Part shown: positions 1 through 52,302 of the stretch, one piece after another
How the letters are laid out: each line of letters opens with the position of its first letter
Position numbering within the stretch: the first letter of the stretch is position 1
Assembly: GCA_016778895.1 (NCBI GenBank)
Contig: JADHOR010000012.1
Location: 1 to 52,302 of the forward strand
Length of the DNA: 52,302 nucleotides
Reading direction: 5' to 3'
Origin: Candidatus Puniceispirillum sp.
GTDB lineage: Bacteria > Pseudomonadota > Alphaproteobacteria > Puniceispirillales > Puniceispirillaceae
Notes under the pieces: model-generated
Databases searched by the model: none
Told to the model about the DNA's origin: nothing
What the model saw: the letters and a program-made list of their open reading frames with translations, nothing else
Translations under genes and position numbers: made by a program

Positions 1-101
1 GTACAAATTTACGTACAATTGCTCATGCTAAATCCATACAATGACACCATTCCAGCCATAAACCCGTCACATTGCGCTGTAAGTGTTCAAGGTGAATCTA
101 A

Positions 102-140
102 CGCATTTCCTCCCTAAACTCGGCCAGCCTTTGCGCTGGC
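102..140. repeat. Imperfect direct repeat, copy 1 (hairpin without T-tract)
   Basis: This segment matches 668-708 with 23 identical bases at its end (118-140 against 686-708) and a few mismatches and indels before that. The 3' half is a dyad, GGCCAGC (122-128) and GCTGGCC (135-141), with a 6-base loop. Unlike copy 2 it is followed by TTAACTC rather than a run of T, so it looks like a terminator copy that has decayed. Confidence 0.6.
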
Positions 141-249
141 CTTAACTCTTCAAGGCCCAATTGTATCTTCTGAATAACGCGGTTTGACTGCCAATGTGTA
201 TTTTGACCAAAACATCTAAATATAAAAGTAAATTTATAAAATGTTAAAA

Positions 250-277
250 TTTACAATTTATAGATTTACACTATTTT
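250..277 (+). promoter_or_regulatory. Candidate sigma-70 promoter in a dispersed AT-rich repeat
   Basis: TTTACA (250-255) is separated by 16 bases from TATTTT (272-277). The same two hexamers with the same spacing occur at 19322-19349 inside a similar 55-base AT-rich segment. A dyad-like TGTTAAAATTTACA overlaps the -35 hexamer. It would drive the small gene starting at 347. The conserved pair is visible; promoter activity is inference. Confidence 0.35.
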
Positions 278-346
278 CTTATTATATGACTGGGCCGTGT
301 GCTAAAGAAACTGATCAATAGTCACTCAACCCATCAGGAGGCGCGT

Positions 347-562
347 ATGATTTTTAACCAAGAGGTGAAAAAATGGGCTACGGACCTTCATATTTTTCTG
401 CACAAAGCGGAAGGATTTTTGTCGAAGTCCAATTCTGTGGAACATTTTGTCTCAAACGTTTTTGAAAATTTCGAGCAAAAACCGCAATTTCTATCAAATG
501 ATGAGGCCGAAGAAATGCTTGTTGAGCTTTGGGCCGCACACAATGATGGACGGTTAGCGTGA
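347..562 (+). CDS. Hypothetical protein, 71 aa
   Basis: I do not recognise this small protein. The ATG at 347 is chosen over an upstream GTG (299) because a strong AGGAGG sits five bases before it. The product is soluble, has no signal peptide or membrane segment, is rich in Phe, Glu and Lys, and ends in an acidic helix-like stretch. A promoter-like element lies about 70 bases upstream and a hairpin terminator follows at 691-716, so it may be a single-gene unit. It sits between the two copies of a direct repeat (102-140 and 668-708), which raises the possibility that it came in with a small inserted piece. Confidence 0.5.
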   Translation: MIFNQEVKKWATDLHIFLHKAEGFLSKSNSVEHFVSNVFENFEQKPQFLSNDEAEEMLVELWAAHNDGRLA

Positions 563-667
563 AGATTTCGGCACACACCACAGCGCTTCACACAAAAAAG
601 CTTAACTGACAAATAAATGTAACATTGCTGAGCCACATTGATGTGTCAGATGCGCTCCCAATCCCCG

Positions 668-708
668 CGCATTTGTCTCCCTATGACTCGGCCAGCCTTT
701 GCGCTGGC
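668..708. repeat. Imperfect direct repeat, copy 2
   Basis: This is the partner of 102-140, and the last 23 bases are identical. This copy ends in a working-looking terminator with a T-tract. The pair brackets the 71-aa hypothetical gene. The bases just before it (ATCCCCGCGCATTT) vaguely recall the 3' part of a tRNA-like gene, but no acceptor stem or full RNA could be assembled. Confidence 0.6.
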
Positions 709-716
709 TTTTTTTT
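691..716 (+). terminator. Rho-independent terminator
   Basis: The stem is GCCAGC (691-696) and GCTGGC (703-708) with a six-base loop, followed by a run of eight T. It ends the transcript of the small gene at 347-562. Confidence 0.75.
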
Positions 717-748
717 GTGGCAGGATTTTTTAAAAAATGGAGGAAGCG

Positions 749-1039
749 ATGCCAAAAGGATACATAGTGGTCTCATATCGAGACGGTCCGAATGATAAGA
801 ATCTAAGCGAATATGCTCCAAAAGCTCTGGAAGCTATGACAAATGCTGGTGCTAAATTCATAGCTAGGGGGATGCCGGTGGCTACCTTTGAGAGTGGTAT
901 TCAGCAGCGGACAGTTATTATTGAGTTTGAGAGCACCGATGCAGCTCGAGCTGCTATCACAAGTGATGCTTATCAGGCTGCATTTGCGCTACTAGGTGAT
1001 GTTGAGCGTGATGTCAGAGTGATTGAAGGACTTGAATGA
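749..1039 (+). CDS. DUF1330 family protein
   Basis: This 96-aa protein has the look of the DUF1330 family, small dimeric alpha-beta barrel proteins. It opens with a hydrophobic strand (GYIVVSYRDG), has a central helix with an invariant-looking FIARG, then a V-I-I-E-F-E strand, and a helix rich in Ala that includes SDAYQAAF. Family members have no settled function. The ATG at 749 is preferred to the ATG at 737 because GGAGG (739-743) is correctly spaced only for the former. Codons look ordinary, and the stop overlaps an ATG of a short decayed reading frame (1036-1116). Confidence 0.75.
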   Translation: MPKGYIVVSYRDGPNDKNLSEYAPKALEAMTNAGAKFIARGMPVATFESGIQQRTVIIEFESTDAARAAITSDAYQAAFALLGDVERDVRVIEGLE

Positions 1040-1116
1040 CCCGCACCCTACTCACAGCCATATTCCTGACCCTAAATCGTGCAGGTGTTTTATATGATAA
1101 TCGTAAAGCTTTTTAA
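1036..1116 (+). pseudogene. Possible remnant of a signal-peptide-bearing gene start
   Basis: The reading frame begins with an ATGA overlap with the preceding stop and encodes 26 residues. The first residues, MTRTLLTAIFLTL, look like the start of an exported alphaproteobacterial protein. The frame then runs into the lipoprotein gene and stops after only a few more residues. It may be a leftover 5' end joined to unrelated sequence, or chance. Confidence 0.25.
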
Positions 1117-1771
1117 ACTTTTAGGTTTTATTGTTTTTCTGCTGGCCGTTAGCGGCTGCAAGCCCGAGGAAATATTGCTCAATGTTTACAGCACTGACGT
1201 TGTTGCAGCAGCTGATGGTGAGCTTATTCAAGTGCCGCTTACCGCAAAGTTCTCTTTGTTTGGCGATGATGATGATAAGACCCTTGAGAGGGTAGTGGAA
1301 ATCACAAAAGGTTTTTTACACAAGGACACCAAATTTACTCGTTCAAAAACTGATTATTCTGAAGTTTTAGTCGTCGAAACATTTATCCCAATGGGCAAAA
1401 CATCAGAACTCTCAAATTTCTTTTCAAATTCTGCTGCGCTTGCGTATTTAGAAGTGATAGAAAACAAGGAAACCAGTGATTTTGAAATTACCTTGTTAGG
1501 TTCTCAAAGCATAGAAGATTTGAACAGAGCCTTGAAGGGGCTAAACCTCATTCTTGGCTTCGAACTGCCGGCTGCCAATACTACGATTCGTGTGATTAGC
1601 GACAGTAGAAAAAAGATTTGGATTGGTGCTGATGCCGTATTTGTCTCTGAGAAGCCTTATCTCTACTTTGAAGCTGATTTGCAAAGGCGGGACGAAGTAA
1701 ACGTTGTTTACAAGGGTGGTGCTGACAGCATCTGGAGTGGGGTATCGCCCGTTTTTTATATCAAGCCCTGA
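1094..1771 (+). CDS. Putative lipoprotein, unknown function
   Basis: The 225-residue product starts with a short basic region, a hydrophobic stretch (LLGFIVFLLAV) and a lipobox-like SGC with Cys at residue 22, so it should be exported and lipidated. The body is a mix of charged strands and contains GDDDDKTLERVVEITKG and a C-terminal region rich in beta-strand residues. I do not recognise a catalytic motif. The start at ATG 1094 (AGGTG six bases upstream) gives a normal signal peptide; an in-frame GTG at 1079 would add five residues. The 3' end overlaps, tail to tail, a small reading frame on the other strand (1756-1926). Confidence 0.6.
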   Translation: MIIVKLFKLLGFIVFLLAVSGCKPEEILLNVYSTDVVAAADGELIQVPLTAKFSLFGDDDDKTLERVVEITKGFLHKDTKFTRSKTDYSEVLVVETFIPMGKTSELSNFFSNSAALAYLEVIENKETSDFEITLLGSQSIEDLNRALKGLNLILGFELPAANTTIRVISDSRKKIWIGADAVFVSEKPYLYFEADLQRRDEVNVVYKGGADSIWSGVSPVFYIKP

Positions 1772-1926
1772 TATTGCCCTTCCGGAGCCCCATAATCAAT
1801 TGCAGTAATCTGCTGTGTTGCGATCTGCTCATACCTAAACTTGGCAAACCAAATGCTGCCAAAAATCAAAACAAAACCCAGCAGCGTGTTCAAGGTTGCC
1901 AATATAGTTGCGAGTATTCTGTTGAT
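1756..1926 (-). CDS. Candidate small membrane protein with ATC at the start position
   Basis: Read on the minus strand from 1926, the frame gives 56 residues with one long hydrophobic segment, NRILATILATLNTLLGFVLI and onward, then a charged region and a soluble tail ending in GQYQGLI. A good Shine-Dalgarno (AGGGGG) sits five bases before the codon at the start position, but that codon is ATC, not ATG, and a stop lies just upstream. There is no other start until an internal TTG. It is either a gene using a rare start codon or one recently silenced by a single base change. It overlaps the end of the lipoprotein gene by 16 bases. I do not know a family for it. Confidence 0.4.
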   Translation of the reverse strand: MNRILATILATLNTLLGFVLIFGSIWFAKFRYEQIATQQITAIDYGAPEGQYQGLI

Positions 1927-2032
1927 CCTTGCCCCCTATGGTATTTATGTGCGGTGCTAATAATGCACTAGGGATGGACGACAATGCTAGCTGATGGGTG
2001 CTAGAAATACGTTTCTTTGTAAACAAGGATCG

Positions 2033-2221
2033 TCATTTTAGGGGGGCTGGGTCGTTTTTGATCTCTTGCAGTATGTTTTCAACACCTATGTCCAGAATTT
2101 TCTTGGTCTTTTTGGGCGGCTGAAATCGTTTCCATTCATTCGTGGCAGGAAAACCCTGCGGGAAGCTCCTCGCATTGGCCGAAGTCATTTTTGATGGTGC
2201 CAAATGTTTCACAACGGCCAT
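2033..2221 (-). CDS. Short hypothetical protein, uncertain
   Basis: The 62-codon frame starts at ATG 2221, with an alternative ATG eleven codons in. The product is basic and lacks membrane segments; its second half (PPKKTKKILDIGVENILQEI) could form a helix. No clear Shine-Dalgarno is seen and I recognise no family. It may be a real small gene, a piece of a larger broken one, or chance. It lies divergent from the protease-like gene at 2305. Confidence 0.25.
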   Translation of the reverse strand: MAVVKHLAPSKMTSANARSFPQGFPATNEWKRFQPPKKTKKILDIGVENILQEIKNDPAPLK

Positions 2222-2304
2222 AAATTGCGTTGGAAAAAAGTAACGCGTAATATAAGGTTTAATTTTGTTGGTTGTCTTTTTTTGGGTGGAGGATTGCGAC
2301 AGCC

Positions 2305-3312
2305 ATGGTAAATATTTTTCTTAAGTTACTGTTTTTTCAATCAAAAGTTTTTTTGCTAACAACTTTTGTAATACAGGTAGCTATCGCTGAGGTTACACAA
2401 GACAAGATCGCAGAATATTATGATGCAGTTGTGAGCATAAGCTCTAAAGTTCCTTCTGATGCCAGATCCGCACTCAGTTTAGGAACACAGCGTGAAGGTA
2501 ACGGCGTTGTAATTGACAATAACTTAATTCTTACAATCGGGTATATAGTCACTGAAGCTAGCGAAATAGAAATTGGATTAGCAGATGGTAGATCTCTTCC
2601 AGGGATACTGGTTGGATACGATCATACCAGTGGATTTGGTATAATCAGGCCACTTTTTAAAACAGATTTGGTGAGCTTAAAACTGGGCGATTCTGATAAG
2701 ATTCAATTAGACGAACCATTGTTTGTAATGCCTTCTAAGCGCCGCGGCGTCGGGTCAGTGGCCAAAATGGTCTCCAGGCGGCCTTTCTCTGGCTGGTGGG
2801 AATATTATTTGGACAAACCAATTTTTACCCTCCCAGCCAATGAGGATTGGGGTGGGACGCCGTTATTAAACACCGATGGCGAAATTTTAGGTGTGGGTTC
2901 GCTTTTCGTACCAGATGCTGCGAGTGAGGGTTCTTTCTCGCCAGGAAATATGTTCGTGCCGATTAATTTACTTAAGCCTATTCTTGATGACCTTATCCAA
3001 TATGGGCGCAGACAGAGTGATATAAAGCCTTATTTAGGCATTACATCTGAAGACTTTGCGGGTTCTGTAGTTGTGCGCCGTGTCCGAGAGGGGGGACCCG
3101 CTTTCAATGCGGGGTTGCGGCCCAAGGATGTAATTACAGCCGTTAACGGAGTACCAGTTTCAACACTACAAAAATTTTATAAGGTTATTCATGGGTCTGG
3201 AAGTGCTGGCATCAAAATCAATCTATCGGTGAAAAGGCAAAATCAGCCCTTGGAATTCACTTTAAAGTCAATCGATAGACTAGACCTTTTAACTAAACCA
3301 AAATCTTTCTGA
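2305..3312 (+). CDS. HtrA-like trypsin-fold/PDZ protein without catalytic triad
   Basis: The 335-residue protein has the layout of a DegQ/HtrA protease: an N-terminal hydrophobic export segment (about 8-27), a trypsin-like domain (about 35-230) and one PDZ domain (about 242-325, with GGPAFNAGLRPKDVITAVNG). Aligned by eye to the family motifs, the His position (LTNAHVV in proteases) reads LTIGYIV with Tyr80, the Asp position reads HTSGFGII with Gly110, and the Ser position (GNSGGP) reads EDWGGTP with Trp182. All three catalytic residues are replaced, so it is probably a binding or scaffold protein in the periplasm, not a protease. The ATG at 2305 has GGAGG 12 bases upstream; a TTG at 2272 is possible. 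Confidence 0.75.
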   Translation: MVNIFLKLLFFQSKVFLLTTFVIQVAIAEVTQDKIAEYYDAVVSISSKVPSDARSALSLGTQREGNGVVIDNNLILTIGYIVTEASEIEIGLADGRSLPGILVGYDHTSGFGIIRPLFKTDLVSLKLGDSDKIQLDEPLFVMPSKRRGVGSVAKMVSRRPFSGWWEYYLDKPIFTLPANEDWGGTPLLNTDGEILGVGSLFVPDAASEGSFSPGNMFVPINLLKPILDDLIQYGRRQSDIKPYLGITSEDFAGSVVVRRVREGGPAFNAGLRPKDVITAVNGVPVSTLQKFYKVIHGSGSAGIKINLSVKRQNQPLEFTLKSIDRLDLLTKPKSF

Positions 3313-3674
3313 GGCGAGCCGCTGACTATGAGCGGGTGCGTCCCCTTTTGGAGCAGCTGACACGTTGTAGTGACTATTTGGGCGCAGTCGTAAATGGTGT
3401 GGCCATGAAGCTGGCGATCAACCTACCATTGATGGTTTATTGGGGGGCGCTTGGCGCGGCTGTTGGTCTTCTGGGCAACCGTGGAATTCCCGACGAACAG
3501 GCCTTTGATATTCTGACTGACAGTTCGGGGGCTATCGGACCGGCGAGAATGCGCCAAGCATCTATCATCGAATTACTTAAAACTGGCACATCTGGCGTTT
3601 CAAACTTTGCGATCGATCAAGCATTGAAAGACATCTCTTTGCTGGCCGCATGGCGTAAAGACAAAGCGTCCTAA
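3309..3674 (+). pseudogene. Fragment of a 3-hydroxyisobutyrate dehydrogenase-family gene
   Basis: The frame is open from just after the previous stop and encodes the C-terminal helical domain of the beta-hydroxyacid dehydrogenase family (MmsB, GarR, LtnD relatives): ADYERVRPLLEQL, then a GVAMKLAINLPLMVYW helix carrying the conserved Lys, and the later SNFAIDQALKDISLL block. The whole N-terminal Rossmann domain that binds NAD(P) is missing, and the end is cut short by about 20-30 residues relative to family members. The GTG at 3336 is only the first start codon in the open frame. It is a remnant, joined directly to the end of the HtrA-like gene. Confidence 0.7.
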
Positions 3675-3783
3675 ATACTGCCTGGCTGTGAGATATTTTT
3701 CCTTACAAAATTGCCTTATACTAAGTTCTACTCTCAAATTACCGATAGATATCTTAACGCTAAATTAATGAGGTAATAAGAAC

Positions 3784-4338
3784 ATGAAAAAAATCACCTT
3801 TGCCGCGGCGGCGCTTTTTATGTTTTCTAGCATGACTTCAACTGCGGCAACCGCTGAAACCTTTACCTATTCTGGAGGGTGTTTTTGGTGCACTGAAGCA
3901 GACACAGAAAACCTTTACGGCGTCAGCGAAGTCATCAGCGGTTTTACTGGCGGCACGACTGCAAACCCGCGATATGAGCCGGGTAAATGGGGTGATCACC
4001 GCGAGGCGGCTCAAGTTGTCTACGACCCCAATATCATTTCATATGAAGAGCTAGTAAGGCATGTTTTTAAGACAATCGATTATGAGGATAATGGAGGTCA
4101 GTTTTGTGACCGTGGACGCTCCTACAGCCCCGCTATCTATTATAAGAACGAAACTGAGCGCCTGATAGCAGAGCGTTTAGCGCCTAAAAATTCTATTGTA
4201 CCAATTGAGCCTGAGAGCACATTCTACCCTGTTCGAGAAGAGCATCAGGATTTTTATAAGAAGCAGACATTCAAGTATAAGTATTATCGCTTCAGCTGCG
4301 GGCGAGATAGCCGCCTAAACACCCTCAAGGAAAATTAG
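3784..4338 (+). CDS. msrA: Peptide methionine sulfoxide reductase MsrA, exported
   Basis: MsrA reduces the S-form of methionine sulfoxide in proteins. The 184-residue product begins with a cleavable signal peptide (about 1-24, ending ATAET), so it acts in the periplasm. The active-site motif GCFWC carries the nucleophilic Cys33, and the family blocks SGFTGG, YDPNIISYEEL, and YYRFSCGRD near the C-terminus are all present. The substrate loop reads WGDHREAAQVVYDP, close to the usual GHAE form with Arg in place of Ala. The ATG at 3784 follows a GAGG. It stands alone between unrelated genes and may repair exported metalloproteins, though that is only inference. Confidence 0.92.
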   Translation: MKKITFAAAALFMFSSMTSTAATAETFTYSGGCFWCTEADTENLYGVSEVISGFTGGTTANPRYEPGKWGDHREAAQVVYDPNIISYEELVRHVFKTIDYEDNGGQFCDRGRSYSPAIYYKNETERLIAERLAPKNSIVPIEPESTFYPVREEHQDFYKKQTFKYKYYRFSCGRDSRLNTLKEN

Positions 4339-4428
4339 AAGGCTAGGCCTCAAGATTGTTTTATGGTTTTGAAACTTTTACACGGGTGTCTAGTCAGAAT
4401 GCTTTAAAAGCTTGGAGGATATAGTCCG

Positions 4429-4470
4429 ATGAAAGAAATAGCTGCGAGAAAAAACAATGCCTTATTTTGA
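4429..4470 (+). other. Short upstream reading frame before the hydrolase
   Basis: A 13-codon frame starts at ATG 4429 with GGAGG well placed before it (4414-4418) and ends 14 bases inside the hydrolase gene, in another frame. The hydrolase ATG (4457) has only a weak ribosome site of its own, so translation of the short frame may help initiation of the gene by coupling. Confidence 0.3.
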
Positions 4471-5338
4471 TTCAAATAATTGTCGACTTTATTATGAAAA
4501 GGTTGGTCAAGGGAATGCGGTGATTTTTTTGCATGAGTTTGGTGGTGATGTGTGCAGCTGGCAACAACAAATGGGACATTTCTCAGCGAAATACTGCGCA
4601 ATTGCTTTGGCTAGTCGGGGCTACCCACCGTCAGAAGTTCCAACCGTTGAGGCTGAATATGGTTGGGAGAAATCCCTTGATGATGTGCTAGTGCTTATCG
4701 ATAGCCTGGGTATTGATAGGGCGCATTTTGTTGGGCTAAGCATGGGCGCATTTACCGGCTTGATGATGTGTTTGCGTCATCCACAACGAGTGCGCTCGTT
4801 AGTCGCGGCAAGTGGAGGTTCAGGCGCGTTTCCGGCAGGACGTTCTGAATTCATTAAAAAATGTAGGATTCTTGCTGAAGCAGCTTCTGGCCGCGAATTT
4901 ATGCCTGCTGATCATCTGGCCTATGGGCATAATCGTATTCAGCTTCGGGAGAAGAATCTTGCGGAATGGGAGAAGTTTTATATCCAGCTTGGAGAGCATC
5001 CGGGTATTGGAAGCGGATTGACGCAAAAAATGGTTCAGGCTGCACGACCGAGCTTACATGATTTCGACACTGAATTCGCCGCGATGAAAACTCCCGTGTT
5101 GCTCATGGTAGGCGATGAGGATGACCCTTGTCTCGATACAAACCTCTGGTTGAAGCGGTTGATCCCAACCGCTGGTCTTTCAGTATGGCCAAAATCTGGT
5201 CATCTTTTGAATCTTGAGGATCCAAATCGATTTAATGCAGAATGTGACGCGTTCTTTGATGCAGTTGCTGATGGTCACTGGCCTGATCGCAATGAGTTGT
5301 TAGAGCGGCATAGGGGACCTGATAATGCTATTTTTTGA
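4457..5338 (+). CDS. Alpha/beta-fold hydrolase
   Basis: The 293-residue protein has the alpha/beta hydrolase pattern: an oxyanion-hole motif HEFGG (26-30), the nucleophile elbow GLSMG with Ser95, an acid position in GDEDD, and the catalytic His in KSGHLLNLEDP. It resembles the 3-oxoadipate enol-lactonase/proline iminopeptidase group in length and motif spacing, but the substrate cannot be read from sequence. It is cytosolic, as no signal peptide is seen. The stop overlaps the stop of the leftward crotonase gene by 11 bases. Confidence 0.85.
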   Translation: MPYFDSNNCRLYYEKVGQGNAVIFLHEFGGDVCSWQQQMGHFSAKYCAIALASRGYPPSEVPTVEAEYGWEKSLDDVLVLIDSLGIDRAHFVGLSMGAFTGLMMCLRHPQRVRSLVAASGGSGAFPAGRSEFIKKCRILAEAASGREFMPADHLAYGHNRIQLREKNLAEWEKFYIQLGEHPGIGSGLTQKMVQAARPSLHDFDTEFAAMKTPVLLMVGDEDDPCLDTNLWLKRLIPTAGLSVWPKSGHLLNLEDPNRFNAECDAFFDAVADGHWPDRNELLERHRGPDNAIF

Positions 5339-6077
5339 CCTGAGTGGCGACAAAGGCCTGAATGCGGGCAACGAGGCCAGGCTTAGCCGCCGACCGCACA
5401 AGCGTCGCAAGATCATGGTCAAGACAGGTATCATCGCGTGTTGCTGCCAATAAAGCAGCCTTGGCATCAGCTTTAAGATCGGCTGCGTCCTTGGCCAGTT
5501 TTTCGAGGTGATCTGGCCAGTGATCAATCGGCATCACATCGGTGACAAAGCCGCACGCCGCTGCTTCATCGGCGGTAAAGATGCGCGAAGTTTCCAGCAG
5601 ATCAAGCGCTGCATCATCACCGATTAGCCGGGCCAGACGGCGGGTGCCAAGAACGATGCCAAATTGCAGGCCGGGCATACGAAAACTGCTGTCAGGCGTG
5701 GCAACCCGGTGGCGGCAGGATGCAACAATATCGGCAGCCGCACCAAAGCATCGCCCCTGAACCAGTGCGGCGCTGGCAATCGGTAAGCGATAGATGGTTT
5801 GCAGTAATTCCTCAACCCGAACAAAACGGTATAACAGCTCGGCATCGCTTTGCTGGTCAAGGCCGCTAAGGTCAAATCCGGCGGAAAATGCACGGCCTAC
5901 GCCAGTAAGCACAACCAGTGACGCGCCGCGTGTGACAGCCTCGTCCAAACCGTCAAGCAAACCCTCAATCAGGTCGGCATTAACCGCATTTAACCGGTCT
6001 GGCCGGTTCATTTTTAACGAGGTGACGCCGCCCTTATGTTCAATGATGACGGGTTTTTCTGCTGGGGCGTTGCTCAT
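5328..6077 (-). CDS. Crotonase-family protein (enoyl-CoA hydratase/isomerase-like)
   Basis: The 249-residue product carries the crotonase fold motifs: NRPDRLNAVNADLI near the N-terminus, GRAFSAGFDLSGL for the acyl-CoA oxyanion strand, and QGRCFGAAADIVASCRHRVA. In classical hydratases two Glu residues do the chemistry. Here the first is Asp (GAAAD) and the second position reads MPGLQFG, with Gly where PE is usual. Hydration of enoyl-CoA is therefore doubtful; an isomerase, hydrolase or other crotonase reaction is more likely. The ATG at 6077 is one base after the CaiB-like gene stop, so the two are co-transcribed; upstream extensions would overlap that gene. Confidence 0.8.
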   Translation of the reverse strand: MSNAPAEKPVIIEHKGGVTSLKMNRPDRLNAVNADLIEGLLDGLDEAVTRGASLVVLTGVGRAFSAGFDLSGLDQQSDAELLYRFVRVEELLQTIYRLPIASAALVQGRCFGAAADIVASCRHRVATPDSSFRMPGLQFGIVLGTRRLARLIGDDAALDLLETSRIFTADEAAACGFVTDVMPIDHWPDHLEKLAKDAADLKADAKAALLAATRDDTCLDHDLATLVRSAAKPGLVARIQAFVATQVKK

Positions 6078-6078
6078 G

Positions 6079-7299
6079 TCACGCATCCTTATCTGTGATG
6101 CTGTGATGGCCAAGCCATTCGGCGATAATTTCATCATTATGCGCGCCCAGAACGGGCGGTGGCCGCATCTGGCCAGTATCAACGCCGGTGATGGCGATCG
6201 GAAAGCTGACGCCATTGGTTTTGGCGCCGTTCGGCAATTCCAGCGGCTTTACAATTCCCATATGCTGAACATGGGGGTCACTCAGAACCTCGGAAAAATC
6301 ATTGATCGGGGCACAAGGCACATTGCGCCGGTCCATTTCAACGAGCCAGTCGGTGGCGCTGCGGCTTTTGAAGACCGGTGCCAATATCGCAACAAGGGCG
6401 TCCTGATTCTTGGCCCGGTCGGCCTGGGTTACGAACCGGGCATCCTCTGCCAATGTCTGCATTTCAACGGCGGCGCACACCTCATGCCATAATTTATCAT
6501 TTCCAGCAGCGATCACAAAATGCGTGTCAGCAGCCTCAAATGCCTGATAGGGCGCGTTCCGGGGATGTGCTGAACCAAGACGTTGGGGCGGTATTCGATT
6601 GCCAAAATATTCACTGGTTTGAAGCGCCGAGACACCAAGCAGACTGCCCAGCATCGAGCAATCAATATGCGCGCCTTGTCCGGTTTGCTCGGCGCTGCGT
6701 AACATCGCAAGAACACTGAAACCGGCATAAAGACCTGCACAGAAATCGCCCATTGGTACCCCGCATTTCACAGGTGGGGCGCCGGGCTCGCCGGTAACGC
6801 TCATAATGCCTGCAATCGCCTGCACCGTCACATCAAAGGCGCCTTTGCTGGCATAGGGGCCGGTTTGCCCATAGCCGGAAATTGAGCAATAAATCAGCTT
6901 TGGGTTAACCGCGCGTAAATCATCATAGCCAAGCCCAAGACGAGGCAAAACGCCGGGGCGATAATTTTCCACAAGAATATCAGCCTCTGCGACCAGTGAT
7001 CTCAGCAGCGCAATATCGTCAGGGCTTTTGAGATTCAGCGCCACACTGCGTTTATTTCGGTTTACCGAGGCAAAATTCTCGCTGTAAGCAGCGCCATTAT
7101 CGGTTGTGCTAAATGGCGGCCATTGGCGCATCCCATCTCCACCGTCGGGGCGTTCAATTTTCACCACATCCGCGCCCAGATCAGCCAATAGTGACGCGGT
7201 AAATGGACCAGCGGCAATCTGGCCCAGTTCAAGCACACGAACACCGGCCAGTGGAGTGCCAAGGGGGCGTACTGGATTTGTCTGAGATGGCGTGGGCAT
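6079..7299 (-). CDS. CaiB/BaiF family (class III) CoA-transferase
   Basis: The 406-residue protein matches family III CoA-transferases, which move CoA between carboxylic acids through aspartyl intermediates. Visible blocks are GVRVLELGQIAAGPFTASLL and DLGADVVKIERPDGGD at the N-terminus, SVNRNKRSVALNLKSPD, VENYRPGVLPRLGLGYDDL, and the active-site segment GVPMGDFCAGLYA whose Asp is the expected nucleophile. ATG 7299 is chosen because AGGAG lies seven bases upstream; the ATG at 7305 would be too close. With the crotonase next to it, it suggests activation and processing of an organic acid as its CoA thioester. The acid is unknown. Confidence 0.88.
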   Translation of the reverse strand: MPTPSQTNPVRPLGTPLAGVRVLELGQIAAGPFTASLLADLGADVVKIERPDGGDGMRQWPPFSTTDNGAAYSENFASVNRNKRSVALNLKSPDDIALLRSLVAEADILVENYRPGVLPRLGLGYDDLRAVNPKLIYCSISGYGQTGPYASKGAFDVTVQAIAGIMSVTGEPGAPPVKCGVPMGDFCAGLYAGFSVLAMLRSAEQTGQGAHIDCSMLGSLLGVSALQTSEYFGNRIPPQRLGSAHPRNAPYQAFEAADTHFVIAAGNDKLWHEVCAAVEMQTLAEDARFVTQADRAKNQDALVAILAPVFKSRSATDWLVEMDRRNVPCAPINDFSEVLSDPHVQHMGIVKPLELPNGAKTNGVSFPIAITGVDTGQMRPPPVLGAHNDEIIAEWLGHHSITDKDA

Positions 7300-7305
7300 A
7301 AGCAT

Positions 7306-7633
7306 GCTCCTAAAAAAACGCAGTTAACACCCAGAAACAGTTACCGAGAATAAGTTACGGAAATCGTTTCCGTTGGGGTTTCCGGCGGGGTTTTAATAAC
7401 AAAAAGGGCAGGGTCTACAGCCGATGAATATTCCCGATTCACAGGCTGATTGCTAGTGCAGATTTTGGATCACCGGATAAAAATACAGCTTTTGCTGATG
7501 ATGTGAAAAAAACTTGTCTTTTCATGCACAAATCATTCGGCAAAGCGTTAATTGCTGACTAAGCTTTCGGGTATCACCTGCCTGACTTTGTTAGTTCCTT
7601 CCGGAGCTAATCATTTACTGGAGACTAAAGCGC
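7306..7633. other. Divergent intergenic region with two dyads
   Basis: No gene is seen between the leftward CaiB-like gene and the rightward HAD gene, so promoters for both should lie here. ACGGAAA TCG TTTCCGT (7357-7373) is a clean inverted repeat of the kind bound by LacI-type repressors. A second, looser dyad (7591-7610, TTAGxTCC and GGAxCTAA) is near the HAD gene. No regulator gene is adjacent. Confidence 0.5.
7357..7373. promoter_or_regulatory. Putative operator (inverted repeat)
   Basis: ACGGAAA and TTTCCGT form a perfect 7-base dyad around TCG, 58 bases upstream of the CaiB-like start. It resembles LacI/GalR-type sites. Binding is inference. Confidence 0.4.
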
Positions 7634-8293
7634 GTGGCAAAAGCGGTCATATTTGATCTGGATGGAACGCTGATTGATAGTGTTGGGGATATTCATGCGG
7701 CTGTGAACGATGTTTTGCGCCTTCGGGATGCACCGCCGCTTGATCTTGCAACGGTGCGCAGCTTTATTGGAAAAGGCTCGGCCAATTTGGTTATGCGGGC
7801 GCTAAATGCGCAAAATCTGACAGCGGATGAAGCGTCATGTGCAGCCGGCCTTGCTGATTTCTTGCGTCTCTATTCGGCAGGCGCGGCCAACTTCACCACG
7901 GTTTTTGACGGCGCAGTTGATAGCCTTAAGTGGCTGAAGGATAGTGGCTTTCGTCTCGGCATCTGCACCAACAAGCCGTTGGCACCAACAAGGCTTGTGC
8001 TTGATCAATTTGGCCTTACCAAATTTTTTGATACTGTGATTGGCGGCGATCAGCTTGCTAGCCGCAAGCCCGATCCCGAAATGCTGAATTACGCAATGGC
8101 GTCGATCGCGGTGAAATCATGTCTGTTTGTTGGCGACAGCGAGACAGACCGTGAAACCGCCGCTGCCGCTGGACAGCTATTTGCACTATTTACCAAGGGC
8201 TATCGTAAAACCAGCATAAAATCATTGTCTCCTGATTATTATTTCAATAAATTCAGAGAACTAAAAGACATTGTGAATCTAGAATTTCAATAA
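7634..8293 (+). CDS. HAD hydrolase, phosphoglycolate phosphatase-like
   Basis: The 219-residue protein has all HAD motifs: FDLDGTLIDS (nucleophile Asp and acid/base Asp) at the N-terminus, the ICTNK motif II region, SRKPDPEM with the motif III Lys, and FVGDSETDRETAAAA as motif IV. The cap and length fit Gph-type phosphoglycolate phosphatases, which hydrolyse 2-phosphoglycolate. The start is GTG with GGAG about 11 bases upstream. As first gene of a run that ends in OtnK and OtnC, it could dephosphorylate an intermediate of acid-sugar breakdown instead; the substrate is not certain. Confidence 0.82.
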   Translation: MAKAVIFDLDGTLIDSVGDIHAAVNDVLRLRDAPPLDLATVRSFIGKGSANLVMRALNAQNLTADEASCAAGLADFLRLYSAGAANFTTVFDGAVDSLKWLKDSGFRLGICTNKPLAPTRLVLDQFGLTKFFDTVIGGDQLASRKPDPEMLNYAMASIAVKSCLFVGDSETDRETAAAAGQLFALFTKGYRKTSIKSLSPDYYFNKFRELKDIVNLEFQ

Positions 8294-8354
8294 AAATCAG
8301 CAATTTTTTGCGACTAATTCTAAACAGCAAATGCTCAAAGAAAGGATTAAATGC

Positions 8355-9455
8355 ATGCCAGAGCCAGTGAAGACAAACGATCCTGTCGAAATCCTGTGTC
8401 TAGAGGGTGATGGGATCGGCCCTGAAATTACGGCGGCAACCCGGCGCATTCTAGTTGCGGTGGATCAGCGCTTTGCTTTAGGCCTGACATTCACCACACA
8501 TGAGATTGGCTTTAAGTCACTCAAAACATCGGGCACGACCTTCCCCAAGCATGTTCTTGAGGCGGCGAGGACGGCTGATGGAATTGTTATGGGGCCGGTG
8601 TCGACCTATGATTACCCGCCTGCGGATGAGGGAGGTATCAATCCGTCTGGATTCCTTCGAAAGCATCTTGATCTTTATGCCAATATCCGACCGGCAAAAT
8701 CCTATGAGGGTCTGCCGCCACGCGTCGGTGACAAGATTGATTTGGTGATTGCTCGGGAAAATACCGAAGGGTTTTATTCCGACCGATCGATGTTTTTTGG
8801 GCGAGCAGAATTTATGCCGACCGAAGATATGGCATTGTCGGTGCGTAAAATCACGCGCCACGCATCGACCAGAATTGCCCGTGCCGGGTTTCAATTGGCC
8901 GCCCAGCGCCGGCGCAAGGTTACCGTTGTTCACAAGGCCAATGTTTTTAATATATCGGATGGACTGTTTCTTGAGGCGGTGCGGGCCGTTCGCGAAGAGT
9001 TTCCTGATTTTGAATATGAGGAACAGATTGTTGATGCCATGGCGGCATTGTTAATCCGTGATCCAAGCCAGTTCGATGTGATTGTTACAACCAATATGTA
9101 TGGGGATATTCTATCAGACGAATCAGCTGAAATCGCTGGCAGTCTTGGTATGGCAGCATCATTGAATGCCGGTGATCAGTTCGCCATGGCACAAGCCCAG
9201 CATGGCTCGGCGCCATCATTGGCGGGCAAGGATCAGGCCAATCCGTCATCGCTTATCGGGTCTGCGGCAATGTTATTGCGCTGGCTTGGTGAGCGGCGAA
9301 ATGCGGCAAATTTCAGTGCTGCGGCTGACGCAATTGAACAAACCATCACGGCGGCGGTTGCCAGCCCTGGCACACGAACAGCCGATGTTGGTGGCGCGTT
9401 GGGAACAACCGCATATACCGACTTTCTCTTGGCCAAGCTAACACCATCAGCATAA
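8355..9455 (+). CDS. Isocitrate/isopropylmalate dehydrogenase-family enzyme
   Basis: Members oxidise and often decarboxylate a malate-type hydroxyacid with NAD(P). The 366-residue product shows LEGDGIGPEI at the N-terminus, a LRKHLDLYANIRPAK block, the RENTEGFY substrate loop, KANVFNISDGLF, and the family signature NMYGDILSDESAEIAGSLG. The substrate-specificity loop (SGFLRKHLDL) is neither clearly LeuB nor Icd, so a substrate such as a tartrate- or alkylmalate-like acid is possible. ATG 8355 with AAAGG upstream is favoured over ATG 8331. It lies in the run with Ldh2, GST, OtnK and OtnC, so it probably acts on a four-carbon acid or its product rather than in leucine or TCA metabolism. Confidence 0.8.
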   Translation: MPEPVKTNDPVEILCLEGDGIGPEITAATRRILVAVDQRFALGLTFTTHEIGFKSLKTSGTTFPKHVLEAARTADGIVMGPVSTYDYPPADEGGINPSGFLRKHLDLYANIRPAKSYEGLPPRVGDKIDLVIARENTEGFYSDRSMFFGRAEFMPTEDMALSVRKITRHASTRIARAGFQLAAQRRRKVTVVHKANVFNISDGLFLEAVRAVREEFPDFEYEEQIVDAMAALLIRDPSQFDVIVTTNMYGDILSDESAEIAGSLGMAASLNAGDQFAMAQAQHGSAPSLAGKDQANPSSLIGSAAMLLRWLGERRNAANFSAAADAIEQTITAAVASPGTRTADVGGALGTTAYTDFLLAKLTPSA

Positions 9456-9497
9456 TCTATTTTCAAAAAAACCAGCATTAGTTAAAGAGATCCTATC

Positions 9498-10592
9498 ATG
9501 TCAGAGCATCCCACCAAATCTGCGTCGCCTTCATCTGTGGCTTATGTTCAACTGGATGATGCAGTTAATTTTGCTACCGCAATCATTGCCGGACAAGGGG
9601 TCAGCACCGACCATGCGGTAACCATCGCAGAATGTCTGCTCGAGGCTGATTTACGCGGCGTTCATACGCACGGTCTCTCGCGGCTTCCGGTATATGTCGA
9701 GCGGGTTCAACGCGGGCTTGTCAATGGTGCTCCTGAGATGAAACTGGAAAAGCCAGTTGCTGCCTGTGCATCGCTGGACGGAGATAATGCGTTCGGCTTT
9801 CTGGTTGGGCGGCGTGCCATGCAAGAGGCTATCGCGATGGCGGAAACTTGTGGTGTCGGGGTTGTCGCCGCTCGCAACAGCAATCATTTTGGTATGGCCG
9901 CAACCTACCTTCTACAAGCGGTAAAGGCCGGCTATTTTGCCTTTGTCTTCACGAACGCGTCAAAGGCTATGCCGCCATGGGGCGGGCGCGAGGGGTTGCT
10001 TGGCACCAGCCCGTTCGGGGCTGCTGCGCCGTCGGGAAAATTGCCACCATTCATCTTGGATATGTCGCCAGCCGTTGCTGCACGGGGCAAAATTCGTCTT
10101 GCTGAAAAACGTGGTGAGCCAATCCCAGAAGGCTACGCACTCGATGAAAATGGTCAGTCCACAACCGACGCCAGCGCGGCACTTCGCGGGGTTGTTTTGC
10201 CGATGGGCGGCTACAAGGGCTCAGGGATTTCGATGTTAATGGAAATCCTTGCAGGGGTGTTTTCTGGGGCTAATTTTGGCGGGGATGTTCCGGATCAATA
10301 CACCGTTTGGGATCGACCGCAAAATGTTGGACATTTTTTTATGGCGTTAAAGCCGGGCATTTTTGTCACTGAACAGGGGTTTCGTGACCGTATGGATGAA
10401 TTGGTGGGTCGGATCAAGGCAAACCCGCTGGCTGACGGATTTACCGAAATCTTGATGCCAGGCGAGATCGAGGCGCGGCTGGAGGCAGAACGACGGCGAT
10501 CCGGTATACCCTATGCTGCGGCTGACCTTGCGCTTTTGGCAAAACTGGCGGCTGATCACGGTGTGTCTGCATTGCCCCATGAAACACGCTAA
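9498..10592 (+). CDS. Ldh2/malate-lactate dehydrogenase family oxidoreductase
   Basis: The 364-residue protein belongs to the non-Rossmann NAD(P)-dependent family of malate, L-sulfolactate, ureidoglycolate and 2,3-diketogulonate reductases. It shows the substrate-binding block DLRGVHTHGLSRLPVYVERV, the RNSNHFGMAATY block with the conserved His, LLGTSPFGAAAPSG, and PMGGYKGSGISMLMEILAGV. The start at ATG 9498 is 42 bases after the preceding stop. In this operon it is a good candidate for the dehydrogenase that makes a 3-oxo (or 2-oxo) acid for the OtnK kinase, a job done in known tetronate pathways by unrelated dehydrogenases such as LtnD. That role is inference. Confidence 0.85.
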   Translation: MSEHPTKSASPSSVAYVQLDDAVNFATAIIAGQGVSTDHAVTIAECLLEADLRGVHTHGLSRLPVYVERVQRGLVNGAPEMKLEKPVAACASLDGDNAFGFLVGRRAMQEAIAMAETCGVGVVAARNSNHFGMAATYLLQAVKAGYFAFVFTNASKAMPPWGGREGLLGTSPFGAAAPSGKLPPFILDMSPAVAARGKIRLAEKRGEPIPEGYALDENGQSTTDASAALRGVVLPMGGYKGSGISMLMEILAGVFSGANFGGDVPDQYTVWDRPQNVGHFFMALKPGIFVTEQGFRDRMDELVGRIKANPLADGFTEILMPGEIEARLEAERRRSGIPYAAADLALLAKLAADHGVSALPHETR

Positions 10593-10624
10593 CGACTATT
10601 TAACAACGATATAGGTATTTCATC

Positions 10625-11239
10625 ATGTTGACCTTTTATTACGCGAAAAGTTCTGCGGCCTATGCACCGCACATATTGCTTGAAGAAATCGGCGTTGATT
10701 ACAACGCGGTCCGTATTGATTTTATGACGAATGAACAGCGGTCGCCAGCCTATCTCGATGTCAACCCGAAGGGTCGAGTGCCGTCACTTGTAACCGAAAA
10801 GGGCATTTTAACCGAAACGCCGGCAATCCTTGCCTATCTTGCGCACCGGTTTCCCGAATATGATCTTGTGCCAACCGACCCGTTTGAGTTTGCCTTAGCA
10901 CAAGCCTTTAACAGCTATATGGCCTCAACTGTGCATGTCGCGCATGCGCACAAGCATCGGGGCGCACGCTGGGCCGATGATTTAGCTGCCCACGAGTCGA
11001 TGCGCGCCAAGGTTACAGAAAATATGACTGAATGTGCGCGGATGATTGAAACGCATTATCTGAACGGGCCTTTCGTGCTTGGGGATAAATTTTCCTTTTG
11101 CGATCCCTATATGGCGTTGGTAACGCGCTGGTTTGGTGATGATGGGGTTGATCTGGCGCCATTTCCAAAAATAAGGGAGCACGATGCGTTGATGCGGGCG
11201 CGCCCCTCGTTACAGCGCGTATTAGAGCTTCACGCCTGA
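10625..11239 (+). CDS. Glutathione S-transferase family protein
   Basis: The 204-residue protein has the N-terminal thioredoxin-fold domain with MLTFYYAKSSAAYAPHILLEE, the VNPKGRVPSL loop with the cis-Pro and the ETPAILAYLAHRFPE segment for glutathione binding, followed by an all-helical C-terminal domain. Length and motifs fit bacterial beta-class-like GSTs. The Ser residues in SSAAY are in place for a catalytic residue. It sits between the Ldh2-family gene and otnK, 32 bases after the former, and may have a detoxifying or isomerising role in that pathway; the substrate is unknown. Confidence 0.85.
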   Translation: MLTFYYAKSSAAYAPHILLEEIGVDYNAVRIDFMTNEQRSPAYLDVNPKGRVPSLVTEKGILTETPAILAYLAHRFPEYDLVPTDPFEFALAQAFNSYMASTVHVAHAHKHRGARWADDLAAHESMRAKVTENMTECARMIETHYLNGPFVLGDKFSFCDPYMALVTRWFGDDGVDLAPFPKIREHDALMRARPSLQRVLELHA

Positions 11240-11330
11240 CCAAAGGAAGCGCCGTCTGGTAATGGCATGAGTTCTACTGGAAGTTGCCAGCTCGCATGAT
11301 ATGCTGGCCCTGTCAGCAGGTTTTTTGTCA

Positions 11331-11370
11331 GCAGGTTTCCGCACCGCAGGTTTCCGCACCGCAGGTTTTC
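11331..11370. repeat. Short tandem repeat upstream of otnK
   Basis: A 15-base unit, GCAGGTTTCCGCACC, occurs twice in a row (11331-11345, 11346-11360) followed by a partial third copy. A shorter related piece (TCAGCAGGTTTT) precedes it. It lies in the leader between the GST gene and otnK. Confidence 0.8.
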
Positions 11371-11403
11371 TCGGAGTTTGATAATAAAGGATGGATAGGC
11401 ACC

Positions 11404-12657
11404 ATGTTGCTTGGCTGTATTGGAGATGATTTTACCGGGTCAAGTGACCTTGCCAACACATTGGCCAAGGCGGGCATGGCGGTGGTGCAATATAGCGGTG
11501 TGCCGTCGACGCCTGCGCCATCATCCGTTGACGCAGGTGTGGTGGCGCTAAAATCGCGGTCGATCCCTGCGGCTGAGGCCATTAAACAGTCGATTAATGC
11601 GTTGAAATGGCTCCAAGATCAGGGCTGTAGGCAGTTTTTCTTTAAATATTGTTCAACCTTCGACTCGACTGATGAGGGTAATATTGGTCCTGTGGCCGAA
11701 GCCTTGGCGGCGGCGCTTTCGGCGGATCGAGTGATAGTATGTCCAGCCTTTCCCGGAACCGGTCGCGCAGTATTCCAGGGTCATCTTTTCGTCAACGACC
11801 AGTTGCTGTCAGATAGCCCGATGAAAGACCATCCGCTAACGCCTATGCGTGATGCTGATCTACGCCGTGTGTTGGCCCGCCAGAGCCGCGGTGCGGTCGG
11901 CCATGTTCCGATGAAGGTTGTAACGGCAGGCCGTGATGCTATCTGCGAGGCACTGGCTGCGGAGGCGCAGCAAAATCGTAAATTGATTGTGGTTGACGCA
12001 ATTCATGATGATGATTTGCTGGCAATTGGCGCGGCGGCGCGTGATTTGGTTTTGGTCACCGGCGGGTCAGGTGTCGCTATGGGGTTGCCGGCAAATTTTG
12101 CCAAGGCCGGGTTGATTTCTGTTGCAAATACCAATTGGCAGGGGCAGGCCGGGCGCTGCGCTGTGTTAAGTGGATCCTGTTCTGAGGCCACCCGCAACCA
12201 GTTGGCCGTTCACGCCGAGACAGGTGCGCAATTTGAAATTGATGTTGCCAGCGTTATGCGCGATAAGGTAACGCTAAATACGCTGGTTAGCTGGCTGCTG
12301 GCTCAGCATGGCGTGCCGGTTTTATATTCATCAGCCTCGCCAAAAACGGTGCAGGCAGTACAGGCAGAATTTGGTGTCGCGGCGGTGGCGGAACGGCTAG
12401 ATTGTCTGTTTGGCGAGCTTGCCAAAGCGCTGGTTGCAGCAGGGGTTGAGCGGCTGATTGTTGCTGGCGGAGAGACTTCAGGAGCAGTGGTCGAGGCCTT
12501 GGGACTAGCTGCATTGTCGATTGGGCCAGAGATTGATCCGGGTGTGCCGGCGATGCGTGCAGGGACAAATCTAACGATTGCGCTGAAATCAGGAAATTTT
12601 GGGGCTGATGATTTCTTTTTGAAGGCTGCGGCGGTTTTGGCGGGTGATATAGGATGA
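11404..12657 (+). CDS. otnK: Four-carbon acid sugar kinase OtnK-like (DUF1537)
   Basis: OtnK-type kinases phosphorylate 3-oxo-tetronate at C4. The 417-residue product starts with the family hallmark GCIGDDFTGSSDLANTLAKAG and contains the substrate-domain block FKYCSTFDSTDEGNIGP, then the C-terminal nucleotide-binding part with GGSGVAMGLP and a VAGGETSGAVVEAL loop. ATG 11404 is chosen because homology begins there; the longer frame from 11284 would translate the tandem repeat. It ends in an ATGA overlap with otnC, so the two are translationally coupled. Together they should turn 3-oxo-tetronate into dihydroxyacetone phosphate, by known OtnK/OtnC chemistry. Confidence 0.9.
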   Translation: MLLGCIGDDFTGSSDLANTLAKAGMAVVQYSGVPSTPAPSSVDAGVVALKSRSIPAAEAIKQSINALKWLQDQGCRQFFFKYCSTFDSTDEGNIGPVAEALAAALSADRVIVCPAFPGTGRAVFQGHLFVNDQLLSDSPMKDHPLTPMRDADLRRVLARQSRGAVGHVPMKVVTAGRDAICEALAAEAQQNRKLIVVDAIHDDDLLAIGAAARDLVLVTGGSGVAMGLPANFAKAGLISVANTNWQGQAGRCAVLSGSCSEATRNQLAVHAETGAQFEIDVASVMRDKVTLNTLVSWLLAQHGVPVLYSSASPKTVQAVQAEFGVAAVAERLDCLFGELAKALVAAGVERLIVAGGETSGAVVEALGLAALSIGPEIDPGVPAMRAGTNLTIALKSGNFGADDFFLKAAAVLAGDIG

Positions 12658-13298
12658 GTGAAACACAGATCCGCGAGCAGATATGCCTGCTGGCAAAATC
12701 AATGTTTGACCGCGGGCTAACCGTTGGGTCCAGTGGCAATATATCTGTGCGTTGCAATGATGGCGGGCTGCTTGTAACACCGACTGACAGCTGCTTTGGC
12801 AGGCTGGATCCGGCAACATTAAGTCGGTTTGATGCAGCTGGTAAGCTGATTTCTGGTGATGCGCCAACGAAAGAAATGCCGCTTCACACGGCTTTTTATG
12901 AAACCCGTTCAGTGGCCGGGGCGATTGTTCATCTTCATTCAACCCATTCGGTCGCCTTATCAACCCTACCGGTCGATGCTGCTGCTAACTTCCTACCGCC
13001 TTTGACTGCCTATTCGGTCATGCGGCTTGGCAAGGTTGCGTTGCTGCCTTATTTCCGGCCGGGTGATGCGGCGGTTGCCACCGCGATCAGGGGGTTGGCC
13101 GGAAAACACAGTGCGGTGATGCTGGCTAATCATGGGCCGGTTGTCGCGGGCAAGGGCTTAGAGGCTGCGGTTTATGCGATTGAAGAGTTGGAAGAAACCG
13201 CAAGGCTAGCGCTGCTATTGCGCGGCCTTCCGGCACGCGGGCTTGATGCGGCGCAGATCCGCGATGTTGTCACCCATTTTGATGTCGAGTGGGACTGA
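12654..13298 (+). CDS. otnC: 3-oxo-tetronate 4-phosphate decarboxylase OtnC-like (class II aldolase fold)
   Basis: The 214-residue protein has the class II aldolase/adducin fold: TVGSSGNISVRCNDGG for phosphate binding, PTKEMPLHTAFYE with the catalytic acid, the metal-binding HLHSTHSVAL, and a third His in ANHGPVVAG. Its partnership with OtnK by a 4-base overlap is the known arrangement for 3-oxo-tetronate-4-phosphate decarboxylases, which release CO2 and yield dihydroxyacetone phosphate. A partner isomerase (OtnI) is not seen in the window, so the natural substrate may be L-threonate-type rather than D-erythronate-type. It is the last gene of the rightward run. Confidence 0.88.
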   Translation: MSETQIREQICLLAKSMFDRGLTVGSSGNISVRCNDGGLLVTPTDSCFGRLDPATLSRFDAAGKLISGDAPTKEMPLHTAFYETRSVAGAIVHLHSTHSVALSTLPVDAAANFLPPLTAYSVMRLGKVALLPYFRPGDAAVATAIRGLAGKHSAVMLANHGPVVAGKGLEAAVYAIEELEETARLALLLRGLPARGLDAAQIRDVVTHFDVEWD

Positions 13299-13369
13299 CC
13301 GAAATGCGGCTGGCTGCGTAGAGGCATTCCCCCATGGTCATATCCGCAACGGCGATTGCCTGCTCAGAG

Positions 13370-14362
13370 CTAAAGCTGTAGAAGAATTTTCCCGCGCTGG
13401 CTGCCGGACTCCATTAACTGATGCGCTTTAGCGGCATCAGCAAGCGGAATGCTGGTAAAGGTGGTTGCCCGTAATTTAGCTGGTTTTGCCGCGAAAAACG
13501 GCCAAACTAGTTTCTGCAAATCTGCCGCAACAGCTGATTTGAATGCCTCTGGCCTTGAGCGCAACGTTGATCCGGTCAGGGTTAGGCGTTTTAGCATCAC
13601 CGGCATCAGATCTAGTTCGATCTTTGAGCCAAGATTAAATGCCAGCTGGATAATCCGCGCATCGGCATGGGCTGCCTTGATGTTGCGCGCGACATAGTCA
13701 CCGCCAATAATATCAAGAATGATATTGGCACCGCCAGCCTCACGCAGAATAGGCACAAAATCATCCTGCTTGAAGTCAATGGCGCGTTTTGCCCCCAGAT
13801 TCTCGCAATAGGCGCAGGCATCAGGCGAGTCTGCGGTGGTGTATACTTGTAGTCCCATCGCGGCACCAATTTGAATTGCTGTCGAGCCAATGCCGCCAGC
13901 GCCGCCATGCACCAGAAAAATGCCGTTCTGTTTTAGCTGGTGCCCAAAGAAGACATTGGACCAAACAGTAAAATAGGTTTCTGGCAGTCCCGCCGCGTCA
14001 ATCTCGTCAACCCCCTCCGGGATTGGTAGGCAATGGCTGGCATTCACCGCAACATATTCGGCATAGCCGCCGCCATTGGTTAACGCGCAAACCCGGTCGC
14101 CGATTGCCCATGCTGTTTGATCGCTGCCGATCGCAACAATCTCACCTGCCACCTCCAAGCCCAATAGATCGGAGGCGCCCTTTGGCGGCGGGTAATGACC
14201 GCGGCGCTGGACAAGATCGGGGCCGTTTACACCAGCGGCGGTTACCTTGATTACCACCTCGCCAGCGGCGGGCGCTGGAACGTCGCGTATGCCGGTGATC
14301 AGAACGTCAGGACCGCCAGCTTCGCGCATTTCGATTACTTTCATTTGCGATGGTAGGGTCAT
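13370..14362 (-). CDS. NAD(P)H:quinone oxidoreductase (zeta-crystallin type, MDR family)
   Basis: The 330-residue protein is a zinc-free medium-chain dehydrogenase. It has the N-terminal GroES-like domain (EVVIKVTAAGVNGPDLVQRRGHYPPP, LGLEVAGEIVAIG) and the Rossmann domain with LVHGGAGGIGSTAIQIGAAMG as the nucleotide loop. The Cys ligands of the structural zinc lobe are absent, as in QOR/PIG3-type quinone reductases. The ATG at 14362 has AAGGA six bases upstream. It is transcribed leftward, towards otnC, and divergent from the formate dehydrogenase operon. Confidence 0.88.
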   Translation of the reverse strand: MTLPSQMKVIEMREAGGPDVLITGIRDVPAPAAGEVVIKVTAAGVNGPDLVQRRGHYPPPKGASDLLGLEVAGEIVAIGSDQTAWAIGDRVCALTNGGGYAEYVAVNASHCLPIPEGVDEIDAAGLPETYFTVWSNVFFGHQLKQNGIFLVHGGAGGIGSTAIQIGAAMGLQVYTTADSPDACAYCENLGAKRAIDFKQDDFVPILREAGGANIILDIIGGDYVARNIKAAHADARIIQLAFNLGSKIELDLMPVMLKRLTLTGSTLRSRPEAFKSAVAADLQKLVWPFFAAKPAKLRATTFTSIPLADAAKAHQLMESGSQRGKILLQL

Positions 14363-14683
14363 GATACATCCTTTTCTGATCGGCAGGGTGAGTGTTAATT
14401 TGGATTATTGAAGGGTGATTGAAGCTTTTTGTAAAACCGTCGAGTGGCTATGTGTTAGCCCAGCCATAATTATCCGTCAATTCTTGGCTTGGCACGGTTT
14501 TTTAAAAGATTTGTTTTGCAGGTTAGAATTTGTCGTTTTTTGCATGAATATTATGCGGCTGGTGAGTTAGGTTACGACCTCTATCACTTCGTTGTAGAAG
14601 AGTTTTTTTCTGGTATACCAAATAATGTATTTGACGGCGCGGGCGTGAAATGTGACACTTTAGAGGCAATTTAGGAGAGTTAA
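14363..14683. other. Divergent intergenic region upstream of the Fdh1 operon
   Basis: No convincing gene is present; a 61-codon frame (14489-14674) has no ribosome site and no recognisable product. The region carries a perfect TGGTATACCA palindrome at 14611 with promoter-like hexamers next to it. Confidence 0.6.
14611..14620. promoter_or_regulatory. Palindromic operator TGGTATACCA in front of fdh1BA
   Basis: This perfect 10-base palindrome lies 64 bases before the fdh1B start. The same sequence occurs at 23027-23036, and with one mismatch at 23111-23120, in the region upstream of the FCD-type GntR gene. The general form fits known FadR-subfamily sites (TGGTxTACCA). TTGTAG (14592-14597) and TATACC (14614-14619), 16 bases apart, suggest the site overlaps a -10 box, which would mean repression. 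Confidence 0.65.
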
Positions 14684-16375
14684 GTGGATACTTTTGACGG
14701 CGATATCGGCATATGGAAATCGGCTCCCGGAAAAGGGCGCAAAACCCCGAAAGGGCGTCAGGTTGATGATGGTGCATTGGGTGAGGTTCGGGCGCTTTTA
14801 GGCGACCGGCCGCGGCGGCGGGACTTGCTCATCGAGCATCTGCATCTTATCCAAGATCGCTATGGCCATCTCAGCGTGGCGCATCTGAATGCGCTGGCTG
14901 ATGAAATGCGTTTGGCGCAAAGCGAAGTCTATGAAGTCGCAACCTTTTACGCGCATTTTGACGTTGTGAAAGACAGCGAAACGCCACCGCCAGCCCTGAC
15001 TATTCGGGTTTGCGACTCGTTGTCATGTGAGTTGGCCGGAGCGCAGGCGCTAAAATCGGCACTTGAGGACGGGCTTGATCCGGCCAAAGTGCGCGTATTG
15101 CGGGCGCCGTGCATGGGGCGCTGTGATACCGCGCCAGTGCTTGAAATTGGGCATAACCACATCGATTTTGCCACACCTGAAAAGGTTGAGGCGGCGATTG
15201 CGGCTGATGATACGCATCCGCACATGACCGATTATCAGGATCTGGCAGCTTACCGCGCGACCGGGGGGTATGAGCAGCTGCTGTCGCTGCGCCAAGATGG
15301 CGATTGGGCGGCAGTTCAGGATCTGGTAAATCAGAGCGGCCTTCGCGGGCTTGGCGGTGCGGGCTTTCCGTCGGGCAAGAAATGGGGCTTTGTACGTGCA
15401 GCCGAAGGGCCGCGCTATCTTGCGGTCAATGGTGACGAGGGTGAGCCGGGTACATTCAAAGACCGGTACTATCTTGAGCGAACCCCGCATTTGTTCCTTG
15501 AGGGAATGCTGATTGCCGCATGGGCAGTCGAGGCTGACACCTGTTTTATCTATATGCGGGATGAATATCCGGTTGTTCTGAAAATTCTGGCCAACGAGAT
15601 TGCGGCGTTAGAAGCTACGGGACTGGTGCCCGAGGGTTATATTGACCTTCGTCGCGGGGCGGGTGCCTATATCTGCGGTGAAGAAAGCGCAATGATCGAA
15701 TCCATCGAGGGTAAGCGCGGTTTGCCGCGGCACCGCCCGCCCTATGTGGCGCAAGTGGGAATTTTTGATCGGCCAACATTGGTTCACAATATCGAAACCT
15801 TGCACTGGATTGCGCGGGTTTGCCGCGAGGGGCCAGAGGTGCTGTCTTCAGTTGAAAAGAATGGCCGTGTTGGATTGCGCAGCTATTCGGTTTCGGGACG
15901 GGTTGCTAATCCGGGCGTGTATCTTTTGCCCGCCGGATCGACCATCACGGACATCATCGAGGCGGCTGGTGGCATGGCCGAAGGCCAGGTCTTTAAGGCC
16001 TATCAACCTGGTGGGCCATCATCGGGTCTTTTGCCGGCCAGTTTAAATGATGTGCCGCTTGATTTTGATACATTGCAGCCGCACGGCACCTTTATCGGAT
16101 CGGCCGCTGTTGTGTTGTTGTCTGATCAGGATCGGGTACGTGATGCGGCGCTGAATATGCTGCGGTTTTTCGAGGATGAAAGCTGCGGTCAATGCACGCC
16201 ATGTCGCACCGGATGTGGCAAGGCCGTGCAGCTCATGCAGGCCGACAAGTGGGATCAGCCGCTGTTGAATGATCTGTGTGATGTGATGCAGGACGCATCT
16301 ATCTGCGGATTGGGACAGGCTGCTCCTAACCCTATTCGTTTGACGATGAAACATTTCTCTGAAGAAGTTAGCTGA
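14684..16375 (+). CDS. fdh1B: NAD-linked formate dehydrogenase beta subunit (NuoE-NuoF fusion, Fdh1B type)
   Basis: This 563-residue subunit passes electrons from the catalytic subunit to NAD. Residues 35-175 are a complete NuoE-like domain with a helical bundle and a [2Fe-2S] site (Cys110, Cys115, Cys143, Cys147). From about 200 it is NuoF-like: FMN/NADH-binding GLGGAGFPSGKKW (222-234), NGDEGEPGTFKDRY, YICGEESA, and a [4Fe-4S] motif SCGQCTPC (Cys501, Cys504, Cys507). The E-F fusion of about 560-570 residues is typical of the tungsten-containing FDH1 of Methylobacterium extorquens, while FdsG and FdsB are separate in other NAD-FDHs. Start is GTG with AGGAGAG upstream. Confidence 0.92.
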   Translation: MDTFDGDIGIWKSAPGKGRKTPKGRQVDDGALGEVRALLGDRPRRRDLLIEHLHLIQDRYGHLSVAHLNALADEMRLAQSEVYEVATFYAHFDVVKDSETPPPALTIRVCDSLSCELAGAQALKSALEDGLDPAKVRVLRAPCMGRCDTAPVLEIGHNHIDFATPEKVEAAIAADDTHPHMTDYQDLAAYRATGGYEQLLSLRQDGDWAAVQDLVNQSGLRGLGGAGFPSGKKWGFVRAAEGPRYLAVNGDEGEPGTFKDRYYLERTPHLFLEGMLIAAWAVEADTCFIYMRDEYPVVLKILANEIAALEATGLVPEGYIDLRRGAGAYICGEESAMIESIEGKRGLPRHRPPYVAQVGIFDRPTLVHNIETLHWIARVCREGPEVLSSVEKNGRVGLRSYSVSGRVANPGVYLLPAGSTITDIIEAAGGMAEGQVFKAYQPGGPSSGLLPASLNDVPLDFDTLQPHGTFIGSAAVVLLSDQDRVRDAALNMLRFFEDESCGQCTPCRTGCGKAVQLMQADKWDQPLLNDLCDVMQDASICGLGQAAPNPIRLTMKHFSEEVS

Positions 16376-16382
16376 GGCTCAC

Positions 16383-19166
16383 ATGCTCGATTCAACGCCG
16401 CAAAAAACTGTAACCATTAAACTGGATGGCAAGGATGTTTCCGTGCCAGAAGGCGCCACCATCTGGGAAGCGGCACAAGCTCAGGGTACTTTGATCCCGC
16501 ACCTGTGTCACAAGCCAGAGCCCGGATATCGTTCCGACGGCAATTGCCGTGCTTGTATGGTTGAGATTGAGGGAGAGCGCGTCTTGGCGGCATCTTGTAT
16601 CCGGCCTGTGCAGGATGGCATGGTCGTGCATACAGCGAGTGAGCGTGCCAAGAAATCGCGGGCGCTGGTGGTAGAGCTATTGGCCGCTGATCAGCCTGAG
16701 CAGCCGCATGACGCATCGTCGCATTTTATTGATATGGCGGCATTAAACGGGGTGTCGGAAAGCCGATTTCCGGCGCGTGATGCTTGCCATGTGCCGCTGC
16801 TGGATGACAGTCACGTCGCAATGAGTGTCAATCTTGATGCTTGTATCCATTGTAACTTGTGCGTTCGGGCTTGCCGTGAAGTGCAGGTGAATGATGTTAT
16901 TGGCATGGCGGGTCGCGGTCTTAATGCCGAGATCGTATTTGATATGAATGATCCAATGGGGCAATCGACCTGTGTGGCGTGCGGTGAGTGCGTTCAGGCC
17001 TGTCCAACCGGGGCGCTGATGCCAGCCAGCGTTCTTGATGACGCGCAGCATGGTGACAGCAAGGATTATGACCGCGAGGTTCAATCGGTGTGCCCATATT
17101 GCGGCGTTGGTTGTCAATTATCCTTCAAGATAAAGGATGATGAAATCAAATATGTCGAAGGGATAAATGGCCCGGCTAACGAAAACCGGCTATGCGTGAA
17201 GGGGCGGTTTGGTTTTGACTATGTGCATCACGATCACCGCTTGGCCAAACCATTGATCCGGCGTGAAGATGCGCCAGCAAAAGGGCTGAATGTCGATCCG
17301 TCAAACCCTTGGACGCATTTCCGTGAAGCCAGTTGGGACGAGGCGTTAGATATCGCTGCCAAGGGGTTTATCCGGCATCGTGATATTTCGGGCAAGCGCA
17401 TTGCTGGTTTTGGCTCGGCCAAATGCTCGAACGAAGAGGCATATCTTTTCCAAAAGATGATCCGGCAAGGATTTGGCCATAATAACGTCGATCATTGTAC
17501 CCGTCTTTGCCATGCGTCGTCGGTCGCGGCTTTATTGGAAAATGTTGGCTCGGCAGCGGTGACTGCTACCTTTAATGAAATCGAAAATGCCGATGTTGCA
17601 ATTGTGATTGGTGCGAATCCAACCGAGAACCATCCGGTTGCCGCAACCTATTTCAAACAATTTGCCAAGCGTGGCGGCAAGCTGATCGTTATGGATCCGC
17701 GCGGACAAGGGCTAAAGCGTCATGCAACGCATATGCTGCAATTCCGCCCGGGCGCAGATGTGTCGATGCTGAACGCGATTATGAATGTGATCGTCGAAGA
17801 AGGGCTGTATGACCAGCAATATATCGACAGCTTTACCGAAAACTGGGATGAAATGAAGGCGCATCTAAAGGCGTTTTTACCCGAAAAAATGGCTGAATTC
17901 TGTGGTATTGATGCCGAGATTTTGCGTGCTGTCGCGCGTGATTTTGCAGGTGCCAAATCAGCGATGATTTTCTGGGGAATGGGGGTCTCACAGCATATTC
18001 ATGGCACTGATAACTCGCGGTGCCTGATCTCGCTGGCGCTGATGTGCGGGCAGGTTGGGCGTCCTGGAACAGGCTTGCATCCATTGCGTGGTCAGAACAA
18101 TGTTCAAGGGGCGTCAGACGCGGGGTTAATCCCGATGTTCCTGCCAGATTATCAGAGTGTGACCGATGATGGCGTGCGCTCGGCCTTTAATGAAATCTGG
18201 AATTCGGAGACGATCGCGCCGGAAAAGGGCCTGACCGTTACTGAAATCATGGATGCAATTCATGATGGTGACATCACCTCGATGTATGTTCTGGGTGAAA
18301 ATCCAGCAATGTCTGATCCTGACGCCGATCATGCGCGCGCCGCATTGGCCAAGCTGGATCATTTGGTTGTGCAGGATATCTTCCTGACCGAGACGGCGAA
18401 TTATGCCGATGTCATCTTGCCAGCTTCGGCGTGGGCTGAAAAAACTGGCACGGTTACCAATACCAACCGTCAAGTACAGATGGGGCGTCCAGCAATTGCA
18501 CCGCCGGGTGATGCACGTGAAGATTGGTGGATTACCGTTGAATTGGCCAAACGGATTGGTCTTGACTGGAATTACGCGCATCCGCGTGAGGTGTTTGCCG
18601 AAATGAAACTGTCAATGAAGTCGCTTGACAACATCACGTGGGATCGTCTGGCGGCAGAAAATGTGGTTACCTATCCATCGCTTGATGAGACTGATCCGGG
18701 GCAGCCGATTGTCTTTGGTGACGGGTTCCCGCGGCATGAGGGTCGGGCACGCTTTACCCCGGCCAGCATTATTCCGCCTGCGGAAACACCAGATACAGAC
18801 TATCCGATGATCTTGACAACGGGGCGTCAGCTTGAACATTGGCATACCGGTTCGATGACCCGCCGCGCCACTGTTCTTGATGCTGTCGAGCCGCAAGCAA
18901 ATGCGTCATTGCATCCGCGCACCTTGCGTAAACTCGGTGTTGAGGCAGGGGATATGGTTACGATTGAAACGCGGCGTGGGGCGATTTCAATCATGGCACG
19001 GGCTGACCGTGCGGTTGCCGAGGATATGGTTTTTGTGCCGTTCGCCTATGTTGAGGCAGCAGCCAATATCCTCACAAATCCGGTGGTTGATCCCTTTGGG
19101 AAAATCCCTGAATTCAAGTTTGCTGCGTGTCGGGTTTTAGCGTCTGTTAGCGTAGCGGCTGAGTAA
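16383..19166 (+). CDS. fdh1A: Formate dehydrogenase catalytic alpha subunit (Fdh1A type)
   Basis: The 927-residue protein oxidises formate to CO2 at a Mo/W bis-pterin centre. It carries an N-terminal [2Fe-2S] domain (Cys42, Cys55, Cys58, Cys72), a His/Cys-type segment, two [4Fe-4S] ferredoxin motifs (ACIHCNLCVRAC, TCVACGECVQACP), the MopB cluster motif CPYCGVGCQ, and the catalytic domain with metal ligand Cys376 in TRLCHASS, hence a cysteine rather than a selenocysteine enzyme. The C-terminal pterin-binding domain (LTTGRQLEHWHTGSMTRR) is intact. It starts seven bases after fdh1B. It has no Tat signal, so it is cytosolic. No fdhD is seen nearby. Whether it holds Mo or W cannot be read; the Fdh1 architecture favours W. 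Confidence 0.93.
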   Translation: MLDSTPQKTVTIKLDGKDVSVPEGATIWEAAQAQGTLIPHLCHKPEPGYRSDGNCRACMVEIEGERVLAASCIRPVQDGMVVHTASERAKKSRALVVELLAADQPEQPHDASSHFIDMAALNGVSESRFPARDACHVPLLDDSHVAMSVNLDACIHCNLCVRACREVQVNDVIGMAGRGLNAEIVFDMNDPMGQSTCVACGECVQACPTGALMPASVLDDAQHGDSKDYDREVQSVCPYCGVGCQLSFKIKDDEIKYVEGINGPANENRLCVKGRFGFDYVHHDHRLAKPLIRREDAPAKGLNVDPSNPWTHFREASWDEALDIAAKGFIRHRDISGKRIAGFGSAKCSNEEAYLFQKMIRQGFGHNNVDHCTRLCHASSVAALLENVGSAAVTATFNEIENADVAIVIGANPTENHPVAATYFKQFAKRGGKLIVMDPRGQGLKRHATHMLQFRPGADVSMLNAIMNVIVEEGLYDQQYIDSFTENWDEMKAHLKAFLPEKMAEFCGIDAEILRAVARDFAGAKSAMIFWGMGVSQHIHGTDNSRCLISLALMCGQVGRPGTGLHPLRGQNNVQGASDAGLIPMFLPDYQSVTDDGVRSAFNEIWNSETIAPEKGLTVTEIMDAIHDGDITSMYVLGENPAMSDPDADHARAALAKLDHLVVQDIFLTETANYADVILPASAWAEKTGTVTNTNRQVQMGRPAIAPPGDAREDWWITVELAKRIGLDWNYAHPREVFAEMKLSMKSLDNITWDRLAAENVVTYPSLDETDPGQPIVFGDGFPRHEGRARFTPASIIPPAETPDTDYPMILTTGRQLEHWHTGSMTRRATVLDAVEPQANASLHPRTLRKLGVEAGDMVTIETRRGAISIMARADRAVAEDMVFVPFAYVEAAANILTNPVVDPFGKIPEFKFAACRVLASVSVAAE

Positions 19167-19191
19167 TTCTCTAAAGTTGATTGCAGGAACG

Positions 19192-19240
19192 GCCCCTGAT
19201 TGCTCTCTTTTTATAAGAGTGTGATCAGGGGCTTTTCTTT
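19192..19240 (+). terminator. Terminator of the fdh1BA operon
   Basis: The outer stem is GCCCCTGAT (19192-19200) and ATCAGGGGC (19224-19232), with an inner CTCTTTTTATAAGAG hairpin, followed by TTTTCTTT. Confidence 0.85.
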
Positions 19241-19297
19241 GATGAAAGCCGAATTTCGCCCATGCTAATCCCGCATGTGAGTTTGCGGTAAACCGAT

Positions 19298-19352
19298 AAA
19301 GTAAAAAGAAAATGTAAAAAATTTACAATTTTCAAATTTTCACTATTTTCCT
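19298..19352. repeat. AT-rich segment similar to 225-280
   Basis: The two segments align over about 55 bases with few gaps, including AAAGTAAA, AAAATGT, TTTACAATTT and CACTATTTTC. Copy 2 contains the perfect dyad TGTAAA AAA TTTACA (19313-19327). Confidence 0.5.
19322..19349 (+). promoter_or_regulatory. Candidate promoter for the PanE-like gene
   Basis: TTTACA (19322-19327), 16 bases, TATTTT (19344-19349), exactly as at 250-277. The dyad TGTAAA/TTTACA overlaps the -35 box and could be a regulator site. The gene starts 112 bases downstream. Confidence 0.4.
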
Positions 19353-19461
19353 TTTGATCTGAGATACCAGCCATTACAACGAATGAGGTAGGGGCGTGAA
19401 ACTGCCGCAATTGGGCTTTTGCTTTTGCTGATCGTTATGAAAGAAAAGGGAGATTAGTGAC

Positions 19462-20523
19462 ATGAAGATTTTGATATTGGGCGCATCATACGGCTCGCTT
19501 CTATCAACGAAATTATTGATGGCAGGTCACGATGTCACTTTGATTTGTCGCAGTAAATCAGCGGATCTGATTAATCGTGAGGGAACCGAAGTGCGGATCA
19601 AGCTCCGCGATGAGGACACCCATCGGGCATTTCGCTCGCATGATTTAGCCGGCACGCTGGATGCGGTGACGCCAGCCGATGCACGGCCTGAAGATTACGA
19701 CATGATCGGGCTTGCGATGCAGGAACCACAATATTCTGAGCCGCAGGTAAAGGGTCTCATGCGCCGTATTGCAGCGAGCCGTCGGCCCTGCCTGTCGATC
19801 ATGAATATGCCGCCATTGCCGTTTTTGCGCCGGATTGAGGCCTTGGCCGGTGCGCCATTGGATATGTGTTACGATGATGTGTCAGTCTGGCAAGATTTTG
19901 AACCGGGCCTGATGTCGCTTTGCAGCCCCGATCCGCAGGCATTCCGGCCTCCGGAGGAAGGCACCAATGTGCTTCATGTTGGCTTGCCAACCAATTTTAA
20001 GGCGGCAGTCTTTGCTGACCCTCAGCATAATGAAATGCTGCGCCAGCTCGAGGCTGATATTTCAGCCGCGATTGTTGATGGCAAGGATGTGCCGGTAAAG
20101 CTGCGCGTTTATGAAAGCCTGTTTGTGCCAATGGCGAAATGGAGCATGCTGCTGACAGGTAATTACCAATGTGTGCAGCGCGACGGGATCCGGCCAATTC
20201 GTGATGCGGTGCATGGTGATATCGACGCCTCGGCCAAAATGTATGCGTGGGTTGATAGGTTGGCACGTGCGCTGGGCGCTGATGCCGTTGATCAGGTGCC
20301 GTTTGAAAAATACGCCAACGCCGCCAGCAGCCTGCTAAAGCCGTCATCAGCCGCACGTGCTATTGATTCGGGGGCCAAAACGATTGAGCGTGTTGACCTG
20401 TTGGTGCAACGAATTGCACTTAGCATTGGTATACAGAATGATCTGCTCGATGAAACTGTTGCGATTGTGAATGAGCGCCTTGATACGAACCGGTTTGAGA
20501 TGCCCGTATACCGTGTCGCGTAA
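19462..20523 (+). CDS. PanE/ApbA-like Rossmann-fold reductase
   Basis: The 353-residue protein opens with a nucleotide-binding strand-loop (MKILILGASYGSLLSTKLL) followed by GHDVTLICRS, as in ketopantoate reductases, and has a helical second half with EKYANAASSLLKPSSAARA that resembles the catalytic Lys-containing C-terminal domain. It is longer than ordinary PanE (about 300) and the usual GAGAIG loop is altered to GASYGS, so another 2-oxo- or 3-oxo-acid may be the substrate. It is a single-gene unit: its own promoter-like element precedes it and a hairpin with T-tract follows. Confidence 0.7.
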   Translation: MKILILGASYGSLLSTKLLMAGHDVTLICRSKSADLINREGTEVRIKLRDEDTHRAFRSHDLAGTLDAVTPADARPEDYDMIGLAMQEPQYSEPQVKGLMRRIAASRRPCLSIMNMPPLPFLRRIEALAGAPLDMCYDDVSVWQDFEPGLMSLCSPDPQAFRPPEEGTNVLHVGLPTNFKAAVFADPQHNEMLRQLEADISAAIVDGKDVPVKLRVYESLFVPMAKWSMLLTGNYQCVQRDGIRPIRDAVHGDIDASAKMYAWVDRLARALGADAVDQVPFEKYANAASSLLKPSSAARAIDSGAKTIERVDLLVQRIALSIGIQNDLLDETVAIVNERLDTNRFEMPVYRVA

Positions 20524-20630
20524 CACCGGCTAGCTCGGCAAACAAGTGCTCCCTGAGGCTAAAGGATAAATCGCGTTAGCTCGACTGCGGCGCAGGGCTG
20601 CTCGGTTAAACCTCTCATTGCATCAAACAC

Positions 20631-20661
20631 GGGCGGTACCTGAGGCGCCGCCCTTTTATTT
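20631..20661 (+). terminator. Terminator after the PanE-like gene
   Basis: GGGCGG (20631-20636) pairs with CCGCCC (20648-20653), followed by TTTTATTT. It lies between two converging genes and reads as a terminator on the plus strand. Confidence 0.7.
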
Positions 20662-20727
20662 GCCGGGTTTGCTCTATTATCACCGAATTTTGCGGTAATA
20701 ACGCCGTCTGGCTTGGCCTGGCTTAGT

Positions 20728-21630
20728 TTAGCTTTTTAGGACATCCACCAGGGTGACGCCAAGTTTGGCTGGCGAGGGAGAGACGCGAACGCCGGCGGCC
20801 TCCAGCTCGGCAATCTTCTCATCAGCACCGCCTTTACCGCCAGAAATAACGGCGCCAGCATGGCCCATGGTACGGCCGGGGGGCGAAGTGCGGCCAGCAA
20901 TAAAACCAACCATTGGCTTGGAGCGGCCTTTTTTGGCTTCGTCAATCAGGAATTGTGCTGCATCTTCCTCGGCTGAACCACCAATCTCGCCAATCATGAT
21001 GATTGATTCTGTTTGCGCATCAGCAAGAAACATCTCCAGAACATCGATGAATTCAGTACCCTTCACCGGATCACCGCCAATACCAACAGCAGATGACTGG
21101 CCGAGGCCCGCCATCGAGGTCTGGTAAACTGCCTCATAGGTCAACGTGCCCGAGCGCGATAGCACGCCAACCGAACCTTTGCGGAAAATACTTGGCGGCA
21201 TGATGCCAATCTTGCACTCATCCGGTGTCATCAGGCCAGGACAGTTGGGGCCAATCAAACGTGAGTTTGATTTATCCAGCTTTTCCTTCACCCGCACCAT
21301 GTCCATAACCGGCACACCTTCAGTGATGCAGGTAATCAGCTCAATACCGGCATCAATCGCCTCTTCAATAGCGGCGGCGGCACCGACTGGCGGGACATAG
21401 ATTACCGATGCATTGGCACCTGTGGCGTCTTTCGCTTCGGCAACCGTGGTGTATAACGGCAGATTTTGACCGGCAGCACTCGTCCATTGCTGGCCACCTT
21501 TTTTCGGGTGAGTGCCGGCAACCATCTGGGTCCCATGATAGGCGAGAGCCTGTTCAGTATGAAACGTGCCGGTTTTACCCGTCAGGCCCTGCACGATGAT
21601 TTTAGTGTCTTTATTAATGAGAATCGACAT
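20728..21630 (-). CDS. sucD: Succinyl-CoA synthetase alpha subunit SucD
   Basis: The 300-residue subunit binds CoA and carries the phosphorylated His. It has the CoA-binding Rossmann start ([28 protein letters not shown]), the block [21 protein letters not shown], and the [18 protein letters not shown] segment in which His is the phosphorylated residue. It starts four bases after the sucC stop, so the two form an operon transcribed leftward. The subunits are of ordinary SucCD type, but the related malate-CoA ligase (MtkAB) of serine-cycle organisms cannot be fully excluded by eye. No other TCA-cycle gene is next to it. Confidence 0.9.
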
Positions 21631-21634
21631 GTGC

Positions 21635-22828
21635 TTAGCCTTTCACTGCTTTTACAATTTTCTGCGCGGCGTCATCCAGATCATCTGCGGCAATCACATT
21701 CAGCCCGCTGCTATTGATGATGGCCTTGCCTTCATCCACCTTGGTGCCTTCGAGGCGTACCACTAAAGGCACTTCGAGATTGATGTCTTTTGCCGCCTGG
21801 ACAACACCCTCAGCAATCACGTCACAACGCATGATGCCGCCAAAAATATTCACCAGAATGCCCTTTACGTTTGGATCGGCGGTGATGATCTTAAAAGCAG
21901 CGGTAACGCGTTCGGTTGTTGCGCTGCCGCCAACATCAAGAAAATTTGCTGGCTCGGCGCCGTATAGCTTGATGATGTCCATTGTTGCCATCGCAAGACC
22001 AGCACCGTTCACCATGCAGCCGATTTCGCCATCCAGCGCAATATAGGCAAGGTCATATTTCGATGCTTCAACCTCCTTTTCGTCTTCTTCGGTCTCGTCC
22101 CGCAATTCCATAATATCGGGATGCCGGAATAGCGCGTTATTGTCAAAAGACACTTTCGCATCGAGCACCTGAACATCGTTTGACTTGGTAACAATCAACG
22201 GGTTGATTTCCAGCAAATTCATGTCCTTGCTGCAAAATGCCTCATAGAGGTTCTTAAAAAGTACAATTCCCTGATCACGGGCTGATCCGGTGAGCTTTAG
22301 CGCGTCCGCAAGCTTGGCTGCATCGTTATCAGTGCAACCGGTGCTGGCAGTGATTCCAACTGAATGGATCAGTTCGGGAGTGTCATGCGCGACCATCTCA
22401 ATATCCATGCCGCCTTCGGTCGATGCAACAAAAGACGTTTTACCGGTCTCCCGATCAACAAGGATCGAGAGATATAGTTCGCGATCAATTTCGGCGCCAG
22501 CTTCGACATAAAGCTGATTTACTGCTTTACCACTGGGGCCGGTTTGTTTGGTCACAAGGGTTTTCCCAAACATTTCCTTGACATTAGCCAGTGCATCTTC
22601 CGCTGAGAAAGATACGCGGACGCCGCCTTTCGCGTCAGGGCCAAGCTCTTTGAATTTGCCTTTACCGCGTCCACCGGCGTGGATCTGGCTCTTTACCACC
22701 CAGACTGGGCCGGGAAGGGATGCGATCGCGCCTTCGGCATCGTCAAGATTGGTAATTGCAACACCGGCGGCAATGGGCGCGCCGAATGTCTGTAAAATTT
22801 TCTTGGCCTGATGTTCATGGATGTTCAT
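21635..22828 (-). CDS. sucC: Succinyl-CoA synthetase beta subunit SucC
   Basis: The 397-residue ATP-grasp subunit binds nucleotide and succinate. Motifs in order: [71 protein letters not shown] and [20 protein letters not shown] 22828 is the family's usual start; upstream codons to 22885 do not fit. It pairs with sucD. The promoter must lie in the 357-base region shared with the GntR regulator, which contains a palindromic site at 23027 and a near copy at 23111. This suggests that the CoA ligase is co-regulated with oxalate/formate genes, perhaps to supply succinyl-CoA as CoA donor; that is inference. Confidence 0.92.
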
Positions 22829-23026
22829 GGCTACTGTCTTTCTCCCACTGTGCGACCTCGCTTGCCGAGGCCACGATAATTGCAACGATCCCGTCTTGGG
22901 CGTTCCGCGTTCCGGTGCAAGCCTTATAGCGGACGAAAACCGTTTTTGCCTATATATTGCAAAAGTCGGCGAGGGATAAGTCTATCTGTTGATTCCCCTT
23001 TAATTCACAGATAATTTCCATTTATA

Positions 23027-23036
23027 TGGTATACCA
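23027..23036. promoter_or_regulatory. Operator TGGTATACCA (sucC side)
   Basis: This palindrome is perfect and identical to 14611-14620. It is 199 bases upstream of sucC and 150 bases upstream of gntR. Confidence 0.65.
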
Positions 23037-23110
23037 CACACCACTAATAGCAAGAACTATCGCCGAAAAAACAACCTAAAAACCGCTTGACGAGTGTTGT
23101 GTCAGGTGTA

Positions 23111-23120
23111 AGGTATACCA
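23111..23120. promoter_or_regulatory. Operator AGGTATACCA (gntR side, autoregulation)
   Basis: This copy differs in one base from the perfect palindrome. It is 66 bases before the gntR start and near its likely -10 box, the position expected for an autorepressor. Confidence 0.6.
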
Positions 23121-23185
23121 GATAAAGCGTGTAACCATGCGTTTGTTTAAATTATTTTAACGGGGATTGATGAGGGGGTGATGAC

Positions 23186-23920
23186 ATGGCAATTGATGTC
23201 AAATTAAAGCCTGTTTCGATCAATTTTACCCTGAAAGACCATATATATGAGGTGCTTCGAGAAAGCATCTTGAAGGTCGATATCTATGATGCTGATGAAG
23301 AGTTGCGATTGGATGAGCGCCGGCTTGCCGAGCAGCTTGGTATTTCACGCACACCGATTCGCGAAGCCTTAGCGCGTTTGGCGCAGGATGGTCTGGTTGA
23401 TATTCTGCCACGCAAGGGGGTGTTTATTCACCGCAAAAGTCTTGACGAGATTCTTGATATGGTTGTGACATGGGCGGCACTGGAAAGCATGGCGGCGCAC
23501 ATTGCGGCGCGTATTGCGTCAGATGCCGAGATCAAGGCACTTCGTGACCTTGCAATGCGGCACAGCACTTCGGTAGCTAAGGCCGAGCTCAGTGAATATT
23601 CCGACGCCAATATCAAATTTCATCAGGCGATTTTAGACATGTCTCGCAGCCCGTTGTTGAAATCAACGACTGACGGGCTTTTTGCCCACATGCTTGCAGT
23701 TCGTCGGCGGGCGATGGGCGAGAATAATCGCGCCACCAATTCGGTTGCCGATCACATGGAAATTATCGAAGCGCTTGAGTCCCGCGACAGTGAATTGGCT
23801 TCGCGGCTGGTGCGCGAGCACACGATGCGCTTGCATGACCATATCCGTGAGAGATGGACGCGACTGGCCAATAAATCAAAGGCACGCGCAAGCCCTGGAA
23901 AGCGTGACACAACAATCTAA
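23186..23920 (+). CDS. GntR-family regulator, FCD/FadR type
   Basis: The 244-residue protein has an N-terminal winged helix-turn-helix (about 15-80) with the GntR signature ELRLDERRLAEQLGISRTPIREALARL and QDGLVDILPRKGVF, and an all-helical FCD ligand domain (about 90-225). The metal-binding residues expected for FCD are visible in SDANIKFHQAIL, VADHMEIIEAL and VREHTMRLHDHI, so the ligand is probably a carboxylic acid held by a metal ion. It lies directly upstream of oxc and frc and divergent from sucCD, with palindromic sites in its upstream region and one in front of fdh1B. I infer it senses oxalate, formate or a related acid. Confidence 0.9.
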   Translation: MAIDVKLKPVSINFTLKDHIYEVLRESILKVDIYDADEELRLDERRLAEQLGISRTPIREALARLAQDGLVDILPRKGVFIHRKSLDEILDMVVTWAALESMAAHIAARIASDAEIKALRDLAMRHSTSVAKAELSEYSDANIKFHQAILDMSRSPLLKSTTDGLFAHMLAVRRRAMGENNRATNSVADHMEIIEALESRDSELASRLVREHTMRLHDHIRERWTRLANKSKARASPGKRDTTI

Positions 23921-24027
23921 CACCTAAATACGGGCGCGCCGCAAAGAACAGAAAAGCAGCCGCTAAAATTAAACGCTAACCAAATATATCAATTCGAAAA
24001 TTGCGAAGGTTCTTACAGGAGACAAAA

Positions 24028-25740
24028 ATGACTTCATCCGAGACACAGGCGCTAACTGACGGTTTTCACCTCGTTATCGACGCGCTCAAGCTCAATGATA
24101 TCAACACTATTTACGGCGTTCCGGGTATTCCGATCACCGATCTTGGACGGATTGCGCAGGCCGAAGGTATGCGCGTTATTTCATTCCGCCATGAACAGCA
24201 TGCGGGTAACGCTGCATCAATTGCCGGTTATCTGACAAAAAAGCCGGGTATTTGTCTGACCGTTTCGGCACCGGGCTTCTTGAACGGTCTGACCGCATTG
24301 GCAAATGCAACGACAAACTGTTTCCCGATGATCCTAATCAGTGGCTCGTCCGAGCGTGAAATTGTTGATCTGCAGCAGGGTGATTATGAAGAAATGGATC
24401 AGTTGGCGATTGCCAAGCCGCTTTGCAAGGCAGCGTTCCGGGTCCTGCACGCCGAAGATATTGGCATTGCTGTTGCGCGCGCCATTCGTGCTGCCGTTTC
24501 TGGTCGTCCGGGCGGCGTTTACCTTGATCTCCCGGCAAAATTATTTTCTCAGGTTATGGACGCTTCAGAAGGCCAAAAGTCTCTTGTCAAGGTTGTCGAT
24601 CCGGCGCCACGGCAATTGCCTGCCCCTGATTCGGTTGCGCGGGCGCTTGATGTCCTGAAAAGCGCAAAGCGTCCACTGATTATTCTGGGTAAGGGCGCTG
24701 CCTATGCGCAGGAAGATGAGATCGTGCGTAGCTTTGTCGAGAAAAGCGGCGTGCCTTATCTGCCAATGAGCATGGCAAAGGGCCTGTTGCCGGATGATCA
24801 CCCGCAGTCTGCCGGTGCGGCGCGTTCACTGGTGCTAAAAGAAGCGGATGTGGTGGTTATGGTTGGTGCGCGTCTGAACTGGCTGTTGTCACATGGCAAG
24901 GGCAAGAGCTGGGGCGAGCCGGGTTCAAAGCGCTTTGTCCAAGTTGATATCGAGCCACGTGAAATGGACAGCAATGTCGAGATTGCGGCGCCTGTTGTTG
25001 GTGACATTGGATCATGCTTGAGTGCAATGACCCAAGGCATGGGAGATAATTGGCCAGCCGTGCCGGCCGATTGGACAGCCACAATCCAGCAGCGCAAAGA
25101 CATTAACCTTGAAAAAATGGGCGCCAAGTTGAAAAGTAACGCCGTGCCAATGGATTTCCACAGCGCGCTCGGTGCTCTTCGTACGATCGTCAAGGAACGT
25201 CCAGATGCGATTTTGGTGAATGAGGGGGCTAACACGCTCGATTTCGCCCGCAGCATCATCGATATTTATAAGCCGCGCAAGCGTCTTGACGTAGGAACAT
25301 GGGGCATTATGGGCATCGGTATGGGCGCTGCTGTTGCGGCGGCGGTTGAAACCGGTCAGCGTGTCTTGGCTGTTGAGGGTGATAGCGCCTTTGGTTTCTC
25401 CGGAATGGAAATCGAGACGATCTGCCGCTACAACCTGCCGGTTTGTGTGGTCGTCTTCAACAATAACGGTATTTACCGAGGCACTGACACGAACCCGACT
25501 GGCGGTGCAGATGTGGCGCCGACGGTATTTGTTAAGGATGCCCGTTATGACCAGATGATGGCAGCGTTTGGCGGGGTTGGCGTTTACGCCACAACGCCGG
25601 ATGAGCTTACCCGCGCGGTAAATGAGGCAATGGACAGTGGCAAGCCTACCTTGGTCAACGCTGTCATTGATGAAAATTCCGGCACTGAGAGTGGCCGTAT
25701 TGGTAATCTCAACCCACAAAGTGTGGTGTCTAAGAAGTAG
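24028..25740 (+). CDS. oxc: Oxalyl-CoA decarboxylase
   Basis: Oxc is a thiamine-diphosphate enzyme that converts oxalyl-CoA to formyl-CoA and CO2. The 570-residue protein has the family layout: PYR domain with [12 protein letters not shown] and the catalytic Glu region [59 protein letters not shown], the central domain, and the ThDP/Mg motif [23 protein letters not shown] with [18 protein letters not shown] and [10 protein letters not shown] are close to well-studied oxalyl-CoA decarboxylases, which separates it from acetolactate synthases. ATG 24028 has AGGAG upstream. It precedes frc by 39 bases. Confidence 0.94.
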
Positions 25741-25782
25741 CGCAACTGTCCAGTCAATAAGGTTTAGAAATAGGATAAGATG

Positions 25783-27042
25783 ATGAAAGCTCTTGAAGGT
25801 GTTAAAGTTCTGGATTTCACCCATGTCCAATCAGGCCCGACCTGTACGCAGCTTCTGGCGTGGTTCGGCGCCGATGTGATCAAGGTCGAGCGTCCGGGGG
25901 TTGGGGATGCAACCCGACAGCAATTGGTCGATGTTGAAGGGGCCGATAGCCTTTATTTCACCATGCTGAACCACAATAAACGGTCAATTGAGCTGAATTC
26001 AAAAAATGAAACCGGCAAGCGGATTTTGGCGCGTCTTATCGAAACCTGTGATGTGCTGGTTGAAAATTTTGCGCCAGGCGCGCTGGACCGTATGGGATTT
26101 ACGTGGGAGCGGATTCAGGAAATCAATCCGCGCCTTATTATGGCCTCGATCAAGGGGTTTGGCCCGGGCAAATATCAGGATTGCAAAGTCTATGAGAATG
26201 TCGCGCAATGTGCTGGTGGCTCTGCGTCAACGACTGGTTTTCGCGATGGCCCGCCATTGGTGACTGGTGCACAAATCGGTGATTCCGGAACCGGCCTGCA
26301 TCTTTGCCTTGGTATTGTCACTGCCCTATTTCATCGGGAAAAATCTGGTCGCGGCCAGAAGGTGACTGCAGCAATGCAAGACTCGGTGCTGAACCTTGCG
26401 CGGGTAAAGCTTCGCGACCAGCAGCGTCTTGCCGCTGGCCCGTTGAAAGAATATTCGCAATTTGGTGAGGGTATTCCGTTTGGTGATGCGACACCGCGTG
26501 CTGGGAATGATTCGGGCGGCGGCCAGCCGGGCCGTATCCTGCGTTGCAAGGGCTGGGAACAGGACCCGAACGCATACACCTATTTTATCATTCAGGCAGC
26601 GGTTTGGGAAAAGGTTTGCGATATCATTGGCGAGCCTGAGTGGAAAACCAAAGAAGGTTATGCCAAGCCACCACAGCGCCTTGATAAATTAAATGAAATC
26701 TTCGAGCGTATTGAACAATGGACAATGACCAAAACGAAATTTGAGGTCATGGATGCCTGTAACCCGCTGGATATTCCGGTGGGCCCGATCCTGTCGATGA
26801 AAGAAATTGCCGAAGATGATGGTCTCTATGCAACTGGCACTTTGGTCAAGGTCGATCATCCAGAACGAGGCGAATATATTTCGGTCGGGTGTCCGATTAA
26901 ATTGTCTGATAGCCCAGCTGAGGTGAAACGCTCACCACTGCTTGGTGAACATACAACTGAGATTTTGACGGATGTTCTTGGATATTCAGCAGATGAACTT
27001 GCCCAGATTATTGAATCGGGCGCAGTCGGTAATGTTAAGTAA
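25783..27042 (+). CDS. frc: Formyl-CoA:oxalate CoA-transferase
   Basis: Frc moves CoA from formyl-CoA to oxalate, giving oxalyl-CoA and formate. The 419-residue protein is a class III CoA-transferase with [20 protein letters not shown] at the N-terminus, [43 protein letters not shown], and the active-site segment [17 protein letters not shown] holding the catalytic Asp. The [19 protein letters not shown] region is typical of Frc rather than carnitine transferases. Two ATGs are adjacent (25780, 25783); the second gives the usual N-terminus. Its pairing with oxc makes the assignment firm. The earlier CaiB-like gene at 6079 is more distant. Confidence 0.94.
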
Positions 27043-27117
27043 ATAATTTTTCATAAGCCATTGATCTAATTTGATTATGTCTTCAGAATTTAGCTTGGCA
27101 CCTGGGGAGAGCGAGTA

Positions 27118-28029
27118 ATGAGAATTGTACTACATGGGCAGCAGGCATTTGGGCAAGCTGTATTGGAACGACTTTTGGAGCGCGGCGAAAACGTGGTTGC
27201 CGTATGTTGCGCACCGACAAAAGAGGGCAAGCCTGAAGACCCGCTAGTTGAACTGGCGCGGGAAAAAGGACTGCCGGTTCATCAGCCAGCATCGTGGAAG
27301 ACTCCCGAGGCGCTCGAATTGATGAAATCATTTAATGCCGACGTCTGCATGATGGCCTATGTGTTGTTATTTGTGCCGCAGGAAGTGCGTGATGCACCAA
27401 AATACGGCACGTTCCAGTATCATCCGTCACTATGCCCGGAACATCGCGGCCCGTCATCGATTAACTGGCCAATCGCAATGGGTAAAACTCGCACTGGCCT
27501 GTCAATTTTCTGGCCGGATGATGGCTTGGATGAAGGCCCCATGATGCTGCAAAAAACCTGCGAGATCGGCCCTGATGAGACGCTTGGAGATGTTTATTTC
27601 AAAAAGCTGTTCCCGATGGGCGTCGATGCGATGATCGAGGGGCTTGAGCTGGTAAAGGCCGGCGTTATTATCAAGCATGATCAGCGCCTTGAAGACGGTT
27701 CTTATGAAAGCTGGTTTGGCAAGGCGGCGGCCGAGATCGATTGGTCAAAGCCGGTTGCGGATGTGTATAATATTATCCGTGCTGCCAACCCTGCACCGGG
27801 GGCTTGGACAACCGTAAATGGCAGTGAGGTAAAAATTTATGATAGTGCGCGCGTTGAGGGCATCGGTACCGCTGGCGAAGTGGTTTCGGTCGACGAAAAC
27901 GGCGTTACGGTTCAAGGCAATGGCGGGCGTATCCTGATTAAAAGAGTTCGGCCTGCTGATGGTGGAAAAATGGCGGCAAGTGAATGGGCTTTGGCTGCTG
28001 GAATTAACTCCGGAACAAAGTTAGGATAA
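27118..28029 (+). CDS. Formyltransferase like the hydrolase part of 10-formyl-THF dehydrogenase
   Basis: The 303-residue protein resembles the N-terminal folate domain of ALDH1L1-type 10-formyl-THF dehydrogenase and, more distantly, methionyl-tRNA formyltransferase. Visible are [19 protein letters not shown], the catalytic-site block [17 protein letters not shown] with the conserved His, and [16 protein letters not shown] with the conserved Asp; the third site residue, Asn in Fmt, is Gln here (FQYHPS). A second, Fmt-C-like domain follows from about residue 205. It lies between frc and fhs, five bases before fhs. That context suggests transfer of formyl between CoA and tetrahydrofolate, or hydrolysis of formyl-THF. 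Neither is shown. Confidence 0.75.
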
Positions 28030-28034
28030 TAGTT

Positions 28035-29711
28035 GTGAGCTTCAAAACAGACATCGAAATTGCACGCGAAGCTAAAAAAATCGCTATTCAAGATGTGGGG
28101 GCAAAGCTGGGTATTCCCAGTGCTGATCTCCTGCCATTTGGACATGACAAGGCAAAAGTTTCTGAGAGATTTATTAAGGGTCTTGCCAACAATAAAGATG
28201 GTCGCTTGATCTTGGTGACCGCGATCAACCCAACACCGGCCGGTGAGGGTAAAACGACAACAACTGTCGGCCTTGGCGACGGGTTGAACAAAATTGGCAA
28301 AAAAGCCGCTGTGTGTATCCGCGAGGCCTCGCTTGGCCCGTGTTTCGGAATGAAGGGTGGTGCCGCTGGTGGTGGTTATGCTCAAGTGGTGCCGATGGAA
28401 GATATGAACCTGCATTTTACCGGTGACTTCCACGCCATTACCTCGGCACATAACCTTCTTGCTGCCATGCTTGATAACCATATCTATTGGGGCAACGAGC
28501 TGGATATTGATATTCGCCGTGTTGCGTTCCGCCGCGTATTAGATATGAATGATCGGGCACTTCGTGAAATCGTCTGTAACCTTGGAGGCGTCGCCAACGG
28601 CTTTCCGCGAGAAGCAGGTTTTGACATCACTGTTGCATCTGAGGTGATGGCTATCTTGTGTTTGGCAACTGACCTTGCCGATCTAGAGCGCCGTCTTGGC
28701 GACATCATTGTTGCCTACCGGCGCGATCGCTCACCGGTATTCTGCCGTGATATCAAGGCTGATGGCGCAATGACAGTATTGTTGCAGCAGGCAATGCAGC
28801 CAAATCTGGTGCAAACATTGGAGAACAACCCGGCTTTTGTGCATGGTGGTCCATTTGCCAATATTGCGCATGGCTGTAATTCGGTTGTCGCAACAACAAC
28901 AGCGCTAAAGCTGGCTGATTATGTGGTAACCGAAGCCGGGTTTGGCGCCGATCTTGGTGCGGAGAAATTTTTGAACATCAAATGCCGCAAGGCCGGACTT
29001 CGTCCTGACGCGGTTGTCATTGTTGCCACGGTTCGTGCGATGAAGATGAATGGTGGTGTTGCCAAAGCCGATCTTGGCCAGGAGAATGTCGACGCAGTGA
29101 AAAAAGGATGTCCGAATCTGGGACGCCACATTGAGAATATCAAACAATTTGGTGTTCCGGCGATCGTTGCGATCAACCATTTTGTCACTGACACTGATGC
29201 CGAGGTTCAGGCTCTAAAAGATTTCGTTTCAGCACAGGGCAGCCAGGCTGTTCTGGCAACACATTGGGCAAACGGTAGTGAAGGCACTGTTGATCTGGCA
29301 CAGAAAGTTGTCGCTCTGATTGACGGAAACCCATCACAATATTCACCGCTATACCCGGCTGAAATGCCGTTGTTTGAAAAGATCGAGACGATTGCCAAGA
29401 AAATCTACCGGGCCGATGAGGTGCTGGCCGATTCGAAGATTCGTGACCAGCTGAAACAGTGGGAAGCACAGGGCTATGGTGACCTGCCTGTTTGTATGGC
29501 CAAGACCCAGTACAGTTTTACCACCGATCCTAATCGTCGGGGCGCACCAACCGGTCACAGCTTGCCAATTCGTGAGGTTCGACTGTCGGCTGGAGCCGGG
29601 TTTGTCGTGGTGATTTGTGGTGATGTTATGACCATGCCGGGCCTGCCACGCGTGCCTTCAGCAGAGACAATTCGGATTAATAAAAATGGGTTGATTGATG
29701 GCCTCTTTTAG
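28035..29711 (+). CDS. fhs: Formate-tetrahydrofolate ligase
   Basis: Fhs makes 10-formyl-THF from formate, THF and ATP. The 558-residue protein is of normal length and contains the P-loop [14 protein letters not shown], the block [55 protein letters not shown], and [15 protein letters not shown]. Start is GTG with only five bases after the formyltransferase gene. Here it would draw formate released by oxalate decarboxylation into the folate C1 pool, or recover ATP from formyl-THF in reverse. A hairpin with weak U-tract follows. Confidence 0.95.
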
Positions 29712-29725
29712 GCTTGCTCTGCCGC

Positions 29726-29744
29726 TAAAGTCTCATAGACTTTA
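29726..29744 (+). terminator. Hairpin after fhs
   Basis: TAAAGTCT and AGACTTTA form an 8-base stem with a 3-base loop, followed by ATTAAG. It is AT-rich with no real T-tract, so it may only partly stop transcription into the Usp gene. Confidence 0.4.
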
Positions 29745-29780
29745 ATTAAGAATACCTAATGTTCTAGGGGGAGAACTTTA

Positions 29781-30638
29781 ATGATTCGTATGATTCTTGT
29801 GCCAGTTCGAGGCGATGGTAAGGGCGATAATGTCCTTGCTCACGCGGTTGCGTTGGCACGAGGGTTTAACGCACATATTAAAATCACCCATTGCCGCGCC
29901 AAGCCGGAAAATCTGTTGCCTTTCGGGGTGCCGATTCCGGCTGCGCTTCGCACTCAGCTTGCCGAGAGTACCAGTCAGGTATTTGACATTGAGGAAGCCG
30001 GACTTCGTGATGAAGTCCTCGCGCTGAGTAAAACCCTGAACATTCGATTGTCAGACACACCAGACGGGAAATCTGTAACGGCAAATTTTGTCGAAGAAGC
30101 CGGCCGTCAAATTGACGTGATCGGGCATCACGGCCGGCTTGCTGATCTTATTGCTGTGGCGCAGCCTGATATTGATCGCAACCTTGGTGCTAATACGCTA
30201 AAGGCCGCGCTGTTTAATACCGGGCGGCCGGTGTTAATGTGTCCTGAGGCAACCAAGCCCATTCCGGAAATCCTCGGCAGAAATGTAACGATCGCCTGGG
30301 ATGGGTCGCGTGAGGTATCGCGAGCAGTAACAACCTGTCTGCCGTTACTTGTTGCGGCGAAATCAGTGACCGTTATGACTGTTAAGTCAAAACCGGTCAC
30401 GGTAAAGCCCGATGAATTGCAGGATTATCTTGCGGCGCATGGCGTTACAGCTGACGTTGTTGAGATTGAAACCAAGTTACAGACGGCACAGGCACTTTTG
30501 GATAAGTCAGCGGCACTTGGCGCCGATCTTATGGTGCTTGGCGCTTACAGTAAACATCATGATTTAGAGAGGTTTTGGGGTGGCACCACCCAATATATCG
30601 TGGATCACGCAACGATCCCGGTGATTATGACGAATTAG
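29781..30638 (+). CDS. Universal stress protein (tandem Usp domains)
   Basis: The 285-residue protein is built of two UspA-like domains, about 1-145 and 160-285. The first opens with MIRMILVPVRGDGKGDNVLAHAV, and the second ends with the nucleotide-type loop MVLGAYSKHHDLERFWGG followed by TTQYIVDHATIPVIM. Such proteins bind nucleotides and act in stress or in regulating associated metabolism; no specific role is shown. It sits between fhs and the tctCBA transporter, 70 bases from the former, and TTT transporter loci often carry such a gene. It lacks signal and membrane segments. Confidence 0.85.
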   Translation: MIRMILVPVRGDGKGDNVLAHAVALARGFNAHIKITHCRAKPENLLPFGVPIPAALRTQLAESTSQVFDIEEAGLRDEVLALSKTLNIRLSDTPDGKSVTANFVEEAGRQIDVIGHHGRLADLIAVAQPDIDRNLGANTLKAALFNTGRPVLMCPEATKPIPEILGRNVTIAWDGSREVSRAVTTCLPLLVAAKSVTVMTVKSKPVTVKPDELQDYLAAHGVTADVVEIETKLQTAQALLDKSAALGADLMVLGAYSKHHDLERFWGGTTQYIVDHATIPVIMTN

Positions 30639-30747
30639 GTGTCGGCTCAGCAAATGTTGGGTAAAAATCATTAAAAGCCATCGGGTTAGAAGAATGGCGC
30701 GGGGTATGGAGAGGTTCTCCATACAAAGGAAACCAAAGGAGGAGACT

Positions 30748-31749
30748 ATGAAGTCTATCAAAAAACTTTTTATTGGAACAGTTGGAATGGTCTTGGCGGC
30801 AACGTCAATTTCAGGTGCAGCTGTTGCCGGTGGCCATGGCTGGGAGCCAAGCAAACCAGTTGATTTTATCATTATGGCTGGCAAGGGCGGTGGTGCCGAT
30901 AAGATGGCGCGCTTGATGCAGGCGATTGTTGAAAAGGAAAACTTGGCAAACCGTCCACTTGTTCCAACCAACAAGTCTGGTGGTTCGGGTGCAGAGGCGC
31001 TTATTGCCGCCTCAAAAGCCAGCGATCCAGACCATACGATTATGGTTACCTTGAACTCTTTCTACACAACACCATTGCGTCAGCCTGGCCTAAAGATTGA
31101 CAGCATGAGCTTTGCTCCTGTTGCGCGTATGGCTGAAGACACATTTTTGTTGTGGGTTCACAAAGACAGTGGCCTCAAAACATTCCAGGAGTTCCTGACA
31201 AAGGCAAAGGCTGATGGGAACAAATGGGTTATGGGCGGAACTGGTAAAAACTCTGAAGACAACATCATCACTGACTTCTTGAATGACACTTACGGTCTTT
31301 CAATGAAGTATATCCCATATAAGGGCGGTGGAGCTGTTGCCAAGCAGGTTGCTGGTAAGCAGCTGAATTCATCAGTAAACAATCCATCAGAGGCGCTCGG
31401 CTTCTACGAGTCAGGCGATATGGTACCACTGGTTGCTTTTACAAATAGCCGTCTTCCGATGTTCCCTAATGTTCCAACCTTGGGTGAAGTGTTTGCTGGT
31501 GGTAAGCAGGCTAAATGGTCTTATTTCATGCAGCGTTCTGTTGTCGGTGCGCCTGGCATGTCTGAGAAGGCACAGGCTTATTATACTGATTTGTTTACAA
31601 AGGTTTACAACTCAGCTGATTGGCAGAAGTACAAAAAAGATAAGTCTTTGATGGGCGATTTTATGGCAGGTGATGAGCTTAAAGCCTATTGGAAAGGGCA
31701 AATTGCTAACCACGAAAAAATCCTGAAAGCGTCAGGTGCGATTAAATAA
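30748..31749 (+). CDS. tctC: TctC-like substrate-binding protein of a tripartite tricarboxylate transporter
   Basis: The 333-residue periplasmic protein (BugT family) captures a carboxylate for the TctA/TctB membrane part. It has a signal peptide (about 1-27, ending GAAVAGG), the strand PVDFIIMAGKGGGADKMARL, the carboxylate-pinning MVTLNSFYTTPL region, and the interdomain IPYKGGGAVAKQVAGKQ. ATG 30748 is set by AAAGGAGGAG just upstream; the longer frame would disrupt the signal peptide. Placement next to oxc, frc and fhs suggests oxalate, formate or a related small acid as the substrate; this is inference, since the binding pocket cannot be read by eye. First gene of tctCBA. Confidence 0.9.
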   Translation: MKSIKKLFIGTVGMVLAATSISGAAVAGGHGWEPSKPVDFIIMAGKGGGADKMARLMQAIVEKENLANRPLVPTNKSGGSGAEALIAASKASDPDHTIMVTLNSFYTTPLRQPGLKIDSMSFAPVARMAEDTFLLWVHKDSGLKTFQEFLTKAKADGNKWVMGGTGKNSEDNIITDFLNDTYGLSMKYIPYKGGGAVAKQVAGKQLNSSVNNPSEALGFYESGDMVPLVAFTNSRLPMFPNVPTLGEVFAGGKQAKWSYFMQRSVVGAPGMSEKAQAYYTDLFTKVYNSADWQKYKKDKSLMGDFMAGDELKAYWKGQIANHEKILKASGAIK

Positions 31750-31789
31750 CGTTACAAAAAAAATAAAATGTTGAGAGGGCTTTTGAGTT

Positions 31790-32320
31790 ATGCGTAAAGC
31801 GGAAACAATAACAGCGTTTATCTTGGGAGTCCTCTCAATATATTTCATGTGGAAGTCGGGGGAAGCACCTGAGTGGAACCCTGACATAGCCAGGTTCGAT
31901 AATATTTGGATGATCGAAGGCGAAGGGCCTGGGAGTGGGTTTTGGCCTTTCTGGTTATCAGCGATAATGCTGATATGTTGTATCTGGATTGGCATCAACT
32001 GGTACCGTAGGACATCGCCTCCATCACAGTCCGAGGAAGAATTTCTGGATGGATACGGCCGGCGCATGCTTTTTGTCGTCGGGGGAGGTTTGCTTGGCTT
32101 TCTGATCATGATTGAGATCGCAGGCTTTTACGGTGCAATTCTATTGTTCATGATTTATTACGTTCGGTTTTTGGGACGTCATTCATGGACGGCGACACTC
32201 TCGATAGCTGTCGGGTTGGTTGTGTCCAGCTTTTTCTTTTTCGATATCGCAATGCGCATCGTTCTTCCAAAAGGGTTTTTGGAGCCGCTGTTCATTCCTT
32301 TATATGATATTTTTCTATAG
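31790..32320 (+). CDS. tctB: TctB-like small membrane subunit
   Basis: The 176-residue protein has four hydrophobic segments: about 5-20 (ETITAFILGVLSIYFMW), about 47-66, a long one near 85-120 and a final one near 125-150. This matches TctB, the small subunit of the transporter. It is the middle gene, 40 bases after tctC and 30 bases before tctA. The loop after the first segment contains FWPFWLSAIMLICC, in line with other TctB proteins. Confidence 0.82.
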   Translation: MRKAETITAFILGVLSIYFMWKSGEAPEWNPDIARFDNIWMIEGEGPGSGFWPFWLSAIMLICCIWIGINWYRRTSPPSQSEEEFLDGYGRRMLFVVGGGLLGFLIMIEIAGFYGAILLFMIYYVRFLGRHSWTATLSIAVGLVVSSFFFFDIAMRIVLPKGFLEPLFIPLYDIFL

Positions 32321-32350
32321 CCGCCACGCAATTAGCTGAGGATTACTAAA

Positions 32351-33871
32351 ATGGATATTATAGCATCGCTAATGCAGGGTATTTTGATTGCACTTGAGCC
32401 AATCAATCTTGGTCTTGCAATCACTGGTGTAATCATTGGGTTGTTTGTTGGAGCAATGCCGGGTTTGGGTTCGGTGAATGGCGTCGCGATTTTACTGCCA
32501 TTTACCTTTGTTATTCAGGGGTTCACTGGTGGTGCAACGTCGCCAATGATTTTTCTTGCGTCGATTTACTATGGCGCAATGTATGGCGGTGCGATCTCGT
32601 CGATTACGTTGGGCATCCCCGGGGCGTCGACCGCGGTTGCTACAACCTTTGATGGGCGTCCACTTGCTCTGGCAGGCAAAGCGCATGTCGCGCTAGTTGC
32701 GGCTGCTCTCGCTTCATTTGCGGGCGGCACGGTTTCTAATGTCTTATTTACTGCCTTCGCACCATTGTTGGCAACTGTGGCGCTATCATTTGGTGATCCG
32801 GAAGTTTTTGCGCTCATGCTCCTTGCCTTTGCGACCTTTGTTGGTCTCGGAGGTGATGATATTCCAAAGACTATTTTTTCAATCTGCATAGGCTTGGTAT
32901 TGGCGACAGTCGGGTTTGATGTAGTCTCAGGAGAACCGCGATTAGTATTCTTTGATATCACCGGCTTCTCGCATGGCATCCGCTTTCTGGTGCTGGCGAT
33001 TGGCGTTTACGGTATTGGGGAAATGCTGTGGACCATCAATACGTCGCGCTATGGTTCTTCGATGTCTAAAGTTGATGTTACGGCGCGGGCGATTATTGAT
33101 GCGATCAAGGAGTTTCGGCACGCTTGGCGTGGGACGGTTATAGGATCGTTGCTTGGCTTTTTCGTCGGTATTTTGCCGGCGGCAGGTGCTACTCCTGGAT
33201 CATTAATGGCCTACGGTGTGGCGAAGCTTACATCAAGTAATCCTAGAGCGTATGGCAAGGGAGCGGTCGATGGTGTGGCAGCGCCTGAGGCGGCGAACAA
33301 CTCAGCTTCCACTGGGGCAATGCTGCCAATGATGACACTTGGTATTCCAGGGTCACCAACGACGGCGGTATTGCTTGCTGGTATGGTTATCTGGGGTCTC
33401 CAGCCTGGGCCGCTGTTGTTTACAAATCAGCCTGATTTTGTATGGCCGCTTATTGGTTCTTTTTACATCTCAAACGTTATTGCGGTTTTGATCAATCTGG
33501 CTTTTATTCCTGTTTTCCTATGGATGTTGCGCATGCCATTTACCATTCTGGCACCGCTGATCTTTGTGCTGTCACTTGTCGGAACATATGCTGCCTATCA
33601 GGATATGTTTGACGTATGGCTGATGGTATTTGTTGGGGTTGGTGCGTTCTTCTTGCGCCTCCTTGATTATCCAGTTGCACCCGCAGTACTGGCGATCGTG
33701 CTTGGGCCGATTGCTGAGCCTAAATTGCGACAGTCGCTGTTGTTCTCTGATGGTGATTTCATGATCTTCTTCAACCGGCCAATCGCTGGGCCGATCACGG
33801 TAATTGCCATCGTGCTAATTCTCCTGCCGCTGTTTAAACTGATCCGTGACAAGATAAAGCAAACAGCATAA
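32351..33871 (+). CDS. tctA: TctA-like large permease subunit
   Basis: The 506-residue protein is the 11-12-helix permease of the tripartite tricarboxylate transporter. The two family repeats are visible: GLFVGAMPGLGSVNGVAILLPFTF at the N-terminus with SPMIFLASIYYGAMYGGAISSITLGIPGAST, and the second repeat in the middle with FFVGILPAAGATPGSLMAYGV and EAANNSASTGAMLPMMTLGIPGSPTTAVLL. These glycine/proline-rich loops line the substrate path. It is the last gene of the transporter unit and ends just before a strong terminator. Confidence 0.93.
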   Translation: MDIIASLMQGILIALEPINLGLAITGVIIGLFVGAMPGLGSVNGVAILLPFTFVIQGFTGGATSPMIFLASIYYGAMYGGAISSITLGIPGASTAVATTFDGRPLALAGKAHVALVAAALASFAGGTVSNVLFTAFAPLLATVALSFGDPEVFALMLLAFATFVGLGGDDIPKTIFSICIGLVLATVGFDVVSGEPRLVFFDITGFSHGIRFLVLAIGVYGIGEMLWTINTSRYGSSMSKVDVTARAIIDAIKEFRHAWRGTVIGSLLGFFVGILPAAGATPGSLMAYGVAKLTSSNPRAYGKGAVDGVAAPEAANNSASTGAMLPMMTLGIPGSPTTAVLLAGMVIWGLQPGPLLFTNQPDFVWPLIGSFYISNVIAVLINLAFIPVFLWMLRMPFTILAPLIFVLSLVGTYAAYQDMFDVWLMVFVGVGAFFLRLLDYPVAPAVLAIVLGPIAEPKLRQSLLFSDGDFMIFFNRPIAGPITVIAIVLILLPLFKLIRDKIKQTA

Positions 33872-33880
33872 GACCAAAAA

Positions 33881-33904
33881 GGGGCACCTCGGTGCCCCTT
33901 TGCT
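33881..33904 (+). terminator. Terminator after tctCBA
   Basis: A perfect 8-base stem, GGGGCACC (33881-33888) and GGTGCCCC (33891-33898), with a two-base gap, is followed by TTTGCTT. It ends the oxalate/transport unit. Confidence 0.85.
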
Positions 33905-33930
33905 TGTGGGCGTTGATTGGGCTTCTCAGG

Positions 33931-35709
33931 ATGGAACAAAAACCAGAATTTAGTGATGAACAGCATAACGCATGGAACCCTGGCCTTAGTTCTACTATGC
34001 CGACACGTCTTTTGCCGCTGATTACCCTGTTTCGGCCAGAAAATAGTGACGTCGGTTATCAGCAGGCAAAGGAGGCGGCAGATTTCTGCGGCCTTGCGGT
34101 TGAACAATTATGTGCCCTAAAGGTCGAACGCCTTGTTGTGCATGAGGTTTTAATACGGGTAACTGCTGATCTGTCGGTGCCGGACGGGCCGAGTTATGAA
34201 TATCTTGGTATTCAGCTGCGCGGTATGGTTGATCGCATATATCGTCAATATATAGTTCCGGAGCTGGATCGCGTCAAAGCGGATTTTGCTATTGTGAGGC
34301 AAAGCGCCGAAGATAGGATTTCCCAGCTCGTTGATGAAATTTATGCTTTTGAAATGATGCAGCCGCCGCCAAAGCAGGGTTTTTTAAACTTTTGGAAAAA
34401 AGCTCCAAAACCCTCGGCGTCAACCACGACACCGCCTGAGCTTCAGGCACTTGATAACTTGCGCCGACAAGTAATTCACGCCGATGATTTTACTGCCGCC
34501 TGCATGGCTGCCCTCATCAGTGTTGTAAGTGGCATTTTGGGAAAACAGGGGCGGATTGTCACTGACCGGTCGTTGATTGTCGGGCTTGCACTACGGGTGT
34601 TTTGCAATGATCAAGGCAGTGCCGAAGTTGGCCGGTTGATTGCGCCGCTGTTTGCGCAGGCAGCAAAGGCCGAAGGCTATCGCTTTTTGCCCGCACAAAG
34701 CGAGCCGATTGTGATGAATACCAAAGGTGCCTCTGCAGCTGGCAAAAGTACGATCCGGCCACAGCAACGCTTGCTGGCTGAGCGGATGGGGGTGCCATGG
34801 GAGGATTTTGCCCTTATCAGCCCTGATTATTGGCGGAAATATCTGCTAGATTATGACAGTCTGGGTGCAGATTACAAATATGCGGCCATGCTTACCGGGC
34901 GTGAGCTGGAATTTGTCGATAAAAAGCTAGATCGCTACATGGCGCAAAAGGCGATAGCTAAATCGGTTCCACATTTACTGATTGACCGGTTTCGGTTTGA
35001 CAGTTTCAAAATTGACAGCGAAGGCGATTATAAAAGCACGTTGTTGAGCCGGTTTGGGTCAACCGTCTTTTTGTTTTTTGCTATCACACCGCCGCCCGCA
35101 ACGGTTGAACGTGCATGGCAGAGGGGATTAACGACAGCGCGCTATAAAGCTGTTGATGATTTGCTGTATCATAATATTGAGGCTTTTACCGGTATTCCCG
35201 AACTGTTTTTCTCATGGATGTCGATTACCGACAAAAACATCTATTTTGAATTTTTGGATAATGACGTGCCTCTGGGTGATTTGCCAAAAACAATTGCCTT
35301 TGGGCGTAACGGATTGATGACGGTACTTGATCCAGTTGCCTTGTCTAATATCGACCGGTTTAAAGAGGTCAATGTTGCGGCAACGCGCCCAGAGGATGTG
35401 CTAAACCCTGAATGGACGCCAAGTTTCCAATTTTTGCGGCAATGTATTGCGGCTTTGCCAAAGCTGGAATTTGCCGATCAAACCAGCGCCGCCATATATG
35501 GGCGCATTGAAAAGACAGAGTGGATTTACAAAAACGCTGCTACCAAGCCGCAAAATCAGGTCGTTGATCAGGGGCTGGATGCGATTGGATGGAACGCCAA
35601 ACCATCACCCAAACCGGCGCCGGTTGAGCGGCTTGATATCGACGCCGAAAAGCGGGTGACGCTTGGGGCGTGGGGCGGTGTATCAGCCAATTCCGGTGGT
35701 GCCGATTAA
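33931..35709 (+). CDS. P-loop protein with zeta-toxin-like kinase core, unknown function
   Basis: The 592-residue protein has an N-terminal helical region (about 1-250) of unknown type and a P-loop core from about 258, with Walker A GASAAGKST (266-274), then LISPDYWRKYLLDYDSLGADYKYAAML, and LLIDRFRFDSF as a Walker B-like strand. The spacing of P-loop, DYW and the tyrosine-rich helix resembles zeta-toxin/PezT-type kinases that phosphorylate UDP-sugars, but the extra domains and length are not typical. The last 100 residues are Pro-rich and low in structure. No antitoxin gene is adjacent. ATG 33931 is chosen because the frame's earlier starts lie in the terminator hairpin. Function unknown. Confidence 0.65.
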   Translation: MEQKPEFSDEQHNAWNPGLSSTMPTRLLPLITLFRPENSDVGYQQAKEAADFCGLAVEQLCALKVERLVVHEVLIRVTADLSVPDGPSYEYLGIQLRGMVDRIYRQYIVPELDRVKADFAIVRQSAEDRISQLVDEIYAFEMMQPPPKQGFLNFWKKAPKPSASTTTPPELQALDNLRRQVIHADDFTAACMAALISVVSGILGKQGRIVTDRSLIVGLALRVFCNDQGSAEVGRLIAPLFAQAAKAEGYRFLPAQSEPIVMNTKGASAAGKSTIRPQQRLLAERMGVPWEDFALISPDYWRKYLLDYDSLGADYKYAAMLTGRELEFVDKKLDRYMAQKAIAKSVPHLLIDRFRFDSFKIDSEGDYKSTLLSRFGSTVFLFFAITPPPATVERAWQRGLTTARYKAVDDLLYHNIEAFTGIPELFFSWMSITDKNIYFEFLDNDVPLGDLPKTIAFGRNGLMTVLDPVALSNIDRFKEVNVAATRPEDVLNPEWTPSFQFLRQCIAALPKLEFADQTSAAIYGRIEKTEWIYKNAATKPQNQVVDQGLDAIGWNAKPSPKPAPVERLDIDAEKRVTLGAWGGVSANSGGAD

Positions 35710-35723
35710 TGTCATATTCTGAT

Positions 35724-35740
35724 AAATGATTATATCATTT
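35724..35740. promoter_or_regulatory. AT-rich inverted repeat
   Basis: AAATGAT and ATCATTT form a 7-base dyad around TAT, between the P-loop gene and the permease fragment. It may be an operator or a weak hairpin. Confidence 0.25.
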
Positions 35741-35771
35741 TGAAGAGGATATAATTTACGCCTAATGAGCA

Positions 35772-36131
35772 ATGATGGAGTGCACCTTTGGTGCGCCGCC
35801 AAAAGACGCATTTTTCAAGATTTATTTTTGGGCAGTGTTGCCAGAAATTCTGGGCGGGGTGTGGATTGGATTTATTCGTGCGGTCAAGGGTGTTATTATC
35901 GGCCAATTGTTGATATCTATTGTTAGGTTTGGCGCGTTGTTCGAACTCTATTCTGCAAATTTCCTAATGAAGCATTTCTGGGCAGTGCTGCTCGTACTGT
36001 TTGCGCTGGCTTTCATTATTGCAGAGTTTCTGGCCTATCTGGAACGCCGGGTAGCATATTATGCGGGTCTGATCTTTTTGTTTTGTTATTGGTTAAGAAG
36101 GAATTTTCAAAATGACGAATTACGTAATTGA
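35772..36131 (+). pseudogene. C-terminal fragment of an ABC transporter permease (TauC/SsuC type)
   Basis: The 119-codon frame begins inside the conserved EAA loop of an ABC permease (TFGAPPKDAFFKIYFWAVLP, then EILGGVWIGFIRAVKG) and continues through the last membrane segments to EFLAYLERRVAYYAG. It then runs on in non-homologous sequence to a stop 20 bases inside the next gene. The first half of the permease, its ATPase and its binding protein are missing. It is a remnant of a nitrate/sulfonate/taurine-type importer and cannot function alone. Confidence 0.75.
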
Positions 36132-36798
36132 ACCGCCAAAACAAGTGACTTTGCCGGTTCGTGGCGGCGATGCTGAATTTCCGGTGCGCCGGATTTACTG
36201 CATTGGCCGGAATTATGCTGATCATGCTATCGAGATGGGCCATGATCCGGATAAAGAGCCACCTTTCTTTTTCCAGAAAAACGCTGAAAATGTAGATACA
36301 AGCGGTGAGTTTCCATACCCGCCGCAGACCAGTGACGTGCATTTCGAGATGGAAATGATTGTGGCGTTAAAAAGCGGCGGGGTTGATATTCTGGAAAAAG
36401 ATGCGCTTGATCATGTTTTTGGTTATGGGCTGGGGCTTGATATGACGCGCCGTGATTTGCAGGGTGAGGCCAAGAAAATGGGTCGGCCCTGGGAAATTGG
36501 TAAAGCCTTTGAGAGATCTGCGCCAATGAGTGAGTTGGTGCCGGCAAGCGAGACCGGTCATTTGGATCATGGCCGCGTTGCGCTCGAAGTGAATGGCGAG
36601 TTGCGCCAAGAGGGTGACCTGAACCAAATGATCTGGAAAGTGCCAGAAATGATTTCTTATCTTTCGCGCTTTTATGACATAGCAGCAGGCGACCTGATCA
36701 TGTCTGGCACACCGGCCGGCGTTGGCCCGATCAAGCGCGGCGATGTGATGGTTGGCACTGTCGACGGACTGGGTTCATTCACCATTACTGTTGTCTGA
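36112..36798 (+). CDS. Fumarylacetoacetate hydrolase-family protein
   Basis: The 228-residue protein has the FAH fold and the short form typical of fumarylpyruvate hydrolases and 2-keto-4-pentenoate-like hydrolases. Visible are YCIGRNYADHAIEMGH, PPFFFQKN, the metal-binding acids in DVHFEMEMIVAL, and the C-terminal SGTPAGVGPIKRGDVM. Such enzymes cleave C-C bonds in 3-oxo-type acids using a metal ion. AAGGA precedes the ATG, which lies inside the decayed permease fragment. No aromatic pathway genes are next to it, so the substrate is open. Confidence 0.85.
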   Translation: MTNYVIEPPKQVTLPVRGGDAEFPVRRIYCIGRNYADHAIEMGHDPDKEPPFFFQKNAENVDTSGEFPYPPQTSDVHFEMEMIVALKSGGVDILEKDALDHVFGYGLGLDMTRRDLQGEAKKMGRPWEIGKAFERSAPMSELVPASETGHLDHGRVALEVNGELRQEGDLNQMIWKVPEMISYLSRFYDIAAGDLIMSGTPAGVGPIKRGDVMVGTVDGLGSFTITVV

Positions 36799-36807
36799 TA
36801 AAGATTG

Positions 36808-36848
36808 TGGGCGTGGGTGGTTCTAGTTAATTGATAGAACCACGCCCA
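36808..36848. terminator. Bidirectional hairpin between converging genes
   Basis: GTGGTTCTA (36817-36825) pairs with TAGAACCAC (36835-36843), extended by TGGGC (36808-36812) and GCCCA (36844-36848) with a small bulge. It separates the FAH gene from the leftward multicopper oxidase gene and includes the latter's stop codon. Confidence 0.55.
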
Positions 36849-38214
36849 TTCCCGCTGCGGCATGCTCTAACATGTGGCAGTGGAACAGCCATAAACCTGG
36901 ATTATCCGCGCGGAACACAAGGCTGATACGCTGTTGTGGCTGCATCAGCCATGTATCACGCTGGCCTGATGGCAGGGCGACCGTCGGATCGTCTGATAAT
37001 ACCCAGAAATGATGCCCATGAAGATGCATGGCGTGCGGCCATGCGGTGTCGTTATAGACATCGATCGACACCAGTGAATTCAGCTCAATTTCAGCCATTA
37101 TCTCACGATAATCACCGACTGCACCGTTAAAGGCCCAAAGTTTTTTATGTTGTTGCGCCAATTCACGAAGCGACTTTTCTTTGCCTTCAAACAATGCTGA
37201 TTGCAAATTACCCATTGCCCCACCCTGCATATGAATCGGGATCCGTCGTACCTTTTTTAAGGACGGAAGTTTGGGAGGTGCAGGCAGATTAACTGCGGCT
37301 TTGGTTAATGATGATACGCCAAGCGCAGGATCAACGTTAATCGTACCAGCGGGGTAAGGCTCGCCGGTACTGACCTCGGATAGTTTGAGGGTGCCACGAT
37401 CCATATCGAGAATAACATCGGCGCGCTGCGCTGGTGCCAGAACAATTTTATTGATCTGTTCGGGCTGGCATACAGCCCCATCAAGTGCAACCAGCGTCGC
37501 TTGAGCATCGTCAAGCTGCATCGTCATCACCCGAGCATTGGCCGCATTGATCATGCGTAACCGGATCCGCGCCTTTTGCTTTACCTGAAAGCTGGGGGCG
37601 GATAAGCCATTTATTGTCAGCCAATTGCCAAGGCGTCCGGCGTGCGACCAATCATGCAGGCTGCCCAGTGAGGCTTGATGGATCTGCCCATCATTGTCCA
37701 GCCGCCAATCATCAATCATCAGACAAATGTCATGGTCAACTGGCGGGTCGTCATCATCATCAATGACAAGCGGGCCATAGAGACCGCGTGCGACCTGTTC
37801 CCACCCCATATTGTGCGCGTGATACCAATAGGTGCCGCTGTCTTTCAGGGGGAATTCGTAATCGAAGGTTTCGCCTGGTTCGATTGGGGCCTGGGTCAAA
37901 TCAGGAACCCCGTCCATCTCGTTGAGATTACGGATACCATGCCAGTGAATTGTCGTTGGAACGTCCAGATTATTGCGAACCGCAGCCCGCAGAATATCGC
38001 CTTTGCGATAGCGCAGCATTGGTCCCGGGCAAGATTGGTTATAGAGCCACAGATCGGTATCGGGCTGCCCGTCACCAGCAATATTCAATCGTGTTTTGCC
38101 GGCAGTGATTTGGGTTTGCCGCGCCGAGACAAACGCCGACAGTGACAGGGGCGTTAGAGCTAGTGCGCTTGATGCCCCGGCCGCAGCCAGGGTTAAAAAA
38201 TAACGGCGTTCCAT
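36823..38214 (-). CDS. Multicopper oxidase, Tat-exported
   Basis: The 463-residue protein begins with a twin-arginine-type signal (MERRYFLTLAAAGASSALAL) and has the four copper-ligand motifs: TIHWHGIR, SGTYWYHAHNMGWEQ, PHAMHLHGHHFWVL, and LFHCHMLEHAAAGM holding the type 1 Cys and the axial Met. It is a laccase-like periplasmic oxidase, perhaps acting on Cu(I), Mn or phenols. ATG 38214 gives a proper signal; the longer frame from 38283 does not. It is followed on the same strand, further upstream, by tupA (stop at 38325), so the two may be co-transcribed. Confidence 0.9.
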   Translation of the reverse strand: MERRYFLTLAAAGASSALALTPLSLSAFVSARQTQITAGKTRLNIAGDGQPDTDLWLYNQSCPGPMLRYRKGDILRAAVRNNLDVPTTIHWHGIRNLNEMDGVPDLTQAPIEPGETFDYEFPLKDSGTYWYHAHNMGWEQVARGLYGPLVIDDDDDPPVDHDICLMIDDWRLDNDGQIHQASLGSLHDWSHAGRLGNWLTINGLSAPSFQVKQKARIRLRMINAANARVMTMQLDDAQATLVALDGAVCQPEQINKIVLAPAQRADVILDMDRGTLKLSEVSTGEPYPAGTINVDPALGVSSLTKAAVNLPAPPKLPSLKKVRRIPIHMQGGAMGNLQSALFEGKEKSLRELAQQHKKLWAFNGAVGDYREIMAEIELNSLVSIDVYNDTAWPHAMHLHGHHFWVLSDDPTVALPSGQRDTWLMQPQQRISLVFRADNPGLWLFHCHMLEHAAAGMGVVLSIN

Positions 38215-38324
38215 GACGTACCGATACCACTGAAAACATCCGTTGGCGACGAAAAAATGCGCCTGAAAGGCGATTTGCCGCACCCGTTGTAAGCGCTGAA
38301 ACGAAGTGGTAAGGCTGATATTTC

Positions 38325-39203
38325 TTAACGCGCTGGGCTGGCGTTTGGAAAAAATAAGGGCCGGTTCTTGTAATGAAAGGCAGCGATTGCGGCCTGGCCT
38401 TTAGCAGAAAGCAGCCATCTGGTGAAACGCTGGGATAAGGCGTCCCTTACCTTTGGGCAATGGCCTTTGCTAACGGTCACGATGCCATATTGATTAAACA
38501 ATAAAGGATCGCTCTCAAACAGGATTTCATGGTTAGTTTTATTGCGAAATGTAAGCCATGTTGCCCGGTCGCTAAGTGTGTAGGAGTCTGACTGAACTGC
38601 AAAGTTCAGTGTAGCGCCCATACCGAGTCCGGTTTCTAAATACCATTTTCCGCTGGCGTCTCTGGCTGATATGCCGGCCATGTTCCAGAAACGGCGCTCG
38701 GCTTTATGAGTGCCGCTATCATCGCCGCGCGAGGCAAATCTGGACCTCGTATTGGCGAGTTTTTGAAACGCTTCGACGGTAGAGCTGGCGGTGCGGATTT
38801 GGGCGGGATCGCTTTTTGGGCCAACCATTACAAAATCATTATACATCAGATTGTAACGCTGGCTGCCAAAGCCCTTGGAAACAAATTCTTCCTCATCAAT
38901 TGTTGAATGAACAATCAACATATCAGCGTCGCATTTTTCTGCGTTGCGAAGCGCCTGTCCGGTGCCAACGGCAACAATCCTTACTTTAAGATCGTGCTCA
39001 GCCTCGAATAATGGCAGCAAATGCTCATATAGCCCCGAATTCTGGATCGATGTGGTCGATTGCACAATGATGAAGGGCGTTGCCGCAGCGGGGCTAATAG
39101 CAAGGAAGCTGGCAAGCCATATATTGCTGCTGATGATCGCTTGGCGCGACATCGACAAAAGCCGATGAAAGGTTCGATTGGGGCTGAAAACGGAAGACAA
39201 CAT
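38325..39203 (-). CDS. tupA: Tungstate-binding periplasmic protein TupA-like
   Basis: TupA binds tungstate (or molybdate) for an ABC importer. The 292-residue product shows the family's oxyanion-site motifs: QSTTSIQNSGLYEHLLPLFE, VRIVAVGTGQALRNAEKCDA, LIVHSTIDEEEF and YNDFVMVGPKSDPA, followed by ASRGDDSGTHKAERRFW. A signal peptide precedes them. No TupB or TupC gene is in the window, so it is an orphan binding protein or its partners are elsewhere. It is divergent from a ModE-like regulator. A tungsten supply fits the Fdh1-type dehydrogenase at 14684-19166 and possibly the exported enzyme at 49383. ATG 39203 is used; ATG 39152 is possible. Confidence 0.88.
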   Translation of the reverse strand: MLSSVFSPNRTFHRLLSMSRQAIISSNIWLASFLAISPAAATPFIIVQSTTSIQNSGLYEHLLPLFEAEHDLKVRIVAVGTGQALRNAEKCDADMLIVHSTIDEEEFVSKGFGSQRYNLMYNDFVMVGPKSDPAQIRTASSTVEAFQKLANTRSRFASRGDDSGTHKAERRFWNMAGISARDASGKWYLETGLGMGATLNFAVQSDSYTLSDRATWLTFRNKTNHEILFESDPLLFNQYGIVTVSKGHCPKVRDALSQRFTRWLLSAKGQAAIAAFHYKNRPLFFPNASPAR

Positions 39204-39236
39204 CCTATTCTTTTATTTGAGATTTAACGGTGTTGC

Positions 39237-39254
39237 AAACCGCATATTTGGTTT
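39237..39254. promoter_or_regulatory. Weak dyad between tupA and the ModE-like gene
   Basis: AAACC and GGTTT (39237-39241, 39250-39254) flank GCATATTT in the 123-base divergent region. No clear ModE box of the E. coli type is seen. Confidence 0.2.
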
Positions 39255-39326
39255 TTCGTATCGCATCGCCTATCAATATTAGGTTAGATTGGGAGCAGGC
39301 GATTTGTTCGATAAGGGAGGCCATTT

Positions 39327-39710
39327 TTGACCGCAACAAAAAAGACTAGGCATGCGGCGAAAGAACCGGGGGTACGAACAAAACTATTCATCGCTGATGA
39401 AACCATTGGTGTTGGCAAGATTAATTTACTGGCCTTGGTTGGCGATGTTGGGTCAATCAGTGCTGCTGCGCGTCAGATGGGGATGAGCTATCGGCGCGCA
39501 TGGTTTTTGCTTGATTCGATGCAAAGCGGCTTTCGTGACCCGTTGTTTGTTACTGAAAGGGGTGGGGCTAGCAGGGGCGGTGCCACATTAACCCCGCTAG
39601 GGGAGGAATTGATTCGCCGCTATCGCGCCCATGTTGCGCTGGTTGATGATCAATCGGCTGATATATTGGCGTGGATGACAGCCGTTCAGATTAGCCTTGA
39701 TGAGGAATAG
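39327..39710 (+). CDS. ModE-like molybdate/tungstate-responsive regulator (DNA-binding domain only)
   Basis: The 127-residue protein matches the N-terminal domain of ModE, a winged helix-turn-helix of LysR style: GVGKINLLALVGDVGSISAAARQMGMSYRRAWFLLDSM followed by FVTERGGASRGGATLTPLGEEL. The C-terminal molybdate-binding (Mop) domains are absent, as in single-domain ModE-like proteins. Start is TTG with GGGAGG upstream. Divergent placement from tupA suggests it controls tungstate uptake, and it is the first gene of the FDH maturation locus. How it senses metal is unknown. Confidence 0.85.
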   Translation: MTATKKTRHAAKEPGVRTKLFIADETIGVGKINLLALVGDVGSISAAARQMGMSYRRAWFLLDSMQSGFRDPLFVTERGGASRGGATLTPLGEELIRRYRAHVALVDDQSADILAWMTAVQISLDEE

Positions 39711-39806
39711 ATGGCTTTAACCAGCGCAAACCTGTGTTGCACTTCATCTGGTGAAAAAAAGCTGTTATGGTGCTAATATTAACCTGTTACCGAGGATCCT
39801 ACCACG

Positions 39807-40109
39807 ATGAAATTTCCACCATGGCACCAGCGGCCTGATGTTTTTGATCCTGCAATGCACCGGGAAGGGATCTTGGATAGTCAGGCATTCCTGCGCGCTG
39901 CCGATCAGTTTATTTCACTAGCCAACCAGAGAAATAAGAAAATTGAGTCGACTGAATTGCAGATGGTGATGCTATATGCTGCGGCGCGTTACGCGGCACA
40001 TGTTGGTAAAAACGTACTCGCGGTTCAGGACCAAGAAGAATTCGTTCAGCATATGGTGGCGCAATATACGGATATGCTGCGCGAGCACATGGCCGACCCA
40101 ACAGTCTAG
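39807..40109 (+). CDS. DUF3144-like small protein
   Basis: The 100-residue soluble protein has a pattern recalling DUF3144: RAADQFISLANQRNK, then MLYAAARYAAHVGKNVL. It has no signal or metal motif. It lies in the formate dehydrogenase maturation locus, 17 bases upstream of the heme protein gene. The family assignment is tentative and its function unknown. Confidence 0.55.
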   Translation: MKFPPWHQRPDVFDPAMHREGILDSQAFLRAADQFISLANQRNKKIESTELQMVMLYAAARYAAHVGKNVLAVQDQEEFVQHMVAQYTDMLREHMADPTV

Positions 40110-40126
40110 CGGGGTATTTTGATATT

Positions 40127-40513
40127 TTGCGCGCGATTTTTTGGAGTATTATCACTTGGTTTTTGGCCGGTAGCGTGGCTCCAATCCCTGTTGCCGAGGC
40201 CAGTACTAGCGTTGAACGCGGGCGTGAAATTGTGCGCCAGCATTGCACGCGCTGTCATGTGATACCGGGGATAAACCCTTATGGCGGCATTGGGTCGACG
40301 CCATCATTTTCGGCGATGAAATGGCTGGATGACTGGGCGCGTCGTTTTGAAATTTTTTATCTGTTACCGCCGCACCCCTCACTGGTCCGCATTGAAGGGG
40401 TGAGTGAAGAGCGAAGCCAATCCTTACCTGCCTTTAGCAAGGAAATCATCCTCAAGCTTGAAGATGTTGACGATATTCTGGAATTTGTAAAAACCCTGAA
40501 AACACCTGAATAA
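40127..40513 (+). CDS. Small exported c-type cytochrome-like protein
   Basis: The 128-residue protein has a signal peptide (about 1-25) and one heme c site, CTRCH, in VRQHCTRCHVIPG. A Met that could be the axial ligand is in FSAMKWLDD, and the C-terminal helix DILEFVKTLKT is cytochrome c-like. It could carry electrons in the periplasm from the exported formate dehydrogenase, or from the multicopper oxidase, but both are inference. Start is TTG; no ATG is available without losing the signal peptide. Confidence 0.75.
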   Translation: MRAIFWSIITWFLAGSVAPIPVAEASTSVERGREIVRQHCTRCHVIPGINPYGGIGSTPSFSAMKWLDDWARRFEIFYLLPPHPSLVRIEGVSEERSQSLPAFSKEIILKLEDVDDILEFVKTLKTPE

Positions 40514-40599
40514 CGGTCGCAACAGGGATGTCAGCCACATCGTGGCGCCAAGTGGCCGGTTTGCAATTTGCAAGCGCCCCAATTTGAACGGAAAAGATA

Positions 40600-40827
40600 A
40601 TGACCAAGGACTCACGAGACGAGATGACTGCCAGCGAAGTGGCAATGCGGAAATTTCTAAAGCAGCTTGGCGTCACCGCGCACCAAGAGCTTGCGGCTGC
40701 GTTGGCGCAAGCCGTGGCTGATGGCAAACTTTTATCAGGCGCTGAGGTGGCGGTAACGGCACGCGTTGAAGTTGCAGATTTGCAATTCACACATGACGTT
40801 ACAGCAAATTTGGTGGTGCCTGAATAA
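40600..40827 (+). CDS. DUF6494 family protein
   Basis: The 75-residue protein resembles DUF6494: AMRKFLKQLGVTAHQEL, GKLLSGAEVAVTARVEV, and a final strand HDVTANLVVPE. It is soluble, without cysteine or metal motifs. Its stop codon touches the ATG of the Mrp-type ATPase, so they are translated together. Members are commonly found in alphaproteobacterial FDH loci, by my recollection. Function unknown. Confidence 0.6.
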   Translation: MTKDSRDEMTASEVAMRKFLKQLGVTAHQELAAALAQAVADGKLLSGAEVAVTARVEVADLQFTHDVTANLVVPE

Positions 40828-41937
40828 ATGGCTGCTTTAACTGAAGATGTGATTCTGGCAGCACTCGCCAATGTAACCGATCCATCACAAGGCAAAGATA
40901 TTGTTGCGCTTGGCATGGTGACCGGTCTGCAAATCAAGGACAGCAATATTATCTTTGCACTTGAGGTGCCGGCACACCGTGGACCAGCGATGGAACCAGT
41001 GCGCCGTGCAGCAGAAAAGGCGGCGTTAGCGATTGACGGGGTTACAAGCGCGACGGTGATGGTTACCGCCCATGCAGGCTCGCATGGCGGCTCTGGTGCT
41101 GGTTCTGCGGGAGAAAGCGCGAACCTTGCCGATCAGGGGCCAGTTATTGAAAAGGTTCTGGAAAGCAAGGTGCGCCGCTTTGTTGCGGTGGCATCTGGTA
41201 AAGGCGGTGTCGGCAAATCAACGACGGCGGTAAATCTTGCGATTGCATTGCGCCTTGAGGGGTTACGGGTCGGACTGCTTGACGCCGATGTTTATGGGCC
41301 GTCACAGCCGCGTATGCTTGGCGTTAGCGGGCGCCCCGCTTCGGCTGGTGGTGACATGGTCAAGCCGCTGGAGAGCTATGGTGTCCAGTTAATGTCAATG
41401 GGGTTGCTTGTGCCTGATGACACGGCGATGATCTGGCGTGGCCCGATGGTGCAGTCAGCTTTAACGCAAATGCTGGACTCGGTTGCGTGGGGTGTGCTTG
41501 ATGTCATCATCATTGATCTGCCACCCGGAACCGGCGATATTCAGATTTCACTCGCCCAGCAGGTTAGTCTCGCCGGTGCGGTGATTGTCTCTACGCCGCA
41601 GGATATTGCGCTGCTTGACGTTGTCAAAGCCCTGACTATGTTTGAAAAGGCAAAGGTTCCCGTGCTTGGGATGGTGCAGAATATGTCGCATTGGAGCTGC
41701 CCTGATTGTGGGCGTAAAGACCATATCTTTGGCGATGGTGGCGCAGCCCGTGAAGCCGAAAAACGCGGCATCGAATTATTGGGAGAAATTCCGCTGTCGA
41801 TGGCGGTACGGGTTGGTTCCGACTCGGGCACACCTATTGTCGTTGCCGAACCGCAGTCTGAACAGGCCAAGACCTATCGCAGCATTGCCAAACGTTTGAT
41901 GGAGGTCGCAGACCTCTGCTATGAGGAAAACGAATGA
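40828..41937 (+). CDS. apbC: Mrp/ApbC-family Fe-S carrier P-loop ATPase
   Basis: The 369-residue protein holds an N-terminal DUF59-like domain (about 1-80) and the ATPase: VASGKGGVGKSTTAVNLAIAL as deviant Walker A, LDADVYGPSQPRMLG, IDLPPGTGDIQISLAQ, and MSHWSCPDCGRKDHIFG with the CxxC that binds a bridging [4Fe-4S]. It should load Fe-S clusters into target proteins. In this locus the target is likely the Fe-S-rich formate dehydrogenase subunits. A Gly/Ser/Ala linker (HAGSHGGSGAGSAGES) joins the domains. It ends with an ATGA overlap with the next gene. Confidence 0.92.
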   Translation: MAALTEDVILAALANVTDPSQGKDIVALGMVTGLQIKDSNIIFALEVPAHRGPAMEPVRRAAEKAALAIDGVTSATVMVTAHAGSHGGSGAGSAGESANLADQGPVIEKVLESKVRRFVAVASGKGGVGKSTTAVNLAIALRLEGLRVGLLDADVYGPSQPRMLGVSGRPASAGGDMVKPLESYGVQLMSMGLLVPDDTAMIWRGPMVQSALTQMLDSVAWGVLDVIIIDLPPGTGDIQISLAQQVSLAGAVIVSTPQDIALLDVVKALTMFEKAKVPVLGMVQNMSHWSCPDCGRKDHIFGDGGAAREAEKRGIELLGEIPLSMAVRVGSDSGTPIVVAEPQSEQAKTYRSIAKRLMEVADLCYEENE

Positions 41938-42707
41938 CACTATATTACGAAGATGATCCGGCCGATCCGGCAACCCCGCCACAATTGCCGCCGCTTTTAA
42001 GAGCAGTTGATGTGCCGGCAGGTCAAGATGTTCTGGCCAAGGCTGTCGCGGTTGCGAAAAACACCGAAGTGGGTACCGTTTTCTACTCACAACGCGTCGA
42101 CCGCATGCAAATTGCGGTAAGGCTGGAACCCGATGTGCCAGTGCGCAATGCTGGCCAGATGCTGTTCGCGATGATGATCGGGCTCGGTGATGCGGTTGGT
42201 GCGTTGGCACCTCCGGAAATGGCCGTAACATATCAATTGCCCGGATATTTGCTGTTAAACCGGGGCCGTGCCGGATTGGTTCGCTTGGCAATTGATCCGC
42301 TCGCAGGTCCTGATGATGTTCCTGATTGGATGATCGTAAGCGCCGAATTGCGGCTGGAATCTGAGGAAGAGGAACAGACTGAATGGCTGAAGGCTGTCGG
42401 GCCAGAGCAGACCACAATGGCTGAAGAGGGCGGTGGATTTATTTCACGCACGCGCTTGGTTGAGTCGTGTTGTCGGCATTTTCTGGCATGGGTCAATCGC
42501 TGGCAGGATGATGGGTTTCGCCCACTATACGATAGCTGGATGCACCGACTGGAAGTGGCTGCGCCGATCGATTTTGCTGGCGGCGAGCAAGCTGAATGGC
42601 TGGGGCTTGATGAGGATGGTGGGGCGCTGGTCAAGCTTGATGGCAAGCCATCATCGCTGTTGCCGCATGAATTAGAGACGGTTTGCGGTGCGCCGTGGCT
42701 GCCTTAG
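41934..42707 (+). CDS. Biotin/lipoate-protein-ligase-like protein (DUF4444-type C-terminus)
   Basis: The 257-residue protein is tied by overlap to apbC. The middle part (DVLAKAVAVAKNTEVGTVFYSQRVDRMQIAVRLEPD) resembles the fold of biotin/lipoate protein ligases, but the ATP-binding GRGRxGR motif is not evident, so it is probably not an active ligase. The C-terminal stretch with LGLDEDGGALVKLDGKPSS and LLPHELETV fits DUF4444, which is attached to such proteins in alphaproteobacteria. It is likely cytosolic and may handle cofactor or Fe-S assembly for FDH. This is inference. Confidence 0.65.
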   Translation: MTLYYEDDPADPATPPQLPPLLRAVDVPAGQDVLAKAVAVAKNTEVGTVFYSQRVDRMQIAVRLEPDVPVRNAGQMLFAMMIGLGDAVGALAPPEMAVTYQLPGYLLLNRGRAGLVRLAIDPLAGPDDVPDWMIVSAELRLESEEEEQTEWLKAVGPEQTTMAEEGGGFISRTRLVESCCRHFLAWVNRWQDDGFRPLYDSWMHRLEVAAPIDFAGGEQAEWLGLDEDGGALVKLDGKPSSLLPHELETVCGAPWLP

Positions 42708-42748
42708 TCCGATGATATGCGCTGGCAATTTATGTTGGTAAAAAAGTG

Positions 42749-43282
42749 ATGAAATTAGCACGCACAATTCGTTTCGATCCGTCTGACCTGAACGTGTTTC
42801 CTCGCGCTGCAGACGAGGGCGAATGGGCGCTCGTTGGAACCTTCTGTTTCGCCGGCCTTGGCGAAACGGATATAAAAGGCAAGGTACGTCAAGCCTTTAG
42901 CAACGGGTTTCTCGGTCTTGACTCAATGGGGTTTTCGACTTTGGTCAGCATCGTTACGGCTAAACCCGGTGACATTGACAAGATTGAAAATCGGCTTTGC
43001 GAGATTTTTATCACCGAGTTTGGTGCACCGGATAAAACCGCTGCAATGGTCGCTGCAACCGAGGAAATTAAATTTATGGCTGACCTCTGCGCCGAACATA
43101 AAACTGGAACCTTATTGGCGCTTCAGCGCAGTCTTGGTGATGATGGTATCCGCGAGTCATTTCGCAGCCTGCCCAAGCCTGACTCTTGCGCCGAGCAAAA
43201 AATCTGGACGATGGTCGAAGATGAGGATAATGAGGCAGATGCCGATGCCGATGCCAAAACCGTTATTGGCGCGGTATCTTAA
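42749..43282 (+). CDS. DUF6505 family protein
   Basis: The 177-residue product starts MKLARTIRFDPSDLNVFPRA, with a central GEWALVGTFCFAGL and NGFLGLDSMGFSTLVSIV. I recognise the DUF6505 pattern, known only from alphaproteobacterial gene sets. It has no signal or membrane segment and carries an acidic tail (DNEADADADAKT). ATG 42749 is adjacent to a GTG (42746); the difference is one residue. It is the third of a co-directed series with the Mrp gene and is presumably part of the FDH maturation path. The exact role is unknown. Confidence 0.65.
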   Translation: MKLARTIRFDPSDLNVFPRAADEGEWALVGTFCFAGLGETDIKGKVRQAFSNGFLGLDSMGFSTLVSIVTAKPGDIDKIENRLCEIFITEFGAPDKTAAMVAATEEIKFMADLCAEHKTGTLLALQRSLGDDGIRESFRSLPKPDSCAEQKIWTMVEDEDNEADADADAKTVIGAVS

Positions 43283-43329
43283 GAGAATTAGGCACTGATG
43301 AATAGTCGTTTATGGAGTTTGGGAACATC

Positions 43330-44319
43330 ATGGGTAATGATTTTTGGCTAACGTCTGGATGGCACCTGACGGCGCGTGACGTTCACGGGCATATGGTACC
43401 AAGCGTCGATTTCATGCGGGCCTATTTCATGCGCGAAGAGGTTGCCCCTGAAGAGGGGTCATGTGATGCTGAAATCGCCCTACATAAACGCCTGATTGAT
43501 GATCCATTTGCCGCAGTTGTGCCAACAGATCTGTTTGAAATTGCCGATAAAGATGTTGTTCATAACTATCAGGCAGTTTTGCGGTTCCGTAATTTTCTGG
43601 CGGATTACCCAACTTTGGAATCTGCCTATATGGCGAATGCGCGCAATGCCCAGCCAAACATTCCGCCGCTGTTTTTTGAACAGGTGGCGCAAATTATTCT
43701 GCGCAATATCCTTGATGGTGAAACCGACCCTTTTCAGTTACGGGCAGCAGAAATATTGTTCCGAAATCAGCTTGTTACACTTGATGATGGCCGGATCATG
43801 GTGGCCGATCATGCTACGGTGCAGCTCCAGTCTGGGATGCAAAAACTGATCGAGCCTGCGACCGTGTCTGATGAGGTGCAGATTGATATTCTGGCAACCG
43901 AAACCGCAAGCGAATATTGGGCGCGTTCGGACCTGTTTAACACCTCGGTAGATATCGCCTATACGCAGCCTGCCCTCGATGGTTTGGCGCGTGTCATGGA
44001 GAAATGGGTAGGTCATTTCTTGCCATTGTCAGTGCGCATTTCACCAATGGTCAAAATCGAAGATGATGCCTGGTCATGGCACATTGGCCTTGATGCTGAA
44101 GCTACGAAAATCCTCAATGATCTGTATCGCGGTGAGGTAGTGGAAGACGCGTGTTTGCGGAGAATTCTATGTCTGTTTAAACTTGAAAGTGATAATGGTT
44201 TTGTCCCTGAAATGAACGGCAAACCGGTCTATTTAGGGCTGGCGATGGATGCAACTGGTGTGGTTCATATGAAACCACAAAATTTATTGGTAAATCTGCC
44301 GGTTAGTGATCCAACTTAA
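43330..44319 (+). CDS. DUF6352 family protein
   Basis: The 329-residue protein begins with NDFWLTSGWHLTARDVHG, the DUF6352 hallmark, and has the long conserved body with NIPPLFFEQVAQIILRNILDGE, FRAAEILFRNQLVTLDDGRI-like text and SEYWARSDLFNTSVDIAYTQ. It lacks cysteine clusters and signal peptides. The family is restricted to proteobacterial FDH loci, as far as I know, and no biochemical role is established. ATG 43330 fits the family start; ATG 43312 is an alternative six codons earlier. It ends the rightward subgroup; a pair of hairpins follows. Confidence 0.65.
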   Translation: MGNDFWLTSGWHLTARDVHGHMVPSVDFMRAYFMREEVAPEEGSCDAEIALHKRLIDDPFAAVVPTDLFEIADKDVVHNYQAVLRFRNFLADYPTLESAYMANARNAQPNIPPLFFEQVAQIILRNILDGETDPFQLRAAEILFRNQLVTLDDGRIMVADHATVQLQSGMQKLIEPATVSDEVQIDILATETASEYWARSDLFNTSVDIAYTQPALDGLARVMEKWVGHFLPLSVRISPMVKIEDDAWSWHIGLDAEATKILNDLYRGEVVEDACLRRILCLFKLESDNGFVPEMNGKPVYLGLAMDATGVVHMKPQNLLVNLPVSDPT

Positions 44320-44351
44320 TATAAAGTGTAATTTAATGTTGAGCCAGAAAC

Positions 44352-44412
44352 GGCAGAAAAAAATTTTGGTTTCTGCCCCCAATCGTGCCTTAAGATTGGC
44401 GGTTTTATTTTT
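44352..44412 (+). terminator. Double-hairpin terminator between converging genes
   Basis: GGCAGAAA (44352-44359) pairs with TTTCTGCC (44370-44377); CCAATC (44379-44384) pairs with GATTGG (44394-44399), followed by CGGTTTTATTTTT. This should end the DUF6352 transcript. Confidence 0.7.
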
Positions 44413-44436
44413 CGGATTTGATTTCGGATAATCGGG

Positions 44437-46467
44437 CTAATTCAGATAGTCATCTGTCGTTCGTGGCTTTGGCCGGTCAGCCAGATCCATAACCTTATCA
44501 TTCTGCTCAAACATTGCCTCGACCCGGCAATCTTCGCACATTTTCAACATATCGGTGCGTGCGCTTTGCTGAAACATGCTGTGATCGGCAAGTTTATCGA
44601 TCACGCGTTCGATCGATTTTGAGCTGCCAAACGGCTTGCCGCAGGATGTGCATTCAAACGGCGTATCTTCAATCACCAATTCAGCCGCCATCGCACTGTC
44701 GGCAAGGTTGAATTGTGGAACGAGCGTGATCACTTTCTCCGGGCAGGTTGCAGCGCAAATACCGCATTGCAGGCAGGCATCCTCGCGGAATAGCAACTGC
44801 GGCGCATCCGGGTTATCCTGCAAGGCACCGGCAGGGCAGGCGCTGACACACGACAGGCAAACCGTGCAATTGTCTGTGTCAATGTCGACCCGTCCATAGG
44901 GCGATCCGGCGGGAAGCGCGATTACCACACCAGCACTGGCATTTGCATTGGCAAGTCCTCGCATTGCCAGACGTGTCATCGAACGCGGCGCGCCAATAGG
45001 GCTGAACGGCGCCGGTTTTGTGCTGCTTTTACACCGGCTGTTATAAAGCGTTTCAGCTACCACGTCTGGGTCGGCCGCATCAATCAGAACAATTCGGTTG
45101 TCGGCATCTGCCTTAACGCCGGCAAGCATAGCCTTTGCCAGTGTCACCTGATCGGCTAATGGCGCGTTTTCAATATCTTTAGCTGGATTGAGCAATACAA
45201 ACACCTGCTGATATCCGAGCGCGATTGCGGCCACCATTAAATCATGGCCGGCGCGCCCCATAGCATGCATGGAAACAGGCAGCAGATTGGCCGGCATGCC
45301 GCGACCAAAACGGGCAATTGTTTCAATCATTTCAGCGCCGTATGAATCATCATGCAGCAACAGGCTAGGTGCCTTTCCACCTGCGTCTTGGTAGTGACCA
45401 AGCAAATTTGCGATGCCTGAAATCAGCTGATCTGCGGGCGGATACGCTGTTTGCGCCGCACCGGACGGACAAACTGCACCACATAGGCCGCAGCCACCGC
45501 AAATTGCCGGATCAATTGCAACATGATCGCCAAGGCTTTGGATCGCCCCGGCCGGGCAAATGTCAAGACAGCGCGAGCAGCCACTGATTTTGTTGCGTGA
45601 ATGAGCGCATAGATTCTCGTCATATCGTACATAGATTGGCTTTTCGAACTCGCCAATCATCTGCGCGGCTTCAATTTCGATGGCGGCTAACGCGCCAATG
45701 TCATCGCCAGCAGCACGGAAATAGCCGTCACGTTTTTCCCATCCTGTGAAAAGTGGTGTGTTACCGGTCAAATCGATCAAAATATCACAACCCGTCTCAA
45801 CATTGTCGGCACGTGGCTCAAATTGCAGACTGTCACGGCTTGAAGGAAGGGCTGAACCAAATTGGTCGATGATCAGTTCGAAATGAGTGAAATGGCCTCT
45901 CGCGCTCTTAATTTTGCCGGTTGTAATAATACCGCAATCACGGCTTGGAAACAAATCATCGGTCGGGTTCGCCAGCATGATGGTAACGCCCAGTTGGCCA
46001 TTCAGCTTGGCGCCAAGCCGCATCGCCGCTTCGGCGCCGCCGTTTGACCGCCCGGCATCGGCATAGATCAGGCAGCGTCCATCTGAATTTAGCGCAAGAC
46101 TGCGGGATGGGCGGTGCGCATCACCGGTCTGCATAATTAAGGCGGCAATTTTGGCAGTGCTGTCTTTTGACTCGTCAGACCAGCCGGCACGCTCACGGAT
46201 ATTCACCGTTGCCGGCGCTGGGCAGTCCAGCTCCTCGGCAATCATATCAAAAACTGGGGTTTCCTGTGTGCAGGCAATCAGCAGTGATAAGTTTTGATCC
46301 TTGGCCTCACGCATCGCAACGGCAATTGTTTCAGTTTCCGACCGGCATAATGATGTGGCAACTTCACACCCGCCGGCAGCACCGCACGCCTTGGCAAGCT
46401 TTGGCCCGTCAATTGCCATTGTGCCGCCGCAATTACAAACCATTACCTTCTGGTTAGATAGAATCAT
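44437..46467 (-). CDS. Multi-cluster 4Fe-4S protein of the FDH locus
   Basis: The 676-residue protein begins with MVCNCGGTMAIDG, which resembles a cluster-binding or redox Cys motif. It carries two pairs of ferredoxin motifs: CSRCLDICPAGAIQSL and GGCGLCGAVCPSGAAQT in the middle, and CTVCLSCVSACPAGAL and CLQCGICAATCPEKVI near the C-terminus, then a zinc-ribbon-like pair, TSCGKPFGSS and CEDCR. Part of the middle (MGRAGHDLMVAAIALGY) resembles subunits that bridge electrons in heterodisulfide-reductase-type complexes. It is transcribed against its neighbours and separated from them by an intergenic stretch. Likely role is electron transfer or Fe-S delivery for FDH. Confidence 0.8.
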   Translation of the reverse strand: MILSNQKVMVCNCGGTMAIDGPKLAKACGAAGGCEVATSLCRSETETIAVAMREAKDQNLSLLIACTQETPVFDMIAEELDCPAPATVNIRERAGWSDESKDSTAKIAALIMQTGDAHRPSRSLALNSDGRCLIYADAGRSNGGAEAAMRLGAKLNGQLGVTIMLANPTDDLFPSRDCGIITTGKIKSARGHFTHFELIIDQFGSALPSSRDSLQFEPRADNVETGCDILIDLTGNTPLFTGWEKRDGYFRAAGDDIGALAAIEIEAAQMIGEFEKPIYVRYDENLCAHSRNKISGCSRCLDICPAGAIQSLGDHVAIDPAICGGCGLCGAVCPSGAAQTAYPPADQLISGIANLLGHYQDAGGKAPSLLLHDDSYGAEMIETIARFGRGMPANLLPVSMHAMGRAGHDLMVAAIALGYQQVFVLLNPAKDIENAPLADQVTLAKAMLAGVKADADNRIVLIDAADPDVVAETLYNSRCKSSTKPAPFSPIGAPRSMTRLAMRGLANANASAGVVIALPAGSPYGRVDIDTDNCTVCLSCVSACPAGALQDNPDAPQLLFREDACLQCGICAATCPEKVITLVPQFNLADSAMAAELVIEDTPFECTSCGKPFGSSKSIERVIDKLADHSMFQQSARTDMLKMCEDCRVEAMFEQNDKVMDLADRPKPRTTDDYLN

Positions 46468-46631
46468 TTCACACGCCTTTTCTCGATCTGTTGCGGCAAT
46501 GGCATCGTTTCACCACTGACCCCGTTAAACTAGCCTAGATCGGCGTAAAGACAAGACGGTTTCGCGATAAACCTTGCAATGGTGGGCGGTTTTGATAAAT
46601 AGTGCCAACCTGTTTCTAGGAGCTCTGCGAC

Positions 46632-47270
46632 GTGACCAATTCTATATCGCCGGAAAATCGACATGTTTTGTACGCGGTGCGTCTAATTGTCGAGCGTCAG
46701 TCGATCGACAATTTGTGGCAGTCACATCGTTGGGTAATTCATGATCTTGTTCCGCTTGAACTCAGCGCTGGTGATGGATTGCCACCGAGCAACAATATCC
46801 ATTTTCAGCGATTGCGCCAGCCATCCGAAGGTGACGCGGGCGTGGCTTTGTTCACGGCCGAGGCGTCGTTGGACTTGCATCGGGCCGAGGCTGAGGCCTA
46901 TGCAGACAACCTGGCATCGTCGGAGCCGGCGATCTATGCGGTGTTACGACAAAATGAAGCGGATGATGAAAACGACGATGCGGATATCGACATTCATTTG
47001 GCCGAAATCAGTCTCTCACCATATAACATTCAGGACTATGAGGATTGCGGCGAAGATCAGATTGAAAAGCTGCCACTCCAGGGGCCTGTTGCCAAGTTTG
47101 TCAAGGATTTTGTGGATATTCATTTCAAACCTGAGCCTTTCAAAAAGCGCCAGCGAGACAAGGCAAAGCTGGATCGTGACCAGCTTGGTGGTGCTGATCC
47201 GAGGTTGCGCCGTAAGGGTGATATGTTTCGGGTTCCATCAGATTTCAAAAATCATGGTGAATATCATTAG
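46632..47270 (+). CDS. DUF3305 family protein
   Basis: The 212-residue protein has the DUF3305 features: RHVLYAVRLIVERQSIDNLWQSHRWVIHDLVP at the start, EASLDLHRAEAEAYADNL, and PLQGPVAKFVKDFVDIHFKPEPF near the end. It is soluble and has an acidic stretch, DENDDADIDIH. In many bacteria DUF3305 is found with DUF3306 upstream of a formate dehydrogenase; a role in cofactor insertion or assembly is assumed, not shown. Start is GTG with AGGAG nine bases upstream. Confidence 0.85.
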   Translation: MTNSISPENRHVLYAVRLIVERQSIDNLWQSHRWVIHDLVPLELSAGDGLPPSNNIHFQRLRQPSEGDAGVALFTAEASLDLHRAEAEAYADNLASSEPAIYAVLRQNEADDENDDADIDIHLAEISLSPYNIQDYEDCGEDQIEKLPLQGPVAKFVKDFVDIHFKPEPFKKRQRDKAKLDRDQLGGADPRLRRKGDMFRVPSDFKNHGEYH

Positions 47271-47404
47271 ACCTGTGCTAGAATTGCCGCCAGTCAGGTT
47301 GGGTTCCCAATAAGCCCGGCCTTTTGCTAGCCGAGTATGTTGAGGCGCGTTTGCATCTCACCGTTCCATGGTATCAACCAGTTCAGTTCCAAGAGGTTAA
47401 GCGA

Positions 47405-48325
47405 ATGTCGCGGCGCATTAAACAGAGTGATCACGACAAGCTGGAAGGTGATGGCACCGATGGCGGCTTTTTGTCTCGTTGGTCGGCGCGCAAAAGCCAG
47501 ATTGCCAGAGGCGAGACTGTGCCTGAGGAGGTGCCGCTGCCGCCGGCAGAAGACGGCGCTGGCCTTGCGGTTGAGAGTGATGAAGATGCTGCGCTTAGCG
47601 ATGCTGAACTCCTTGAAAAATATGAATTGCCCGATCCTGAAGAGGTGACTGAAGAAACTGGCCTTGACCACTTTATGAGTGGCGATATGCCCGAACGCTT
47701 GCGGCAGATGGCATTGCGACGCCTGTGGCGGTTGAACCCGATGTTTGGCATCGTTGATGACATGGTAGAATATGGCGAGGATTATACCGACGCCGCCGTT
47801 GTCATTGAGGGTATGCAGACTGCCTACACCGCCGGCAAAGGCTACGCGCGCAAGGCCGTTGAGCCGGAAGAAATGGTCGAAGATCAGGCCGAAGATGAGA
47901 TAAACGACGGGCAGGTTGATCAGGCCGAAGAATCCGGGTCTGACGACGCAGTGACGGATGACATTGACAAAACTGATAACAGCGCTGAAAACGCTGCGGA
48001 GGACGCAAAAAACCAGCGAGCTACCGTGGCTGGCGAAAATATGGAAAGCCATAACGCTGAATCGGCAGTGGCTCACTATGAACTGCTGGAAAATCAGGCG
48101 AAGGCCTCAGCGGTTTTGCGCGAATTAGCGGAGAATGCGCCAGACTTTGTTGCTGTCATGCCGGCAACGTCACCGCTCGAGGGTAAAGAGCCTCTATACT
48201 CAGATGGCGCTAACATGGGACGAACATCACCTGATAGTCAGTCGGTAAAAAGTGGAACTTCTGAGGAAAGCCAGCCTTTTGTGCGGCGTCCGGCGCGGAT
48301 GAGCTTCCATAAAAATAGCAATTGA
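47405..48325 (+). CDS. DUF3306 family protein
   Basis: The 306-residue protein starts MSRRIKQSDHDKLEG and has the family hallmark GGFLSRWSARKSQIARGE, followed by LPDPEEVTEETGLDHFMSGDMPERLRQMALRRLWRLNP. The second half is long, acidic and low in complexity (EDQAEDEINDGQVDQAEESG), probably disordered. Known members are shorter and end near the Pro-rich part, so this tail is unusual. ATG 47405 is chosen on homology; the longer frame starts in the intergenic part. It follows DUF3305 directly and precedes torD. Confidence 0.8.
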   Translation: MSRRIKQSDHDKLEGDGTDGGFLSRWSARKSQIARGETVPEEVPLPPAEDGAGLAVESDEDAALSDAELLEKYELPDPEEVTEETGLDHFMSGDMPERLRQMALRRLWRLNPMFGIVDDMVEYGEDYTDAAVVIEGMQTAYTAGKGYARKAVEPEEMVEDQAEDEINDGQVDQAEESGSDDAVTDDIDKTDNSAENAAEDAKNQRATVAGENMESHNAESAVAHYELLENQAKASAVLRELAENAPDFVAVMPATSPLEGKEPLYSDGANMGRTSPDSQSVKSGTSEESQPFVRRPARMSFHKNSN

Positions 48326-48440
48326 AACCGATCAGCGGTAAAACGAATCAGGTCACGCCGATGATTGTTTCGAATATGGGAAAAAAAACTTTTCAAATTG
48401 GCACTAAAGTTAGCAAAGATGGTTTGCGGATGGTGATCGG

Positions 48441-48459
48441 TTGTGATAGCGTTTCACAA
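48441..48459. promoter_or_regulatory. Inverted repeat TTGTGA-N7-TCACAA upstream of torD
   Basis: The two 6-base half-sites are perfect complements. The spacing of seven is one more than for a CRP site, and the sequence is not an FNR site. It sits 21 bases before the TorD start and could regulate torD and the fdh operon. Confidence 0.35.
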
Positions 48460-48479
48460 TTAATTAGGAATGGAGAGGT

Positions 48480-49094
48480 ATGTCAGGTTCGAATGTAGCA
48501 GAAGTTGAGGTTCCGCAAGAGGATATCCTACGTGCTGATATGTATGATTTTCTTGCATCTTTGCTGCGCAAGGAGCCCAGTGATGAACTGATTGATGAGG
48601 TTGGGCGCCTGCAGGGCGACAGCTCGCCAATCGGCAGTGCCTGCCTGACCCTATCTCACCTCGCCAGAACACTCGATAAAGGATTGATTCGTAACGAATA
48701 TGTAACGATGTTTATCGGTGTGGGCCGTGGTGAAATCCTGCCCTTTGCATCTTATTATCTGACTGGTTTTTTGAATGACAAACCTTTGGCGAATTTGCGA
48801 GCCGATATGGACGCGATTGGCATCCGGCGTGCCGAGGGTGTAAAAGAGCCTGAAGATCACATTGCGAGCCTGTTTGATATCATGTCAGGGTTGATTAGAG
48901 GGCGCTTTGGCCGTTGCTATTCAATTGGTGAGCAGGCGATATTTTTTCGTAAGCATATCGAACCGTGGGCAGATTTACTGATGCGCGACATTGAGGCGGC
49001 AAAAACAGTCGTGTTTTTTGCGCCGGTCGGCAGCATTGGTCGGGCCTTTTTAGAAATTGAAAGCGAAGCTTTCAGCATGGATGGGACAGGGTAG
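48480..49094 (+). CDS. TorD/DmsD-family chaperone for Tat-exported FDH
   Basis: The 204-residue all-helical protein matches TorD-type chaperones that hold the Tat signal and help insert the molybdenum/tungsten cofactor. Visible are RADMYDFLASLLRKEPSD near the start, a central RNEYVTMFIGVGRGEILPFASYYLTGFLNDKPL corresponding to the family's YxxLF and PYxSxY parts, and the EDHIASLFDIMSGLI motif. It lies immediately upstream of the short Tat-signal gene and the catalytic subunit. Confidence 0.88.
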   Translation: MSGSNVAEVEVPQEDILRADMYDFLASLLRKEPSDELIDEVGRLQGDSSPIGSACLTLSHLARTLDKGLIRNEYVTMFIGVGRGEILPFASYYLTGFLNDKPLANLRADMDAIGIRRAEGVKEPEDHIASLFDIMSGLIRGRFGRCYSIGEQAIFFRKHIEPWADLLMRDIEAAKTVVFFAPVGSIGRAFLEIESEAFSMDGTG

Positions 49095-49153
49095 CAAAAG
49101 GCCCCTGTGTCCTGGCGTCGCACATGGTGTGCGGCACATTTTTGGAGGGAAAA

Positions 49154-49351
49154 ATGGAAAACAAAAACAGAAAAGATGCGGTGGCGGATCGTCGTGACTT
49201 CCTCAAGCGTTCTGCGGTTTCTGTTGCGGCTGCCGGCGTGGTAGCGGTTGCAGGAAAAACAGCATCAGCAAGCGAAGTTGAGGTGCCTTCGGGCTCTGGC
49301 TACCGTGAAACTGAACATGTGAAGGCATTTTATGCCTCAGCACGGTTTTAA
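49154..49351 (+). CDS. Short Tat-signal protein of the FDH region
   Basis: The 65-residue product has a twin-arginine motif (ADRRDFLKRSAVSVAAAGVV) and ends SGYRETEHVKAFYASARF. It matches the small family found directly upstream of formate dehydrogenase (TIGR02811 type). GGAGGG lies well placed before ATG 49154; the longer frame from 49124 adds residues without a reason. Exported through Tat, it may be part of the enzyme or assist its maturation. The role is not established. Confidence 0.85.
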   Translation: MENKNRKDAVADRRDFLKRSAVSVAAAGVVAVAGKTASASEVEVPSGSGYRETEHVKAFYASARF

Positions 49352-49382
49352 TCAATTTTCTTGATTCTTTTAGGAGGATAAC

Positions 49383-52274
49383 ATGCTTAGAAAGAAGACG
49401 TCCGGGGTAGCAAGAGGCCCCCAGTCATCATCTTTCATTGGCAAAGCAGCCGAAACGGTTGTTGACCGCCGCGCGTTTTTGCGTGGTTCTGGTCTTGCTA
49501 TTGGAGGTATAGCGACTGCTGCAGCATTAGTTGGGTCGAACGTGACACCAGCGCAAGCTGCGATTTCAGGAGCAAAGGTAGAAATTAAAAAGTCTGTTTG
49601 TACACATTGTTCTGTTGGTTGTACGGTTGTTGCCGAAGTTCAGAATGGCGTTTGGACTGGGCAAGAGCCAGGTTGGGACAGCCCAATCAATCTCGGTGCT
49701 CACTGTGCAAAGGGCGCCTCTGTTCGGGAAACTGCAAGCGGCGAGCGCCGCCTGAAGTATCCAATGAAGCTTGTAGGCGGAAAATGGGTGCGGATGAGCT
49801 GGGATGATGCCATCAATGAAATTGGCGACAAGATGTTGGAAATCCGTCAGACATCGGGCCCTGACTCAGTTTACTGGCTCGGCTCTGCCAAGCATAGCAA
49901 TGAACAGGCATATTTGTTCCGTAAGTTTTACGCTTATTGGGGTAGTAACAACGGTGACCATCAAGCACGTATTTGTCACTCAACAACAGTAGCCGGGGTC
50001 GCAAATACCTGGGGCTATGGTGCGATGACTAACTCTTATAATGATATGCACAACTCAAAGGCTATATTCATTATTGGTGGTAACCCTGCCGAAGCTCATC
50101 CTGTCTCGCTGATGCATGTCCTCAAAGCAAAAGAGCAGAATAATGCGCCAGTGATCGTTTGTGACCCGCGCTTTACACGGACTGCGGCACATGCAGACGA
50201 GTATGTTCGTTTCCGCCCCGGCTCAGACGTTGCCCTTATTTGGGGTATCATGTGGCACATCTTTGAAAACAAGTGGGAGGATAAAGAGTTTATCCGTCAG
50301 CGTGTTTACGGCATGGAAGATGTAATGGCTGAAGTCAAGAAATGGACACCGGCTGAAACCGAGCGTGTAACTGGTGTTCCGGGATCACAGCTCAAGCGTG
50401 TTGCCATGATTATGGCAAATAACCGTCCAGGCACTTTCGTATGGTGTATGGGTGGCACGCAGCACACCAACGGTAACAACAACACTCGTGCATATTGTGC
50501 GCTTCAGCTTGCTCTCGGAAACATGGGTACTGCTGGTGGTGGTGCAAATATTTTCCGTGGTCACTGTAATGTTCAGGGTGCAACCGACTTCTGTGTCCTG
50601 TCACACTCACTGCCTGGCTATTATGGCCTGTCAGCTGGCGCGTGGAAGCATTGGGCGCGTGTCTGGGGCGAGGATATTGAGTGGCTTAAAGGGCGCTTCA
50701 GATCCATCAAGGGGAAAGACGGCAAGTCAAAGAGCCTGATGAACATGAGCGGTATTCCTGTCTCGCGTTGGATAGACGGTGTTCTTGAAAACAAAGAGAA
50801 TATTGACCAGCCAGACAATCTTCGTGCGATGGTGTTTTGGGGGCATGCTCCAAACTCGCAGACTCGCATGAAAGAAATGAAGACGGCTATGGAAAAGCTC
50901 GACTTGATGGTCGTGGTTGATCCATATCCAACCGTTTCTGCTGTACATTCCGATCGTACGGATGGTGTTTATTTGCTTCCGGCGACGACACAGTTTGAAA
51001 CTTACGGTTCTGCAACAGCATCAAACCGTTCGCTTCAGTGGCGTGAAAAGATCATCGAGCCTTCATTTGACTCGTTGCCTGATCATACGATCATCTACAA
51101 GTTCGCGAAGAAGTTTGGTTACGCTGATCGTATGTTCCGCAAAATCAAAGTCACTAATGACGAGCCACTAGTTGAAGATGTGACACGTGAATTTAACAGC
51201 GGTATGTGGACAATTGGGTACACTGGCCAGTCACCTGAGCGGATTAAGGCCCATATGGCGAACCAGCACGTATTCGACAGAACAACGCTGCAAGCCGTTG
51301 GTGGTGAGCTTGATGGTGAATATTATGGCTTGCCTTGGCCTTGCTGGGGTACACCAGAGATGGGTCATCCAGGCACACCGTTGCTCTATGACACATCCAA
51401 GCCAGTAGCGGAAGGCGGTCTTTGTTTCCGTGCCCGTTTTGGTGTAGAGCATGAGGGCAACAATCTGTTGGCTGAAGGTTCTTACCCCGTTGGGTCTGAA
51501 ATCAAGGACGGTTACCCAGAATTTACGATGGGTATGCTCAAGAAGCTTGGCTGGGATAGTGACCTGACTGCTGACGAACGTTCGGCAATTGAAAAGGTTG
51601 CTGGTGACAAGACCAACTGGAAGGTTGATTTGTCAGGTGGTATCCAAAGGGTTGCGATCAAGCACGGTTGCGCGCCATTTGGTAACGCGAAGGCACGGGT
51701 GAAGGTCTGGACATTCCCAGATCCAATTCCGCTGCATCGTGAGCCACTGTACACATCGCGTCGTGATCTGGTGGCCGATTACCCAACCTACTCAGACCGG
51801 AAGCTCTATCGCCTGCCGACTTTGTATAAGTCGATCCAGGATAAGGACTATTCGGTTGAATATCCGATGATTCTGACTTCAGGTCGTCTCGTCGAATATG
51901 AAGGTGGTGGTGATGAAACTCGTTCAAACCCATGGCTTGCTGAATTGCAGCAGGACATGTTTGTCGAGATGAACCCATTCGATGCCAACGGAAAGAATAT
52001 CCGCAACGGCGATATGGTTTGGGTGAAGACACCTGAAGGAGCGCAGATCAAGGTCATGGCCATGGTCACTGAACGCGTTGCCAAAGGAGTTGCCTTCCTA
52101 CCATTCCATTTTGGTGGACATCTTGAGGGTGTAGATCAACGATCCAAGTATCCAGAGGGCTCTGATCCTTATGTACTTGGTGAATCAGCCAACACAGCGT
52201 TCACTTATGGTTATGACTCAGTGACATTGATGCAGGAATCGAAATGTTCGCTCTGCACAATTGAACGCGTATAA
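49383..52274 (+). CDS. fdhA: Tat-exported formate dehydrogenase catalytic subunit
   Basis: The 963-residue protein has a Tat signal (VVDRRAFLRGSGLAIGGIAT, with AxA near residue 60), so it acts in the periplasm. It has the N-terminal [4Fe-4S] motif CTHCSVGC and the MopB catalytic domain. The Mo/W ligand is Cys198 in ARICHSTT, not selenocysteine. Also present are the IFIIGGNPAEAHP dinucleotide-binding region, and GRLVEYEGGGDETR and MAMVTERVAKGVAFLPFHFGG in the C-terminal domain. It differs from fdh1A in lacking the ferredoxin domains and NAD link, so electrons go to a membrane partner. It is 31 bases after the Tat-signal gene and 11 bases before fdhB. Confidence 0.94.
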   Translation: MLRKKTSGVARGPQSSSFIGKAAETVVDRRAFLRGSGLAIGGIATAAALVGSNVTPAQAAISGAKVEIKKSVCTHCSVGCTVVAEVQNGVWTGQEPGWDSPINLGAHCAKGASVRETASGERRLKYPMKLVGGKWVRMSWDDAINEIGDKMLEIRQTSGPDSVYWLGSAKHSNEQAYLFRKFYAYWGSNNGDHQARICHSTTVAGVANTWGYGAMTNSYNDMHNSKAIFIIGGNPAEAHPVSLMHVLKAKEQNNAPVIVCDPRFTRTAAHADEYVRFRPGSDVALIWGIMWHIFENKWEDKEFIRQRVYGMEDVMAEVKKWTPAETERVTGVPGSQLKRVAMIMANNRPGTFVWCMGGTQHTNGNNNTRAYCALQLALGNMGTAGGGANIFRGHCNVQGATDFCVLSHSLPGYYGLSAGAWKHWARVWGEDIEWLKGRFRSIKGKDGKSKSLMNMSGIPVSRWIDGVLENKENIDQPDNLRAMVFWGHAPNSQTRMKEMKTAMEKLDLMVVVDPYPTVSAVHSDRTDGVYLLPATTQFETYGSATASNRSLQWREKIIEPSFDSLPDHTIIYKFAKKFGYADRMFRKIKVTNDEPLVEDVTREFNSGMWTIGYTGQSPERIKAHMANQHVFDRTTLQAVGGELDGEYYGLPWPCWGTPEMGHPGTPLLYDTSKPVAEGGLCFRARFGVEHEGNNLLAEGSYPVGSEIKDGYPEFTMGMLKKLGWDSDLTADERSAIEKVAGDKTNWKVDLSGGIQRVAIKHGCAPFGNAKARVKVWTFPDPIPLHREPLYTSRRDLVADYPTYSDRKLYRLPTLYKSIQDKDYSVEYPMILTSGRLVEYEGGGDETRSNPWLAELQQDMFVEMNPFDANGKNIRNGDMVWVKTPEGAQIKVMAMVTERVAKGVAFLPFHFGGHLEGVDQRSKYPEGSDPYVLGESANTAFTYGYDSVTLMQESKCSLCTIERV

Positions 52275-52285
52275 GGGAGGTACAC

Positions 52286-52302
52286 ATGGCAAGAATGAAA
52301 TT
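52286..52302 (+). CDS. fdhB: Formate dehydrogenase Fe-S subunit, 5' end only
   Basis: Only five codons and two bases of a sixth lie in the window, preceded by GGGAGG. The residues MARMK match the usual N-terminus of the 4Fe-4S beta subunit (FdhB) that follows this type of catalytic gene. Partial at the window edge. Confidence 0.6.

Follow-up and report, generated by a model that had tools for sequence, protein, structure and literature searches.

The gene ft, which lies between frc and fhs in the oxalate operon of a SAR116-type bacterium, encodes a protein (Ft) for which a soluble formyl-CoA:tetrahydrofolate (THF) formyltransferase is the best-supported candidate function, and we consider this assignment probable. 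It is proposed as a candidate new function inside a known superfamily. The proposal draws on the gene itself, its fold family, its conserved active site, its genomic linkage, a switch of the TPP enzyme encoded beside it, and a genus that carries ft but no fhs. On a broader reading, to which we would give about even chances, members of the family exchange formyl groups between CoA and folate as a shared outlet of oxalyl-CoA decarboxylase (Oxc) and 2-hydroxyacyl-CoA lyase (HACL), providing direct C1 entry for carbon from oxalate or glyoxylate where formate--THF ligase (Fhs) is missing and a thioester-to-ATP relay where it is present.

A preliminary description of this DNA had suggested that ft links formyl-CoA from oxalate to 10-formyl-THF, and that no enzyme with such activity had been described in oxalate operons. 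The link itself is supported by co-occurrence, by the exchange of Oxc for a HACL-like enzyme, by the Fhs-free genus and by the chemistry of related proteins, but its restriction to oxalate and the accompanying ATP argument have to be given up in their original form. As to novelty, no description of a formyl-CoA:THF formyltransferase was found in the consulted portions of the open-licence literature, subscription papers lying mostly outside this scope, although HypX has been proposed to perform the reverse half reaction, making formyl-CoA from N10-formyl-THF and CoA (PMC6802093). The excerpts used of the YfdE paper name Fhs and PurT as aerobic fates of formate, and no formyl-CoA:THF formyltransferase (PMC3720670).

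If the assignment is correct, Ft would join the catabolism of oxalate, glyoxylate and 2-hydroxy acids to C1 assimilation without free formate, account for C1 units from oxalate in oxalate users that have no Fhs, supply engineers with a missing part, and assign a function to a family left nameless by the NCBIfam models tested. According to the excerpt consulted, formyl-CoA had as of 2019 been reported only as a substrate of formyl-CoA:oxalate CoA-transferase (Frc) (PMC6802093); synthetic C1 pathways now use it as an intermediate (PMC8411744, PMC11961710).

The oxalate operon and its surroundings

The window, that is the whole stretch of DNA analysed (52,302 nucleotides), belongs to assembly G000, which comprises 2.17 Mb in 61 contigs. 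The ft open reading frame starts with ATG, preceded by a purine-rich, ribosome-binding-like stretch (GGGGAG), and encodes 303 amino acids with no internal stops. It follows frc after a gap of 75 bp, and its stop codon is separated by 5 bp from the GTG start of fhs at 28035, so the coordinates bear out the placement of ft between frc and fhs, as first described, with all three genes on the plus strand. The order on the plus strand is a GntR/FCD regulator gene, oxc, frc, ft, fhs, a universal stress protein gene and tctCBA; upstream of the oxalate cluster lie an ApbA/PanE-like gene, sucCD on the minus strand, and formate dehydrogenase genes. The closest named relatives of Ft are from Candidatus Puniceispirillum genomes, with 93-96% protein identity. 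The features of this region are as follows.

14684-16375, plus strand: NuoEF-like protein, likely to be the formate dehydrogenase diaphorase subunit (matches to TIGR01959 and TIGR01958, both below cut-off)
16383-19166, plus strand: formate dehydrogenase alpha subunit (TIGR01591, above cut-off)
19462-20523, plus strand: ApbA/PanE-like reductase, a possible oxalyl-CoA reductase / CoA-acylating glyoxylate dehydrogenase, taken as a lead (PF02558, 22.8 bits vs cut-off 22.2)
20728-21630, minus strand: sucD, succinate-CoA ligase alpha subunit (NF004230, above cut-off)
21635-22885, minus strand: sucC, succinate-CoA ligase beta subunit (NF001913, above cut-off)
23186-23920, plus strand: GntR/FCD regulator upstream of oxc (PF00392 and PF07729)
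24001-25740, plus strand: oxc, oxalyl-CoA decarboxylase (TIGR03254 equivalog, 1003 bits vs cut-off 739)
25780-27042, plus strand: frc, formyl-CoA:oxalate CoA-transferase (TIGR03253 equivalog, 697 bits vs cut-off 504)
27118-28029, plus strand: ft, stand-alone formyltransferase resembling the FDH hydrolase domain, proposed as a formyl-CoA:THF formyltransferase (Gln100, His102, Ser104, Asp138, Tyr196)
28035-29711, plus strand: fhs, formate--THF ligase, GTG start (PF01268; NF010030, 930 bits vs cut-off 652)
29781-30638, plus strand: universal stress protein family (PF00582)
30694-31749, plus strand: TctC-type binding protein of a tripartite carboxylate transporter (PF03401)
31790-32320, plus strand: probable small membrane subunit TctB (assigned solely by its place between tctC and tctA)
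32351-33871, plus strand: TctA membrane subunit (PF01970)

The listed start of oxc is a TTG codon, and an in-frame ATG is present at 24028. A gntR homologue is found upstream of oxc or of the HACL gene in many relatives too. Behind tctA, positions 33892-35709 encode a 605-amino-acid protein containing a P-loop-like stretch (GASAAGKST), with no match in Pfam and none in NCBIfam at E 1e-20; it occupies the same place behind tctA in many relatives (47-81% identity), and near the oxc/frc cluster of locus L104 there is a relative with 44% identity. What looks like an operon for the breakdown of four-carbon sugar acids occupies 7634-13298, with genes for a HAD hydrolase, an isocitrate/isopropylmalate-type dehydrogenase, Ldh_2, GST, an SBD_N/NBD_C protein and a 3-oxo-tetronate 4-phosphate decarboxylase.

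Protein family, fold and active site

Ft contains the Pfam domains PF00551 (89.9 bits, E 2e-25) and PF02911 (73.9 bits, E 1e-20), both above the gathering score. Its best solved relative is the hydrolase (folate) domain of 10-formyl-THF dehydrogenase (FDH, ALDH1L1) with 199 bits, compared with at most 136 bits for methionyl-tRNA formyltransferase (Fmt; 4iqf, with 131 bits for E. coli Fmt 1fmt), 86 for ArnA and 43 for HypX, which confirms the resemblance to the FDH folate domain pointed out earlier; structural alignments give 35-36% identity with this domain. An AlphaFold2 model of Ft (mean pLDDT 91.6) shows the Fmt/FDH fold. Comparison of this model with known folds leaves FDH and Fmt tied (Z 32.7 vs 33.1), and Foldseek places FDH first by E-value (3e-34 vs 3e-30), while by TM-score some Fmt structures are higher (0.91 vs 0.88). 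Since the fold searches are tied, it is sequence alone that separates the two, and judged in this way Ft is closest to the FDH folate domain.

None of the NCBIfam equivalogs tested accepts Ft. Its scores relative to the cut-offs are 134.9/201.5 bits for Fmt (TIGR00460), 129/316 for PRK06988, 96/777 for ArnA and 34/150 for PurN; the PurU model TIGR00655 is absent among the four families matching Ft at E 0.001, and two distant members of the ft family reach 20-22 bits with it, against a cut-off of 286. Three distant members also remain below the NCBIfam cut-offs. The second homologue in the genome, encoded elsewhere, is a proper Fmt with 241 bits. Ft shares the two-domain fold and the folate site with Fmt, but differs from it in scoring below the curated cut-off, in having Gln for Asn, and in coexisting with a separate Fmt.

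Five residues, His102, Ser104, Asp138, Tyr196 and Arg110, are invariant in all 96 ft family proteins (counting the window's own copy and excluding the Fmt of its genome), and correspond in the sequence alignment to His106, Ser108, Asp142, Tyr200 and Arg114 of FDH. Position 100, which aligns with the Asn of amine-formylating members and with Ile104 of FDH, is occupied by Gln in 93 of these proteins and by Cys in the other 3; we know of no characterised precedent for Gln in place of Ile or Asn here. Phe85 (Phe89 of FDH) is invariant in alignment A1, which consists of 34 hand-chosen proteins and omits L032, with a stop codon within range, and many near-copies. These invariant residues indicate that the folate site has been kept, with a family-specific residue at position 100, and the early remark that the conserved His and Asp are retained and the Asn of Fmt replaced by Gln is borne out. 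In FDH, replacement of Ile104 by Asn leaves less than 10% of the hydrolase activity (PMC4388273).

In FDH the formyl group travels between folate and the thiol of a phosphopantetheine: the folate domain hands the group to the 4'-phosphopantetheine arm of the carrier domain, and free hydrolase activity requires high, non-physiological thiol concentrations (PMC8748788). Ft keeps the catalytic residues at about 35% identity, but consists of the folate domain only, with no carrier or aldehyde dehydrogenase domain found by Pfam, and has Gln100 instead of Ile104. Its proposed partner would be free CoA and its direction the opposite one, in a setting of oxalate/formyl-CoA operons; by analogy with FDH, CoA may well be the thiol partner of such a stand-alone domain encoded in a formyl-CoA operon. 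HypX, known from NiFe-hydrogenase maturation and CO synthesis, has a homologous N-terminal domain (about 20% identity; sequence match at E 2e-10, restricted to HypX residues 60-269), for which formyl exchange between N10-formyl-THF and CoA was proposed from structure, not assay. It differs from Ft, in which Pfam found no enoyl-CoA hydratase-like second domain, and its proposed direction, from THF to CoA, is opposite to that suggested for Ft.

Co-occurrence with frc and the source of formyl-CoA

Searches of 231 evenly drawn alphaproteobacterial genomes (the class sample; ft at E <= 1e-60, frc at E <= 1e-100) revealed ft in 16, frc in 20, fhs in 108 and purU in 62 (60 of them above the curated cut-off). 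All 16 ft genomes, which span 12 families, contain frc (Fisher p 3e-21) and also fhs (p 3e-6, vs 108 of 231 overall), although these p values are indicative only, because the genomes are related and not independent. A phylum sample of 259 genomes (ft at E <= 1e-50) yielded 8 ft genomes, all with frc, and 23 frc genomes. With two genomes common to both samples, there are 22 distinct ft genomes and 41 frc genomes; frc is present in every ft genome (22/22), and ft in 22 of the 41 frc genomes, the other 19 being without it. Co-occurrence with oxc and frc in other genomes, proposed in advance as a check, was therefore found, with frc in 22 and Oxc in 13 of the 22. FolD is encoded in 20 ft genomes, G104 and G312 being the two without it.

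In 16 of the 22 genomes ft stands directly behind frc. In the other six (G088, G091, G102, G104, G156 and G178) frc sits elsewhere with oxc or a lyase gene and, fhs in G091 apart, none of the profiled genes around ft belongs to the pathway; the contig of G156 ends 283 bases before ft. The G091 locus (L089:2270-4942) has fhs and ft adjacent without frc, beside isochorismatase and glutamine amidotransferase-like genes. At L087 and L096 ft lies apart from frc near a gene for a BD-FAE-type esterase, followed in L087 by a 2OG-Fe(II) oxygenase gene. Among 101 loci, 80 of which were fetched as close relatives (80 of 96 kept) and from which the window's own copy (L081) and its Fmt (L082) were left out, frc lies within 600 bp upstream of ft in 93, and fhs is found no more than 1.5 kb from ft in 65, some loci being cut short. 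The family occurs in marine SAR116 bacteria, Hyphomicrobiaceae, relatives of Rhodobacter and some small-genome proteobacteria. One contig titled Rubripirellula (Planctomycetota; L033) bears an alphaproteobacterial-type frc-ft pair with 76% identity and is probably misbinned.

A formyl-CoA-making enzyme was found in 21 of the 22 ft genomes, namely Oxc in 13 and a HACL-like enzyme in 8; G156 also has an Oxc-like protein (41% identical), which was left out of the Oxc count. The 93 loci with an frc-ft pair include 67 with oxc, 22 with another TPP enzyme, three on contigs that are short upstream, and locus L100. Fifteen of the 22 other TPP enzymes were compared with Oxc and are 22-26% identical to it. 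For three that were profiled, the best curated matches, to an acetolactate synthase model and then to 2-hydroxyacyl-CoA lyase, are below cut-off. One such protein compared with PDB entries matched best the 2-hydroxyacyl-CoA lyase 7pt3, presumably the actinobacterial 2-hydroxyisobutyryl-CoA lyase. Enzymes of the 2-hydroxyisobutyryl-CoA lyase type yield acetone and formyl-CoA (PMC7176365, PMC8760513). The lyase-like TPP enzyme is named HACL-like on account of this best match and of the formyl-CoA product of that type, and its similarity to such lyases makes it a likely formyl-CoA source in place of Oxc. It replaces Oxc at L035, L040, L062, L064, L066, L079 and others, at about 4.6-6.7 kb in the locus, and the frc product encoded beside it has about 78-87% identity to Frc of the window.

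On the ft tree, a quick IQ-TREE reconstruction in which support is poor for 37 of about 100 inner branches, the context changes between oxc and HACL at least 9 times (10 per group), and well-supported branches force 6-7 of these changes. A tree with outgroups gives 11-12 changes, 6-8 of them on well-supported branches, and a single HACL-linked clade is rejected on the ft tree (AU p 3e-67; quick search). The L051 translation read on too far and was trimmed to 330 residues for these trees, and no root is claimed for the ft family, since very long branches lead to FDH and Fmt. The repeated swap between Oxc and the HACL-like enzyme beside frc-ft means that ft follows the product formyl-CoA and not oxalate; formyl-CoA is the common denominator of ft loci. 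A strict dependence on oxalate is contradicted by the HACL-type loci, and the oxalate-operon setting first described for ft is matched by Oxc in 13 of the 22 genomes, whereas in 8 the HACL-like enzyme is the likely formyl-CoA source.

For genome G466, Oxc was not found in the 17-kb locus and HACL was not found genome-wide. Its ft gene stands among genes for PEP carboxylase, a CitE/HpcH-type lyase, a succinate-CoA-ligase pair and formate dehydrogenase, with fhs about 11 kb away. At locus L100 (3078-16909) frc-ft stands amid PEP carboxylase, CitE-like lyase, succinate-CoA ligase and formate dehydrogenase genes. This gene set looks like one for serine-cycle C1 assimilation.

Direction of the reaction, rival functions and ATP cost

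In the proposed reaction THF would bind the N-terminal Rossmann domain of Ft, as in FDH, and its N10 would take the formyl group from the formyl-CoA thioester at His102/Ser104/Asp138, giving 10-formyl-THF and free CoA. Formyl-CoA would be supplied by Oxc from oxalyl-CoA or, in other genomes, by the HACL-like enzyme. The product would feed purines and, in genomes that have FolD, also methylene-THF and serine; in those that have Fhs, it could be exchanged for formate and ATP. We infer the use of formyl-CoA, the direction and these downstream fates from the data above and below. The Oxc/Frc cycle, in which formyl-CoA is an intermediate, is the host pathway of ft; in its textbook form formyl-CoA ends as formate via Frc, and transfer to folate is not described in the source excerpts consulted. 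Fhs also makes 10-formyl-THF for the C1 pool and its gene adjoins ft here, but it is an unrelated protein that uses formate and ATP, and it was not found in three frc-ft genomes.

These three genomes (G356, G387 and G447; 1.7-2.1 Mb, two of them single-contig) belong to one genus (g286) and have the arrangement oxc-frc-frc-ft. PF01268, the fhs domain, was not found in them (3 of the 22 ft genomes), and they possess purU and FolD; in the class sample, no ft genome without fhs was found (0 of 16). Being from a single genus, they represent one evolutionary case. Without fhs, Ft cannot be acting there on Fhs-made 10-formyl-THF, and with purU present another folate hydrolase would be superfluous. 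In this genus Ft most simply serves to charge folate from formyl-CoA, and these genomes favour the reaction formyl-CoA + THF -> 10-formyl-THF + CoA. A formyl thioester should be more activated (higher in energy) than 10-formyl-THF, so the equilibrium should favour 10-formyl-THF. A strict dependence of Ft on Fhs is contradicted by this one genus.

The proposed direction runs counter to that described for FDH and suggested for HypX, and the strict association of ft with fhs in the class sample also weighs against it, as though the two enzymes worked jointly; this association fits equally well with energy conservation by Fhs running in reverse and with priming. Further points against the assignment are the six genomes with ft away from frc, the 19 frc genomes without ft, the unprecedented Gln at position 100 and the tie between FDH and Fmt in the fold comparison; the formyl-CoA-making activity of the HACL-like enzyme is likewise only presumed. 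In the case of priming, which we hold to be unlikely though worth weighing, Fhs would make 10-formyl-THF from formate and ATP and Ft would pass the formyl group to CoA. The pair would amount to a formyl-CoA synthetase driven by ATP, which starts the CoA-transfer cycle of Frc or tops it up, a cycle that is leaky as formyl-CoA is unstable (half-life 1.9 h in quenched mixtures; PMC3720670, Fig. S2 legend). Such a direction is that described for FDH and proposed for HypX, and it would suit the closeness of fhs to ft in 65 of 101 loci and its presence in 16 of 16 ft genomes of the class sample. The genus with oxc-frc-frc-ft and no fhs speaks against it, even if the second Frc there could prime instead, and so does, on general grounds, the expected equilibrium in favour of 10-formyl-THF.

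It is less probable still that Ft is a PurU-like 10-formyl-THF hydrolase, which would free THF and formate from Fhs-made 10-formyl-THF and counter the trapping of THF at high formate. The FDH domain does hydrolyse 10-formyl-THF in vitro at high thiol (PMC8748788, PMC4388273), and purU is missing from 19 of the 22 ft genomes. However, avoidance between fhs and purU is general in the class sample, with purU in 15 of 108 fhs genomes vs 47 of 123 without fhs (p 3e-5), and within fhs genomes the relation of ft to purU has p = 0.12; as this avoidance explains the missing purU, the reading of Ft as a PurU substitute is weakened. In all three ft genomes without Fhs, purU is present, and a hydrolase would leave unexplained both the linkage to frc (22/22) and its survival when Oxc is exchanged for a lyase.

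There is little likelihood that Ft formylates another small molecule or a protein, for example an amine, with 10-formyl-THF or formyl-CoA as donor. N-formyltransferases such as ArnA and the sugar N-formyltransferases do fall within the same superfamily, but amino-sugar or amine genes are absent among the profiled neighbours, the Asn of amine-formylating members is Gln in Ft, and Ft scores below the ArnA, PRK06988 and PurN cut-offs. A spare Fmt without a pathway-specific role, as the Fmt fold match (Z 33) might suggest, is rejected as highly improbable in view of the TIGR00460 score below cut-off, the genome's separate Fmt at 241 bits, and the frc linkage in 22 of 22 genomes.

For the preferred formyl-CoA:THF formyltransferase, the claimed entry of oxalate carbon into the C1 pool without expense of ATP stands where formyl-CoA arises net, but not within the Oxc/Frc cycle: there formyl-CoA activates the next oxalate, so that diverting it to THF costs one CoA activation. 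ATP is saved only with net formyl-CoA, made from a hydroxyacyl-CoA by the lyase or by a glyoxylate route. Glyoxylate can enter via the CoA-acylating glyoxylate dehydrogenase PanE2/ApbA2 (PMC7486775, PMC8411744), and the ApbA/PanE-like gene near the cluster is a candidate for this oxalyl-CoA reductase, to be taken as a lead. Besides that of the window, 16 loci have an ApbA/PanE-like gene near the cluster; no such match (E 1e-4) was found in the frc regions L116-L119 of three large genomes with frc and without ft (G416, twice, G370 and G357). At L107 the ApbA/PanE-like gene lies directly behind frc (L107:6955-7971). Another CoA donor cited for oxalate is succinyl-CoA (PMC12188714), and sucCD adjoins the oxalate cluster of the window.
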